Assembly (NCBI RefSeq): GCF_008831285.2
Contig: NC_045145.1
Coordinates: forward strand, 22,336,040 to 22,400,039
DNA length: 64,000 nt
Direction: 5' to 3'
Source: Nymphaea colorata
Taxonomy: Eukaryota; Streptophyta; Magnoliopsida; Nymphaeales; Nymphaeaceae
Shown here: one piece after another, positions 1 to 64,000 of the stretch
Layout: each line of letters begins with the position of its first letter
Position numbering within the stretch: position 1 is the stretch's first letter
Position numbers and translations under genes: made by a program
Notes under the pieces: model-generated
The model's input: the letters and a program-made list of their open reading frames with translations, nothing else
Told to the model about the DNA's origin: nothing
The model's database searches: none

Positions 1-735
1 TAATCCTACTGGAGTTAGGTCTTTAATTCGCCTCAAGAGTAGCTTATGTGTTAAGCTCCCTTCGATGGCGATAAAAAGGTTTTCATCGAAGAGTTTCCAT
101 CAAAAAACTTTCCTTGCAATATTTTTGTGTTTGAAAGCAATAAACCTCTTTCCATTAATCTACCCCATTTCTTCGGGCCGATAAGTGGAATAATAATTGC
201 CAAATGCCACTTTAGGAGATCATATTCCCATTACGCAGAAAGTGTAAAACAAATTGAAATACTATACTATTTGGCGATGCAAACTATATGCTTTTTTCCA
301 AAATTTACTTCTTCAAATTACGCCCAACTATCTTTAAAAGAATTTTTTATTTTCACGTTTCTTGAACTTCCGTGCTTCCAAGAAAAAAAAAATTACGAGT
401 TTTTTGGTGTTTTATTGTGTGGAGAACTAAAAACTGGAAACTCACTCGTAACTGCGAACTCTTTCTCAAGATTTTGTTCTCCAGATCAGATTCTAGAATA
501 AAATTTGGCCTCCTATTCTGTTTTAGCCCGATTTTATTTCTCATGATAAGTAATTGCTGGAAATGCATGTCATTCTTGATTTAAAAGATCAGTCGGTTAC
601 TCACAAACACTTACATCAACTTCTAAAGCACAAAACAACAAAAATGATCTTTTGAAAATAAAGAAAAAAGGTTGGGGAGTTATTTCTTCTAATTGGCTCT
701 GATGCTGCTGCTTGGCGAATTGCTGTTCATTTGAT
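1..735 (+). repeat. Diverged direct repeat, copy A
   Basis: This AT-rich stretch aligns almost end to end with the segment at 11443-12330 in the same orientation. Shared landmarks include 'ctggagtt', 'gagtttccatcaaaa', 'ccaactatctttaaaaga', 'gttttttggtgtttt', 'ctccagatcagattctagaa' and 'cacttacatcaacttctaaa'. Many substitutions and two indels separate the copies, so the duplication is old. The left end may lie outside the window. No coding potential or terminal motif was recognised. It could be an old dispersed repeat or the scar of a segmental duplication. Small open frames inside it have no family resemblance. Confidence 0.8.
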
Positions 736-1485
736 AATTTATTAAAAAGAAATGCCTCAATAGTCTTTTTACCTTTTTCCATTTTCAATTTTGTCTTTGC
801 AAAAAGTTTTCATTTTCAGTGTTGTATGATCCTCCAATTAGGTAGGGCTGAGATCGTGGACCCATCAACCATCTTTGTAGGCAAATGGTTCTACCCTGCC
901 ACTAAACTAAACTAGGTACTGGTACATACGATGGTTACCATTATCAAACCTAAGAAAAGCCAGAAATAAGAAAAGAAACGAAAGATATTTTATTTTTTAT
1001 TCATCTTAACAAATGAATTCTAGTCTATTTATGGATGAGGTATGTTGACAAGAAAGAAAAGAAAAAACAGAACTAATCATAAATTAAGAATTATCCTGTA
1101 AGAAGTTGATTACCTAAAAATAGATACACGGACATTGGAGAAAAGAGTCATAACCCGTTTAAATAGCACAAGAATCATGAGATCTTGGACATCAACTATA
1201 TTTAAAATCAAACTTCCGCATGGAAATGTGCATGGACGGGCATTCTTTGTCCAGATGCATCTCCCACACAGTGAATTCAAAATGAACTCAACCATTGCCA
1301 GTCAGGAAATAGATTACAATTCCTAAACCAAAATTCGCCATGCCTCTGATTTGTGTCGTTCACAGCTTCTAATTGAAAGATCTTCTTCTATTTAATTGGG
1401 CGCAAATAAACAGTGAATAGATTAAGAAGAATCCACATGGTCCCCGAATCTGATTGATTATATGCGCGGTGCACAAATTCTTCTT
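736..1485. other. Intergenic, 3' flank of the NLR gene
   Basis: AT-rich sequence between repeat copy A and the NLR stop codon; it should include the NLR 3' untranslated region. No gene, RNA or mobile element was recognised apart from the short direct repeat around the stop codon. Confidence 0.5.
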
Positions 1486-1496
1486 CTATTTAATTG
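1381..1496. repeat. 18-bp exact direct repeat around the NLR stop
   Basis: The 18-mer tcttcttctatttaattg occurs exactly at 1381-1398 and 1479-1496, 98 bp apart. The NLR stop codon (complement of 1486-1488) lies inside the second copy, so the last codons of the receptor are part of the repeat. Confidence 0.85.
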
Positions 1497-4188
1497 AAAG
1501 CTGTTCGAGTTTGAGGTGTTGGATGCCTTGAGGTTCCACTTGACCACAATCGTGTATCCTTAGCTGCTTCAGACTCGGCATGCTGCCTTCCACGAATGTC
1601 ACAGTTCTAAGTTTTATTAGACCGAAGAGCTGGAGCCTTCGAAGCCTAGGAAACCCCAAAGGACCACATTCTAACCGCTCAACGTTGTATAAACGATAAA
1701 GCCGAAGGTCTGATAGACAAGGAAGTGATTCCAGGCGCGGAAAAGGGTCTTCCCTGAAGGGCCCATCTGTTAAGGTCAATTTGCTAAGGTTGTTGAAGGA
1801 ACCAAGGGTATCAGGCAACTCCCACAATTGGCGCAACTCGAGGACTCGCAGGCGAGGTGGCGGACTTTCGAGCAACCTTTTCCCAAATGGGAAATCAGCA
1901 TCACCGTAATCATCATCGTGATCATCATCGTGCTCAATGCGCAGCCTAAAGAGGTGCCTCATGCTGCTGATGGATCCGTAAATCTCTTCGGCATCTTCTT
2001 CCTTGACACGCCGTATTTCCAACCTCCTCAACTCCTTCAATTGTCTAATCTCTGCGGCAATTCCTTTTCTTGAACCATCGAAACCAGTTAATGTTTGTAG
2101 GCATCTTAAATTGCCGACGCCCTTTGGCATTTGGGCATACCCTAAACCCATGCATAAATGGCGCAAGTTTCTCAGCCTAATGATCTCTTTCGGCAGAATA
2201 TGAATGCCACCATCTCTGATATCTAAAGTTTCTAAATTTTGAAGACTCCCGATTGATCTGGGAAGTTCTTTTAGACTGAAATTTAACCTTAAGCAAAGGT
2301 ACCTCAAATGGAGTAGCCGTCCTATCTGCTTCGGCAATTTCTCTATTTTAACACCGTCTAAATCCAAGACCCTCAGTAACATAAATTGGCCTGAATATGA
2401 AGCCAGGTCAGGTGTCCTGATGTAATCCAGATGAAAAAAAAGAAGAGAACGGAGGAGTTGAGTATTGCCAACAGCGCCTGATATTACGTTCTCCTCATCA
2501 TCTCCAATACCCTTATTCTCTCTAATGACTGACATCCGACGGGGGCTGACGACGTTCGCTCTCCTTTCCTGCACATCAAGTATAAATGAGAACTCCTCTT
2601 CGTGTGATATGGAAATGGCAAGATCACGCATAAGATCATGAATCCTGCACGATTTCACTCGACCATCCATGCTAGTCTCTGCGATTTGAAGCATGCTCTT
2701 GTCGATTAATTGTAGCATGTAGTCCTCTCCTACCTCCTCGACTGTCGTGCCTTTTCTTTCTTCTATGAATCCTTCTGCAATCCAAAGCCTGATCAATTTG
2801 TTTCTTTTGATCAAATGATCCTCAGGAAATAAACCACAATAAAGGAAGCATGGTTTAAGATACAAGGGCAGCTCATCATAGCTCATCTTTAGAATGTTTG
2901 TTATGCTACCCCTCGAAGTTGAGCATTCATAATTACCCAACTGCCAGCTTAAGTCTTGATTCACCTTCTCCCACTCTGACACAGTCCTCTTCTTACACAG
3001 TATACCTCCCAATGTTGCGATTGCAAGTGGGAGGCCTCCACACTTTTGCAGCATACTCTTACCCACTTCCTGAAATGCCGGAGGCATAATAGCAGTACTT
3101 CCTGGAAATGCCTTTTGGCAAAGTAATGACATTGCTATATCATCAGGAAAAGTTTTCAGTTCACAACGGATGAAGTTTAGGCTTCTAATTGTTTCTAATT
3201 CAGAAATGACACCCTCTATACGAGTTGTGATCATAATTGCGCTTCCATTGTTATTCTCTGGCAATGCTGAATTGATATCGATGCAAACTCTCTTATCCCA
3301 CACGTCATCCAACACTAGTATAAATTTTTTTCCTTCAAGGTAGCTGTGAATTTCTCTTACCAGATCAACCTCATCCATTTGCTCTATCTTCTGTCTGAAA
3401 AGACGCCAGTTGTCCTCTGCTTCCTTTGAGGAAGGCGGTTCCCTTATTTCTTCAAATTCTATTAGCATGAACTTTAGTAGAGTTTTGGTATTAAAAGATC
3501 GGGAAACTGAAACCCATGCAGAGCAATTGAAATGGTCCTTCACTTTTGGTTCGTTATAAACCTTTCTTGCAAGTGTAGTCTTTCCTAACCCACCCATCCC
3601 AACTACTGAAATGTAAGCTTTTTTATTGTTACCTGTCACTCCTCCCACAAGCTGATTGACCAAGAGCTTTACATCCTTTTCAATTCCCACGACTTCTGCT
3701 TCCTCGAGGAAATTTGCTTCTGCATAATCTCGCCATTGCCGAATGGTCGCATCCGGACTCGTATCTTCAGGAAGCATTTGTATGTCGTACATGCGCCTTC
3801 TTTCAGCGATCCGAAAGATTCTCCTCTTGATCGCTTGTACACCGGTTGCAAGGTCATGACTTGGAAGTAATTGTGTCGTGGCAGTGGACAGAGTGCCGAG
3901 AAAGCTCACGATTCCACCATGACCTGCATGTCTCGTTCCAAATCGAAGTAAAAACTCATCAATAGCATCTTCAATATCATAAGCCACACGTCTTACTTGG
4001 TTGACCCATGTTTTGATTCCCTTGTGTCGATCTCTCTTTCTGTCAGCGTCTTCCAGAAACGCTTGGATGATTTCCAGTTCCTCCCTTATCTCCTCAATTT
4101 CTTGGCGAATCCCTCCCAACAACTCCGCTTCTTTCACGAGGAAGGTGCCCAGCCTCTCCAGCAGGAACTTCACAGGAATCGCTGCCAT
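1486..4188 (-). CDS. CC-NB-ARC-LRR disease resistance protein (RPM1-like CNL)
   Basis: Intracellular immune receptor of 900 residues in one exon, of the kind that senses pathogen effectors. Seen: an Rx-type coiled-coil domain with an EDVID-like motif (EDAID, 73-77); the P-loop GMGGLGKTT (197-205); kinase-2 KKFILVLDDVW (287-297); RNBS-B GSAIMITTR (315-323); GLPLA (385-389); RNBS-D CFLYCGLFPED (447-457); an MHD-type motif as IHD (516-518); then leucine-rich repeats from about 578 to the end. All nucleotide-binding motifs are intact, so it looks functional. The ATG at 4188 is the first in frame; the frame continues upstream only through a GA-rich leader with no ATG. An acidic His/Asp run (753-765) interrupts the LRRs. 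The neighbouring PPR gene is divergent and unrelated. Family assignment is secure; the recognised pathogen is unknown. Confidence 0.96.
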   Translation of the reverse strand: MAAIPVKFLLERLGTFLVKEAELLGGIRQEIEEIREELEIIQAFLEDADRKRDRHKGIKTWVNQVRRVAYDIEDAIDEFLLRFGTRHAGHGGIVSFLGTLSTATTQLLPSHDLATGVQAIKRRIFRIAERRRMYDIQMLPEDTSPDATIRQWRDYAEANFLEEAEVVGIEKDVKLLVNQLVGGVTGNNKKAYISVVGMGGLGKTTLARKVYNEPKVKDHFNCSAWVSVSRSFNTKTLLKFMLIEFEEIREPPSSKEAEDNWRLFRQKIEQMDEVDLVREIHSYLEGKKFILVLDDVWDKRVCIDINSALPENNNGSAIMITTRIEGVISELETIRSLNFIRCELKTFPDDIAMSLLCQKAFPGSTAIMPPAFQEVGKSMLQKCGGLPLAIATLGGILCKKRTVSEWEKVNQDLSWQLGNYECSTSRGSITNILKMSYDELPLYLKPCFLYCGLFPEDHLIKRNKLIRLWIAEGFIEERKGTTVEEVGEDYMLQLIDKSMLQIAETSMDGRVKSCRIHDLMRDLAISISHEEEFSFILDVQERRANVVSPRRMSVIRENKGIGDDEENVISGAVGNTQLLRSLLFFHLDYIRTPDLASYSGQFMLLRVLDLDGVKIEKLPKQIGRLLHLRYLCLRLNFSLKELPRSIGSLQNLETLDIRDGGIHILPKEIIRLRNLRHLCMGLGYAQMPKGVGNLRCLQTLTGFDGSRKGIAAEIRQLKELRRLEIRRVKEEDAEEIYGSISSMRHLFRLRIEHDDDHDDDYGDADFPFGKRLLESPPPRLRVLELRQLWELPDTLGSFNNLSKLTLTDGPFREDPFPRLESLPCLSDLRLYRLYNVERLECGPLGFPRLRRLQLFGLIKLRTVTFVEGSMPSLKQLRIHDCGQVEPQGIQHLKLEQLSIK

Positions 4189-5228
4189 CTCTCTCTCGCT
4201 CTCTCTCAACAGAATATCGTGGATACTCAGTTTGGAAGGGCATCTTTAGTTTCCCACTGTCTTCAGCTTTTAAAGAATTTTTTTTCAAATGAATAGCAGA
4301 TAATACCAATGCAATCACTTGAACGATTTGATGAGAATTAGGTAGGACAGTCTGGCTTGTGGGTCCATAGGCCCCGCCGATTCTAACTTGAACAATTCGG
4401 ACAAGAATGATTGCAAGCTATTTGATTAGTTAGTTTAAAATGTATCATAAAATTATTTTTTGAAGTCAAATATTAGTTGTGAATTCATATTATTTGAAAA
4501 GATACGAGCATGCCAAGTTTCCTTCTGATCATGTGGTGTCTGTCGTGATGCCTCGACCAAGTTTGATTTAAGGTGCTAAAAATTTGGTGAGAGCACATGC
4601 ATACAAACTTTTAGTTAGACAAAAAAAAAAAGATCATCTATATATAATATAATATATATATATATATATGAGTGTGAAGTATTTTGTCAAGTACTACTTA
4701 GCCTACGTGGTCAAGTTCCAATCAACCCAAAACCGTCCAAATTATGCTAGAAGACGCACCTTGGTGCTAACCTTCTTATGAAGATTTTAATTGAGCGAGT
4801 GATTAAACCTATTAACATGGTATAATACAAAATGCTCAAATACGTGAAAGTTACTTATGTAAGTGACCTGCTATATATATATATATATATATGTAAATTT
4901 AAACATCTCGAAAGTGTGAAAGACCCGAACCGTAGCTTTGGGTCATTTATTTTTGCTGTCATGGAACATCTTGTCCCACGTCGGGCGTCTTAAGCAGGCG
5001 CTTCTGACACGAGGGCTCCAATTGGTAGAAAAAAACCCACAACTCCTTGGACCAACTACACCATGACAACTCAACTGGTGTCGGCAGCTCCAGCGTAAAT
5101 TATTTCAAACATTATGTTTGAATGTTTGAATAGAAGGGCAAAAAGAAAAAAGAAAAAAAAAGGTGAAAGGAAAAGAAATGTATGTAAACGATGAACTTAT
5201 TATTGTGTACATGTATGCATATATACAC

Positions 5229-5316
5229 ACTCATAATCAAATTCTAGTATCAATTGATGAACTTATTGTGTCACTCATAATCAAATTCTAGTATCAATTG
5301 ACAAACTTATTGTGTA
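5229..5316. repeat. 44-bp tandem duplication
   Basis: Two adjacent copies starting 'actcataatcaaattctag', period 44, differing at only a few positions near the 3' ends. Non-coding. Confidence 0.85.
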
Positions 5317-5423
5317 TATATCTAATGTGTAAGTAAGTCACCACCTCATACTGGTCTTCTTCTTCTTCTTCTTCTTTTTTTTTTATTAGTTTGAGTCCTG
5401 AAGAAATCCCACTTTTATGTTAT

Positions 5424-5774
5424 GTTTGGATGAAGGGAAAGAGAGGGAAAGGAATCAATGGAAGGAAAAAAAAGACAATGGGAAGGGAAAGGAGAAGAAA
5501 GGAAAGAAAATGATCATCCATTTCTTTTCCTTCTAATCTCTTTATTTTCAGAGGGATTGAAATTACATTTAAAATTAGTTTTATTCCCTTCCACTTACTT
5601 TTCCTTTCCTTACGTCCAAACACAGTTATTAGTTTTCTCTTTTTTTTCCTTTATATTAACTAATAATCCAAACACAAGAAAGACCTTTCTTTCCATTCTT
5701 TTTCCTTTATATTAACTAATAATTCAAACACAGGAAAGACCTTTCTTTCCATTCTTTTCCCTTCCATCCAAACA
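5424..5774. mobile_element. MITE-like element with inverted ends
   Basis: The left end starts tgtttggatgaagggaaag. The right end, read on the opposite strand, starts tgtttggatggaagggaaaa, giving an inverted terminal repeat of about 20-25 bp around a 351-bp body. The interior is purine-rich on the left and pyrimidine-rich on the right, so the whole can fold back. It contains a 56-bp tandem duplication (5645-5700 and 5701-5756) beginning tttcctttatattaacta. I saw no convincing target-site duplication, so the superfamily is unassigned. Confidence 0.6.
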
Positions 5775-6536
5775 GGCTCGCATAAAACCTGAAGACGAGC
5801 ACCTCTGCTGGACAAGTTTTAGGGTTTTGTTCCCACGAGCAAAATTATTATTCAAGAAGCATTTAATAGTACTTATTTGCTGTGAGAAATTTAACGCCAA
5901 TATATACACTAGTGTGGACCCTTTATTCGATTAGGCATAACTTTTTGACCTAGCTACCTTTTACGACGCGCTTTCAAATATGAATTTTTTGGATAGCTTT
6001 AACCAATCACCTACTGTTGCCACTTACTTTGGCTCTTTATATCTTGAATGATTTGATAAGAAGATGAAAGGAAAAAAAAAAAAAAAACTGGTGACAAAGG
6101 TTATAAGATCTGACCAATAATGTTGAGGAGTCGTTCTCAGGCAAGGTATTACTAATTGACGCCATACGTGCTCAAGATTTTATCTAATATTATAAAGAGC
6201 AAATCAGGTAGATTATTTTTTTATTTTGTATCACTAAAAAAAATAAAAGAAAAAGCATTTCATCATTAAAAACTGTGATCAAACTGGTCATGAAAAATGC
6301 TCTTTTCTGCAATAATGGATTTCAGCCAAAAAAAAAAAACAAAAAACAAACTGAGGCTAAAAGGTAGGTGGATGGCGGCCAGAAATTCTTTGGCGTTGAC
6401 TGGGCCCTAGAATATGGGTGTTTGATCTTTATTAGACTGATATATCAATCATTTTCTGAAGTGGGTATATTGAGCTACTCATGAATTAATATATATATAT
6501 ATATATATAAGTATTTCGAGTCTCTTTTTCCAGACG

Positions 6537-6592
6537 AAAGTGGGATCATTTAGACGGTTAGACCAAAGTGGGATCATTTAGACGGTTAGATT
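6537..6592. repeat. 28-bp tandem duplication
   Basis: Two head-to-tail copies of a 28-bp unit starting 'aaagtgggatcatttagacg', next to a TA microsatellite. Non-coding. Confidence 0.9.
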
Positions 6593-8530
6593 TAGGTTGA
6601 ATGGATGGCTCCAATTAATGTGTCGTCAGCTTCTTTCTATTCGTTTACCGTTTTTTAAGAGATGAAAGAAAGACTAACTTTTACTTCTACTGCCCAATGG
6701 ACGTCCTGACTGCATGATCAAGATCGGACGTCCTGATCAAGATCGACCCTTGGTTTCAATAGAGAAGGAAGGGAGGAGCAAGGGAGAACGCACGGTTCGA
6801 CCTTTTTACATTTTTTCTTTTTTCTTTTTTTGCCGTTTTCAAAGACAAGGTCCAAACAGGAATTTTGCTTCCGTCCACTCATTGCATATCTGGACCATGA
6901 TCACGACCTTTCATTCTCAAAATACTAAATAACGAAAATGTCTATTATCTTTTTCTTTTCTTTTTTTTGTCAACTGTCTATATGATATTAATGGTCGCAG
7001 AATCAAAGGCTATATACACATGTAGAAGGAGTCGAAGACAAACCTGAAGCCTGAAACCTTAATCTCTTGTGATAAGCAGCAGCAGCAGTCTCATCTTGAG
7101 CACCCACAAAGAAAAAAGGTTCACATTAGTCATGACCTTGAAGGTCCGACTCATCCTTTGGCTTGTGTCGACAGCTGAGTGGAATCTTAGTCTTAGGTGC
7201 TGTTACTGGATTTATATCTAGTGTCACAAGAATTAAAGCACATGAACTAAGGATATCAGCAGATAATATTTGCCATGTATATCGGACTAATCAGACACTG
7301 CTTTGCCTAATTTGAATTCAGATTCGAACATAGTATCTGAGCTTTTGCATGTATGCAATTGGATTTGGATATATCCATGAAGCATAGTTGTAAGATCTAG
7401 ACGTGACAAGAAAAAGCCCTGCACTAATTAATCTAATGAGATGTGAATTTAATTTCTTATTGAATATTATACCTGGATTAGAATACGGGCTTTGTGCTGA
7501 TGTATAAGAAATTCTAATAAAAAACGTATCTAATACTGCTGGCGTTCATGTTTTGTTTATTAAACACATATTGATCACTGCAGCATGGACACTTGTCAAG
7601 TATTCATAGCTTGACAACTAGAACTCTATGAAGATAAAAAGTTGGATGAGAGCTTCGCTCAGGGAGTTGGATCTCCCCTGCTCACCCAAAAAGTCCTATT
7701 TCCAGTTTATTTCCTGAGAGTTAATTCAATGCAAATAAAGAGGCCATGAGATGAGTGTCGTGTCTCTAATTTCTTAGTTGTAGGGCTTGGAATACAAATT
7801 TTAATAATGGAACACTTTTCACCACTTAATTAAAACAACAGGCAAACAAAACTGGTCTGTTACAGATCATCTAATTTATTTGCATAACAAGGTGAAGCAA
7901 AGGATGATATTCTTCAAAGACAAATAACACAATTCATAAACATGATATGTAAGATAAATAATGCCTCGTACGTTTGAAATGAAATGTATTAATGTGAATG
8001 ACAAATGTATTATTGTCAATTGTGTGAACTCCGTGAACATGCATAAGCAAAACCTATTACATGATATTGGAATAATTCAATTGATGGTATTCTGAAATCA
8101 AATACTAGTTATAAATCCTATTTTAAAAAATAACTTCATATATATCGGTACCTCGAGTCATCCATGAAATTGAAATGTTATGACATGGTATGTCCAAGCA
8201 TGAAACAGCATCACTTTGTAACTATGCTTGCTATCTGTCACTGGCTAACAATTCTGCTTTCTTTTATGTTGCGTTTTTCTTCGGTTTTATATACTAAATG
8301 ACTATCATCTTCTTCCTTTCTAGACAATATATAGTAAAACTAAGTTTACTCAAGAAAAACATTAAATTAGAAGTTGAATAAGCTCGCTTGTTCAGTTGTT
8401 TTCTTTGGTGAAAGTGACGGCCTTTGGACTGGGAACATTCGTCTCGCTTTCGTTGTATTCTTTCGTCACAGTGCGGTGGGAGATCTGTCGAACCATTTGC
8501 TCTCTCTTTTTTCATGGCTTCGAGACTTGA

Positions 8531-10489
8531 ATGCATTTCCCATGCAAAGTTTCCCTGCGAACCCGAGCACTGAAGTTAATTGCGAATCAACACCCTGAAA
8601 GGCCTCCCTTTTCCCGCTTCTCCACTGGATCTACCACCAAACTGGTCAGCCCGGTGAATCGACCCCTCTTAGACCGGTTTTCTACCCTGAAAGTGCCACC
8701 ATGCTCAGGCTTCGCGAAGGCGGTGCAGTTGAAGCAGATACATGCCCAAATCATCACAAGCGGCCTACCGCTCCACAAACTATTTCCGTTCTGCGTCGAG
8801 TCCGGCAACATCGATTATGCGAGAATCGCGTTCGATCGAGCTCGAGTTCTCTGCAAATTCGACCGGAATGCAATGCTTCAGGCGTATTCCAAGAGCGCGG
8901 TGCCAGAGCGAGCTCTTCTTCTTTTCCGCGAGATGCTTGCAGTCGGTGACCACGATTCCGGGCCAGACAAATACTCGTTCACGTTCTTGATCGCTGCTTG
9001 CTCGCGCTTGGATCGATCCTGCAATTGCCATTCAATGGTGGTTAAGAAGGGGTTTGAGCGCGACACCTTTGTGAAGAATTCACTTGTCAGTATGTACGTA
9101 TCTTTTGGGGCGATGGAAGATGCGAGAAAACTGTTTGATGGAATGACTGAACCGGGAGACGTGGTTTTATGGACTACCATGGTTGGTGGATACATGAAAT
9201 TTGGGATGGTGGGTCTCGCACTTGAGTTGTTTGATGAAATGCCTGACCCGAATGATGTTACTTGGGGTGTTGTCATAGCGGGTTGTGTTAAAAATGGGAG
9301 ATATAAGGATGCTTTAAGTATTTTCTATGACATGTTACAATGTACAAATGTCAAGCCAAATGAAGCATCCCTGGTTTGCGCCCTTTCTGCTTGTGCTCAC
9401 TTAGGAGCACTAGACCAAGGCAAGTGGATTCATGTTTATGTTGACAAGAGAGGAGTCATTTGCAGCTCGAACCTTGCCACAGCACTTATTGATATGTACA
9501 TGAAATGTGGAAGCATCACGCATGCACGTAGAGTTTTTAATAGTGTTTCTTCTAGAAAGGATCTGCTTTCATGGACGAGCATGATCACGGGGCTAGCATT
9601 GCATGGACTTGGGAGGGAAGCAGTCGATCTGTTTCTGCACATGTTGGATGTTGGCATGAAGCCGGATCATATCACACTCATTGGAGTTCTAAATGCCTGC
9701 AGTCATTCAGGTTTAGTCGACCAAGGGCGCCAATTCTTTCATGGCATGCAACAATTATGGGGCATTGTGCCTACTGTTGAACATTACGGTTGCATTGTTG
9801 ATCTTCTTGGACGTGCTGGCTTCATAGACGAGGCAGTGAACATTGCTAAGTGTATGCCTGTAGAGCCCGACATTGTTATATGGAGGGCCTTACTTAGTGC
9901 CTGTAGGATTCATGGAAATTTAGCACTAGCCGAAGAAATAATGCACCATGTAGACAGATGTGATCCCCTTGATCATGGAGGCAGCAAGATTCTCTTGTCA
10001 AGCATGTATGCATCAAGCAACTGCTGGGATGGGGTTGCCAGAGTCAGGGGCACCATGTGCAAACAAAGGATTCAGTTGGTTCCTGGATGGAGTTCTATAG
10101 AAGTGAAAGGTGTCATTCATGAATTTGTTGCTGGTGATAGAACCCATCCTCGAGCTGCAGATATCTATCAGAAGCTGGATGAGTTATTTAACAGGCTTCA
10201 AGCAGTGGGTTATAGTCCCAGTACATTGCGCATTTCGTTCGAGTTGAGTGAGGAAGATAAAGAGCAAGCCATGTATTGGCACAGTGAGAAACTAGCAGTT
10301 GCGTTTGGATTATTGAGCACTGAAGATGGGTTTCCCATTAGAGTGGTTAAGAATCTACGAATTTGTGAAGATTGTCACTCTGCTATGAAAGCTATATCTA
10401 GAGTTTTTGGCAGAGAAATAATAGTGAGGGACCGATCTCGTTTTCATAACTTCAAACAGGGTAGTTGTTCCTGCAGAGACTACTGGTGA
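8531..10489 (+). CDS. PLS-class pentatricopeptide repeat protein with E and DYW domains
   Basis: Predicted organellar RNA-editing factor of 652 residues in one exon. PPR proteins of this class bind one RNA site and the DYW domain is a cytidine deaminase that converts C to U. The N-terminus (about 1-60) is rich in Arg, Ser and Pro, as in mitochondrial or plastid presequences. PPR motifs run from about 110 to 480, with typical P, L and S signatures such as LIDMYMKCG and LLSACRIHG. The PG box (PGWSSIEV, 518-525) leads into the DYW domain, with the HxE deaminase motif in HSEK (584-587), the zinc-binding CEDCH (612-616), the CSC pair (646-648) and the terminal tripeptide DYW. Nothing is broken. 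The ATG chosen is the first in frame. The target transcript and organelle cannot be read from the sequence. Confidence 0.96.
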   Translation: MHFPCKVSLRTRALKLIANQHPERPPFSRFSTGSTTKLVSPVNRPLLDRFSTLKVPPCSGFAKAVQLKQIHAQIITSGLPLHKLFPFCVESGNIDYARIAFDRARVLCKFDRNAMLQAYSKSAVPERALLLFREMLAVGDHDSGPDKYSFTFLIAACSRLDRSCNCHSMVVKKGFERDTFVKNSLVSMYVSFGAMEDARKLFDGMTEPGDVVLWTTMVGGYMKFGMVGLALELFDEMPDPNDVTWGVVIAGCVKNGRYKDALSIFYDMLQCTNVKPNEASLVCALSACAHLGALDQGKWIHVYVDKRGVICSSNLATALIDMYMKCGSITHARRVFNSVSSRKDLLSWTSMITGLALHGLGREAVDLFLHMLDVGMKPDHITLIGVLNACSHSGLVDQGRQFFHGMQQLWGIVPTVEHYGCIVDLLGRAGFIDEAVNIAKCMPVEPDIVIWRALLSACRIHGNLALAEEIMHHVDRCDPLDHGGSKILLSSMYASSNCWDGVARVRGTMCKQRIQLVPGWSSIEVKGVIHEFVAGDRTHPRAADIYQKLDELFNRLQAVGYSPSTLRISFELSEEDKEQAMYWHSEKLAVAFGLLSTEDGFPIRVVKNLRICEDCHSAMKAISRVFGREIIVRDRSRFHNFKQGSCSCRDYW

Positions 10490-10600
10490 GTACATTTAGT
10501 TAGTGGTGGTAGCATTCTCAATTAAATGGTAGCTCATTTGTTTCTCCATTGTTCTTGTACCAATGGACATCGGTTTCCTTCTTTGAAAAGGGGAATGTGA

Positions 10601-10698
10601 CACTCCTTATGAAATTTTGGTTCTACTATAAAATCTATAATCTTTCCCACACTCCTTATGAAATTATGGTTCTCCATGAAATGTATAATCTTTCTCGT
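10601..10698. repeat. 49-bp imperfect tandem duplication
   Basis: Two adjacent copies beginning 'cactccttatgaaatt', period 49, in the PPR 3' flank; the copies differ at several positions. Confidence 0.8.
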
Positions 10699-11442
10699 AT
10701 CTTAGAATATTTGGTCTCCCTTGTCATGATCTAGCATATTCTTGACACCACCGTCACAAATGTAAGAATAATTTCACAGAAAGTTAGAAACACCTTAGGG
10801 AGGCAAGACCTCAACGGTCCGTTCATTCATCCTTAAGAGAATATACATATATAAAGACATATTGGTATGTAAATTAATATTTGATATTAAAATACAACTA
10901 CACATGAGATACTTAAAAAATTGTTTTGTGTTGTTACTTCTTTAAGCAATCTAGCATCGTGGTTCACCTTCTGCTGGCAACGCTAGCTACACAAGCTAAG
11001 TTGTACGTATTCAACTTAAGGCCATGAAAGAACGTTCAAAGAATTTCATCTTCCTAGAAGTTCTCAGGTCCAAGTCTTCCTTAGAATTTGCTATGGTAAA
11101 AAGCCTTTAGAGCATACCTGTATCCTGCTTGTCTGTAAAAGTTATGGATGTTCAAGATGCATTCTCTAGGGCATGTTTCAATGCCTGGATATCCCATCCA
11201 TACAAGGTGGACACATCAAGAGTGGAGTAATCGAACACAGGAGTGGTCGTCCTGGATGATTTCTCCATTTTTACAGTAAATGGGTATGACAGTTTTTCTG
11301 GATTCTCAGTCAACTAGAAGTCCCATCTTAAAATCCTGGAACACTTCTTCAAGGTGACCTTGACCCTGGAAAAGAAGTTATTCAGAACATCAAACAGTTA
11401 AAGTTTCACACTATTGGCAAAACAACCTTTGGTGAGGTAAAT

Positions 11443-12330
11443 TAATCTTACTGGAGTTGGGTCTTTCACTTCCAGAGGAGCTTATATGTTAGGCTCCCTT
11501 TGATGGCAATAAAAATGTTTTCATGGAAGAGTTTCCATCAAAAGACTTTCCTTGCAATATGCTTGTATTTGAAAACAAGAAACTTCTTTCGGGAATGTAT
11601 CTTTTAGGGGTTGTTTGGCAGCGGTAACAAGATATTACTGTTCTATGTATTGGCCCCAAAGAATGTTTAAAGTGTTCGATGAATCTATCCCATTTTTAGG
11701 GCCGACAAATGAAATAATAACTGCCAGATACCACCTTGGAGAACGTATTCCCATTAATCAGAAAGTGAAAAAAAAATTGAAATGCTATACTATTTGGCAA
11801 TGCAAACTGTATGCTTTTTTCCAAAATTTAATTCTTCAATTTTATGTCCAACTATCTTTAAAAGATCTTTTTTCACCTTTCTTAAACTTTTGTGTTTCCA
11901 TTAAAAAAAGGGAAATGAGTTTTTTGGTGTTTTGTTGTATGGAGAACTGGAAAGTGGAAAAACTTGTAAGTTGTAACTGTGAACTCTTTCTCAAAATATT
12001 AGTCTCCAGATCAGATTCTAGAATAAAATTTGGACTCTTATTCTGTTTAACCCGCTTTTAATCCTTATGATAAGTAATTTCTGGAAATGCTTATTCTTGA
12101 TTTAAAAGAACAATCGGTTATAAGCAAACACTTACATCAACTTCTAAACTAATGAGTGCGTAAAACAACAAAAATTATCTTTTGAAAATAAAACAGAAAA
12201 GGTTGTGGATTTATTTTTCCAATTGCAAGTAGAAGGCAGTAGGAATTATGTGAGCTGCAGTGCCCTCATCCATGTGTTTCCCCTGTGGCTTGGCTGTGAT
12301 GCTGCTGTGGCTAATTGCACTTCATTTGGG
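11443..12330 (+). repeat. Diverged direct repeat, copy B
   Basis: Homologous to 1-735 in direct orientation. Relative to copy A it has about 85 extra bases near 11605-11690 (including ggggttgtttggcagcgg, which resembles a small DNA-element end) and about 69 extra bases near 12223-12291. The two copies flank the NLR-PPR gene pair. The open frames inside are fragments without family resemblance. Confidence 0.8.
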
Positions 12331-15052
12331 GTGGTCAATTCTGGTGGTCTAACTAATGTAATCAGTGCCCAGTTCTCACCTCTAAACAATTTGCACCTTG
12401 AACTTTACAGGCCCTTTCATGCACCCAATTCTCTTCATTGGTACTTTCTCTAGTTATGGGCTCTCAATAGCAATGCACGAGGTGCCAAATTAAGCTCCAC
12501 CTTTTCCCCTCACTCCCAGGGTCCAGAGGGTTGACGCCCAAGGAACTCAAGCCACTGACTAGTCACTAACCAGTTGCTAGCCCAACCAGCTATGCCAAAC
12601 CCACTGGGGCCAAGTTTGAAGGCAAAAGTGCTCAGAGGATCATGCTTCATGCGTTCATGTCTACAGTTCTGAGAATTTTGGTCGTAAGGAAATGGTGAGG
12701 CTCAAATAACAGTTACATAAATGAGCTATTTACTAATTATTAATCTAATAAAATAAACAGGAACTTGAAAAGCATCAACAGAGGAAATTTTATGAGGAAT
12801 TTACTGAAAAACAAAGAGAAAGACAGGAAGGAGGGACCCATTATGCTCATCTTCCTTGAGTAGTTCCTGGTATATATTTTCCAGCTCTAGAAGTGGCTCC
12901 CTGTTTGCATCTTCAGTTGATCCAGAAATCTTAGGGTTGCATGTATCCTTCTATGGATATTAAACTGATCATGGGACAGTTAGAAATTGCCGTTGTGCTT
13001 CTAAGAGCTGGTTAAGTTAAAAGCTCTTATTTGCAGTATAGGTCTGAAAACGGATTGACAAAGCATATACTAACCATGGTTATAATTTCATCCGAGGTCA
13101 CTAGCAAAGCATCGTTCCCTGGCTGCCTGATCAATAAAAATTACGAATCTCAAAGGAGTTTTAGCCCCACGCATTCAAATTTTTAATGTACCGATGCTTT
13201 TGAACAAAGTATGTTCTGAATCATCTAATGTACTAACAGATAACTGTAGTAAGATCTACAGGCAGAATTTTCATAAGAAAACCTGAAACCACATAGAATG
13301 TGCTTTTCTAAGATTTTGATGACCCAACGGGTGGAATTATGTTTAGGCCATTTATTAAGCTTTATGTGATCGAATGTTAAGAAAGCATGGAAAGAAAAGA
13401 GCACTACCAACACCCTCAACAGGATCCCCTTCCCATCCCCACGGCGTGCATAAACTTGCTGTGTACAAAGGCACTAAACTTTTGCAGTCGCTGACATTGA
13501 ATCATTGATGCCTGAATTTACCTCCTTTTTACTAGTGAATACTTTGAAAGCAAACCTCCAGCCTTCCACTGCATCATAAAATACCTACAGCCCATGCATA
13601 TGGACGAAGCTGAAGGCTTTGGGGCACCGTGACTAGTAAGGAAATCACAGGTTCTGGGGGCCATCAATAAGAAACCATGTGCACTTTTCCATGTTTATAT
13701 CTGTCTAGAAAGAAGCAAAACTGTGGCTTCAACTGCATTACAGATATATTAGGAAAAGAGATGTTTTTGCTCAGTATATTTCATCTGAGCAGGTTTTTAA
13801 GGAACTCAGCAATTACAAGGAATCTACAAGTAAGAGGGACCCACCTGCAGGCTGCAACTAGTTTTTTCCTTTTTCTCCTACAAGTGCTTAGAACAGCAAA
13901 CAGGAGTGTAAATTGGGGTTTACAGGTGTGTTAGAGAGAGAATAAGAAAGCGGGGGTTGAGGGTGCGGGGGGTGATGGTGGCGGAGGAGAAGCTTACCTG
14001 TTCCTGTATCTCACATCAAGAACATAGAATGGACCTTTCTTTGGGTACACATCCCAGCTCAGATGAATGCAATCGTTTGTTAGTTCAGTTGATGTAAACT
14101 ATAAACTAGAAATTATTTTCCTTAATATATTGAAAGGTACTAAAAGAGGTACTCAATCACACTAAAAGAATCCAACAGGAATCATGTTTTTAATCAATCA
14201 AGCAATTATGCACACTTTCAGATCAAGTAAGAAATAGTTTGTTAATAAGGACATAATTCTTTATCCACGCTCCTACGTGTTTGGTGATTCATGATGGAAA
14301 TACCGGATGATGATTCCAAACTCACTCCAAAATCTTCATGCATTCACAGCGCTCATTCAATATAATATTTTGTATGTACTCTCAAAAAGACTCAAATCTT
14401 TTGGCTCAAACTTCAAGAAGAAGGAAGTGTCCTGGCTTAACAAGGTTAGCATTTTCTGAATGCCATCCGATTCAGAATCCAACAAGAATGTTTGAAACCA
14501 TGCGAGCCGATTGAGCGATTACTGGGAGGCTACCAAATGGATCTTCATGTTTCCAAGCTTCCAATTTCACACAGATTTCCAAGTTAACCTCATAACTGCT
14601 AGCAAGGATTCTTAATGAACAAGACCTTCAGATCTAAATCTGAATCTGATTACAAATTGGTTTCGGTTTTTCTTTTCCAACCCAAACGCTCTAATCGGGT
14701 CAGTGGCGAATGATGAAGATATCAGATCCAGATTCATCACGTTCCTGATACGTGTCAAATCGGAACTTTCTCAAGTTGCCTCTCGTGTCGTGGGCAAGGC
14801 TTTGCCTGCATTTTCGAGGGGCAAATGCCCAAAACACCCCGGATTTAGTACGGCAAGAAGGACGAAATTGGCGGACAAGGAAAGGGATGTTTTTGTCAAT
14901 GGGTTTTATAAGTGGACGAGTGTGGAGTTTGACTTCCTTCCCTCCGGCAGTCGTCAGTGCAGAGTCGGCGTTGCCGTTGGAGAACGATTATTTCCCGCTC
15001 GAATTCGGAAGGGCGAGGGGAGCGGTTGGCCGTCGTCGGTTCTGTGTTGTGG

Positions 15053-18000
15053 ATGGCGCCCAAGTCGAAGACGACGCCTAAGAAGAAGCAGAGCGGCCCC
15101 AAACATGAGCCTGACGCCGGTGGGATGTTCTCCGGTAAGGTATTCTTCCTGGTTGAGAAAGGCGTCCAACCTCGCCGGATTCAGGTAGGGTTCCCTCACC
15201 GGCCCTGGGTTGGCATTTGGTACAACTGTCTTGAAGAGAGAATTCAAATCCTTCGGAGCGGGAATTGAATGGGGAGCATGATATTGTGCTTCCTGAATTA
15301 AGAAAGTTTTTATGTCAGTTAAGAACACTGATTTCTGCAATCCCGGTGGATTCACGACTCTCTCTCTTTCGATTTCTATAGATTTGGAAGCAGAAGCTGT
15401 TGCAAATGGGGGCAGTGGTCGAAGATAATCTTTCCAAGACAGTGACTCACGTTTTAGCAGCAGCTTCCAAGTTTCTTCTGCAAGAAGCGAATCCGCAACG
15501 CCTCATAGACATGAAGTTTGTACGTATTCTTTCTTCTGTGATGTTTGAACATTTCGGCCTTTTAGCAATTAATTAATCATGTTATGTATCATCTATCATG
15601 GAACCACTTCTTTGGACAATCAAATGCCTTTCCACTTACTTGTGTTTTTTACGCTGGTAAAGTGAACTATCCTTTCATACCCTTACCATGTTGTCAGCAT
15701 CTATTAGCCCTACGTCTCTTCAGTTTGCAAAAGGACACCTAACTTTGGTGGGATAGCAACACCCTGAAGTTTCAAAGTCACTGACCTTCCTCTCTTTGTG
15801 TGTAACTCGGGCGGCTAAAAGTAACATATTCAAACCAGACACTGTTTACTGTGTCCACACACACACATAAAATCTCCAATCCGGTCCGTTTACTGTGATG
15901 TTCTTGTGGAAAGGCCAACCACAGGTACTGTTCTTTGAAATGGACGACCAACCTATCCGATGCTAGTGGAAGTTGTCACTTTGAGATGGACGAGGAACCT
16001 TTTCTATATCAGTGGAAATTATGTTAACACTAGAAAGTTTTTGTTATGCGCTTCTGTTTTGGAATCTGGTGATACTTTTCGGTTGGTATTCTTATGTTTT
16101 CTTCATTCATCAGTTAACTTATTTTGTTTCCTATTTCAAAATGATCCATAAAAATATTGGTACTTAAAAAACTTCTCTCTATATATACTATTGCAGAGTC
16201 TACTCTCGTTCCAGTGGTTGGAGGACAGCTTGAAGCAGGGTGCAAGAGCAGTGGAGGATCCTTATAGGATTGTTCTAGAACAGAAATCTATTCAAGAAGT
16301 TGACCAATCTGTAACAGGAGTGGTTTTGGGGTCAACTGAAGGAAATGCAAGTGACGAGGTGGTGAAAAGTGGGAAAAAAGCCAAACTAACAGATGACACA
16401 AACATAGCTCGTGGTGAGGCCAGTGAGGGTTCAGAAGACCTTGGAAAAACTAGTGTTCAGACTGATGAAGAACAAACCATGCTACGGGATCGTTATCCAA
16501 GTGACAGTGAAATGGAAAAATCAAGTGCTGAAAGTTCTGCTGGAACTCTCCAATCTGATTTTGATTCTTCAGTGTCTGACAAAAGAAATAACGGTGAAAC
16601 TTCGGACCAGGATGTAAGATCTATTTGTTGTTCTCTGGCGTCCGTTTTTTACTCATGTCCAGCATTTACTCCTTCTGACATTTAGAATAAAGAGAATAGG
16701 CTGGATTCATAGATTCAGTTCTAAAGAAAGATATATGTGATGCTACATTTGAGAATTAGAGAAAACTGTTGAAGACAGCGGTTTCATGAATATTATTCTT
16801 GTTCCTTTATTGAATTGGTTAGGGAAAACTCTCATACTAACTTCCTGATCATCATGATACTTTTCACTTTTCAGGCATCCTCACTTTACAAGCCCCCAGA
16901 TTTGAATCGCAATGTTACAGAGATATTTGGCAAACTCATAAATATATACAGGGGTATATCTATAATTGCCATTAACAATTATGTTGGAATATTTACCTAA
17001 TGTCTTTTTCGTTTTTCTTTTTTCTATATTAAACTCATACAGCCCTGGGAGATGACAGGAGATCGTTCAGCTATTATAAGGCTATTCCAGTTATTGAAAA
17101 ATTACCTTTCAAAATTCAGAATGTTGATCGGGTCAAGCACCTGCCAGCAATTGGAAAAGCAATGCAAGACCATGTACGCAAATTCTTTCTACACAAGATT
17201 GTATGCAACTCATTTCTAATTTATTGCTTAGTACCTGGTTCACTATTGCTTTACACGGAATTTTGGTTCCACTTAAGTACTTATAGCAATTTTCTGAAGT
17301 TGATATAGTTTCTGCCAAGCATTCTGCTGTTTGATTTTCTTTGCCAGCTTTTACAAGGATTTGCTGTTAAGAAGTCTAAAGAAAGTGTGGCTCTATGATG
17401 TGCATGGGACTGTTGCTTGCAGCATTTAAGTTATTGAAACTTTTGTATGGCATCTCATTGTTAGAAGGCTCATCCAAATGTAAGATTATTGTGCTTGTCC
17501 TGCAGATCCACGAGATTGTGACAACAGGGAAGCTGTCAAAGTTGGAGCATTTTGAGAATGATGAAAAGGTCATACTCTCAATAACTTGTCATAGTTTTTA
17601 GTTTTAACATTGATGTTATTCTTATGTTTTATTGCTTATTGGTTTATAAGTCTCTGATGACATGTTATTTCTCATTTTTGCTTCGGAGATAATAAATTAT
17701 GTTTACATAACTATATAAAAGAGCTGATAGTAGCATCCCTATCCACAGTGTGATCTTCCACTAAGATGAGTGCAAGACAGAAATGGCATCATAAAGAAAG
17801 ACAAGTGTTGAGTGACAGAACTTTATTGCCTCAGTGGTTTAGTATTTGAGAATAAGAATCTCCATATCCTTGCTGTCTAGAAGGCTTTAGGTAGTGTTAG
17901 ATTACAAGAAGGGAAAACCTGGCTTCTTTTAAGCTAGGCTTCGCCTCTAAACCAAGTTTTTAGCAAAACTTAGTTTGGCAGCCAAAACATGATTTTGTGA

Positions 18001-21000
18001 AAAAGAAAATAACACAATAGAAAAATGATGGTCATTTTCAGCCACCTACCAGTTGCAAAATGGGCCCAGCAAGGTCATCTGTATCGTTGGAGCTGACCAG
18101 CCTTTTTCAGGTTGGTGGTTGGCCAGAAGACTGGCTGGAATACTTAAAATTGGAAAAAAGAGAAAAAGAGGCCGAATTTTGGTGACTGGCCAGGAAGTGT
18201 GTGAACTATGCAGACCAGGATTGCTGGAGATGCTCAGGCTTATCCCAGCCCATTTCCCGGTCACTAGGTGGCTGTAAAAAAGTTGAAATTGGAAAAAAGC
18301 TAACATCCAAATCTTTTCCGGCCTTTCTTGGCTGGTAGCCAACCGAAAAAAGGCTGGACAGTGGTTTGACATCGTCTGACAAGAAACCTGTCATCTGGAG
18401 CATTATAGGCCATAGGAGTGTCCCAGGAATCTCATTAAAAAAGCAGGAAAAACATTGGAGCGTGAGGATAGATAGTCTGTTGTTGGAAAGACAGTAGGGC
18501 AAAAAAACATTCCCAGAGAGGACATGATTGGAGCTTGCCTGCTTGCTGGAGGGAAAGTGGTTGCTCTCGGAGGCCAGCTTTCTATGTCTCCTACTTGTAG
18601 TACCTTGAAGTTGAGCCGGACAAACACTATGATCATGAGAAGAATCAGCATCCCTCTTGTTAAACCTGCAACTCTGCTGCAACAGTGGAACAGTGTTCTC
18701 TGGTTCTCAGGTCTATGCTCTGCCATGGTTCCCTATGTTTTTATGAAGTCTGTTTTTTTGCTGCAGGTTCTAAATTCTCCTTTGGACAGTGGATACGTAG
18801 AAAGACTATTTTGCTTGTTTCTCTTTAAATTTCCTAGTACTAGCAAGTGTTTTAAGTCTTTAACTGATTTGATCTTTCTTTGAATCATTTGGAATATGGA
18901 TTCATGATATAGCACAAATGAAATATATATCCAAGTGTAACTGGAAACTGTAGGCTACCGAGATTTGGTAGCTTCACATTACTTCGTTGATTCAACACCT
19001 ATGATTCCCAGTACTGAGTCATGGGCATATTGCATGAAATGAATCCTAATTAAGTATGGGTAATTGAGGGGAGCCTGCTTACATGCCTGGTATCTCTCTG
19101 ACCTAAGAACTTCGCCTTTCTGCCCAGCTCTATCAGCAGGCCCCTTCTTTTGCAATACTTAGCAAGTAAATTGTCTTCCTCACTTCCCGTCTTCTTTAGG
19201 CCCCATCTTTTGCAATACTTAGCAAGTAATTGTGTTCCTCACTTCCTGTCTTCTTTCTTTATTCTTTTGTCTTTAGTTCACCTTTTGCCCAAACCTTTGT
19301 GAAAATCCAGTTTGGACATAACTCCAGTACACCTCAAACTGAGTTGTTTTTTTGTTAAGCAGCCCCAGCTCTATCAGCAGGCCCCTTCTTCTGCAATACT
19401 TAGCAAGTAATTGTTTTCCTCACTTCCTGTCTTCTTTCTTTATTCTTTTGTGTCTTTAGTTCACCTTTTGCCCAAACCATTGTGAAAATCCAGTTTGGAC
19501 ATAACTCCAGTACACCTCAAACTGAGTTGTTTTTTTGTTAACCAGCCTTTGCTCCCAAACCCAGTGGCTAGCTCAGTTTCGGGCCTTATGCAAACCCAAC
19601 CTATGTCTTGTTTTGCTTCGTGCCAGAGCCTTAGTTCCCAAGACACCACTGATGAGCTTGCGCTTATGAAATTTGATTAATGCTGTATAAACTTTTTTAG
19701 GGAAAAATAAATTTGAAAACTTGTATATGCTGATGTGTTAGTTTACTTAAGATATCATTGTTTCTGTTTAGCTTTTTCTTGCTTTGGTAACTCTTCCTGT
19801 CATGTACCCCAAACATTTTTACTGCATGTCTTGCTTAGCATATATCAATTTATGCAGGTCAAAACCATTAGCCTATTTGGAGAAGTTTGGGGCATTGGTC
19901 CAGCCACTGCACTAAAGCTATATGAGAAAGGGCATCGTACTCTGGATGATCTTTCAAAGGACGATTCATTAACCCATGCCCAGCGGCTAGGTGTGAAATA
20001 CTTTGATGACATCAAAAAACGGATTCCACGTGATGAGGTAAAAAGCATTCTGCTAAAGCTTTGTTATCAAGAGCATCTTGCTCCTCTTGTCCACTATTAC
20101 CTGGAGTGGCTTCTTTATTGGCCTAGGTCAAAGTAATGGAGGAAATCCTTCAGAAAGTTGGAAAGGATGTTTTGCCTGGGGTGAGATTGATATGAACTCT
20201 CTGAAACACTTCTTTTTTTTCTGATGATTTTTGTAATTATGTTAATTTATCCATTCTTGTTGATGATGACAATAAAACTATTGGAATCGTCCTAGCATTT
20301 TTTTTAATTTGGTTAATTTTTTTAACCTGCTTCAAAGAAAAAAAAACCCAGTCCTCTTTTTTTGTCTTCCCATTGAGTTTTTAAAGAAGGAATGTGTTTT
20401 CTGAAGGAATGTCACTGTATCGTTGTGGACATTATGTCTTACTCGGAGGTAATACTTTTATATGTTTTTGGCTTCCTATGATATTGTTCACTGGCAGTCC
20501 AAAAGGTGGTCTTTTCATGATGACTTTCTGAACTTCTAAGTCCAGTCTGCACAAAGGTGAAAATATGATCCAGGCTTATCTTCTGCAAAGATGGAGATCT
20601 CACCTGTACAATTCTTTTGAGTTTCCTGCACATATAGTTGCCTTTATTTGTGCAAGTGTACATTTTTATATGGACATTTGTTGTCAAACTGTTACCTAAT
20701 TGTGTTGAGAGATAAAAGTATCGTAGGTAGTTATCTTAGAAATATTTCCAAATCACTACCTACGATACTTATATTTTTCTCTTAACACAAATAAGGGTAG
20801 TATTGGCAAAGTGTTTCATCATGCATTGGTAGGCTCAGATTGGGACGGGTTTAGGTTGAGACTCATTTAGGGACGTAACCCTGATTCACTTTTTCATAAA
20901 CTGCTTGTAACCAGTGTTCGGGGATTACAATTTGTACTTTGCTGAATCAGCGAGGTTAAGGGTCCCCTCCAAAAGATGCTACTTTTTACAGCAAATTTCA

Positions 21001-24000
21001 TCTTCTTTTCTTGTCTCCTTCTCCCATAAATCTTGTTCATCCTAAACTTGAACTCAATGTTTTCTCTGCATCCGCTTTGGTGTGTGGATAATCCTTGTGC
21101 CATTTTACTGTTTTATGCGAGTTAATTTCAAATGAGGTTCTTAACATACCGGTGCGTACGCTTCTCCTAGGATCTCCTAGACCTCTAGGTTTTGTGGCTG
21201 TTCTTTGGACTTCCCAGTTGAGCACTTAATAACCTAGATTTTTTCTTTCAACGACCTAGATTTTTTGTTTCCTTCTACTTTTTCCGTTTATCATGTAGTT
21301 TGTTTTCCTTCCCTTCTACTTTTCTTGATTTTATGCGGATTTTCTCTTTCATTTTTTTATGTTATTTGTCGTTTTTCATATACATACATACATACTCATG
21401 CAAGTGTATATAAATATGTATATGTGTGTGTGTGTGATCTCATCAGATACTGTTTTTGCTAAAAGTTATTTGCATTCAGCCTTACTAAAATGGAGAAAGT
21501 TCCTTATATGCAAATTCATAGTTGTTCTTAGAAGGACATTACTTGAGTCAAATGATATTTGATGTCATCATGCATTAATTATTTCATATTCTTCTCCTGT
21601 TTGTACTTTCACTTCTTTTATTAAATGCAAGTAAGAACACACTCAGTTTTCTATCTGAAGGTTATTATTGTTATTGGGGGATCCTACAGACGTGGGAAAG
21701 CAACATGTGGCGATTTAGATGTTGTGATTACACATCCAGATGGGAGAAGGTAGTTTTGAATGCAAGAGTCGTAACATTGCTTATTGAATATGAGATATTG
21801 CTGACTTTCTGTAGTAGTTTCCGACTTTCTATGCCCTTTTGGTTAACATTGTGTGGACATATCAACACTTAGTTTTGTGTAGAGATAGTGGAATTACCTA
21901 GATTCTGTCTTGCTCATTAGACTGGTTTTGTTTTCCTATTTTATGTACCTTTTGGAGGGTCCAGCTTCCTTGGTTCCACATGTACTTTCGGACCTTTCTG
22001 TATGATGTGGCACAGTGATCTGCTTTCATGAATATGTGTGTTTATAGTTGTATGTAAGTAATAAACCATGATTCTTGTAGGGTCTTCAACTGGTTCTCTT
22101 TCTTCATTTATTTGCTAGATGATGATTTTCTCCTCCCCTTCTTGCACTTGCTATCTCTGTCTGGCCATGAAACTTGTTGAAGAATAGTGTTTGTTGTTGT
22201 TATTATTAGTATGCAAATTTTGTTTAGTAACTTTTCCATTTCAACTGGTAGCTCCTGGAGATGTTTACGACTACTTTGTCTGCATAATAGAACAAAATAA
22301 TTAGAGGAACACCACAGATATGCTTTACTCACACACAGACACATATGGAGATGGAGAGAACGAAAAACAGTCTTCATAATCTCATGAGAGAAGCAAAGCA
22401 AATGTCTGCAGACCTTGGATGTGTATAAAGTTTTGCTATGCAGTATCTTTTCGGAGTAGGAACAGAGTGATATTAAAAACTACCAAATTTAAGTAGCTTG
22501 ACATTTATTATTCTTCCTTCTTTAAGTATGCTGCATTCGTATTGGCTGTGAAGTAACTGGTATGTCTTTTAAGCGCAGCCATAAAGGTTTCCTGCCCAAA
22601 TTTGTTAAGCATCTGAAGGATATGAAATTTTTGAGAGAGGATCTGGTGTTCAGTACTCACAGCATGGAGGTATCTTTCTGACTTTGCATTTTTTTTTATC
22701 AGCATTTTTGCTACTTTTCTACATTTTAACTGTTGAATATTCAGAAGATCTTGAAGGAATGAAATATGATGGCCTGATGTTGAAGATGGAGTCTGTTTCG
22801 GGTGGAATTTTGCCCCTTTGTGTTCTACTATTTAAAAGACTGCAGCTTCAATTTGACAAATGCTGGTTGTTTCTATGCTTGGCATTATTTGTTTGCTTAC
22901 TTCTACATTTCGTGTCTTATTATCCTTACCTCTATGCTGTTAAGAAGAGCACAACTTCTTAACTAAAAGTGCATTAATGGTTTATTTACACCTTCAGAAT
23001 CTATATGTAAGCTTAACTTTGGCAATTGTTGCCTTGATAATACATTTCTTATGGAGTTGCCCTGCTATGGTCTAATGCAATGTGGCCTTTCTTCTTTTGG
23101 TTCTTGATTTTGTTGTCATTCAAGGTCTGATCTTTTATTTTAATTTGACATGTTCTTTTAATTTCATGGGTCATTTTGGATATCTATTTTCTGTTCCGCA
23201 TTGTCGTAATCCTTATTTAGTTTTTTGCCAATTATGTGTTTTCTGAAATTTGACCATGTCTTTTACATAGGGAACAGATTCTGGAGTAGACACATATTTT
23301 GGACTTTGCACATATCCAGGGCGGGAGCAACGCCTTCGCATTGATTTCAAGGTTGTTGATGCCACTCCTTTTGGAAGGCATGGAGTTAGAATGCTTTCTT
23401 CCTCTCTGTGTGTATAGGTGTGTGTTTGTGTGGGTACTAGTGCATGCATCAATTTGGACGTACATGTGTATTTTGTGTGTGTGTGCACACATGCTTGTTT
23501 GTGCACCTGTGCATGCACATCATATATTGCATGGTCATGCTCAAACTTGTCTTGATATTGATAATTTTGAAGTGCTTCATGTGATATGAGGTGTCCCTAT
23601 TTAGATTCCATCATCCAACAATATGTAATGTAACTGTACAACCCCAATCGAATTATAATTGTCACTAAATATTCTTTGCGTACGTTTTACTTGTAATGTA
23701 GGTTGATTATTGCATGAAAATATTGCAAAATGCTTAGTATCTTTTTCTTTCTTTCTTCGAGAATAGCTAGAAAACTGCCTGACCAAACAGATGGGCTCTA
23801 CAAAGCAATGTATTTAAAGAAAAACAAAGAATTAATTTTTTGTTTTGTTATTTCTATGTTATTAAGCATGTATACTGAAGAAAAGCAGCAGCGTAAGAGT
23901 AAGAACTCATACCCTCAAAATTTTGTGTGTTGTATGCACACATTTACTCATTTGACATGCTCTAGTAGAAAGGGATGGCACACAATCGAGTTGAAGTCTT

Positions 24001-25658
24001 CATGTCTGCCACCTGTGCCTCATCTGCATGTCTAGCAGATTCATACTTTTGCTCCTTCTACTATCTTCTTCTAGTCTACCAAGCAAGTGAAGAACACCTC
24101 TCTCTCTCTCTCTTTCTTTCTCTTTCATTTTCCGTCTCTCTCCCTTGTTTGTGACTGAGCATAACTTATTACCTTTTATGAAAAATTCTCTGACAATTTT
24201 AAGACATTTGAACTTAAAAAAGAACCAAGTCATTTTTAAAAATGTTTGGACACTTGAATTTTCTTTTCCACTGCTGCCCTTCTTTGAGATTTAATAAATA
24301 TATGATTATGGAATTTGAATGCTCAGTTTAAACTATTCAGCTGTTGCTTCAGGGATAATTTATCCTGTTCCATTGGATCACTTGGTTTGTATTATGTACA
24401 GGTATATCCAAGAGACATATATGCCTTTGGATTAATAGCTTGGACAGGGAATGATGTACTAAATAGGAGGTAATTTACTTGTATTTTTCCCTCACATGGT
24501 ACTGAGCTAAAATCACAAATCGATTGGTTAGTGGACTAGTTTGGCAAATAACTGTATCATGCTCATGTTGTATGGACATTTTTAGGCTTGTTGGTGGTCG
24601 ATAGAATAATGCATCATTACAAATTATATGGGAAATAGATGAATTGTCATCATCTAACATACTGATTCACAAATGATAAAAAAATCGGCAGTTGAACCCT
24701 CTTGCTTTTGGCTAAGGGGGTCAGTTTGCTCATCATGACAGCATAACTTCTGTGCAGAAATGGGATGTAGTTTAACATGGTGATGGTTCTAAAACATATG
24801 AAATAGGATCCGTCCAATTGTTCAATCTCTTTCTTAAGGGTCCGATCTGTTGGTACATTGTATTTCTTAGCTGAAAGGAGGATATTGTGGCCATTAACAG
24901 TCCTTATTTCGGAACGTTCCTTGATGTTCTTTGGCATTGTTTGGACTATTGAGATTTTCCTGAAAAGAGTCTTAGAATAGTTACCGGAGAAGTGCTTAAC
25001 TTTAGTCTCATGACATGACAAAATCACCACATCTGTCCTCTCCTCTTCCCTTCCCTGAACTCAGTTTGTGTTTTATCGGGTGTATGGTTTAATCAAGGTT
25101 GTGCTCTTCACAAGGCTCTTTTTTTTTTCTTTTATTATAAAAAAGAAGCCTCAACATTAGCTACTTCCCAATCAAGCAAAAAATTTATGGTTCCTTCATA
25201 TTGAGCCAGCTGTTGTATGGAACAGTCAACTGGTCAGAGTACATGCAAAGTATTCCAACTTGTTATTGGTTAGTTTTCGTGTGCAACTAGAAATGATGGT
25301 TATCTACAAATTGGCCTGTGCAATCTCTCACTTGCATTTCCCAGCAACAGGCTATTTCGACAAATAACTTGCTGCTACATGCAGGTTGAGGTTATTGGCT
25401 GAGAGCAAAGGTTTCAGGCTTGATGATACAGGCCTCTATCTTGTTTCACACAGTCCCACTGGGAAGAAGGTTTCACAAAAAAAATATTTTGTTAAGTCGC
25501 ACTTAAGCTACTTTGCTTGTTAGCATAACCTCCCTCCCCTCTCTTTCTTTGTTTTTCAGGTCACAAAATCCAATACAAGATTGACTTGCAAAACAGAAAG
25601 AGAAGTTCTTGATGTCTTGGGATTTCCATGGCTCGAACCACATGAGAGGAACTTGTAA
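15053..25658 (+). CDS. POLL: DNA polymerase lambda (family X), 14 exons, 568 aa
   Basis: Nuclear gap-filling polymerase for base excision repair and end joining. Exons by frame and GT-AG sites: 15053-15184, 15382-15519, 16197-16613, 16875-16953, 17043-17173, 17506-17568, 19858-20037, 20127-20180, 21661-21749, 22579-22669, 23271-23351, 24402-24469, 25385-25469, 25560-25658. Joined phases agree throughout. Seen: basic N-terminus [16 protein letters not shown] domain (about 25-115) with the conserved Trp in FQWLEDS; Ser/Glu-rich linker mostly from exon 3; lyase domain (about 235-320) with [11 protein letters not shown]; fingers helix-hairpin-helix [13 protein letters not shown]; Pol X signature [15 protein letters not shown] with catalytic Asp416 and Asp418; third Asp483 in RIDFK; thumb [12 protein letters not shown]-terminus LEPHERNL. 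Length fits plant Pol lambda. Least certain boundary: exon 9 acceptor (ctgaag). His299 occupies the position of the mammalian lyase Lys. Confidence 0.94.
18086..18365. mobile_element. Foldback (inverted-repeat) element in POLL intron 6
   Basis: The left side carries ccagcctttttcaggttgg followed by gttggccag; the right side carries the complementary order ggctggtagccaacc then gaaaaaaggctgg. The inverted arms are about 35 bp and imperfect, around roughly 200 bp that include repeated 'aaattggaaaaaag' blocks. It resembles a small non-autonomous DNA element. No target-site duplication was established. Confidence 0.45.
19123..19546 (+). repeat. Tandem duplication in POLL intron 6
   Basis: Two direct copies, 19123-19363 and 19364-19546, share the start 'cccagctctatcagcagg' and the run 'cataactccagtacacctca'. 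The first copy is longer because a block of about 60 bp starting 'ggcccc.tcttttgcaatac' is itself duplicated inside it. High identity indicates a recent event; no effect on coding sequence. Confidence 0.85.
20700..20790. repeat. Near-perfect hairpin in POLL intron 8
   Basis: The arms ttgtgttgagag...agtatcgtaggtagt (20700-20731) and the complementary actacctacgatact...ctcttaacacaa (20755-20790) pair over about 32-36 bases around a loop of about 23. This is the form of a small MITE or of a miRNA-like precursor. The inner 15 bp pair perfectly. No target-site duplication is obvious. Confidence 0.85.
21750..25384 (+). other. POLL introns 9-12 region
   Basis: Between the short exons lie introns of 0.6-1.1 kb. 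They hold TG/CA-rich simple sequence near 23398-23520, a CT tract near 24098-24125 and otherwise AT-rich sequence. No nested gene or element was recognised. Intron 8, just upstream, has ATAC and GT microsatellites near 21380-21434. Confidence 0.6.
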
Positions 25659-27352
25659 AAAGACACATGTTCTTGGTTCAGCTCATACCATATACATAGA
25701 TACAGTACCATGCTGCAGCTGCCAATTTTGAACGGATGAGTGAAGGTTAATTTTGTCTTTATAGTGGATAGGGAAAACAGCTTTCTTCCTTTGCTTTTTA
25801 TCCCTTCCCCTTGTCTCTGGTATGTGAGTTTTGTAATTAAAGGCCGACTATGTAAGGGAAGGTCCATGCTCGTTGTTCTACTGTCATGGTTTGGATTTAT
25901 AGATACGGCCAGGCCTTTTAAGGCACCGACATGCATCTTCTAACATGTAATATGATGAAGTTCAGTGAGTTGTCCATTCTATTTGCCTCACAGTTCCATG
26001 TGCTAGTCTGTATTAGACCAGCATGAGCAACAAATTGTCTTCATTGTGATTGAAAACCTGCCTCATCTTTGGCTCAAGCCATATGTCTACCTCCATTGTT
26101 AAGCAGAATCCAAGCTCCAGACTAGATCCTGTTGTTGTTTCAACTTTCAAGTAACCCTGAGCTCCGCTAAGTGTCTTGCAAGGCAAGGCAAGGGACGTCT
26201 TATGCCTCTGTTATCAGCTATTTCTTGTTTAACTTGCATGTTTTTTCATTTTAATCAAAAGCAGTCATACTGTAGTTATTCATTTAGTCGTTTTCAGATT
26301 CCAACTTGTTAATGTGTGGTCTCTAGGTGAAGCAAATCATGAAACCGTGCTTGCTTATATAATATGTTCGGTTTAAATTGTTGGTCTCATATATTAGCTG
26401 GTCTTGCTTGGTCTCCTTGGCTGTTCCTTAGTTGAGTTAGGCTACATAAAAACCCCATTCAGGGAAGGCAAGATGACCCTTTTTCTTTTTCTATATTGGT
26501 TCTGTGTTCATTTAGTGGAGCTATATGATCAGCAGATGAATTGATTTCTGTTTACATGATAACTATCCAATTTAGAAGTCTGCTTTTGTGGGCATGCTTG
26601 CATTTATACATTGTAAGAGATGCTTATCATTGTGCAGCTTTCTTACCAGCACACAGTTAGTCTGGTGCTTTTGCTGTTGGTACAGGTAGATCAGATGCGT
26701 CTGTAAGTCCCCCGTTTGATTGCAATCAAGGTTTTTGATCAGTTGTTCTTTTGAGAATGCAATATAGAAGTTTCCAATGGAAAAGTTTTCACATGGAAAA
26801 AAGTTCATGTAAACCATTTTGGAGGATGTAGGTCGACATTCTAATTTTCACAAGTAACTTATAAGATGAGATATATGATCAGGCTTGGGTGGTCGTTTAT
26901 GGAAGTAAATAAGTATCCTTGTGGGAGACTGTCATAGCAGAAGTGGATACGATGAAGATGTAGCATTACCTTTTTCTATTACGCGGACAATATTAGCGAA
27001 TGACTAAAATGAACCAGGCAAAAGTGATTTAGCTGTATGTGGAAGTGCCTGTGGGTTTACTTGTAAATAACATCTATTCATATGTTGTGTAGACGAGTGT
27101 GAGCGCGGACCATTTGCTCTCGTGCTTTTTGTCTAGTCAAATGCTTGGAAAAGAATACTGTTGGACAATCCTTTTTCTTTCTCAAGACTTTACATGCTGC
27201 GATACATTTATTTGCCCTTTCCTACTAAAGTGCTTAAACGAATAAATATTTTGACCATCCTTTTTGCCTGAAGGCCTCACATGCTGTGATGCATTATATT
27301 CCTTTTCTCTTTTTTCCTTGGTTATGTTTCTTAGTTTTTTCAGTGTTAAGAG

Positions 27353-27453
27353 AGCTAAGAATATAAACTTTTACCTTTCAAGGGATATTGGCAGTCGATA
27401 TCGAGCTAACAATATAAAGTTTTACTTTTCAAGGGATATTGGCAGTCGATATC
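27353..27453. repeat. 51-bp tandem duplication
   Basis: Two adjacent copies ending in 'aagggatattggcagtcgat', period 51, with a few differences in the left half. Confidence 0.85.
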
Positions 27454-28873
27454 TTGCGAACCTTTTTCATCATGCTCGTGTTGGTCCTTCAGTAGAATGA
27501 GCTCACCATGCGTTGCACCTTTCCCCCTTAAAGCTGATCAAAACCAACTTTACAATGAGGTCTTGCCGCACACTATGATAAGAAGCAACGCTCTGTGTGG
27601 CATTTGGAAACGGGATAAAAGTAAACGATAGGTCCATGAAGTGAGAAAGTCATTGGTTAGTAGGCTCAAATGACGGTGGCATTAAACTGATAATTTGATA
27701 TTTCAAAATTCAATTTTCGTTTGGGAGCATCTCTTGCACTATTAAATATTAAGACTTCTGGTGTAGTATCTTGGAAGCGTTAAATCCAAAAAGGAAAAGG
27801 AAAAAAAAATGTTATAGCAATTCTTCATAGTAAGACGAGGAGAACAATATGCTGAATGCTACTGCAAGGCATTCAAGCCTCCAAACAACAAGTAGCAGCG
27901 TCCTTTTCCACCTTCCGTCATCGTCCGTCAGGTGATAAATGATTTGGATTTGTCGACGGGATCTTTATTAGACCAATGTAGAATGGGTGAGTTCAGAGCG
28001 GCCCGGCCCATTAGTGTGTATCTAAATTCATTTTTTTTTCTTCTTACTGAACACCCAGATTCAACTTAACTTTTTTGGACTAAGATTCAAATTCGAGTGT
28101 AACTCGATCCCGGCCATTTGAGTTTGGACTTTTACTCTTATTCCATACATTATTACTCTTAACGAAATAGTAATCGATGAAAAAGAAACTATGTTGTTTT
28201 TTATTCTTAAACATTTATTTGTCATTTAAGATAGCAATATCTTAACAATGTAAGGGTGTTTGGTGGCATGGGTAAACCCACAAAGGAGCAGCTTCCAACG
28301 GCAAGGAGACAAAGTAGGACTTGGGGTTCCGCTTTTTCTCTTCACCTTAACATTGTTTAGTTTAGAAAGCATTCTGTTTGATTTGTGGACGTAATTTGTA
28401 GGAAGCTTCCATGTAGAACAGATGTCTTGCCCGGAGCACGCCTTATGAAGGGAGCTAGTTGTTTTTTCAATAATTTGTCTAAGGATTCTACTTTAAGTTC
28501 CCACGAAAACTTGTACTCAACAGAGAATGAAAGGTTTGAGTGAAAATTGTTAGTGACTCCCGAATCCAATTCTGCAATTTATCTCTTCGATTGGACTTTT
28601 TTGTGCTTTCCGTTGCTTCAGGTCCAACACTAAATTCGAACGTAGTTAAAATTAGTTTAAGTCACGACCAATTTCATTAACCGATATATCTTTCGTGCGT
28701 CTTGGGCTCTCCAGAGTCGCCCGATTAAATTGACATCAGGTGAAATCTGCTCTATTTTCACCACGAGATGGGTAATTACGAATTAATAACGAAGAAGCTC
28801 TTAGGAGCCAGCGGCCTAGCAGACCAACCGGCGTTCTTCGACCTATGCTGTTGTTTCCGGCATTCTGTAAACC

Positions 28874-28961
28874 TATTATATAGTATTATTTCGTACAGAA
28901 AACCAGGGTGGGGAGAGAGAGAGAGAGAGATCGAGTGAGAGTGAGAGTGAGAGAGTGAGAG
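28874..28961 (+). promoter_or_regulatory. PRIN2 core promoter and GA-rich leader (predicted)
   Basis: A TATA-like tattatatag lies about 80 bp before the ATG. It is followed by a GA-repeat leader (28914-28961), the kind of GA tract bound by plant BPC proteins in other genes. The placement is inferred from sequence only. Confidence 0.45.
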
Positions 28962-31900
28962 ATGTTCTCCGTATCCATATCCTCTCTGCCCTCTCGCCTC
29001 CTGCCATGTCCTTGGTTTTCCTCTTTTTCCTCTTCTTCATCATCGTTAACTAATAGTCGTCTGTCAACATTATCTTCTCGTAACTCTGGTTCCCGAGTCC
29101 CCAGCTCAGCTGTCCTTCTCTTCTCTCCACTGCCTTTTTGTTTTGGTTCTCGGAACCGCAACTTACTTACTTGCAGAGCTGCCGAATATGTATTTCCAGA
29201 CCCAATTCCAGAATTTGCTGAAGCAGTAAGTTTCTGTTTTAGTGCACTTGGCTCATCTCATTTTGGTTGGTTTACTTGTTTCTGGCATTTCTACTGCCGA
29301 AACCACCAAAATTTTCCCTTCTATGGCGTCTAACCCTTTTTTTCTGGTTCATCTGTCTCAGGAAACCGAAAGGTTTAGGACCCATCTTCTCAAGACGCTC
29401 TCAGAGTCGGATATGTATGGGGAGTCATGCGAAGAGATTGTCGCCATATGCACTGAGGTACGAAAAATCAGCTAGATTTACAATCAAATGCAGGTCTTAT
29501 TTCTTTCACTTCCTGTCTGGCTCCATCCGTTTACAAGTGCATGACTTATCACTATAACTGAAGTGCCCAATTTTTTTTTGTGATAATGATGGTGGCCCGT
29601 TATTTTAGAAGTATGTTGTTTACCGTACCAGATATGGGTTATATTGTGATAGTTTGCAAATCGTATAATCATATTTCTTTCTCTGGGCATGACTGACTAT
29701 TCAATGTGCAAAGCCTCCTGTAATTTTCTTTCTATGAGTAGTGGTGTACACTTTGCGTCAAAGTGAAGAGAGAAAGAACCGGAGAAAAGTGTTAGTTTAT
29801 CCAATTGTGGGGTTTAGTGGGTTCTATGGAGGATGCGTCATGTATGGCCGTGGAAACTTTATTCAAGCTATAGAAGTACCAGACTTTTTGAGACAACTGA
29901 GGTTCGCGGTGGGTAGACGTTGTTTACCTTCTGTCAACGTTTTATTGCTTTCTCCATGCTAGTCGAGAAAGCCAAGTTTTTTTCCGGAGTTGCTGAATAA
30001 CAGGGACACTGAGGATGTAATGGTAAAACTTTTACAGGAACGTAAGGATTAATAGACTTCTTATTCATTGGCTAGTTCTTTATCACTAAACCAAAATCAG
30101 TTCGTTAATTGCTCAAATATTGGATGTAAAGGGATTTATCTGAGAAACGTTACTTATATCATCATATTTTGAGTTTCAGTGGTATTAACTGAAAATTCAG
30201 GTCGATATTTTGTTGTCTTAAATAACCAAGTTCTCATATGAATGCCTATGATGAGATAACTTCTGACTATGAAATTGAGAATTTGGAAAAAAAGGAGTGA
30301 GGTTACTGGTTGGGGAATGTTTTAGAATATACAGACTGTTTATGTTGAGGGATTTGGGTTTAAAATCTTAAATATAAAGTGAATGCATAATGTATGATTG
30401 CAGAATGTATCTGCAGGAAAAACTATGATGTACCCCGTTAGTGTCATTTATAGTTCAACAAAGAAGGTACACAGTTTGCAGTAGCCCCATATCGTTTGAA
30501 CTTTGAAACCAAGAGTCTCCAGTTATGAGCTTGTGACTTTGATGGTTCAGCTGTCTGATTCAACACAGGAACAAATAGGCCCTTTTCCAAAGAGCATCAT
30601 ATGTCAAGAGTCACCAGAAATTGTTCATATGAAGAATTTGTATCTCTCAAGCTATTTTCACCATGAAAGGCATTCTAGGGGAATGCAGATGATGGCACAA
30701 GTGCAATATATGAAATGTGTCAATGTAGAAAATGGTTCACTCTCATTCCAACGTCATGCTCATGTCAAGTAACCTTAAACTCATGAAGGTGGAAAATCAA
30801 CAGATGAGTACAACCACATGGTAACCTTCCTAGTTGTTCTGCTTACCACTTCATATCTGGTTTATTGTGTAAAGTCTTAATTTTGTGAAGATTTGGTGAA
30901 ATTGTTGTTCAGAACAGTAATGGGGGCATAAATTGTTGTTTGGATGTTAGGATATTAGCTTTTTAGGAAAGTTAGTTCTGCTAAAGGAAACATAGTTTAC
31001 ATGTAGCCTGTTTGTGGAACAAGGGTTTCGTTCTGTGGCTTCCAACCTTGAGTGGATTTCTTACATTGATAAAAGATGTATGCAACTAGAAGGCTGTGCT
31101 AAGTCACATCATATTGTTTGTCTGTCTGTGTAGTGGAATGTGGAAACATCTAATGGTAGCAAATAATTCTGAAAGCATCTTTGGTAAGCCTAATGCAGGG
31201 AACGTGGATAGGGAGTCTTCTGTCTTTGAGGTCTCAAACATTCAAGTTGCCTCCATAACAAGTTAACTATTTGGCATATAAAACTCAAAAATAGTAATCG
31301 GATAATTCAAAAATTTTCTTCCTATATATTTGGAAGCTAACTTGTTCGAGTTCGAGGTACAGAAAAGTTCTGTAAGGTACTAAGGTAAGTGTTTGAAGGC
31401 TTTCCGATTCTTTTAAAGTAGAGATGTTGGTAAAGTTGTGCCAAAATTATTTGCGTGAATAAAGTGGGGCAGGAATTATTTATGGCATCAAAACAAATCT
31501 CTTTTTGGAAATGGAACACAACAGAATGTTCTATATGGGTAACCACTTGAATGCTGTTCATTTAAGGCCAAGGCGTTTATTCTATCCAGGAATAGCAACG
31601 CTAGCTCTATACTGTAATAGACATATTTCATATTCTCGTATCCCCTTATGGCAGCTTACTTAGTATTCCCATACAAATATCTCTACTTTTATGTCAATGG
31701 TTGTATGGTTGAATATGAATTACTGATACTGGATACTGTAGATGCTAGCGATGGAGGCTGAATGCTTGTACGTTGTGCCTTTCAGATCTTCAATACCTTC
31801 TTGCATTCAGAGTATGGGGGACCAGGAACCCTTCTTGTTATTCCTTTCATAGATATGGCTGATACCTTGAGGGAAAGGGGGCTACCTGGTGCTGGTGAGG

Positions 31901-31974
31901 CTGCAGAGGAGGCTGTTGAGTGGGCTCGGGAGCATGTTGACAAGGATTGGGAACAATGGACTGGAAGTGATTGA
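28962..31974 (+). CDS. PRIN2: PRIN2-like plastid protein, 3 exons, 182 aa
   Basis: Plastid redox insensitive 2-like protein. In Arabidopsis PRIN2 is a small nucleoid-associated protein that promotes transcription by the plastid-encoded RNA polymerase in a redox-dependent way. Exons: 28962-29225, 29362-29457, 31786-31974; all junctions are phase 0 with GT-AG sites. Residues 1-70 are Ser- and Arg-rich with few acidic residues, a chloroplast transit peptide. The mature part starts near CRAAEYVFPDPIPEFAEA and continues through GGPGTLLVIPFIDMADTL and EHVDKDWEQWTG, features I associate with PRIN2. Cysteines at 71, 111 and 118 are candidates for the redox-sensitive residues of the family; which correspond to the characterised ones needs alignment. 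Length is close to the Arabidopsis protein. Nothing looks broken. Confidence 0.85.
29458..31785 (+). other. PRIN2 intron 2 (2.3 kb)
   Basis: Unusually long relative to the 0.55 kb coding sequence. It contains isolated open frames (29741-29962 and 30503-30772) without recognisable domains, and no mobile-element ends that I could identify. Exons 2 and 3 join in phase across it. Confidence 0.7.
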
Positions 31975-33048
31975 AGAGAAATTTTGACCAACCTCAATAG
32001 TTTTGGCACCATAATTTGGCTGCAATTTCTGTGGGAAGATGCTTCATACTGTAACCGTTAAACTGTTGGTACGAGAGGCAATGTATACGTGACAACAATG
32101 TGTATGTACTGGTTCTAGTTTCTCTACCATAGCTGTCGATTTGGCTATCGGATTCTCTTCCTGCATAAAGCACAACATTCTTGTTTACCACTATTCCTAT
32201 GCTTAGCCCAAAAATGGTCTGAATAAACAGGCATGTAGATGCATTATATTGTGGAAAGGGCTATAATGATGCAAAAAAGTGCATACTTCATCTTCTTGTA
32301 CCAGGCATGGATGTGGTTTCCCATTTTGCTCACAGGTCTGCCTCCATTATAACTTTGCCAGATAAATTTCTTGTCTTCAACAAATGTTAATATGGTTGAG
32401 GAAGCATGGAAAGGACCAAAGATGTTGATGAACATCTAAACCATAGAGACCCATTTGTCAATAAACACTTTTTCAACTTGAATTAAGTGGAATTCTTATA
32501 TGAAACGCATATTTGCTTGCCAGTTGTTTAAACTATGGCTTATTCTCTGCTTACTTGAGAGGATCACGGCAAAGATAACTGCTTGAGCACCAGTTGGTTT
32601 CATTATGGCTGCAAAACCTTTAAATTTTCTTTTATATGTTTCTCTGGTGCTTTAAAAATATAGGGCAGAATATGGCAACTGGCCACTGCTTTGTTACATG
32701 TTATCAGGGTATCACCAACTGCCGTTAGACCACTTGGAGAGCAGGTGGCAAGAAGGAATCTGTGAATGATGTCGAGGTCGTGTGGTCTAAATAACATATG
32801 ATTGTTCTGGTTTACCCAACAGGGACTGATCCTTTGCTGGCCTGGGGCTTTGAGGTTCCCTGTCACCGGTGTTGTTCTGAATCAGATGATGCAAATCAGA
32901 TCGGTGCCTGATTGTTGCCGAATAGGAGAGGTGCTGCATGCCACCTGCAGTTCATTTCTTATTATTCTATAAGTTAATCTAAACCTTTTCTTATTTTAAA
33001 AAAATGATTGTAATAAAAGCTTTTTCGTCAAAAAGGCCAGATGGCTTT

Positions 33049-33098
33049 TTCGTGTCCTCTACTTAATCCACGATTCGTGTCCTCTACTTAATCCACGA
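33049..33098. repeat. 25-bp exact tandem duplication
   Basis: Two head-to-tail 25-bp copies starting ttcgtgtcctctacttaatc, with no visible difference between them. Confidence 0.9.
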
Positions 33099-34239
33099 AA
33101 AACAACCAGACATCTAACGACAGTGTTCCGGGCGGTCTGAAAGAAGAACTGTACAGATACAGGGGAGCTGAAGAGAACAAAGTATTGTATAATACAACAC
33201 CCATGAGAACTCCCACAAGCCGTTTGATTGTTGAACAGACCACTATTTTCTTAGAACAAAAGTTGTCCATTGTAAGAGCTACCATTGCGTGCTCCACGAG
33301 AACACATTTTATATGATTTCGACATGCCCTCTTTTATGCAATGGTGGAGCCTATATGCCCTCAGGTATATGTGCGTGGCTTCTCCCCTGGTTTGATTGAA
33401 TATGCATGTATGCAAGGACACGTCTTGCAATTTAAACAACCTTTCAAAAGAGCGTAGATGATCCCGATCCGAGAAACTGAAGGGGTGTAGAAGAGCTCAC
33501 AGACAGGAACCCTAGAAATTTCCAACTAGCTAGTCCGCTGACTGGACCTAAAACTAGAAATGAAGGGAAAATCACGATTTAGTTGGGATTAACCGTTGAT
33601 CTTATGCATTTTTCTGAAGATTCTATAATGTGTTATCGTACAGTGCATTTTGAAATGATCCCGGTTGCTAAGATTTAACATTTCAGAGTTTTTTTACTGA
33701 AACTCTGGTTTTGTTTAAATGAATATTTCTGGATTGATAGCCATTTGGTTCCAAGCGTTATATAGATGAAATATGATCCCATTGTCTTAGTCCGGGAAAT
33801 TTGTACGCAAAATAGCAGCCAGATACTGATAGAAACCGTCTATGTAAATTGATTTATGAAGTATCCAATTAATTCAATTGATTGTTCCCAAAATTTTATA
33901 CTACATTTTTGTAAAAGTAAATTTGCAAGCAGTACTTTATGTCACTTAAGTAGATCAAACACCTTTAAATATAAATAAATAAATAAATAAATAAATATAT
34001 ATATATATGAAATTTGAAGACTGGAGACGTTTTTGTATCTATCTGCCGCCAAAAGCCGTTACCTTACTGACCTCAGAAAATGGGGAAAGCCTGTGGAACA
34101 ATCATCATCCAAAAAGTAGATAAAATATTAGATTGGAAAAAATCTGATCAGTTTTGCTACATGTACGTCGACGGGAAGGTAAGAGAAATGCGTAATTCAT
34201 AAAGTAGCTAAATATTATATTGGAATAATCTGACCAGTT

Positions 34240-34243
34240 TTGC

Positions 34244-34305
<62 letters not shown>

Positions 34306-34306
34306 G
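34240..34306. repeat. TA microsatellite
   Basis: Long TA-repeat tract interrupted twice by 'tac'. The open frame across it on the minus strand consists of Ile/Tyr repeats and is an artefact. Confidence 0.9.
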
Positions 34307-35440
34307 CTCAGCATGATGAAACAGATGTAACCAGAATTTGTGGGGCACGGTGGCAGTGAATGAAAGGTTGAATTGCTTGATGACTTCCATACAGAGTCAT
34401 GGCGATCAGGGGTTTGTTCAGAACAAAGCTACCAAAATAAAATCATCGTCCAGATTTAGATCCAACTTGAACGCATGACTGCGAAAGTTTAACTCAAGCT
34501 AATGTGCCTTATTTTCTTCCACCCGCCATTTCCCAGTTGGAGTTAACGATCAAAAGAAGAATTGATCGCTGCGGAAAGCGAAAACACCGTAAATTGAAAA
34601 GATTGAAAAGAAAGTCTCAGATGCACCACAAGAATCATGAAACGGATTATGTGTATATTCCTATAGACAAACAATTGTACGCGGCAGTGTGTTATGACCA
34701 AACCCTAGTTTAAGTTAAGAAAAAACATTTTTGAGGGGTAAAATGTGATTATGAAAAAGTTGAAAGTTTAAAATATACATTTTTTTTATAAAAAATTTTG
34801 AAAATACCCTAACCCCACCCATGTTCTCCTTCAAAAGTGTGCACCCAACTCGCTCTCCATGAATCAATTTCATTGAAACTCGAAACAAGAGAAAGAGAAA
34901 GAATCCATAAAATAAAAATGCATAACAAAATTTGGAAACAATAAATCCTCTAAATATAAGAATAAACAGTAAAAACAAAATAGAAAAATGAAATATACAA
35001 AACAACAACATAATAAAGTATAATAATAAAGGTGGGAAGAGAGTGCAACAACCAAAAACAGTGCCATAGAGAGAGAGTATAGTTGGTTTATCTATGTATT
35101 CAAGATAATACTTGCATTAGTACCATGGACTAAAACATGAAAGAGGGGACAGACCGACATACTCAGACAACAGACAACAAAAGAGAGAGTGCAACATATA
35201 TCTCTCACCATCACGAAATAAGAAAAGGCATTCAGAGCCTCACACTTAAACATAAAAAAAGGGCACTCGCTTCATGAGCGCCTCACACTAGCAAAGTAAA
35301 GCATGATATAAAATTCTGAAACAACCACCCAAAGTTCCACTCTCTTCTGCATCCAGCTGCAACACCACGAAAGCAGTTTCTATCTTCCTTCCACCGCCCT
35401 GTTTTCCTTCTCGTTTTCTTTTCTCTTAATCACCACCCGG

Positions 35441-36442
35441 TTACGCTGCAGGGCGGCCTTGGCGCCGTTCTTTCCTATGTTTCAATAGCCTCTGCTCCCT
35501 CTCACGGAGTTTTTCCTTGCACGAGTTGGCTTCCTTCTTCGAGCTTTCGATAAGGGGGATTGCCTCTTCTAACTTGCTCAGGAGGCGTTTTTGCAGACGG
35601 AGGAGCTCCTCAGAAGAGCGGCCGCCCTTTATCAATATCTTTATCAACTCTTCAACGGACAAGTAGACGGGCCTTAAATCACTCAGCACATGCAGTCTTT
35701 TGTCCATGGGATACTGCAGCCTCCTGTACCGTTCCTTGAGCCGCAACTCCTCCATTTTTTTCTTCCACCGCCTGTCCACCCACAAGCCCAACTTATCCCA
35801 ATTCACCACTTTCATCACGACCGTGGTGAGGCTGCTGCACAGCGCGAGGACCGGGTTGTGCACCCCGAAAGCTGCAACGATACAAATCAAGGCAACAAGA
35901 AGGAATCCCTTAATGGTAGTGGAAATGACTTTCTTGACGCATTCCTTTCGTTGGAACCTCTCCAGTGAAACTCCCAACTGCTGAACCTTCTCGGCGATCA
36001 GTTGGTGTTGCTCCTGCAGGACACGCGACGTCTCCAGGAACCGCTGCGTACTGAAACCGCCGCCGGATAGGAATCTCCTCAGCTTATCCCGTATTAATTT
36101 TTTCTCCTGATCGGTCTTCTGGTTTTGTGACGGACTCCACTGTTTGAGGTCGTCGAGGAGCTGGCGGAGCTTTTTCCTCTGGCTCTCCAAGTTTTCGATC
36201 AAGGATTCCAAGAACTTCTTGGAAGCCCTGGTGAGATTAAGCAATTGCTGGTTAAGGCTGGCGAGAAGTTTCTCTTTGTACATGAGGTTGCAGTCGGGAC
36301 AAACCGCGGTACATGGCAGCTTCACTGTCTGCTTGCTGAAGTAATCGAGGAAGGACACGGAATGTTTGACGAGCTCCAACGAAACGCCTTCCGGCTTTAT
36401 CTCCAGGAACCATTTGGAGAGCTCATTTAGAAGCTCCGTCAT
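35441..36442 (-). CDS. UPF0496 (DUF677/At14a-like) family-like protein, left copy
   Basis: Single-exon protein of 333 residues, function unknown; At14a-like relatives in Arabidopsis are membrane-associated. Seen: helical, coiled-coil-rich N-terminal half (55-170); a hydrophobic segment near 176-212 (GFLLVALICIVAAFG) that could cross the membrane once or twice; a following W-x5-WV motif (Trp215, Trp221) like the UPF0496 'GKW' region; and a charged C-terminal coiled coil ending in Lys/Arg-rich residues. A Cys cluster CTAVCPDC lies at 44-51. The ATG at 36442 is the first in frame: the frame extends upstream but only from a TTG, and a GA-rich leader precedes the ATG. The partial gene at the right window end shares the W-x5-WV and C-terminal layout. 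Family call rests on overall architecture, so moderate. Confidence 0.65.
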   Translation of the reverse strand: MTELLNELSKWFLEIKPEGVSLELVKHSVSFLDYFSKQTVKLPCTAVCPDCNLMYKEKLLASLNQQLLNLTRASKKFLESLIENLESQRKKLRQLLDDLKQWSPSQNQKTDQEKKLIRDKLRRFLSGGGFSTQRFLETSRVLQEQHQLIAEKVQQLGVSLERFQRKECVKKVISTTIKGFLLVALICIVAAFGVHNPVLALCSSLTTVVMKVVNWDKLGLWVDRRWKKKMEELRLKERYRRLQYPMDKRLHVLSDLRPVYLSVEELIKILIKGGRSSEELLRLQKRLLSKLEEAIPLIESSKKEANSCKEKLREREQRLLKHRKERRQGRPAA

Positions 36443-36488
36443 CTCTCTCTTTTCCTCTATGCAGGGCAAGCCTTACAAGCCGAGCAGG

Positions 36489-36495
36489 TTTTATA
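36489..36495 (-). promoter_or_regulatory. TATA box of the left UPF0496-like gene (predicted)
   Basis: TATAAAA on the minus strand, about 50 bp before the ATG. The tandem array begins about 70 bp further upstream, so only a short unique promoter remains. Confidence 0.5.
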
Positions 36496-39400
36496 GAATG
36501 ATCGTAAGCCTTGTACACATCATCCGTATGTACATGAATATCTGTTAACAATTATTTTTTTTTTTTAATTTTTATTTTGTGAATTAAGAATATTTTAGTC
36601 AGTAATCCTATAACACATGAAAATTCGTACACCAATATGATGCATATAATCAGGGGTTCAGCAGGTAAGATGTACAGATTACGGCCTTATTGTCGTTTTT
36701 GCTTTGTCGTTTTTAAATCAGCTTAAAATATTTAAAATATGATCTTTTATAAAAAAAATTAGAAATGTACAATACTGGCGGATAAACAACGATGTGTATC
36801 ATGGGATATACCATATCGGCTTCATGCTGAAACAGTAGTAATACCATTATTCACATCATCCGTTTGCCAATTCAACGGTCGGTGAGGGGTCAATTTCGAC
36901 CATCTTGGCCGACGTTTCCAGTCTGCATGAGCGTCCAAAGATTGTTGTGTGGTTGGAAGGGATGGAGTGGTTTTTTTTTTTTTTTTTTGGTCGCTGCGAT
37001 AATACAAAAAAAATTAAAAGAAGGATTACAAAATAAACTAATATTACCAAATTCATTATTTTTGGGGGCAATTATCTTGAGGAAGCTACCCATGAAGGAG
37101 AACATTTTGAAAAGATATACAATCGGTCGCTTAAATGTTTGGGAATTCACTGTGCGGGTGCATTACTTAGAGGACTTCATGTATGTATGAACTCAGAGGA
37201 CTCAAAGTCGACCCCACACCTCTCCGCCCTCCCTCCACCACACATTTTTTTCAGTTTAAAATGGAAGCTAGTTGGAGTTTTCATGGGTTGCTTTTCCATT
37301 TGATAATTGATTCTGAGGAAACCATTTGGGGTCAAGAGACTTTGTTGTACTATTTACTGGTCTTAGTCTTATAAATAAGGGGTGACTTTTAGTCTTATAA
37401 ATAAGGGGCGAAGTCAAGGTAGGGCCCAGTTGGGTCTTGACTCTACATCAATTTTTTTTTAAAAAAGTTATATATAAATTTTAGAATGTTCCAATTGTTT
37501 TATATAACAACTTTAAAAAATAATATTTAAGCCCTAATCAAAATTTAGAATGTTACCTTTATGAAAATTTTTTTGCTCCACCCATAGTCTGTTCGCATCA
37601 ACTAATCATCTTGTGCGCGTCAGACCAAAACATATTAAAATAGTTAATGGAGCCAATAGGAACACAACGAAGGTGAAGAGTATAAATCATAGGGTCCCTG
37701 CAGGTCTTAGCCACCATGTTATGCCTGGCTTTTTATTATTTTATATGAAATATTTTTACGGGTGCCAGCTGTAAAATTTGGGAAGAGATTTAAACATGGG
37801 AGGGATTCTAGCAAATCCACAACCTACAATTAATAACAAATTAAGGAATTGGAGAGTTACTAATGATTTAAAGGACAGCAACTTTCTGAGAGGAATCATA
37901 AATTATCCCAAAACTATTTGTACTTGTCCGGAGCAAGGTTCAATCAAATCCAACAGTCCAGAAGAACATATCAAAGGTAAATCTTTCGTTAAGGTCCAGA
38001 TGAGTTTGTCAAGGCATCTTCAGCTAATCCACATTCAAATGCATAAAAAAAAAATTTCCTTTTGGGTATTCTGAATTCATTGTTTGTTTTTTTATGAAAG
38101 TTCAGGTTTTTTTAATGATTCAGACCAATAATGCTAAGATAAGCCAATGTGAGAGGTGAATTTGGATATATTCATCATTATACTTTTTTTAGTAGAGAAC
38201 TAACCCTTTACATAAGTAACTTTCATCTTCAAAAACAGGAAGCAAATTATGGATGTTAGTGGATCAAATTTGAATCAGATGTACTCTGATTCCCTTGTTT
38301 TGGATGTTCACATATTTAGATTTGAAGTCAATTCTTATATAAATAAAGAAATTGAAGTCATAACTGAATGTGATTTTCACAATCTGAACCACATTTTTAA
38401 GGTCACGTACATGTGAATCTGGATGCCAATTTTAAAGAGTATCCAAACCACATACGAATCAACTTTCAAAATGTTAAACCATCCTATACAAGGTTTTTCT
38501 TTAAAACTACGTCCAATCTAAATCCAGATCAAATTTGAATTTGAATCCACCCAGATACTTATATAAATATGAATTAGAATCTGATGTCATTTTTAATTTG
38601 ATCCAATTTCTTAGTCGGATGTTAAATTATGTTTTTCTCCATATTGATTGTATTGAAAATGTTTCTATCAAATATTAAATCCAAAGTGAATTTATTGGCA
38701 TCCCTAAAACAAATGGTGCAGCGTGAACGGAACCGTATCATTTCAGCCATGGTGTGCACATGTCTATGCTTACACCCACATAACTGTCAATTCACTAAAG
38801 TAAATGCAAATGAAATTATTATAAATGAAACAAATGTGAATGAAATGATTGTGACAATCGAGTGTGTTAATTTTAGTCATTGAATGGTCCCTACATGTTG
38901 TGGAATATGTGAGAGACTTCAGGCTACCATCATGATGTTTTTCATATATATTACATCACAGATTTGAGCTCTAACCTTACAGGGCTAGGGATTTATTTGG
39001 TTTGTTACCACTCTAAATCTTCTGTTGTTTTCTTTTCAAGTTTTGATGGACTTGCTGCAGATGACTCAACTCAGACCCTATTGGAGAGATTTTGGATTTA
39101 TTGTACTGCCGACACGTCATGTTTTGGGTCTCATTGATATCTTATTTTGTTAGATGTCAATCTTGTTTTTTTAGGGCATTTTTATCATGTGTTTCACTGA
39201 GGAATGTGAAGTGACTTTGTATGAACTGAATTTAATACATAATAAAATATTTGCCCCATTGTCTTTTGATATGCATAGTTCCTTTTGAATCGTTGTGTCG
39301 TCGCACATTGACATTTTATGTTTTTAACAAAAAAAAAAATTTATTTGAGGGTAAAAAGGTTGAGATGTGACAAATGGTGTCATTTTTTTTTTGCAAATAA

Positions 39401-39522
39401 AATTCATTAAGCTAAAAAGTTGGACCATTGGTTTTTCTTTGAAATATTAACTAAACACTGGCTAGAATAGCACGGTGTTGACCGTCAGTTTTAAAACATA
39501 AAAATCAAGATCACTGGGATCA

Positions 39523-39602
<80 letters not shown>
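39523..39602. repeat. Compound TG/TA/GA microsatellite of the unit
   Basis: About 22 TA and 12 GA repeats in copy 1. Equivalent tracts: copy 2 at 44000-44080 (about 23 TA, 12 GA); copy 3 at 48477-48536, copy 4 at 52929-52988 and copy 5 at 57386-57444 (each about 16 TA, 9 GA). The lengths separate copies 1-2 from copies 3-5. Confidence 0.9.
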
Positions 39603-40680
39603 CAATGGAATGTCATGTCAACTAATTAAATTACTAAGATTCTTAGCCTCTGATCACATACTTCAAGCCCTCAAAAGGTGGGTGTGAGTCAATTCAACGG
39701 ATGATTCTAAGTCGACGACCAGAGAACCGCAAGGTTCCACACAGGGCGCGTTTGATCAAACAGTGAGTCCCACACTGATTCAGTCCGCTCCGGTCCTAAG
39801 ATCTCTAGTCATGAAGGAATTTCATGTTCAATTTCTAGTTATGTCTATTAACTGATCTTATGTGAACTCGGAATAGTAAATTCTGTGATCATAAAGCTTG
39901 ACATGAACGTGCCTGTCTCTATATTTGAGAGCTGTGTGCCTTTTTTGTTCTTGTCCGTCCGCTCTACAGCAACACATACGCTCTGCGTTATTGTTAGTAG
40001 CAGTGAGACTTCGTTGTACTTTTGGCACAACTTGCGTCTTCCATGCAGCATTTGGGTACATGATCTAGATGCCCCTTGAAAGAATTCCCATTGTAAGAGT
40101 TCTAAACCAACACACTAATGTAGCTCTGGACTTTGGAGGTAAGGGGTAGCAAAACTTGGCCTGGCTCTCCCTGTGTAGTGGGGGATTTCCTACAAGATCG
40201 CTTGATAAAAGATTTTTTTTTTTTTGGAGAAAAAAAAAACACCTCTATGCTCATGAGAGAGTGAGGATGTCAATGGATCATATTTAAATAGGATATATTG
40301 TCGACTGTATATGCTTTTTTAGATGTTCACTTATTGGAGTTTAAATTTGAACATGAACAAAAAAAAAAGTCATATATGAATATGAATTAGAAGTCTTATT
40401 TTACAATCTAAATTTAAAATGATTTTGATTTTTACATCCATATCTGAATTAGAATCTGAATTTTGAACTGAATCCAGCCGATTTTTAAATGTAAGAACCT
40501 TAGATATAGAATATTTATTGAACACTAAATTAGATCAGAATCCAATTATATATATATCCAAATCTGAATCTGATTGAATGTGACTTCTTAAATCCAGTTT
40601 CTCTTCGATTTTTCAACCAGCTAATTTTTTTTTCATGTCAGATTTTTTCTAAACAGTTCGACCATATATCTAAGTTAAAT

Positions 40681-40938
40681 ATGCACCTTTTGCTGAAAGA
40701 TATTTTTTTTTCATGCATTTTCATTGTTTTACTTTTTCAAAATTTTCTTAGATATTTGCGAGTGGAAATGAGACGGAAAATAGCCGGAAGCTTCGCTATA
40801 ATTCAACCCAAGTTGCCAGTGGAAGCATACATTTGTCCCTCCCTGTTCATGCCTTCATGGGTGCTGATAGACTCTATTCGCCAAGGTGACTATCATCTTT
40901 CCAAGAGGTTCTTCTTTTATTATTTCTTTGATGCCTAA
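40681..40938 (+). other. Exon-like open frame in the unit, function unknown
   Basis: An 85-codon frame with an ATG, intact and apparently identical in copies 1-4 (also 45158-45415, 49615-49872, 54067-54324). Its middle (EMRRKIAGSFAIIQPKLPVE) is less AT-rich than its surroundings and preceded by 'tttcttag', so it may be a captured exon. I recognise no family. Because whole units are near-identical, conservation of the frame says little about selection. It may be non-coding. Confidence 0.25.
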
Positions 40939-41038
40939 TTCTTGATATTTGGTAGATCCACATCCTATTGGCATGGTGCAGACAAAGAGAGAAAGTTGCG
41001 GTACGCCAAAAGAAATATCTTCTATAGTTTTTTTTTTT

Positions 41039-43998
41039 AATTTTTATTTTGTGAATTAAGAATATTTTAGTCAGTAATCCTATAACACATGAAAATTCGT
41101 ACACCAAGATGATGCATATAATCAGGGGTTCAGCAGGTAAGATGTACAGATACGGCCTTATTGTCGTTTTTGCTTTGTCGTTTTTAAATCAGCTTAAAAT
41201 ATTTAAAATATGATCTTTTATAAAAAAAAATTAGAAATGTACAATACTGGCGGATAAACAACGATGTGTATCATGGGATATACCATATCGGCTTCATGCT
41301 GAAACAGTAGTAATACCATTATTCACATCATCCGTTTGCCAATTCAACGGTCGGTGAGGGGTCAATTTCGACCATCTTGGCCGACGTTTCCGGTCTGCAT
41401 GAGCGTCCAAAGATTGTTGTGTGGTTGGAAGGGATGGAGTGGTTTTTTTTTTTTTTTGGTCTATTTTAGCTGCGATAATACAAAAAAAAATTAAAAGAAA
41501 GATTACAAAATAAACTAATATTACCAAATTCATTATTTTTGGGGGCAATTATCTTGAGGTCCTCAACCCATGAAGGAGAACATTTTGAAAAGATATACAA
41601 TCGGTCGCTTAAATGTTTGGGAATTCACTGTGCGGGTGCATTACTTAGAGGACTTCATGTATGTATGAACTCAGAGGACTCAAAGTCGACCCCACACCTC
41701 TCCGCCCTCCCTCCACCACGCATTTTTTTCAGTTTAAAATGGAAGCTAGTTGGAGTTTTCATGGGTTGCTTTTCCATTTGATAATTGATTCCGAGGAAAC
41801 CATTTGGGGTCAAGAGACTTTGTTGTACCATTTACTGGTCTTAGTCTTATAAATAAGGGGTGACTTTTAGTCTTATAAATAAGGGGCGAAGTCAAGGTAG
41901 GGCCCAGTTGGGTCTTGACTCTACATCAATTTTTTTTTAAAAAAGTTATATATAAATTTTAGAATGTTCCAATTGTTTTATATAACAACTTTAAAAAATA
42001 ATATTTAAGCCCTAATCAAAATTTAGAATGTTACCTTTATGAAAATTTTTTTGCTCCACCCATAGTCTGTTCGCATCAACTAATCATCTTGTGCGCGTCA
42101 GACCAAAAAATATTAAAATAGTTAATGGAGCCAATAGGAACACAACGAAGGTGAAGAGTATAAATCATAGGGTCCCTGCAGGTCTTAGCCACCATGTTAT
42201 GCCTGGCTTTTTATTATTTTATATGAAATATTTTTACGGGTGCCAGCTGTAAAATTTGGGAAGAGATTTAAACATGGGAGGGATTCTAGCAAATCCACAA
42301 CCTACAATTAATAACAAATTAAGGAAATGGAGAGTTACTAATGATTTAAAGGACAGCAACTTTCTGAGAGGAATCATAAATTATCCCAAAACTATTTGTA
42401 CTTGTCCGGAGCAAGGTTCAATCAAATCCAACAGTCCAGAAGAACATATCAAAGGTAAATCTTTCGTTAAGGTCCAGATGAGTTTGTCAAGGCATCTTCA
42501 GCTAATCCACATTCAAATGCATAAAAAAAAATTTCCTTTTGGGTATTCTGAATTCATTGTTTGTTTTTTTATGAAAGTTCAGGTTTTTTTAATGATTCAG
42601 ACCAATAATGCTAAGATAAGCCAATGTGAGAGGTGAATTTGGATATATTCATCATTATACTTTTTTTAGTAGAGAACTAACCCTTTACATAAGTAACTTT
42701 CATCTTCAAAAACAGGAAGCAAATTATGGATGTTAGTGGATCAAATTTGAATCAGATGTACTCTGATTCCCTTGTTTTGGATGTTCACATATTTAGATTT
42801 GAAGTCAATTCTTATATAAATAAAGAAATTGAAGTCATAACTGAATGTGATTTTCACAATCTGAACCACATTTTTAAGGTCACGTACATGTGAATCTGGA
42901 TGCCAATTTTAAAGAGTATCCAAACCACATACGAATCAACTTTCAAAATGTTAAACCATCCTATACAAGGTTTTTCTTTAAAACTACGTCCAATCTAAAT
43001 CCAGATCAAATTTGAATTTGAATCCACCCAGATACTTATATAAATATGAATTAGAATCTGATGTCATTTTTAATTTGATCCAATTTCTTAGTCGGATGTT
43101 AAATTATGTTTTTCTCCATATTGATTGTATTGAAAATGTTTCTATCAAATATTAAATCCAAAGTGAATTTATTGGCATCCCTAAAACAAATGGTGCAGCG
43201 TGAACGGAACCGTATCATTTCAGCCATGGTGTGCACATGTCTATGCTTACACCCACATAACTGTCAATTCACTAAAGTAAATGCAAATGAAATTATTATA
43301 AATGAAACAAATGTGAATGAAATGATTGTGACAATCGAGTGTGTTAATTTTAGTCATTGAATGGTCCCTACATGTTGTGGAATATGTGAGAGACTTCAGG
43401 CTACCATCATGATGTTTTTCATATATATTACATCACAGATTTGAGCTCTAACCTTACAGGGCTAGGGATTTATTTGGTTTGTTACCACTCTAAATCTTCT
43501 GTTGTTTTCTTTTCAAGTTTTGATGGACTTGCTGCAGATGACTCAACTCAGACCCTATTGGAGAGATTTTGGATTTATTGTACTGCCGACACGCCATGTT
43601 TTGGGTCTCATTGATATCTTATTTTGTTAGATGTCAATCTTGTTTTTTTAGGGCATTTTTATCATGTGTTTCACTGAGGAATGTGAAGTGACTTTGTATG
43701 AACTGAATTTAATACATAATAAAATATTTGCCCCATTGTCTTTTGATATGCATAGTTCCTTTTGAATCGTTGTGTCGTCGCACATTGACATTTTATGTTT
43801 TTAACAAAAAAAAAATTTATTTGAGGGTAAAAAGGTTGAGATGTGACAAATGGTGTCATTTTTTTTTTGCAAATAAAATTCATTAAGCTAAAAAGTTGGA
43901 CCATTGGTTTTTCTTTGAAATATTAACTAAACACTGGCTAGAATAGCACGGTGTTGACCGTCAGTTTTAAAACATAAAAATCAAGATCACTGGGATCA

Positions 43999-44080
<82 letters not shown>

Positions 44081-45515
44081 CAATGGAATGTCATGTCAAC
44101 TAATTAAATTACTAAGATTCTTAGCCTCTGATCACATACTTCAAGCCCTCAAAAGGTGGGTGTGAGTCAATTCAACGGATGATTCTAAGTCGACGACCAG
44201 AGAACCGCAAGGTTCCACACAGGGCGCGTTTGATCAAACAGTGAGTCCCACACTGATTCAGTCCGCTCCGGTCCTAAGATCTCTAGTCATGAAGGAATTT
44301 CATGTTCAATTTCTAGTTATGTCTATTAACTGATCTTATGTGAACTCGGAATAGTAAATTCTGTGATCATAAAGCTTGACATGAACGTGCCTGTCTCTAT
44401 ATTTGAGAGCTGTGTGCCTTTTTTGTTCTTGTCCGTCCGCTCTACAGCAACACATACGCTCTGCGTTATTGTTAGTAGCAGTGAGACTTCGTTGTACTTT
44501 TGGCACAACTTGCGTCTTCCATGCAGCATTTGGGTACATGATCTAGATGCCCCTTGAAAGAATTCCCATTGTAAAAGTTCTAAACCAACACACTAATGTA
44601 GCTCTGGACTTTGGAGGTAAGGGGTAGCAAAACTTGGCCTGGCTCTCCCTGTGTAGTGGGGGATTTCCTACAAGATCGCTTGATAAAAGATTTTTTTTTT
44701 TTGGAGAAAAAAAAAACACCTCTATGCTCATGAGAGAGTGAGGATGTCAATGGATCATATTTAAATAGGATATATTGTCGACTGTATATGCTTTTTTAGA
44801 TGTTCACTTATTGGAGTTTAAATTTGAACATGAACAAAAAAAAAAGTCATATATGAATATGAATTAGAAGTCTTATTTTACAATCTAAATTTAAAATGAT
44901 TTTGATTTTTACATCCATATCTGAATTAGAATCTGAATTTTGAACTGAATCCAGCCGATTTTTAAATGTAAGAACCTTAGATATAGAATATTTATTGAAC
45001 ACTAAATTAGATCAGAATCCAATTATATATATATCCAAATCTGAATCTGATTGAATGTGACTTCTTAAATCCAGTTTCTCTTCGATTTTTCAACCAGCTA
45101 ATTTTTTTTTCATGTCAGATTTTTTCTAAACAGTTCGACCATATATCTAAGTTAAATATGCACCTTTTGCTGAAAGATATTTTTTTTTCATGCATTTTCA
45201 TTGTTTTACTTTTTCAAAATTTTCTTAGATATTTGCGAGTGGAAATGAGACGGAAAATAGCCGGAAGCTTCGCTATAATTCAACCCAAGTTGCCAGTGGA
45301 AGCATACATTTGTCCCTCCCTGTTCATGCCTTCATGGGTGCTGATAGACTCTATTCGCCAAGGTGACTATCATCTTTCCAAGAGGTTCTTCTTTTATTAT
45401 TTCTTTGATGCCTAATTCTTGATATTTGGTAGATCCACATCCTATTGGCATGGTGCAGACAAAGAGAGAAAGTTGCGGTACGCCAAAAGAAATATCTTCT
45501 ATAGTTTTTTTTTTT
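41039..45515 (+). repeat. 4.48-kb tandem unit, copy 2
   Basis: Near-identical to copy 1 over its whole length. It shows the derived states of copies 2-5 (gaggtcctcaaccc, aaggaaatgg) but still the long microsatellite and 'tttgccccattg' of copy 1. Private variants include 'cgacacgccatg' near 43591 and 'attgtaaaagttc' near 44570. Confidence 0.97.
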
Positions 45516-48476
45516 AATTTTTATTTTGTGAATTAAGAATATTTTAGTCAGTAATCCTATAACACATGAAAATTCGTACACCAATATGATGCATATAATC
45601 AGGGGTTCAGCAGGTAAGATGTACAGATACGGCCTTATTGTCGTTTTTGCTTTGTCGTTTTTAAATCAGCTTAAAATATTTAAAATATGATCTTTTATAA
45701 AAAAAAATTAGAAATGTACAATACTGGCGGATAAACAACGATGTGTATCATGGGATATACCATATCGGCTTCATGCTGAAACAGTAGTAATACCATTATT
45801 CACATCATCCGTTTGCCAATTCAACGGTCGGTGAGGGGTCAATTTCGACCATCTTGGCCGACGTTTCCGGTCTGCATGAGCGTCCAAAGATTGTTGTGTG
45901 GTTGGAAGGGATGGAGTGGTTTTTTTTTTTTTTTGGTCTATTTTAGCTGCGATAATACAAAAAAAAATTAAAAGAAAGATTACAAAATAAACTAATATTA
46001 CCAAATTCATTATTTTTGGGGGCAATTATCTTGAGGTCCTCAACCCATGAAGGAGAACATTTTGAAAAGATATACAATCGGTCGCTTAAATGTTTGGGAA
46101 TTCACTGTGCGGGTGCATTACTTAGAGGACTTCATGTATGTATGAACTCAGAGGACTCAAAGTCGACCCCACACCTCTCCGCCCTCCCTCCACCACGCAT
46201 TTTTTTCAGTTTAAAATGGAAGCTAGTTGGAGTTTTCATGGGTTGCTTTTCCATTTGATAATTGATTCCGAGGAAACCATTTGGGGTCAAGAGACTTTGT
46301 TGTACCATTTACTGGTCTTAGTCTTATAAATAAGGGGTGACTTTTAGTCTTATAAATAAGGGGCGAAGTCAAGGTAGGGCCCAGTTGGGTCTTGACTCTA
46401 CATCAATTTTTTTTTAAAAAAGTTATATATAAATTTTAGAATGTTCCAATTGTTTTATATAACAACTTTAAAAAATAATATTTAAGCCCTAATCAAAATT
46501 TAGAATGTTACCTTTATGAAAATTTTTTTGCTCCACCCATAGTCTGTTCGCATCAACTAATCATCTTGTGCGCGTCAGACCAAAAAATATTAAAATAGTT
46601 AATGGAGCCAATAGGAACACAACGAAGGTGAAGAGTATAAATCATAGGGTCCCTGCAGGTCTTAGCCACCATGTTATGCCTGGCTTTTTATTATTTTATA
46701 TGAAATATTTTTACGGGTGCCAGCTGTAAAATTTGGGAAGAGATTTAAACATGGGAGGGATTCTAGCAAATCCACAACCTACAATTAATAACAAATTAAG
46801 GAAATGGAGAGTTACTAATGATTTAAAGGACAGCAACTTTCTGAGAGGAATCATAAATTATCCCAAAACTATTTGTACTTGTCCGGAGCAAGGTTCAATC
46901 AAATCCAACAGTCCAGAAGAACATATCAAAGGTAAATCTTTCGTTAAGGTCCAGATGAGTTTGTCAAGGCATCTTCAGCTAATCCACATTCAAATGCATA
47001 AAAAAAAAATTTCCTTTTGGGTATTCTGAATTCATTGTTTGTTTTTTTATGAAAGTTCAGGTTTTTTTAATGATTCAGACCAATAATGCTAAGATAAGCC
47101 AATGTGAGAGGTGAATTTGGATATATTCATCATTATACTTTTTTTAGTAGAGAACTAACCCTTTACATAAGTAACTTTCATCTTCAAAAACAGGAAGCAA
47201 ATTATGGATGTTAGTGGATCAAATTTGAATCAGATGTACTCTGATTCCCTTGTTTTGGATGTTCACATATTTAGATTTGAAGTCAATTCTTATATAAATA
47301 AAGAAATTGAAGTCATAACTGAATGTGATTTTCACAATCTGAACCACATTTTTAAGGTCACGTACATGTGAATCTGGATGCCAATTTTAAAGAGTATCCA
47401 AACCACATACGAATCAACTTTCAAAATGTTAAACCATCCTATACAAGGTTTTTCTTTAAAACTACGTCCAATCTAAATCCAGATCAAATTTGAATTTGAA
47501 TCCACCCAGATACTTATATAAATATGAATTAGAATCTGATGTCATTTTTAATTTGATCCAATTTCTTAGTCGGATGTTAAATTATGTTTTTCTCCATATT
47601 GATTGTATTGAAAATGTTTCTATCAAATATTAAATCCAAAGTGAATTTATTGGCATCCCTAAAACAAATGGTGCAGCGTGAACGGAACCGTATCATTTCA
47701 GCCATGGTGTGCACATGTCTATGCTTACACCCACATAACTGTCAATTCACTAAAGTAAATGCAAATGAAATTATTATAAATGAAACAAATGTGAATGAAA
47801 TGATTGTGACAATCGAGTGTGTTAATTTTAGTCATTGAATGGTCCCTACATGTTGTGGAATATGTGAGAGACTTCAGGCTACCATCATGATGTTTTTCAT
47901 ATATATTACATCACAGATTTGAGCTCTAACCTTACAGGGCTAGGGATTTATTTGGTTTGTTACCACTCTAAATCTTCTGTTGTTTTCTTTTCAAGTTTTG
48001 ATGGACTTGCTGCAGATGACTCAACTCAGACCCTATTGGAGAGATTTTGGATTTATTGTACTGCCGACACGTCATGTTTTGGGTCTCATTGATATCTTAT
48101 TTTGTTAGATGTCAATCTTGTTTTTTTAGGGCATTTTTATCATGTGTTTCACTGAGGAATGTGAAGTGACTTTGTATGAACTGAATTTAATACATAATAA
48201 AATATTTGTCCCATTGTCTTTTGATATGCATAGTTCCTTTTGAATCGTTGTGTCGTCGCACATTGACATTTTATGTTTTTAACAAAAAAAAAATTTATTT
48301 GAGGGTAAAAAGGTTGAGATGTGACAAATGGTGTCATTTTTTTTTTGCAAATAAAATTCATTAAGCTAAAAAGTTGGACCATTGGTTTTTCTTTGAAATA
48401 TTAACTAAACACTGGCTAGAATAGCACGGTGTTGACCGTCAGTTTTAAAACATAAAAATCAAGATCACTGGGATCA

Positions 48477-48536
<60 letters not shown>

Positions 48537-49971
48537 CAATGGAATGTCATGTCAACTAATTAAATTACTAAGATTCTTAGCCTCTGATCACATACTTCAA
48601 GCCCTCAAAAGGTGGGTGTGAGTCAATTCAACGGATGATTCTAAGTCGACGACCAGAGAACCGCAAGGTTCCACACAGGGCGCGTTTGATCAAACAGTGA
48701 GTCCCACACTGATTCAGTCCGCTCCGGTCCTAAGATCTCTAGTCATGAAGGAATTTCATGTTCAATTTCTAGTTATGTCTATTAACTGATCTTATGTGAA
48801 CTCGGAATAGTAAATTCTGTGATCATAAAGCTTGACATGAACGTGCCTGTCTCTATATTTGAGAGCTGTGTGCCTTTTTTGTTCTTGTCCGTCCGCTCTA
48901 CAGCAACACATACGCTCTGCGTTATTGTTAGTAGCAGTGAGACTTCGTTGTACTTTTGGCACAACTTGCGTCTTCCATGCAGCATTTGGGTACATGATCT
49001 AGATGCCCCTTGAAAGAATTCCCATTGTAAGAGTTCTAAACCAACACACTAATGTAGCTCTGGACTTTGGAGGTAAGGGGTAGCAAAACTTGGCCTGGCT
49101 CTCCCTGTGTAGTGGGGGATTTCCTACAAGATCGCTTGATAAAAGATTTTTTTTTTTTTGGAGAAAAAAAAAACACCTCTATGCTCATGAGAGAGTGAGG
49201 ATGTCAATGGATCATATTTAAATAGGATATATTGTCGACTGTATATGCTTTTTTAGATGTTCACTTATTGGAGTTTAAATTTGAACATGAACAAAAAAAA
49301 AAGTCATATATGAATATGAATTAGAAGTCTTATTTTACAATCTAAATTTAAAATGATTTTGATTTTTACATCCATATCTGAATTAGAATCTGAATTTTGA
49401 ACTGAATCCAGCCGATTTTTAAATGTAAGAACCTTAGATATAGAATATTTATTGAACACTAAATTAGATCAGAATCCAATTATATATATATCCAAATCTG
49501 AATCTGATTGAATGTGACTTCTTAAATCCAGTTTCTCTTCGATTTTTCAACCAGCTAATTTTTTTTTCATGTCAGATTTTTTCTAAACAGTTCGACCATA
49601 TATCTAAGTTAAATATGCACCTTTTGCTGAAAGATATTTTTTTTTCATGCATTTTCATTGTTTTACTTTTTCAAAATTTTCTTAGATATTTGCGAGTGGA
49701 AATGAGACGGAAAATAGCCGGAAGCTTCGCTATAATTCAACCCAAGTTGCCAGTGGAAGCATACATTTGTCCCTCCCTGTTCATGCCTTCATGGGTGCTG
49801 ATAGACTCTATTCGCCAAGGTGACTATCATCTTTCCAAGAGGTTCTTCTTTTATTATTTCTTTGATGCCTAATTCTTGATATTTGGTAGATCCACATCCT
49901 ATTGGCATGGTGCAGACAAAGAGAGAAAGTTGCGGTACGCCAAAAGAAATATCTTCTATAGTTTTTTTTTT
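45516..49971 (+). repeat. 4.46-kb tandem unit, copy 3
   Basis: Near-identical unit with the copies 2-5 variants plus 'tttgtcccattg' and the shortened microsatellite shared by copies 3-5. Confidence 0.97.
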
Positions 49972-52928
49972 AATTTTTATTTTGTGAATTAAGAATATTT
50001 TAGTCAGTAATCCTATAACACATGAAAATTCGTACACCAATATGATGCATATAATCAGGGGTTCAGCAGGTAAGATGTACAGATACGGCCTTATTGTCGT
50101 TTTTGCTTTGTCGTTTTTAAATCAGCTTAAAATATTTAAAATATGATCTTTTATAAAAAAAAATTAGAAATGTACAATACTGGCGGATAAACAACGATGT
50201 GTATCATGGGATATACCATATCGGCTTCATGCTGAAACAGTAGTAATACCATTATTCACATCATCCGTTTGCCAATTCAACGGTCGGTGAGGGGTCAATT
50301 TCGACCATCTTGGCCGACGTTTCCGGTCTGCATGAGCGTCCAAAGATTGTTGTGTGGTTGGAAGGGATGGAGTGGTTTTTTTTTTTTTTTGGTCTATTTT
50401 AGCTGCGATAATACAAAAAAAAATTAAAAGAAAGATTACAAAATAAACTAATATTACCAAATTCATTATTTTTGGGGGCAATTATCTTGAGGTCCTCAAC
50501 CCATGAAGGAGAACATTTTGAAAAGATATACAATCGGTCGCTTAAATGTTTGGGAATTCACTGTGCGGGTGCATTACTTAGAGGACTTCATGTATGTATG
50601 AACTCAGAGGACTCAAAGTCGACCCCACACCTCTCCGCCCTCCCTCCACCACGCATTTTTTTCAGTTTAAAATGGAAGCTAGTTGGAGTTTTCATGGGTT
50701 GCTTTTCCATTTGATAATTGATTCCGAGGAAACCATTTGGGGTCAAGAGACTTTGTTGTACCATTTACTGGTCTTAGTCTTATAAATAAGGGGTGACTTT
50801 TAGTCTTATAAATAAGGGGCGAAGTCAAGGTAGGGCCCAGTTGGGTCTTGACTCTACATCAATTTTTTTTAAAAAAGTTATATATAAATTTTAGAATGTT
50901 CCAATTGTTTTATATAACAACTTTAAAAAATAATATTTAAGCCCTAATCAAAATTTAGAATGTTACCTTTATGAAAATTTTTTTGCTCCACCCATAGTCT
51001 GTTCGCATCAACTAATCATCTTGTGCGCGTCAGACCAAAAAATATTAAAATAGTTAATGGAGCCAATAGGAACACAACGAAGGTGAAGAGTATAAATCAT
51101 AGGGTCCCTGCAGGTCTTAGCCACCATGTTATGCCTGGCTTTTTATTATTTTATATGAAATATTTTTACGGGTGCCAGCTGTAAAATTTGGGAAGAGATT
51201 TAAACATGGGAGGGATTCTAGCAAATCCACAACCTACAATTAATAACAAATTAAGGAAATGGAGAGTTACTAATGATTTAAAGGACAGCAACTTTCTGAG
51301 AGGAATCATAAATTATCCCAAAACTATTTGTACTTGTCCGGAGCAAGGTTCAATCAAATCCAACAGTCCAGAAGAACATATCAAAGGTAAATCTTTCGTT
51401 AAGGTCCAGATGAGTTTGTCAAGGCATCTTCAGCTAATCCACATTCAAATGCATAAAAAAAAAATTTCCTTTTGGGTATTCTGAATTCATTGTTTGTTTT
51501 TTTATGAAAGTTCAGGTTTTTTTAATGATTCAGACCAATAATGCTAAGATAAGCCAATGTGAGAGGTGAATTTGGATATATTCATCATTATACTTTTTTA
51601 GTAGAGAACTAACCCTTTACATAAGTAACTTTCATCTTCAAAAACAGGAAGCAAATTATGGATGTTAGTGGATCAAATTTGAATCAGATGTACTCTGATT
51701 CCCTTGTTTTGGATGTTCACATATTTAGATTTGAAGTCAATTCTTATATAAATAAAGAAATTGAAGTCATAACTGAATGTGATTTTCACAATCTGAACCA
51801 CATTTTTAAGGTCACGTACATGTGAATCTGGATGCCAATTTTAAAGAGTATCCAAACCACATACGAATCAACTTTCAAAATGTTAAACCATCCTATACAA
51901 GGTTTTTCTTTAAAACTACGTCCAATCTAAATCCAGATCAAATTTGAATTTGAATCCACCCAGATACTTATATAAATATGAATTAGAATCTGATGTCATT
52001 TTTAATTTGATCCAATTTCTTAGTCGGATGTTAAATTATGTTTTTCTCCATATTGATTGTATTGAAAATGTTTCTATCAAATATTAAATCCAAAGTGAAT
52101 TTATTGGCATCCCTAAAACAAATGGTGCAGCGTGAACGGAACCGTATCATTTCAGCCATGGTGTGCACATGTCTATGCTTACACCCACATAACTGTCAAT
52201 TCACTAAAGTAAATGCAAATGAAATTATTATAAATGAAACAAATGTGAATGAAATGATTGTGACAATCGAGTGTGTTAATTTTAGTCATTGAATGGTCCC
52301 TACATGTTGTGGAATATGTGAGAGACTTCAGGCTACCATCATGATGTTTTTCATATATATTACATCACAGATTTGAGCTCTAACCTTACAGGGCTAGGGA
52401 TTTATTTGGTTTGTTACCACTCTAAATCTTCTGTTGTTTTCTTTTCAAGTTTTGATGGACTTGCTGCAGATGACTCAACTCAGACCCTATTGGAGAGATT
52501 TTGGATTTATTGTACTGCCGACACGTCATGTTTTGGGTCTCATTGATATCTTATTTGTTAGATGTCAATCTTGTTTTTTAGGGCATTTTTATCATGTGTT
52601 TCACTGAGGAATGTGAAGTGACTTTGTATGAACTGAATTTAATACATAATAAAATATTTGTCCCATTGTCTTTTGATATGCATAGTTCCTTTTGAATCGT
52701 TGTGTCGTCGCACATTGACATTTTATGTTTTTAACAAAAAAAAAAATTTATTTGAGGGTAAAAAGGTTGAGATGTGACAAATGGTGTCATTTTTTTTTGC
52801 AAATAAAATTCATTAAGCTAAAAAGTTGGACCATTGGTTTTTCTTTGAAATATTAACTAAACACTGGCTAGAATAGCACGGTGTTGACCGTCAGTTTTAA
52901 AACATAAAAATCAAGATCACTGGGATCA

Positions 52929-52988
<60 letters not shown>

Positions 52989-54424
52989 CAATGGAATGTC
53001 ATGTCAACTAATTAAATTACTAAGATTCTTAGCCTCTGATCACATACTTCAAGCCCTCAAAAGGTGGGTGTGAGTCAATTCAACGGATGATTCTAAGTCG
53101 ACGACCAGAGAACCGCAAGGTTCCACACAGGGCGCGTTTGATCAAACAGTGAGTCCCACACTGATTCAGTCCGCTCCGGTCCTAAGATCTCTAGTCATGA
53201 AGGAATTTCATGTTCAATTTCTAGTTATGTCTATTAACTGATCTTATGTGAACTCGGAATAGTAAATTCTGTGATCATAAAGCTTGACATGAACGTGCCT
53301 GTCTCTATATTTGAGAGCTGTGTGCCTTTTTTGTTCTTGTCCGTCCGCTCTACAGCAACACATACGCTCTGCGTTATTGTTAGTAGCAGTGAGACTTCGT
53401 TGTACTTTTGGCACAACTTGCGTCTTCCATGCAGCATTTGGGTACATGATCTAGATGCCCCTTGAAAGAATTCCCATTGTAAGAGTTCTAAACCAACACA
53501 CTAATGTAGCTCTGGACTTTGGAGGTAAGGGGTAGCAAAACTTGGCCTGGCTCTCCCTGTGTAGTGGGGGATTTCCTACAAGATCGCTTGATAAAAGATT
53601 TTTTTTTTTTTGGAGAAAAAAAAAACACCTCTATGCTCATGAGAGAGTGAGGATGTCAATGGATCATATTTAAATAGGATATATTGTCGACTGTATATGC
53701 TTTTTTAGATGTTCACTTATTGGAGTTTAAATTTGAACATGAACAAAAAAAAAAGTCATATATGAATATGAATTAGAAGTCTTATTTTACAATCTAAATT
53801 TAAAATGATTTTGATTTTTACATCCATATCTGAATTAGAATCTGAATTTTGAACTGAATCCAGCCGATTTTTAAATGTAAGAACCTTAGATATAGAATAT
53901 TTATTGAACACTAAATTAGATCAGAATCCAATTATATATATATCCAAATCTGAATCTGATTGAATGTGACTTCTTAAATCCAGTTTCTCTTCGATTTTTC
54001 AACCAGCTAATTTTTTTTTCATGTCAGATTTTTTCTAAACAGTTCGACCATATATCTAAGTTAAATATGCACCTTTTGCTGAAAGATATTTTTTTTTCAT
54101 GCATTTTCATTGTTTTACTTTTTCAAAATTTTCTTAGATATTTGCGAGTGGAAATGAGACGGAAAATAGCCGGAAGCTTCGCTATAATTCAACCCAAGTT
54201 GCCAGTGGAAGCATACATTTGTCCCTCCCTGTTCATGCCTTCATGGGTGCTGATAGACTCTATTCGCCAAGGTGACTATCATCTTTCCAAGAGGTTCTTC
54301 TTTTATTATTTCTTTGATGCCTAATTCTTGATATTTGGTAGATCCACATCCTATTGGCATGGTGCAGACAAAGAGAGAAAGTTGCGGTACGCCAAAAGAA
54401 ATATCTTCTATAGTTTTTTTTTTT
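49972..54424 (+). repeat. 4.45-kb tandem unit, copy 4
   Basis: Near-identical unit of the copies 3-5 group. Small private deletions occur near 52555 ('cttatttgttag' instead of 'cttattttgttag') and in poly-T runs, explaining the slightly shorter length. Confidence 0.97.
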
Positions 54425-57384
54425 AATTTTTATTTTGTGAATTAAGAATATTTTAGTCAGTAATCCTATAACACATGAAAATTCGTACACCAATATGATG
54501 CATATAATCAGGGGTTCAGCAGGTAAGATGTACAGATACGGCCTTATTGTCGTTTTTGCTTTGTCGTTTTTAAATCAGCTTAAAATATTTAAAATATGAT
54601 CTTTTATAAAAAAAAATTAGAAATGTACAATACTGGCGGATAAACAACGATGTGTATCATGGGATATACCATATCGGCTTCATGCTGAAACAGTAGTAAT
54701 ACCATTATTCACATCATCCGTTTGCCAATTCAACGGTCGGTGAGGGGTCAATTTCGACCATCTTGGCCGACGTTTCCGGTCTGCATGAGCGTCCAAAGAT
54801 TGTTGTGTGGTTGGAAGGGATGGAGTGGTTTTTTTTTTTTTTTGGTCTATTTTAGCTGCGATAATACAAAAAAAAATTAAAAGAAAGATTACAAAATAAA
54901 CTAATATTACCAAATTCATTATTTTTGGGGGCAATTATCTTGAGGTCCTCAACCCATGAAGGAGAACATTTTGAAAAGATATACAATCGGTCGCTTAAAT
55001 GTTTGGGAATTCACTGTGCGGGTGCATTACTTAGAGGACTTCATGTATGTATGAACTCAGAGGACTCAAAGTCGACCCCACACCTCTCCGCCCTCCCTCC
55101 ACCACGCATTTTTTTCAGTTTAAAATGGAAGCTAGTTGGAGTTTTCATGGGTTGCTTTTCCATTTGATAATTGATTCCGAGGAAACCATTTGGGGTCAAG
55201 AGACTTTGTTGTACCATTTACTGGTCTTAGTCTTATAAATAAGGGGTGACTTTTAGTCTTATAAATAAGGGGCGAAGTCAAGGTAGGGCCCAGTTGGGTC
55301 TTGACTCTACATCAATTTTTTTTTAAAAAAGTTATATATAAATTTTAGAATGTTCCAATTGTTTTATATAACAACTTTAAAAAATAATATTTAAGCCCTA
55401 ATCAAAATTTAGAATGTTACCTTTATGAAAATTTTTTGCTCCACCCATAGTCTGTTCGCATCAACTAATCATCTTGTGCGCGTCAGACCAAAAAATATTA
55501 AAATAGTTAATGGAGCCAATAGGAACACAACGAAGGTGAAGAGTATAAATCATAGGGTCCCTGCAGGTCTTAGCCACCATGTTATGCCTGGCTTTTTATT
55601 ATTTTATATGAAATATTTTTACGGGTGCCAGCTGTAAAATTTGGGAAGAGATTTAAACATGGGAGGGATTCTAGCAAATCCACAACCTACAATTAATAAC
55701 AAATTAAGGAAATGGAGAGTTACTAATGATTTAAAGGACAGCAACTTTCTGAGAGGAATCATAAATTATCCCAAAACTATTTGTACTTGTCCGGAGCAAG
55801 GTTCAATCAAATCCAACAGTCCAGAAGAACATATCAAAGGTAAATCTTTCGTTAAGGTCCAGATGAGTTTGTCAAGGCATCTTCAGCTAATCCACATTCA
55901 AATGCATAAAAAAAAAATTTCCTTTTGGGTATTCTGAATTCATTGTTTGTTTTTTTATGAAAGTTCAGGTTTTTTTAATGATTCAGACCAATAATGCTAA
56001 GATAAGCCAATGTGAGAGGTGAATTTGGATATATTCATCATTATACTTTTTTTAGTAGAGAACTAACCCTTTACATAAGTAACTTTCATCTTCAAAAACA
56101 GGAAGCAAATTATGGATGTTAGTGGATCAAATTTGAATCAGATGTACTCTGATTCCCTTGTTTTGGATGTTCACATATTTAGATTTGAAGTCAATTCTTA
56201 TATAAATAAAGAAATTGAAGTCATAACTGAATGTGATTTTCACAATCTGAACCACATTTTTAAGGTCACGTACATGTGAATCTGGATGCCAATTTTAAAG
56301 AGTATCCAAACCACATAGGAATCAACTTTCAAAATGTTAAACCATCCTATACAAGGTTTTTCTTTAAAACTACGTCCAATCTAAATCCAGATCAAATTTG
56401 AATTTGAATCCACCCAGATACTTATATAAATATGAATTAGAATCTGATGTCATTTTTAATTTGATCCAATTTCTTAGTCGGATGTTAAATTATGTTTTTC
56501 TCCATATTGATTGTATTGAAAATGTTTCTATCAAATATTAAATCCAAAGTGAATTTATTGGCATCCCTAAAACAAATGGTGCAGCGTGAACGGAACCGTA
56601 TCATTTCAGCCATGGTGTGCACATGTCTATGCTTACACCCACATAACTGTCAATTCACTAAAGTAAATGCAAATGAAATTATTATAAATGAAACAAATGT
56701 GAATGAAATGATTGTGACAATCGAGTGTGTTAATTTTAGTCATTGAATGGTCCCTACATGTTGTGGAATATGTGAGAGACTTCAGGCTACCATCATGATG
56801 TTTTTCATATATATTACATCACAGATTTGAGCTCTAACCTTACAGGGCTAGGGATTTATTTGGTTTGTTACCACTCTAAATCTTCTGTTGTTTTCTTTTC
56901 AAGTTTTGATGGACTTGCTGCAGATGACTCAACTCAGACCCTATTGGAGAGATTTTGGATTTATTGTACTGCCGACACGTCATGTTTTGGGTCTCATTGA
57001 TATCTTATTTTGTTAGATGTCAATCTTGTTTTTTTAGGGCATTTTTATCATGTGTTTCACTGAGGAATGTGAAGTGACTTTGTATGAACTGAATTTAATA
57101 CATAATAAAATATTTGTCCCATTGTCTTTTGATATGCATAGTTCCTTTTGAATCGTTGTGTCGTCGCACATTGACATTTATGTTTTTAACAAAAAAAAAA
57201 ATTTATTTGAGGGTAAAAAGGTTGAGATGTGACAAATGGTGTCATTTTTTTTTTGCAAATAAAATTCATTAAGCTAAAAAGTTGGACCATTGGTTTTTCT
57301 TTGAAATATTAACTAAACACTGGCTAGAATAGCACGGTGTTGACCGTCAGTTTTAAAACATAAAAATCAAGATCACTGGGATCA

Positions 57385-57444
<60 letters not shown>

Positions 57445-58280
57445 CAATGGAATGTCATGTCAACTAATTAAATTACTAAGATTCTTAGCCTCTGATCACA
57501 TACTTCAAGCCCTCAAAAGGTGGGTGTGAGTCAATTCAACGGATGATTCTAAGTCGACGACCAGAGAACCGCAAGGTTCCACACAGGGCGCGTTTGATCA
57601 AACAGTGAGTCCCACACTGATTCAGTCCGCTCCGGTCCTAAGATCTCTAGTCATGAAGGAATTTCATGTTCAATTTCTAGTTATGTCTATTAACTGATCT
57701 TATGTGAACTCGGAATAGTAAATTCTGTGATCATAAAGCTTGACATGAACGTGCCTGTCTCTATATTTGAGAGCTGTGTGCCTTTTTTGTTCTTGTCCGT
57801 CCGCTCTACAGCAACACATACGCTCTGCGTTATTGTTAGTAGCAGTGAGACTTCGTTGTACTTTTGGCACAACTTGCGTCTTCCATGCAGCATTTGGGTA
57901 CATGATCTAGATGCCCCTTGAAAGAATTCCCATTGTAAGAGTTCTAAACCAACACACTAATGTAGCTCTGGACTTTGGAGGTAAGGGGTAGCAAAACTTG
58001 GCCTGGCTCTCCCTGTGTAGTGGGGGATTTCCTACAAGATCGCTTGATAAAAGATTTTTTTTTTTTTGGAGAAAAAAAAAACACCTCTATGCACATGAGA
58101 GAGTGAGGATGTCAATGGATCATATTTAAATAGGATATATTGTTGACTGTATATGCTTTTTTAGATGTTCACTTATTGGAGTTTAAATTTGAACATGAAC
58201 AAAAAAAAAGTCATATATGAATATGAATTAGAAGTCTTATTTTACAATCTAAATTTAAAATGATTTTGATTTTTACATCC
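54425..58280 (+). repeat. Tandem unit, copy 5 (truncated on the right)
   Basis: Same unit, cut at 'gatttttacatcc' (58280), where an LTR-like sequence begins; the last roughly 600 bp, including the exon-like frame, are missing. Private variants: 'cacataggaatc' near 56315, 'attgttgactg' near 58140 and 'atgcacatgag' near 58091. Confidence 0.96.
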
Positions 58281-58474
58281 TGTAATCACCCCAAATTTTT
58301 CTAAGGGACTATGATGTTTTATCCAAATGCGAAATTCAAATTTAGGCACAAGATTTCCAAAATACTACTCTCATATCCAAATTAAATCCAAAATAGAACT
58401 CTATGATCCAAATTAAATCCAAAATACTACTTTTAGATCCAAAACCTAAGTTCAGATCCAAATCAATCATTTAA

Positions 58475-59098
58475 GACCGATTTGCCCCTCCTTTTGACCA
58501 AAAAACCTTCTTTTAGAGGGTGATTTTAGTTTTTTTTAAACAAGACCGATTTGTCCCTCCTTTTGACCAAAAAACCTCCTTTTAGAGGGTGATTTTAGTC
58601 TTTTTTTTAAACAAGACCGATTTGCCCCTTTTTTTTACCAAAAAACCTCTTTTAGAGTGTGATTTTAGTTTTTTTTTAAACAAGACCGATTTGCCCTTCC
58701 TTTTGACCAAAAAACCTCCTTTAGAGGGTGATTTTAGTCTTTTTCAAACAAGACCGATTTGCCCCTCATTTTGACCAAAAAAACCTTTTTTTAGAGGGTG
58801 ATTTTAGTCTTTTTCAAACAAGACCGATTTGCCCCTCCTTTTGACCAAAAAACCTTCTTTTAGAGGGTGATTTTAGTCTTTTTTAAACAAGACCGATTTG
58901 CCCCTCCTTTTGACCAAAAAACCTCCTTTTAGAGGGTGATTTTAGTCTTTTTGGTAAACAAGACCAATTTACCTTTCCTTTTGACCAAAAAACATCCTTT
59001 TAGAGGGTAGTTTTAGTCTTTTTGGGTGGACAAGACTCATTTGCCCTTCCTTTTGGCCAAAAAAATCTCCTTTTGGAGGGTGATTTTAGTATTTTTAG
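58475..59098 (+). repeat. 70-bp minisatellite, about 9 copies, inside the LTR
   Basis: Units start at 58475, 58544, 58615, 58684, 58752, 58822, 58891, 58962 and 59034, each containing gaccgatttgcccctccttt, then a 'gaccaaaaaacc' and 'agagggtgattttagt' core. Spacing is 68-72 bp. The last units are most diverged. The open frame through part of it merely reads the 69-bp spacing as 23 codons. Confidence 0.93.
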
Positions 59099-59138
59099 GT
59101 CAAAAAATTCAAATTTTGGGTTTTGGCTCCAAAATCCT

Positions 59139-59147
59139 CTATAAATA
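59139..59147 (+). promoter_or_regulatory. TATA box of the LTR (predicted)
   Basis: ctataaata followed by a C-rich run and a CT-rich leader, as at the U3/R transition of plant LTRs. Predicted from sequence only. Confidence 0.5.
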
Positions 59148-59492
59148 CCCCCCCATATCCCCCTTCTTGGGCAAGATTGGTCCTTGAGAGAAACTCTAGT
59201 GTATTCTCACTTGAAGACTTAGAGTTTCTCTTGAGTTCTCTCTCTCTCTCCCTCTTTCTCTTTTCATTTCCTTCTCCAACTTAGAGCAAGCACTTTTGGA
59301 GCTTCATTCAAAAGGGGATCTTCAAGTGAAGGTGTTCATCTTCCTTAAGTTATTTTCCATTAGAGGTATGTAATCTTCATCTCTCTCATTTCTCTCTTCT
59401 TTCTTTTCATTAATGTTCTTATTATTATGTTATTTCTTTCTCTTAAACATAGTGTTGTTGTTGTTTTCATTTTTTTTCTCATCTTCATCTCT

Positions 59493-59890
59493 CCATGGCC
59501 AAAGGAGATAGCACTCAACCTCTTTTTAGAGACAAGAGGCTATGCTCAAATGCACCGGGAGCATGAGAAGATGAGATGATATTTTATTTTATGATTAAAT
59601 CATGCTCTTTCAAGTATTCTTGTTGTTCTTGTTCTTTCTCTTCCTTCTCTTCAATATATATTCTTGTTGTTGTTATTTTTTTCCTTAATGAATATATTTT
59701 TGTTGTTATTATTATTTCATTTCTTCAATATAGTCTTGTCCTTGTTATTTTCTTTTTTTTCTCTTCTTCCTCTTCCCATGACCAAAGGAGATAACCCTCA
59801 ATCTCTTTTTAGAGACAAGAGGCTATGCTCAAGTGCATTGAAAGTATGAAAAGATGAGAGGATCTTTCGTTTCATGATTGAATCATGTTT
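59493..59890 (+). repeat. Direct duplication in the 3' part of the LTR
   Basis: A block of about 115 bp starting 'ccatg.ccaaaggagata' and containing 'agagacaagaggctatgctc' occurs at 59493-59608 and again at 59776-59890, 283 bp apart, with moderate divergence. Confidence 0.85.
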
Positions 59891-61786
59891 TTTTCTTTTA
59901 TTAAATATAACATTGTATCTCTTTCTACATTTTCTTCACATCATCCGTTTGCCAATTCAACGGTCGGTGAGGGGTCAATTTCGACCATCTTGGCCGACGT
60001 TTCCGGTCTGCATGAGCGTCCAAAGATTGTTGTGTGGTTGGAAGGAATGGAGTGGTTTTTTTTTTTTGGTCTATTTTAGCTGCGATAATACAAAAAAAAA
60101 ATTAAAAGAAAGATTACAAAATAAACTAATATTACCAAATTCATTATTTTTGGGGGCAATTATCTTGAGGAAGCTACCCATGAAGGAGAACATTTTGAAA
60201 AGATATACAATCGGTCGCTTAAATGTTTGGGAATTCACTGTGCGCGTGCATTACTTAGAGGACTTCATGTATGTATGAACTCAGAGGACTCAAAGTCGAC
60301 CCCACACATCCACCACGCATTTTTTTCAGTTTAAAATGGAAGCTAGTTGGAGTTTTCATGGGTTGCTTTTCCATTTGATAATTGATTCAGGGGAAACCAT
60401 TTGGGGTCAAGAGACTTTGTTGTACCATTTACTGGTCTTAGTCTTATAAATAAGGTGTGACTTTTAGTCTTATGGCGAAGTCAAGGTGGGGCCCAGTTGG
60501 GTCTTGACTCTACTTCAATTTTTTTTTTAAAAAGTTATATATAAATTTTAGAATGTTTCAATTGTTTTATATAAGGACTTTAAAAAATAATATTTAAGCC
60601 CTAATCAAAATTTAGAATCTTTAATTCAGTTACCTTTATGAAAAATTTTTTGCTCCACCCATAGTCCTAGCATGTGTTCGCATCAACTAATCATGAGACC
60701 AAAAAATATTAAAATAGTTAATGGAGCCAATAGGAAGACAACGAAGGTGAAGAGTATAAATCATAGGGTCCTGGCAGGTCTTAGCCACCATGTTATGCCT
60801 GGCTTTTTATTATTTTATATGAAATATTTTTACAGGTGCCAGCTATAAAATTTGGGAAGAGATTTAAACATGGGACGGATTCTAGCAAATCCACAACCTA
60901 CAATTAATAACAAATTAAGGAATTGGAGAGTTACTAATGATTTAAAGGACAGCAACTTTCTGAGAAGAATCATAAATTATCCCAAAACTATTTGTACTTG
61001 TCCGGAGCAAGCTTCAATCAAATCCAATAAGAACATATCAAAGGTAAATCTTTCATGGTATCTTCAGCTAAGATCCACATTCAAATGCTTGAACTTGGAC
61101 ATGCATGTGTAGATTTTGACATTTTTTTGTGATAAACCTTGCTTTATTATTTCTGTTTTCCTTTTTTTTTTCCTTTTGGATATTCTGAAGTTATTGTTTT
61201 TGTTTTTGTTTTTTTTATGAAAGTTTGGATATTAAGCATTATACTATTTTTTGGGAGAACTAACCTTTTACATAAGCAACTTTCATCTCCAAAAACAAGA
61301 AGCAAATTATGGATATTAATGGATCAAATTCGAACCAGATGCGCTCTTAACCATTTCCCCTTTTTTTTGGATGTTCACATATTTAGATTTGAAATGAGAT
61401 TCTTACATAAATAAAGAAACTAAAAGAATATCTGAATGCGATTTTCACAATCTTAACCTCATTTTTAAGGTCACGCAGTTGTGAATCTGGATGCCAATTT
61501 CGAAGAGTATCCAAACCACACAAGAATCAGCTTTCAAAATGTAAAGTCATCCTATACAGGACTTTTATTTAAAACTATGTCCGATCTAAATCCAGATCAA
61601 ATTTGAATCTGAATCCACCCAAACACATATATAAATATGAATCATAGTCCAATCATGTCATTTCTATATCGAAATCTGATCTAATTTCTTAATCGAATGT
61701 TAAATTATGTTTTTCTCCATATATTGATTGTTTTGAAAATGTTCTGCCATATATTAGATCCAAATTGAATTTATTGGCATCCCTAA

Positions 61787-62586
61787 GGGGGTGTCCGATG
61801 GCCAGAAATATATTTCTAGAAAAAACTTTTCAGAAATAAATTTCTAGAATTGAAGAATGAGAAATATTTTTTCGTTTTTCCAAAACAAAAATTCGGTTTG
61901 AGCTTCCTCCCTCCTTCCCTCCTTCCTTCCTCCCTTTTTCTCCTTCCCTTATGCAAATGGGAAAAATATGCACATAGAGAACCGACATTACCATGAACAA
62001 GCACGCGTCTCCCACATCAACAAGAGCCTCCAAAACAGGATACAATTTGAAGTTGCAGCACAGAGAAGAGGGAACGAGAGAGAGTGTGAGAGAAAGTGAA
62101 AGAAAGGGGTTTCTGTACCTGTCGATGTCTGCTTCATGAGGATGGAAGGTGGCAGAGGTCAAAATCTACAAAGCGTCTCCAACTGGTGCCGCTTGATGAG
62201 CTCTGCAAGAGGCGTCTGTTTCCAACGAGGAATAAGGGAGGCGGAGAGCGAGAAAGGAAGAATGGCGCAGGAGGCGTCCGTTTCTAGCTTCAATGGGAAA
62301 AGTCTATGAGTGAGTTGGAAGGAGGGCTTGAGAGACGACCAAGGGAGGCAGCAGTGGTAGGAGGGAGGAAGGTGAGGCGAGCAATGCGAGCGTGTCCTAA
62401 TGGGAAAAAAAAAAAGGGAAATATGTTTCCACCTCTCGTGGTGGAAACATATTTCCGAAAATAAAATTCTGATTTCCACGTTAACGGTAAAAAAACTAAT
62501 TCTGTGTTTGTTAAATCAGATTTTTTTAAAAATTTTGAATTTTATTTCTTTCGCTACAGGACTTTTCCAGGCCATCAAACAGCCCC
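61787..62586. mobile_element. PIF/Harbinger (Tourist-like) non-autonomous element
   Basis: An 800-bp insertion in copy 6, flanked by TAA on both sides (61784-61786 and 62587-62589). The five other units show the empty site with a single TAA (ccctaaaac). Terminal inverted repeats are gggggtgtccgatggcc and, on the other strand, ggggctgtttgatggcc (14 of 17 matching). The TAA duplication and G-rich ends fit PIF/Harbinger. No transposase is present; the interior has CT-rich and GA-rich runs and a palindrome. Confidence 0.85.
62417..62456. repeat. Perfect palindrome inside the Harbinger-like element
   Basis: 17-bp perfect arms ggaaatatgtttccacc and its complement around the 6-base loop tctcgt. Confidence 0.95.
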
Positions 62587-62698
62587 TAAAACAAATGGTG
62601 TCTTTTTTTTTTTTGCAAATAAAATTCCTTAAGCTAAAAAGTAAGACCATTGATTTTTCTTATGAAATATTAATTATACACTGACTAGAAAAGCACGG

Positions 62699-62830
62699 TG
62701 TTGACTGTTAGTTTTAAAACATAAAGATCAAGATCAATGGGTTCGTGTATATATATATATATCGTCGACTGTTAGTTTTAAAACATAAAGATCACGATCA
62801 ATGGGTTCGTGTGTATATATATATATATAT
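62699..62830 (+). repeat. Tandem duplication of about 64 bp in copy 6
   Basis: Two copies of a block 'gactgttagttttaaaacat...gggttcgtgt' followed by a short TA tract, at the position of the compound microsatellite in the other units. The copies differ at single bases. Confidence 0.85.
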
Positions 62831-63209
62831 TCGTTAAATTGCTAAGGTTGTTGGAGTCTGTAAACCAATTCAACGAATGATTCTAAGTCGACGACCAGGG
62901 ATGGCGTTTGCTTAAACAGTGAGTCCCACACGGATTCAGTCCGCTCAGGTCCACTGATCTCTAGTCATCAAGGAATTTCATGTGCAATTTCTAGTTGTAT
63001 CTATTACTTGATCTTATGTGAACTCAGAATATTAAATTCTGTCATAAAGCATGACATGAACATGCATGTCACTATATTTGAGAGCCGTGTGCCTTTTTGT
63101 GTTCTTGTTGGTCCGATTTCTAGCAACACACACGCTCTGCGTTATTGTTAGTAGCAGTAAGACTTGGTTCCACTTTCCACACAAGTTGCGTCTTTCATGC
63201 AGCATTTGG

Positions 63210-63574
63210 GACTTACTGCTTGCTTTGGTACCACGACCATTTTAATTCTTGCAACGCGGTTGGAGACCCAAGCACAACACGGAACAGAGAGTGGGCAGAT
63301 AACATGGAGAGGGGAATTCCAACTTTGGAAGTCTATTATTTTCAGTTCAGAGGAGTAGCAGGAATTGAACTAATGCCCGGCACGAACAGGAAAAACGAAA
63401 CAAGGCGTACCAAGAAAAACAGAAGATCATTGCTATACAAACGATCTTTGCTATACATGAAAACCAAACAGCAGCTCTGGCTGAAACTAAAGGATCACTT
63501 GGCTGAAATCATTTATTCTTATATATATAATTACCCGATCCAATTTCCAATGAATTTTTGCTACTGGTTTTACC
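63210..63574. other. 3' flank of the right UPF0496-like gene
   Basis: Sequence with no counterpart in the tandem units, probably including the gene's 3' untranslated region on the minus strand. The plus-strand open frame across it overlaps the gene in antisense and is not supported as coding. Confidence 0.5.
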
Positions 63575-64000
63575 TCACCCTCGCCCGAAAGGCAAGGTAC
63601 TTCTTTTATTTTTGCTGCACTGGCCACAGTCGCTCCCTCCTGCAATCCGCTTCAAGAACTTGCCTCTCCTGCGTTCGACTTCTTTCTGGCACTCCTCAAG
63701 TTTCTTTATCGAATCATTGACACGGCCGATCACCAGAAGTAACTCTTCCTGGAGGCTCTCCTTCGTCGATTGGAGCTCCACCTCGGTAGAGCGTACGTCT
63801 TCCAGCCTCTGTCTCAACTCGTTAACCAACGAGCAGATGGGCTCTAACTCACGCAGCACACGCTCTTTGTCGGCCTCCGCATCCTGCCGCATGGCACAGA
63901 GGCTCTTCTCCAAGTGCAACTTCTCCAATCTTTTCCCCCCCAGCTCCTCCACCCACTTGACCAACGGGCCCCAACTCGCCACCGACGTCGCCGCCGCAGC
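63575..64000 (-). CDS. UPF0496-like protein, right copy (5' end outside the window)
   Basis: C-terminal 141 residues of a protein whose frame is open to the window edge. It begins with an Ala-rich stretch, then has the same W-x5-WV motif as the left gene (SWGPLVKWV), followed by a long charged coiled coil ending KEVERRRGKFLKRIA and a short basic tail; the stop is TGA. The Ala-rich start would be the end of the hydrophobic segment seen in the left gene. Same strand and layout as the left gene suggest a tandem paralogue pair now separated by the array, though sequence identity is low. Function unknown. Confidence 0.6.
   Translation of the reverse strand, partial: AAAATSVASWGPLVKWVEELGGKRLEKLHLEKSLCAMRQDAEADKERVLRELEPICSLVNELRQRLEDVRSTEVELQSTKESLQEELLLVIGRVNDSIKKLEECQKEVERRRGKFLKRIAGGSDCGQCSKNKRSTLPFGRG

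Follow-up and report, generated by a model that had tools for sequence, protein, structure and literature searches.

The penta-repeat of maize Pl1-Rhoades consists of five direct copies of 2092 bp, which lie in intergenic DNA near a gene and are mostly transposon-derived; related haplotypes carry two or three copies (PMC11166354). Its units do not differ from one another; they are located ~14 kb downstream of pl1, and siRNA and paramutation are linked to them. The maize b1 hepta-repeat, a proven enhancer with a unit of 853 bp, is situated ~100 kb upstream; its sequence is described as otherwise unique (PMC11166354). In wild potato, the Sobo satellite has a 4.7 kb monomer, similar to the LTR of a retrotransposon, and forms a pericentromeric array of ~360 kb (PMC3648361).

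A tandem array of the water lily Nymphaea colorata, contained in a window of 64,000 nucleotides (the whole stretch of DNA that was analysed), resembles each of these systems in part. Like Pl1-Rhoades as described in the cited text, it comprises five direct, tandem, kilobase-long intergenic copies near a gene. Its unit is longer (4.46 kb), however, and lies ~113 bp upstream of a start codon, with an older, diverged copy adjoining. With b1 it shares the character of a low-copy, direct, intergenic repeat near a gene, but the unit is five times longer than that reported for b1 (PMC11166354), and any function it may have is putative. The 4.7 kb monomer given for Sobo (PMC3648361) is close in length; in the water lily, in contrast, five or six units lie between genes, and LTR-like sequence is found beside the units rather than inside them.

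In its few direct, head-to-tail copies of kilobase-scale non-coding DNA near a gene, the array is of the b1/pl1 kind. Further marks of that kind are a unit that occurs nowhere else in the genome, and siRNA production with heritable silencing or enhancer activity. Satellites form long, usually heterochromatic arrays of many copies, and the window holds five units between genes; mobile elements carry a transposase or reverse transcriptase of their own, and no domain of either was found in six frames of the unit. The array joins the documented kilobase-scale intergenic repeats near genes (pl1/b1), and its history is better preserved. Among titles of published work, none was found that describes the water-lily array.

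Organization of the array and its borders

A 42-base anchor taken from the beginning of the unit is found at five places in the window, always in direct orientation, at the first base of each unit (Table 1). This bears out the four complete units and one cut unit, with periods of 4472, 4477, 4456 and 4453 bp, of a preliminary description of this DNA. In a self-BLAST, shifted copies are 98.7-99.5% identical over 3.9-17.3 kb, far above chance. The array had been taken to start at 36567; the periods counted from there hold, but the true onset of the repeat lies ~12 bases earlier, in a poly-T run that recurs at each unit-unit junction. The unit ends are formed by this poly-T run. No target-site duplication was seen there on inspection, and on the right the array's own end has given way to another element.

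Table 1. Features of the array and of the adjoining DNA (positions in the window)
Feature	Position	Strand	Remarks
Gene 1, DUF677/UPF0496-type	35441..36442	-	single-exon, 333 aa; start codon 36442, stop 35441-35443
Possible gene 1 TATA box, TATAAAA	36489..36495	-	motif only; putative function
12-mer CACATCATCCGT	36516..36527	+	also once per unit (unit position ~286) and at X' left end (59937)
Array left edge	36555..36566	+	inside poly-T run
Unit 1	36567..41038	+	4472 bp; all unit-1-private base changes in positions 355-1290
651-bp insert, unit 1	38719..39369		10-bp direct repeat ACAAATGGTG on both flanks
Unit 2	41039..45515	+	4477 bp
Unit 3	45516..49971	+	4456 bp
Unit 4	49972..54424	+	4453 bp; 0 substitutions vs unit 3
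Unit 5	54425..58280	+	ends after 3856 bp
LTR-like element	58281..59938		1658 bp; TG start, CA end, TATAAATA at 59140, CATCC/CATCA flanks
X' (older copy)	59939..63210	+	colinear with unit positions ~281-3490; divergence 2.0% in the left 1.2 kb and 10.7% beyond
800-bp MITE-like insert in X'	61787..62586		17-bp terminal inverted repeat 14/17; TAA each side
Gene 2, DUF677-type, C-terminal part	63575..64000	-	runs past window end

The left edge of the array is ~113 bp from the start codon of gene 1 and ~60 bp from a TATAAAA motif. Judged by these distances, the array has taken over the presumed upstream region of gene 1. The 12-mer CACATCATCCGT is present seven times in the window (36516, 36852, 41324, 45801, 50257, 54710 and 59937); it occurs within the presumed gene 1 promoter and also exactly at the onset of the homology between the unit and X'. 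It is perhaps a microhomology that was used in an old rearrangement. None of 20000 random segments matches the CACATCATCCGT edge, which was picked after being seen, and 89 of 2000 have some complex 12-mer in common with the unit. For a reading of CACATCATCCGT as a 12-bp target-site duplication around 36528-36851, inspection by eye shows neither terminal repeats nor a poly-A end.

Gene 1 resembles PF05055 with an E value of 2.1e-5 (24.1 bits, under the Pfam cut-off of 29.1) and is 38% identical over 303 amino acids to a 340-residue PF05055 protein of Nymphaea thermarum, its sole match among 6164 scored candidates. The corresponding values for gene 2 are 0.002 and 17.6 bits, also under the 29.1 cut-off, and Prominin is similar at E 0.0026. 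Gene 2 is 55% identical over 115 amino acids to the same Nymphaea thermarum protein. The two genes match each other weakly (29% over 119 amino acids, E 2e-4). The array had been described as bounded by two genes of one apparent family. A DUF677-type gene does lie on each side, but the one on the right does not abut the array: the LTR-like element and X' lie in between.

Coding content of the unit

The unit consists of intergenic, non-coding sequence and harbours at least one insert. A Pfam scan of unit 2, covering all six frames across stop codons, returned no family at E 0.1, in agreement with the earlier claim that the unit has no transposase or reverse transcriptase domain; likewise, neither domain was found in 58281-63576. 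No Rfam family reaches its gathering score in the window. When the search of unit 2 is relaxed to E values of up to 1, three matches appear, all far under their gathering scores: mir-297 (E 0.0015, over a TA/TG microsatellite), UPD-PKib (E 0.32) and mir-466 (E 0.65). A hidden gene in the unit was rejected on these Pfam and Rfam results, and a DUF677 pseudogene because tblastn at E 1 detects none. A tandem gene array was dismissed as well, in view of the missing Pfam domain and DUF677 remnant and of a 100-residue frame of units 2-5 that is shifted in unit 1.

Variation among the five units

Pairwise divergence between units is 0-0.55% in aligned bases. In a MAFFT alignment of the five, bases vary in 24 columns and 19 gap events are counted. 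Sixteen of the 24 columns are private to unit 1; by eye, they represent seven single changes, one cluster of 5-6 bases and part of a 7-bp deletion, the latter accompanied by a change in poly-T length. All of these are confined to positions 355-1290 of the unit, and the clustering of the seven single changes is significant in a span test (P = 5e-4). The differences had previously been considered merely scattered, which does not hold for unit 1. Indeed, unit 1 differs from unit 3 by seven changes in the left 1300 bp versus two in the 3156 bp on the right (Fisher P 0.0036). On the right, units 1 and 2 have in common two base states and a long TA/AG microsatellite that are absent from units 3-5. 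Selection conserving the block at unit positions 281-1480 was considered and rejected: it is there that unit 1 differs most from its siblings, including a frame-shifting cluster.

At unit positions ~523-528, a local replacement of 5-6 bases in units 2-5 created the small palindrome GAGGTCCTC. Unit 1 and X' retain the other state. The replacement looks like one templated multi-base mutation.

Private substitutions number at least seven in unit 1, three in unit 2 and three in unit 5. Units 3 and 4 differ by no substitution, and the private differences of unit 4 are five single-base gaps, the kind of difference that long-read consensus error leaves. Four base-distinct types are thus present, namely unit 1, unit 2, unit 5 and a type common to units 3 and 4. 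Since these last two are separated by gaps only, their number rests on the assembly; copy number as a whole is read from one assembly and one haplotype.

An older sixth copy

X' is the only match to the unit elsewhere within the window. In a comparison with unit 3 that excludes inserts, 22 of 1127 aligned sites (2.0%) are changed in the left 1.2 kb of X' and 126 of 1179 (10.7%) in the remainder. A changepoint scan places the step at unit position 1483, and none of 300 permutations reaches its gain in likelihood.

The middle of the X'/unit comparison, which failed to align, resolves into two inserts. The one carried by unit 1 measures 649-650 bp in the four other units, and X' has instead an empty site with a single copy of ACAAATGGTG at 62591. 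Its inverted-repeat score is 35, compared with null values of 30 (95%) and 39 (99%). Given this insert, which X' lacks, part of the unit is probably derived from a mobile element. Conversely, X' contains an insert of 800 bp whose empty site is intact in all five units. Its inverted-repeat score of 46 exceeds the 99% null value of 39 (maximum 56 in 1000). MITEs of the PIF/Harbinger (Tourist-like) kind are recognized by terminal inverted repeats and a 3-bp TAA/TTA target-site duplication, and we take the 800-bp insert to have these features.

By this evidence X' is a true old paralogue, since it is without the 651-bp insert and has one of its own that is absent from the five units. The reciprocal filled and empty sites show that the separation of X' from the units came before both insertions, at a time when the locus was already duplicated. 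The preliminary description had termed the array young. That is correct for the current copies, but not for the array as such, as the locus had been duplicated long enough for X' to reach ~10.7% divergence. The substitution rate of Arabidopsis is 7e-9 per site per year. At that rate the four levels of divergence would correspond to ~8, 1.5, 0.5 and under 0.05 million years, figures that serve as illustrations only.

The LTR-like element at the right end

Unit 5 ends exactly where the LTR-like element, which opens with TGTAATC, starts. Random truncation of unit 5 was rejected on account of this coincidence. LTR retrotransposon remnants are typically recognized by TG...CA ends and a 5-bp target-site duplication; the CATCC/CATCA flanks of the element agree at four of five positions. 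A search with five primer-binding-site motifs found none in the element, and the window holds no second copy of it. Nine copies of a 69-bp minisatellite occupy 58473-59096. The observed/expected CpG ratio is 0.22 in the element, 0.58 in the unit and 0.52 in positions 1-34000 of the window. The low value fits an old methylated element, and 58281-59938 is probably a solo LTR. The value for the unit, when set against the other two, shows no strong mark of long heavy methylation.

Unit sequence is absent beside the element from position 3857 to the end and from 1 to ~281. Because the missing sequence is not contiguous, a deletion, or recombination between two insertions, would also be needed to account for the present arrangement.

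Origin of the array

It is quite probable that an old intergenic tandem duplication between two DUF677 genes has been repeatedly re-expanded by unequal (out-of-register) crossing-over. Re-expansion of an old duplication by unequal exchange is an already-known kind of event. In this process inner copies would replace one another while the outermost sequence at both ends remains trapped, so that age would be greatest towards the left in the leftmost unit and towards the right in the rightmost one. The locus displays such mirrored edges: the oldest portion of unit 1 is the outer, left-hand one, and that of X' the outer, right-hand one. Unequal exchange, the mechanism put forward in the preliminary description, is supported by the identity step in X', by the clustering in unit 1 and by a toy simulation in which 125 of 140 kept crossing-over runs yielded the mirror pattern, as against 33 of 300 gene conversion runs, the two arms differing in copy number (at least four units versus a fixed three). 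The crossing-over arm comprised 300 runs, of which those with fewer than four units were dropped.

Some observations fit less well. The variant patterns of the five units can be arranged, with no need for recombination, as a ladder that runs from unit 1 through unit 2 to units 3-5, and among these units exchange is required only by the spatial clustering. The first 354 bp of unit 1 bear no private base change although they belong to the outer part that should be old, a weak counterpoint as ~2 are expected. Both breakpoints are near unit position 1.3-1.5 kb, which a simple model does not predict.

The proposed sequence of events would start from a segment present in at least two copies, which diverged to ~10.7% and each gained an insert of its own; the alignments record this stage directly. 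Later exchange, which can be traced in outline, would have renewed the edge copies on their inner sides, so that the oldest sequence is left in the outer right of X' and the outer left of unit 1. The present 4.46-kb register may then have been set by breakage in the poly-T tract, given that all unit junctions, as well as the left edge of the array, fall within poly-T. The LTR-like element came to separate unit 5 from X', an arrangement evident in the sequence. It could have arisen by recombination between two related insertions with deletion of the DNA between, or by an insertion followed by a deletion. The last expansions are recent, since units 2-5 are nearly identical.

The most serious alternative, although an unlikely one, is that gene conversion made the mosaic, with one tract of ~1.2 kb exchanged between X' and the array, while another homogenised the right part of unit 1. 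The sharpness of the identity step in X' agrees with this, and conversion yields tracts without a change in copy number. On the other hand, conversion alone does not make copies, and it seldom produced mirrored edges in the simulation. A little less likely still is that an assembly error accounts for part of the copy number, with a single unit counted twice as units 3 and 4, or with two haplotypes strung together. The lack of substitutions between these two units and the five single-base gaps of unit 4 would be expected in that case. However, the private substitutions of units 1, 2 and 5 and the junction of its own at which unit 5 ends require at least four distinct units.

Two further origins appear very improbable, and to the same degree. 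Rolling-circle copying of an excised DNA circle, followed by insertion of the multimer, would yield direct units that are nearly identical, set in an arbitrary register and end in a cut copy. Against it, an older colinear paralogue adjoins the array at the same locus, unit 1 is graded from old to new instead of being equal to the other units, and the cut in unit 5 has its explanation in the LTR-like element. The unit might instead be a mobile element or a high-copy satellite that is present here by chance; it holds one probable insert of its own, and a satellite with a 4.7-kb monomer is reported from potato (PMC3648361). Yet its six frames contain no transposase or reverse transcriptase domain, and there is no sign of the unit elsewhere in the window. 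Unequal crossing-over on an old duplication remains the preferred reading.

Possible significance

The likeliest direct effect of the array would be an altered sequence upstream of gene 1. By analogy with b1 and pl1, it might conceivably act as a putative copy-number-dependent switch that sets the expression, or the heritable silencing, of a DUF677 gene, though we regard this as a long shot. If true, the switch would be placed almost on the promoter, in an early-diverging flowering plant. Should copy number vary between plants, the locus would offer a natural series for the effects of promoter-side repeats on expression outside the grasses. Independently of function, the order of events in a kilobase-scale tandem locus can be read here from one sequence, the clues being an old paralogue with an insert of its own, the mirrored ages of the edges and the near-identical inner copies.

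Other features of the window

At 8531-10489 lies a PPR-DYW gene whose product shares 97% identity with a protein of Nymphaea thermarum from end to end and, along 83% of its length, 84% with a protein of Victoria cruziana, which marks the window as DNA of a water lily or a close relative. The gene is flanked by two diverged copies of another repeat, at 1-695 and 11443-12225, which are 82-85% identical. An intact-looking resistance-type gene of the CC-NBS-LRR kind (Rx_N, NB-ARC, winged helix, LRR) occupies 1489-4245 on the minus strand. An exon with a DNA polymerase lambda fingers domain is located at 19717-20133, and a 183-bp tandem duplication is found near it, at 19198-19547.
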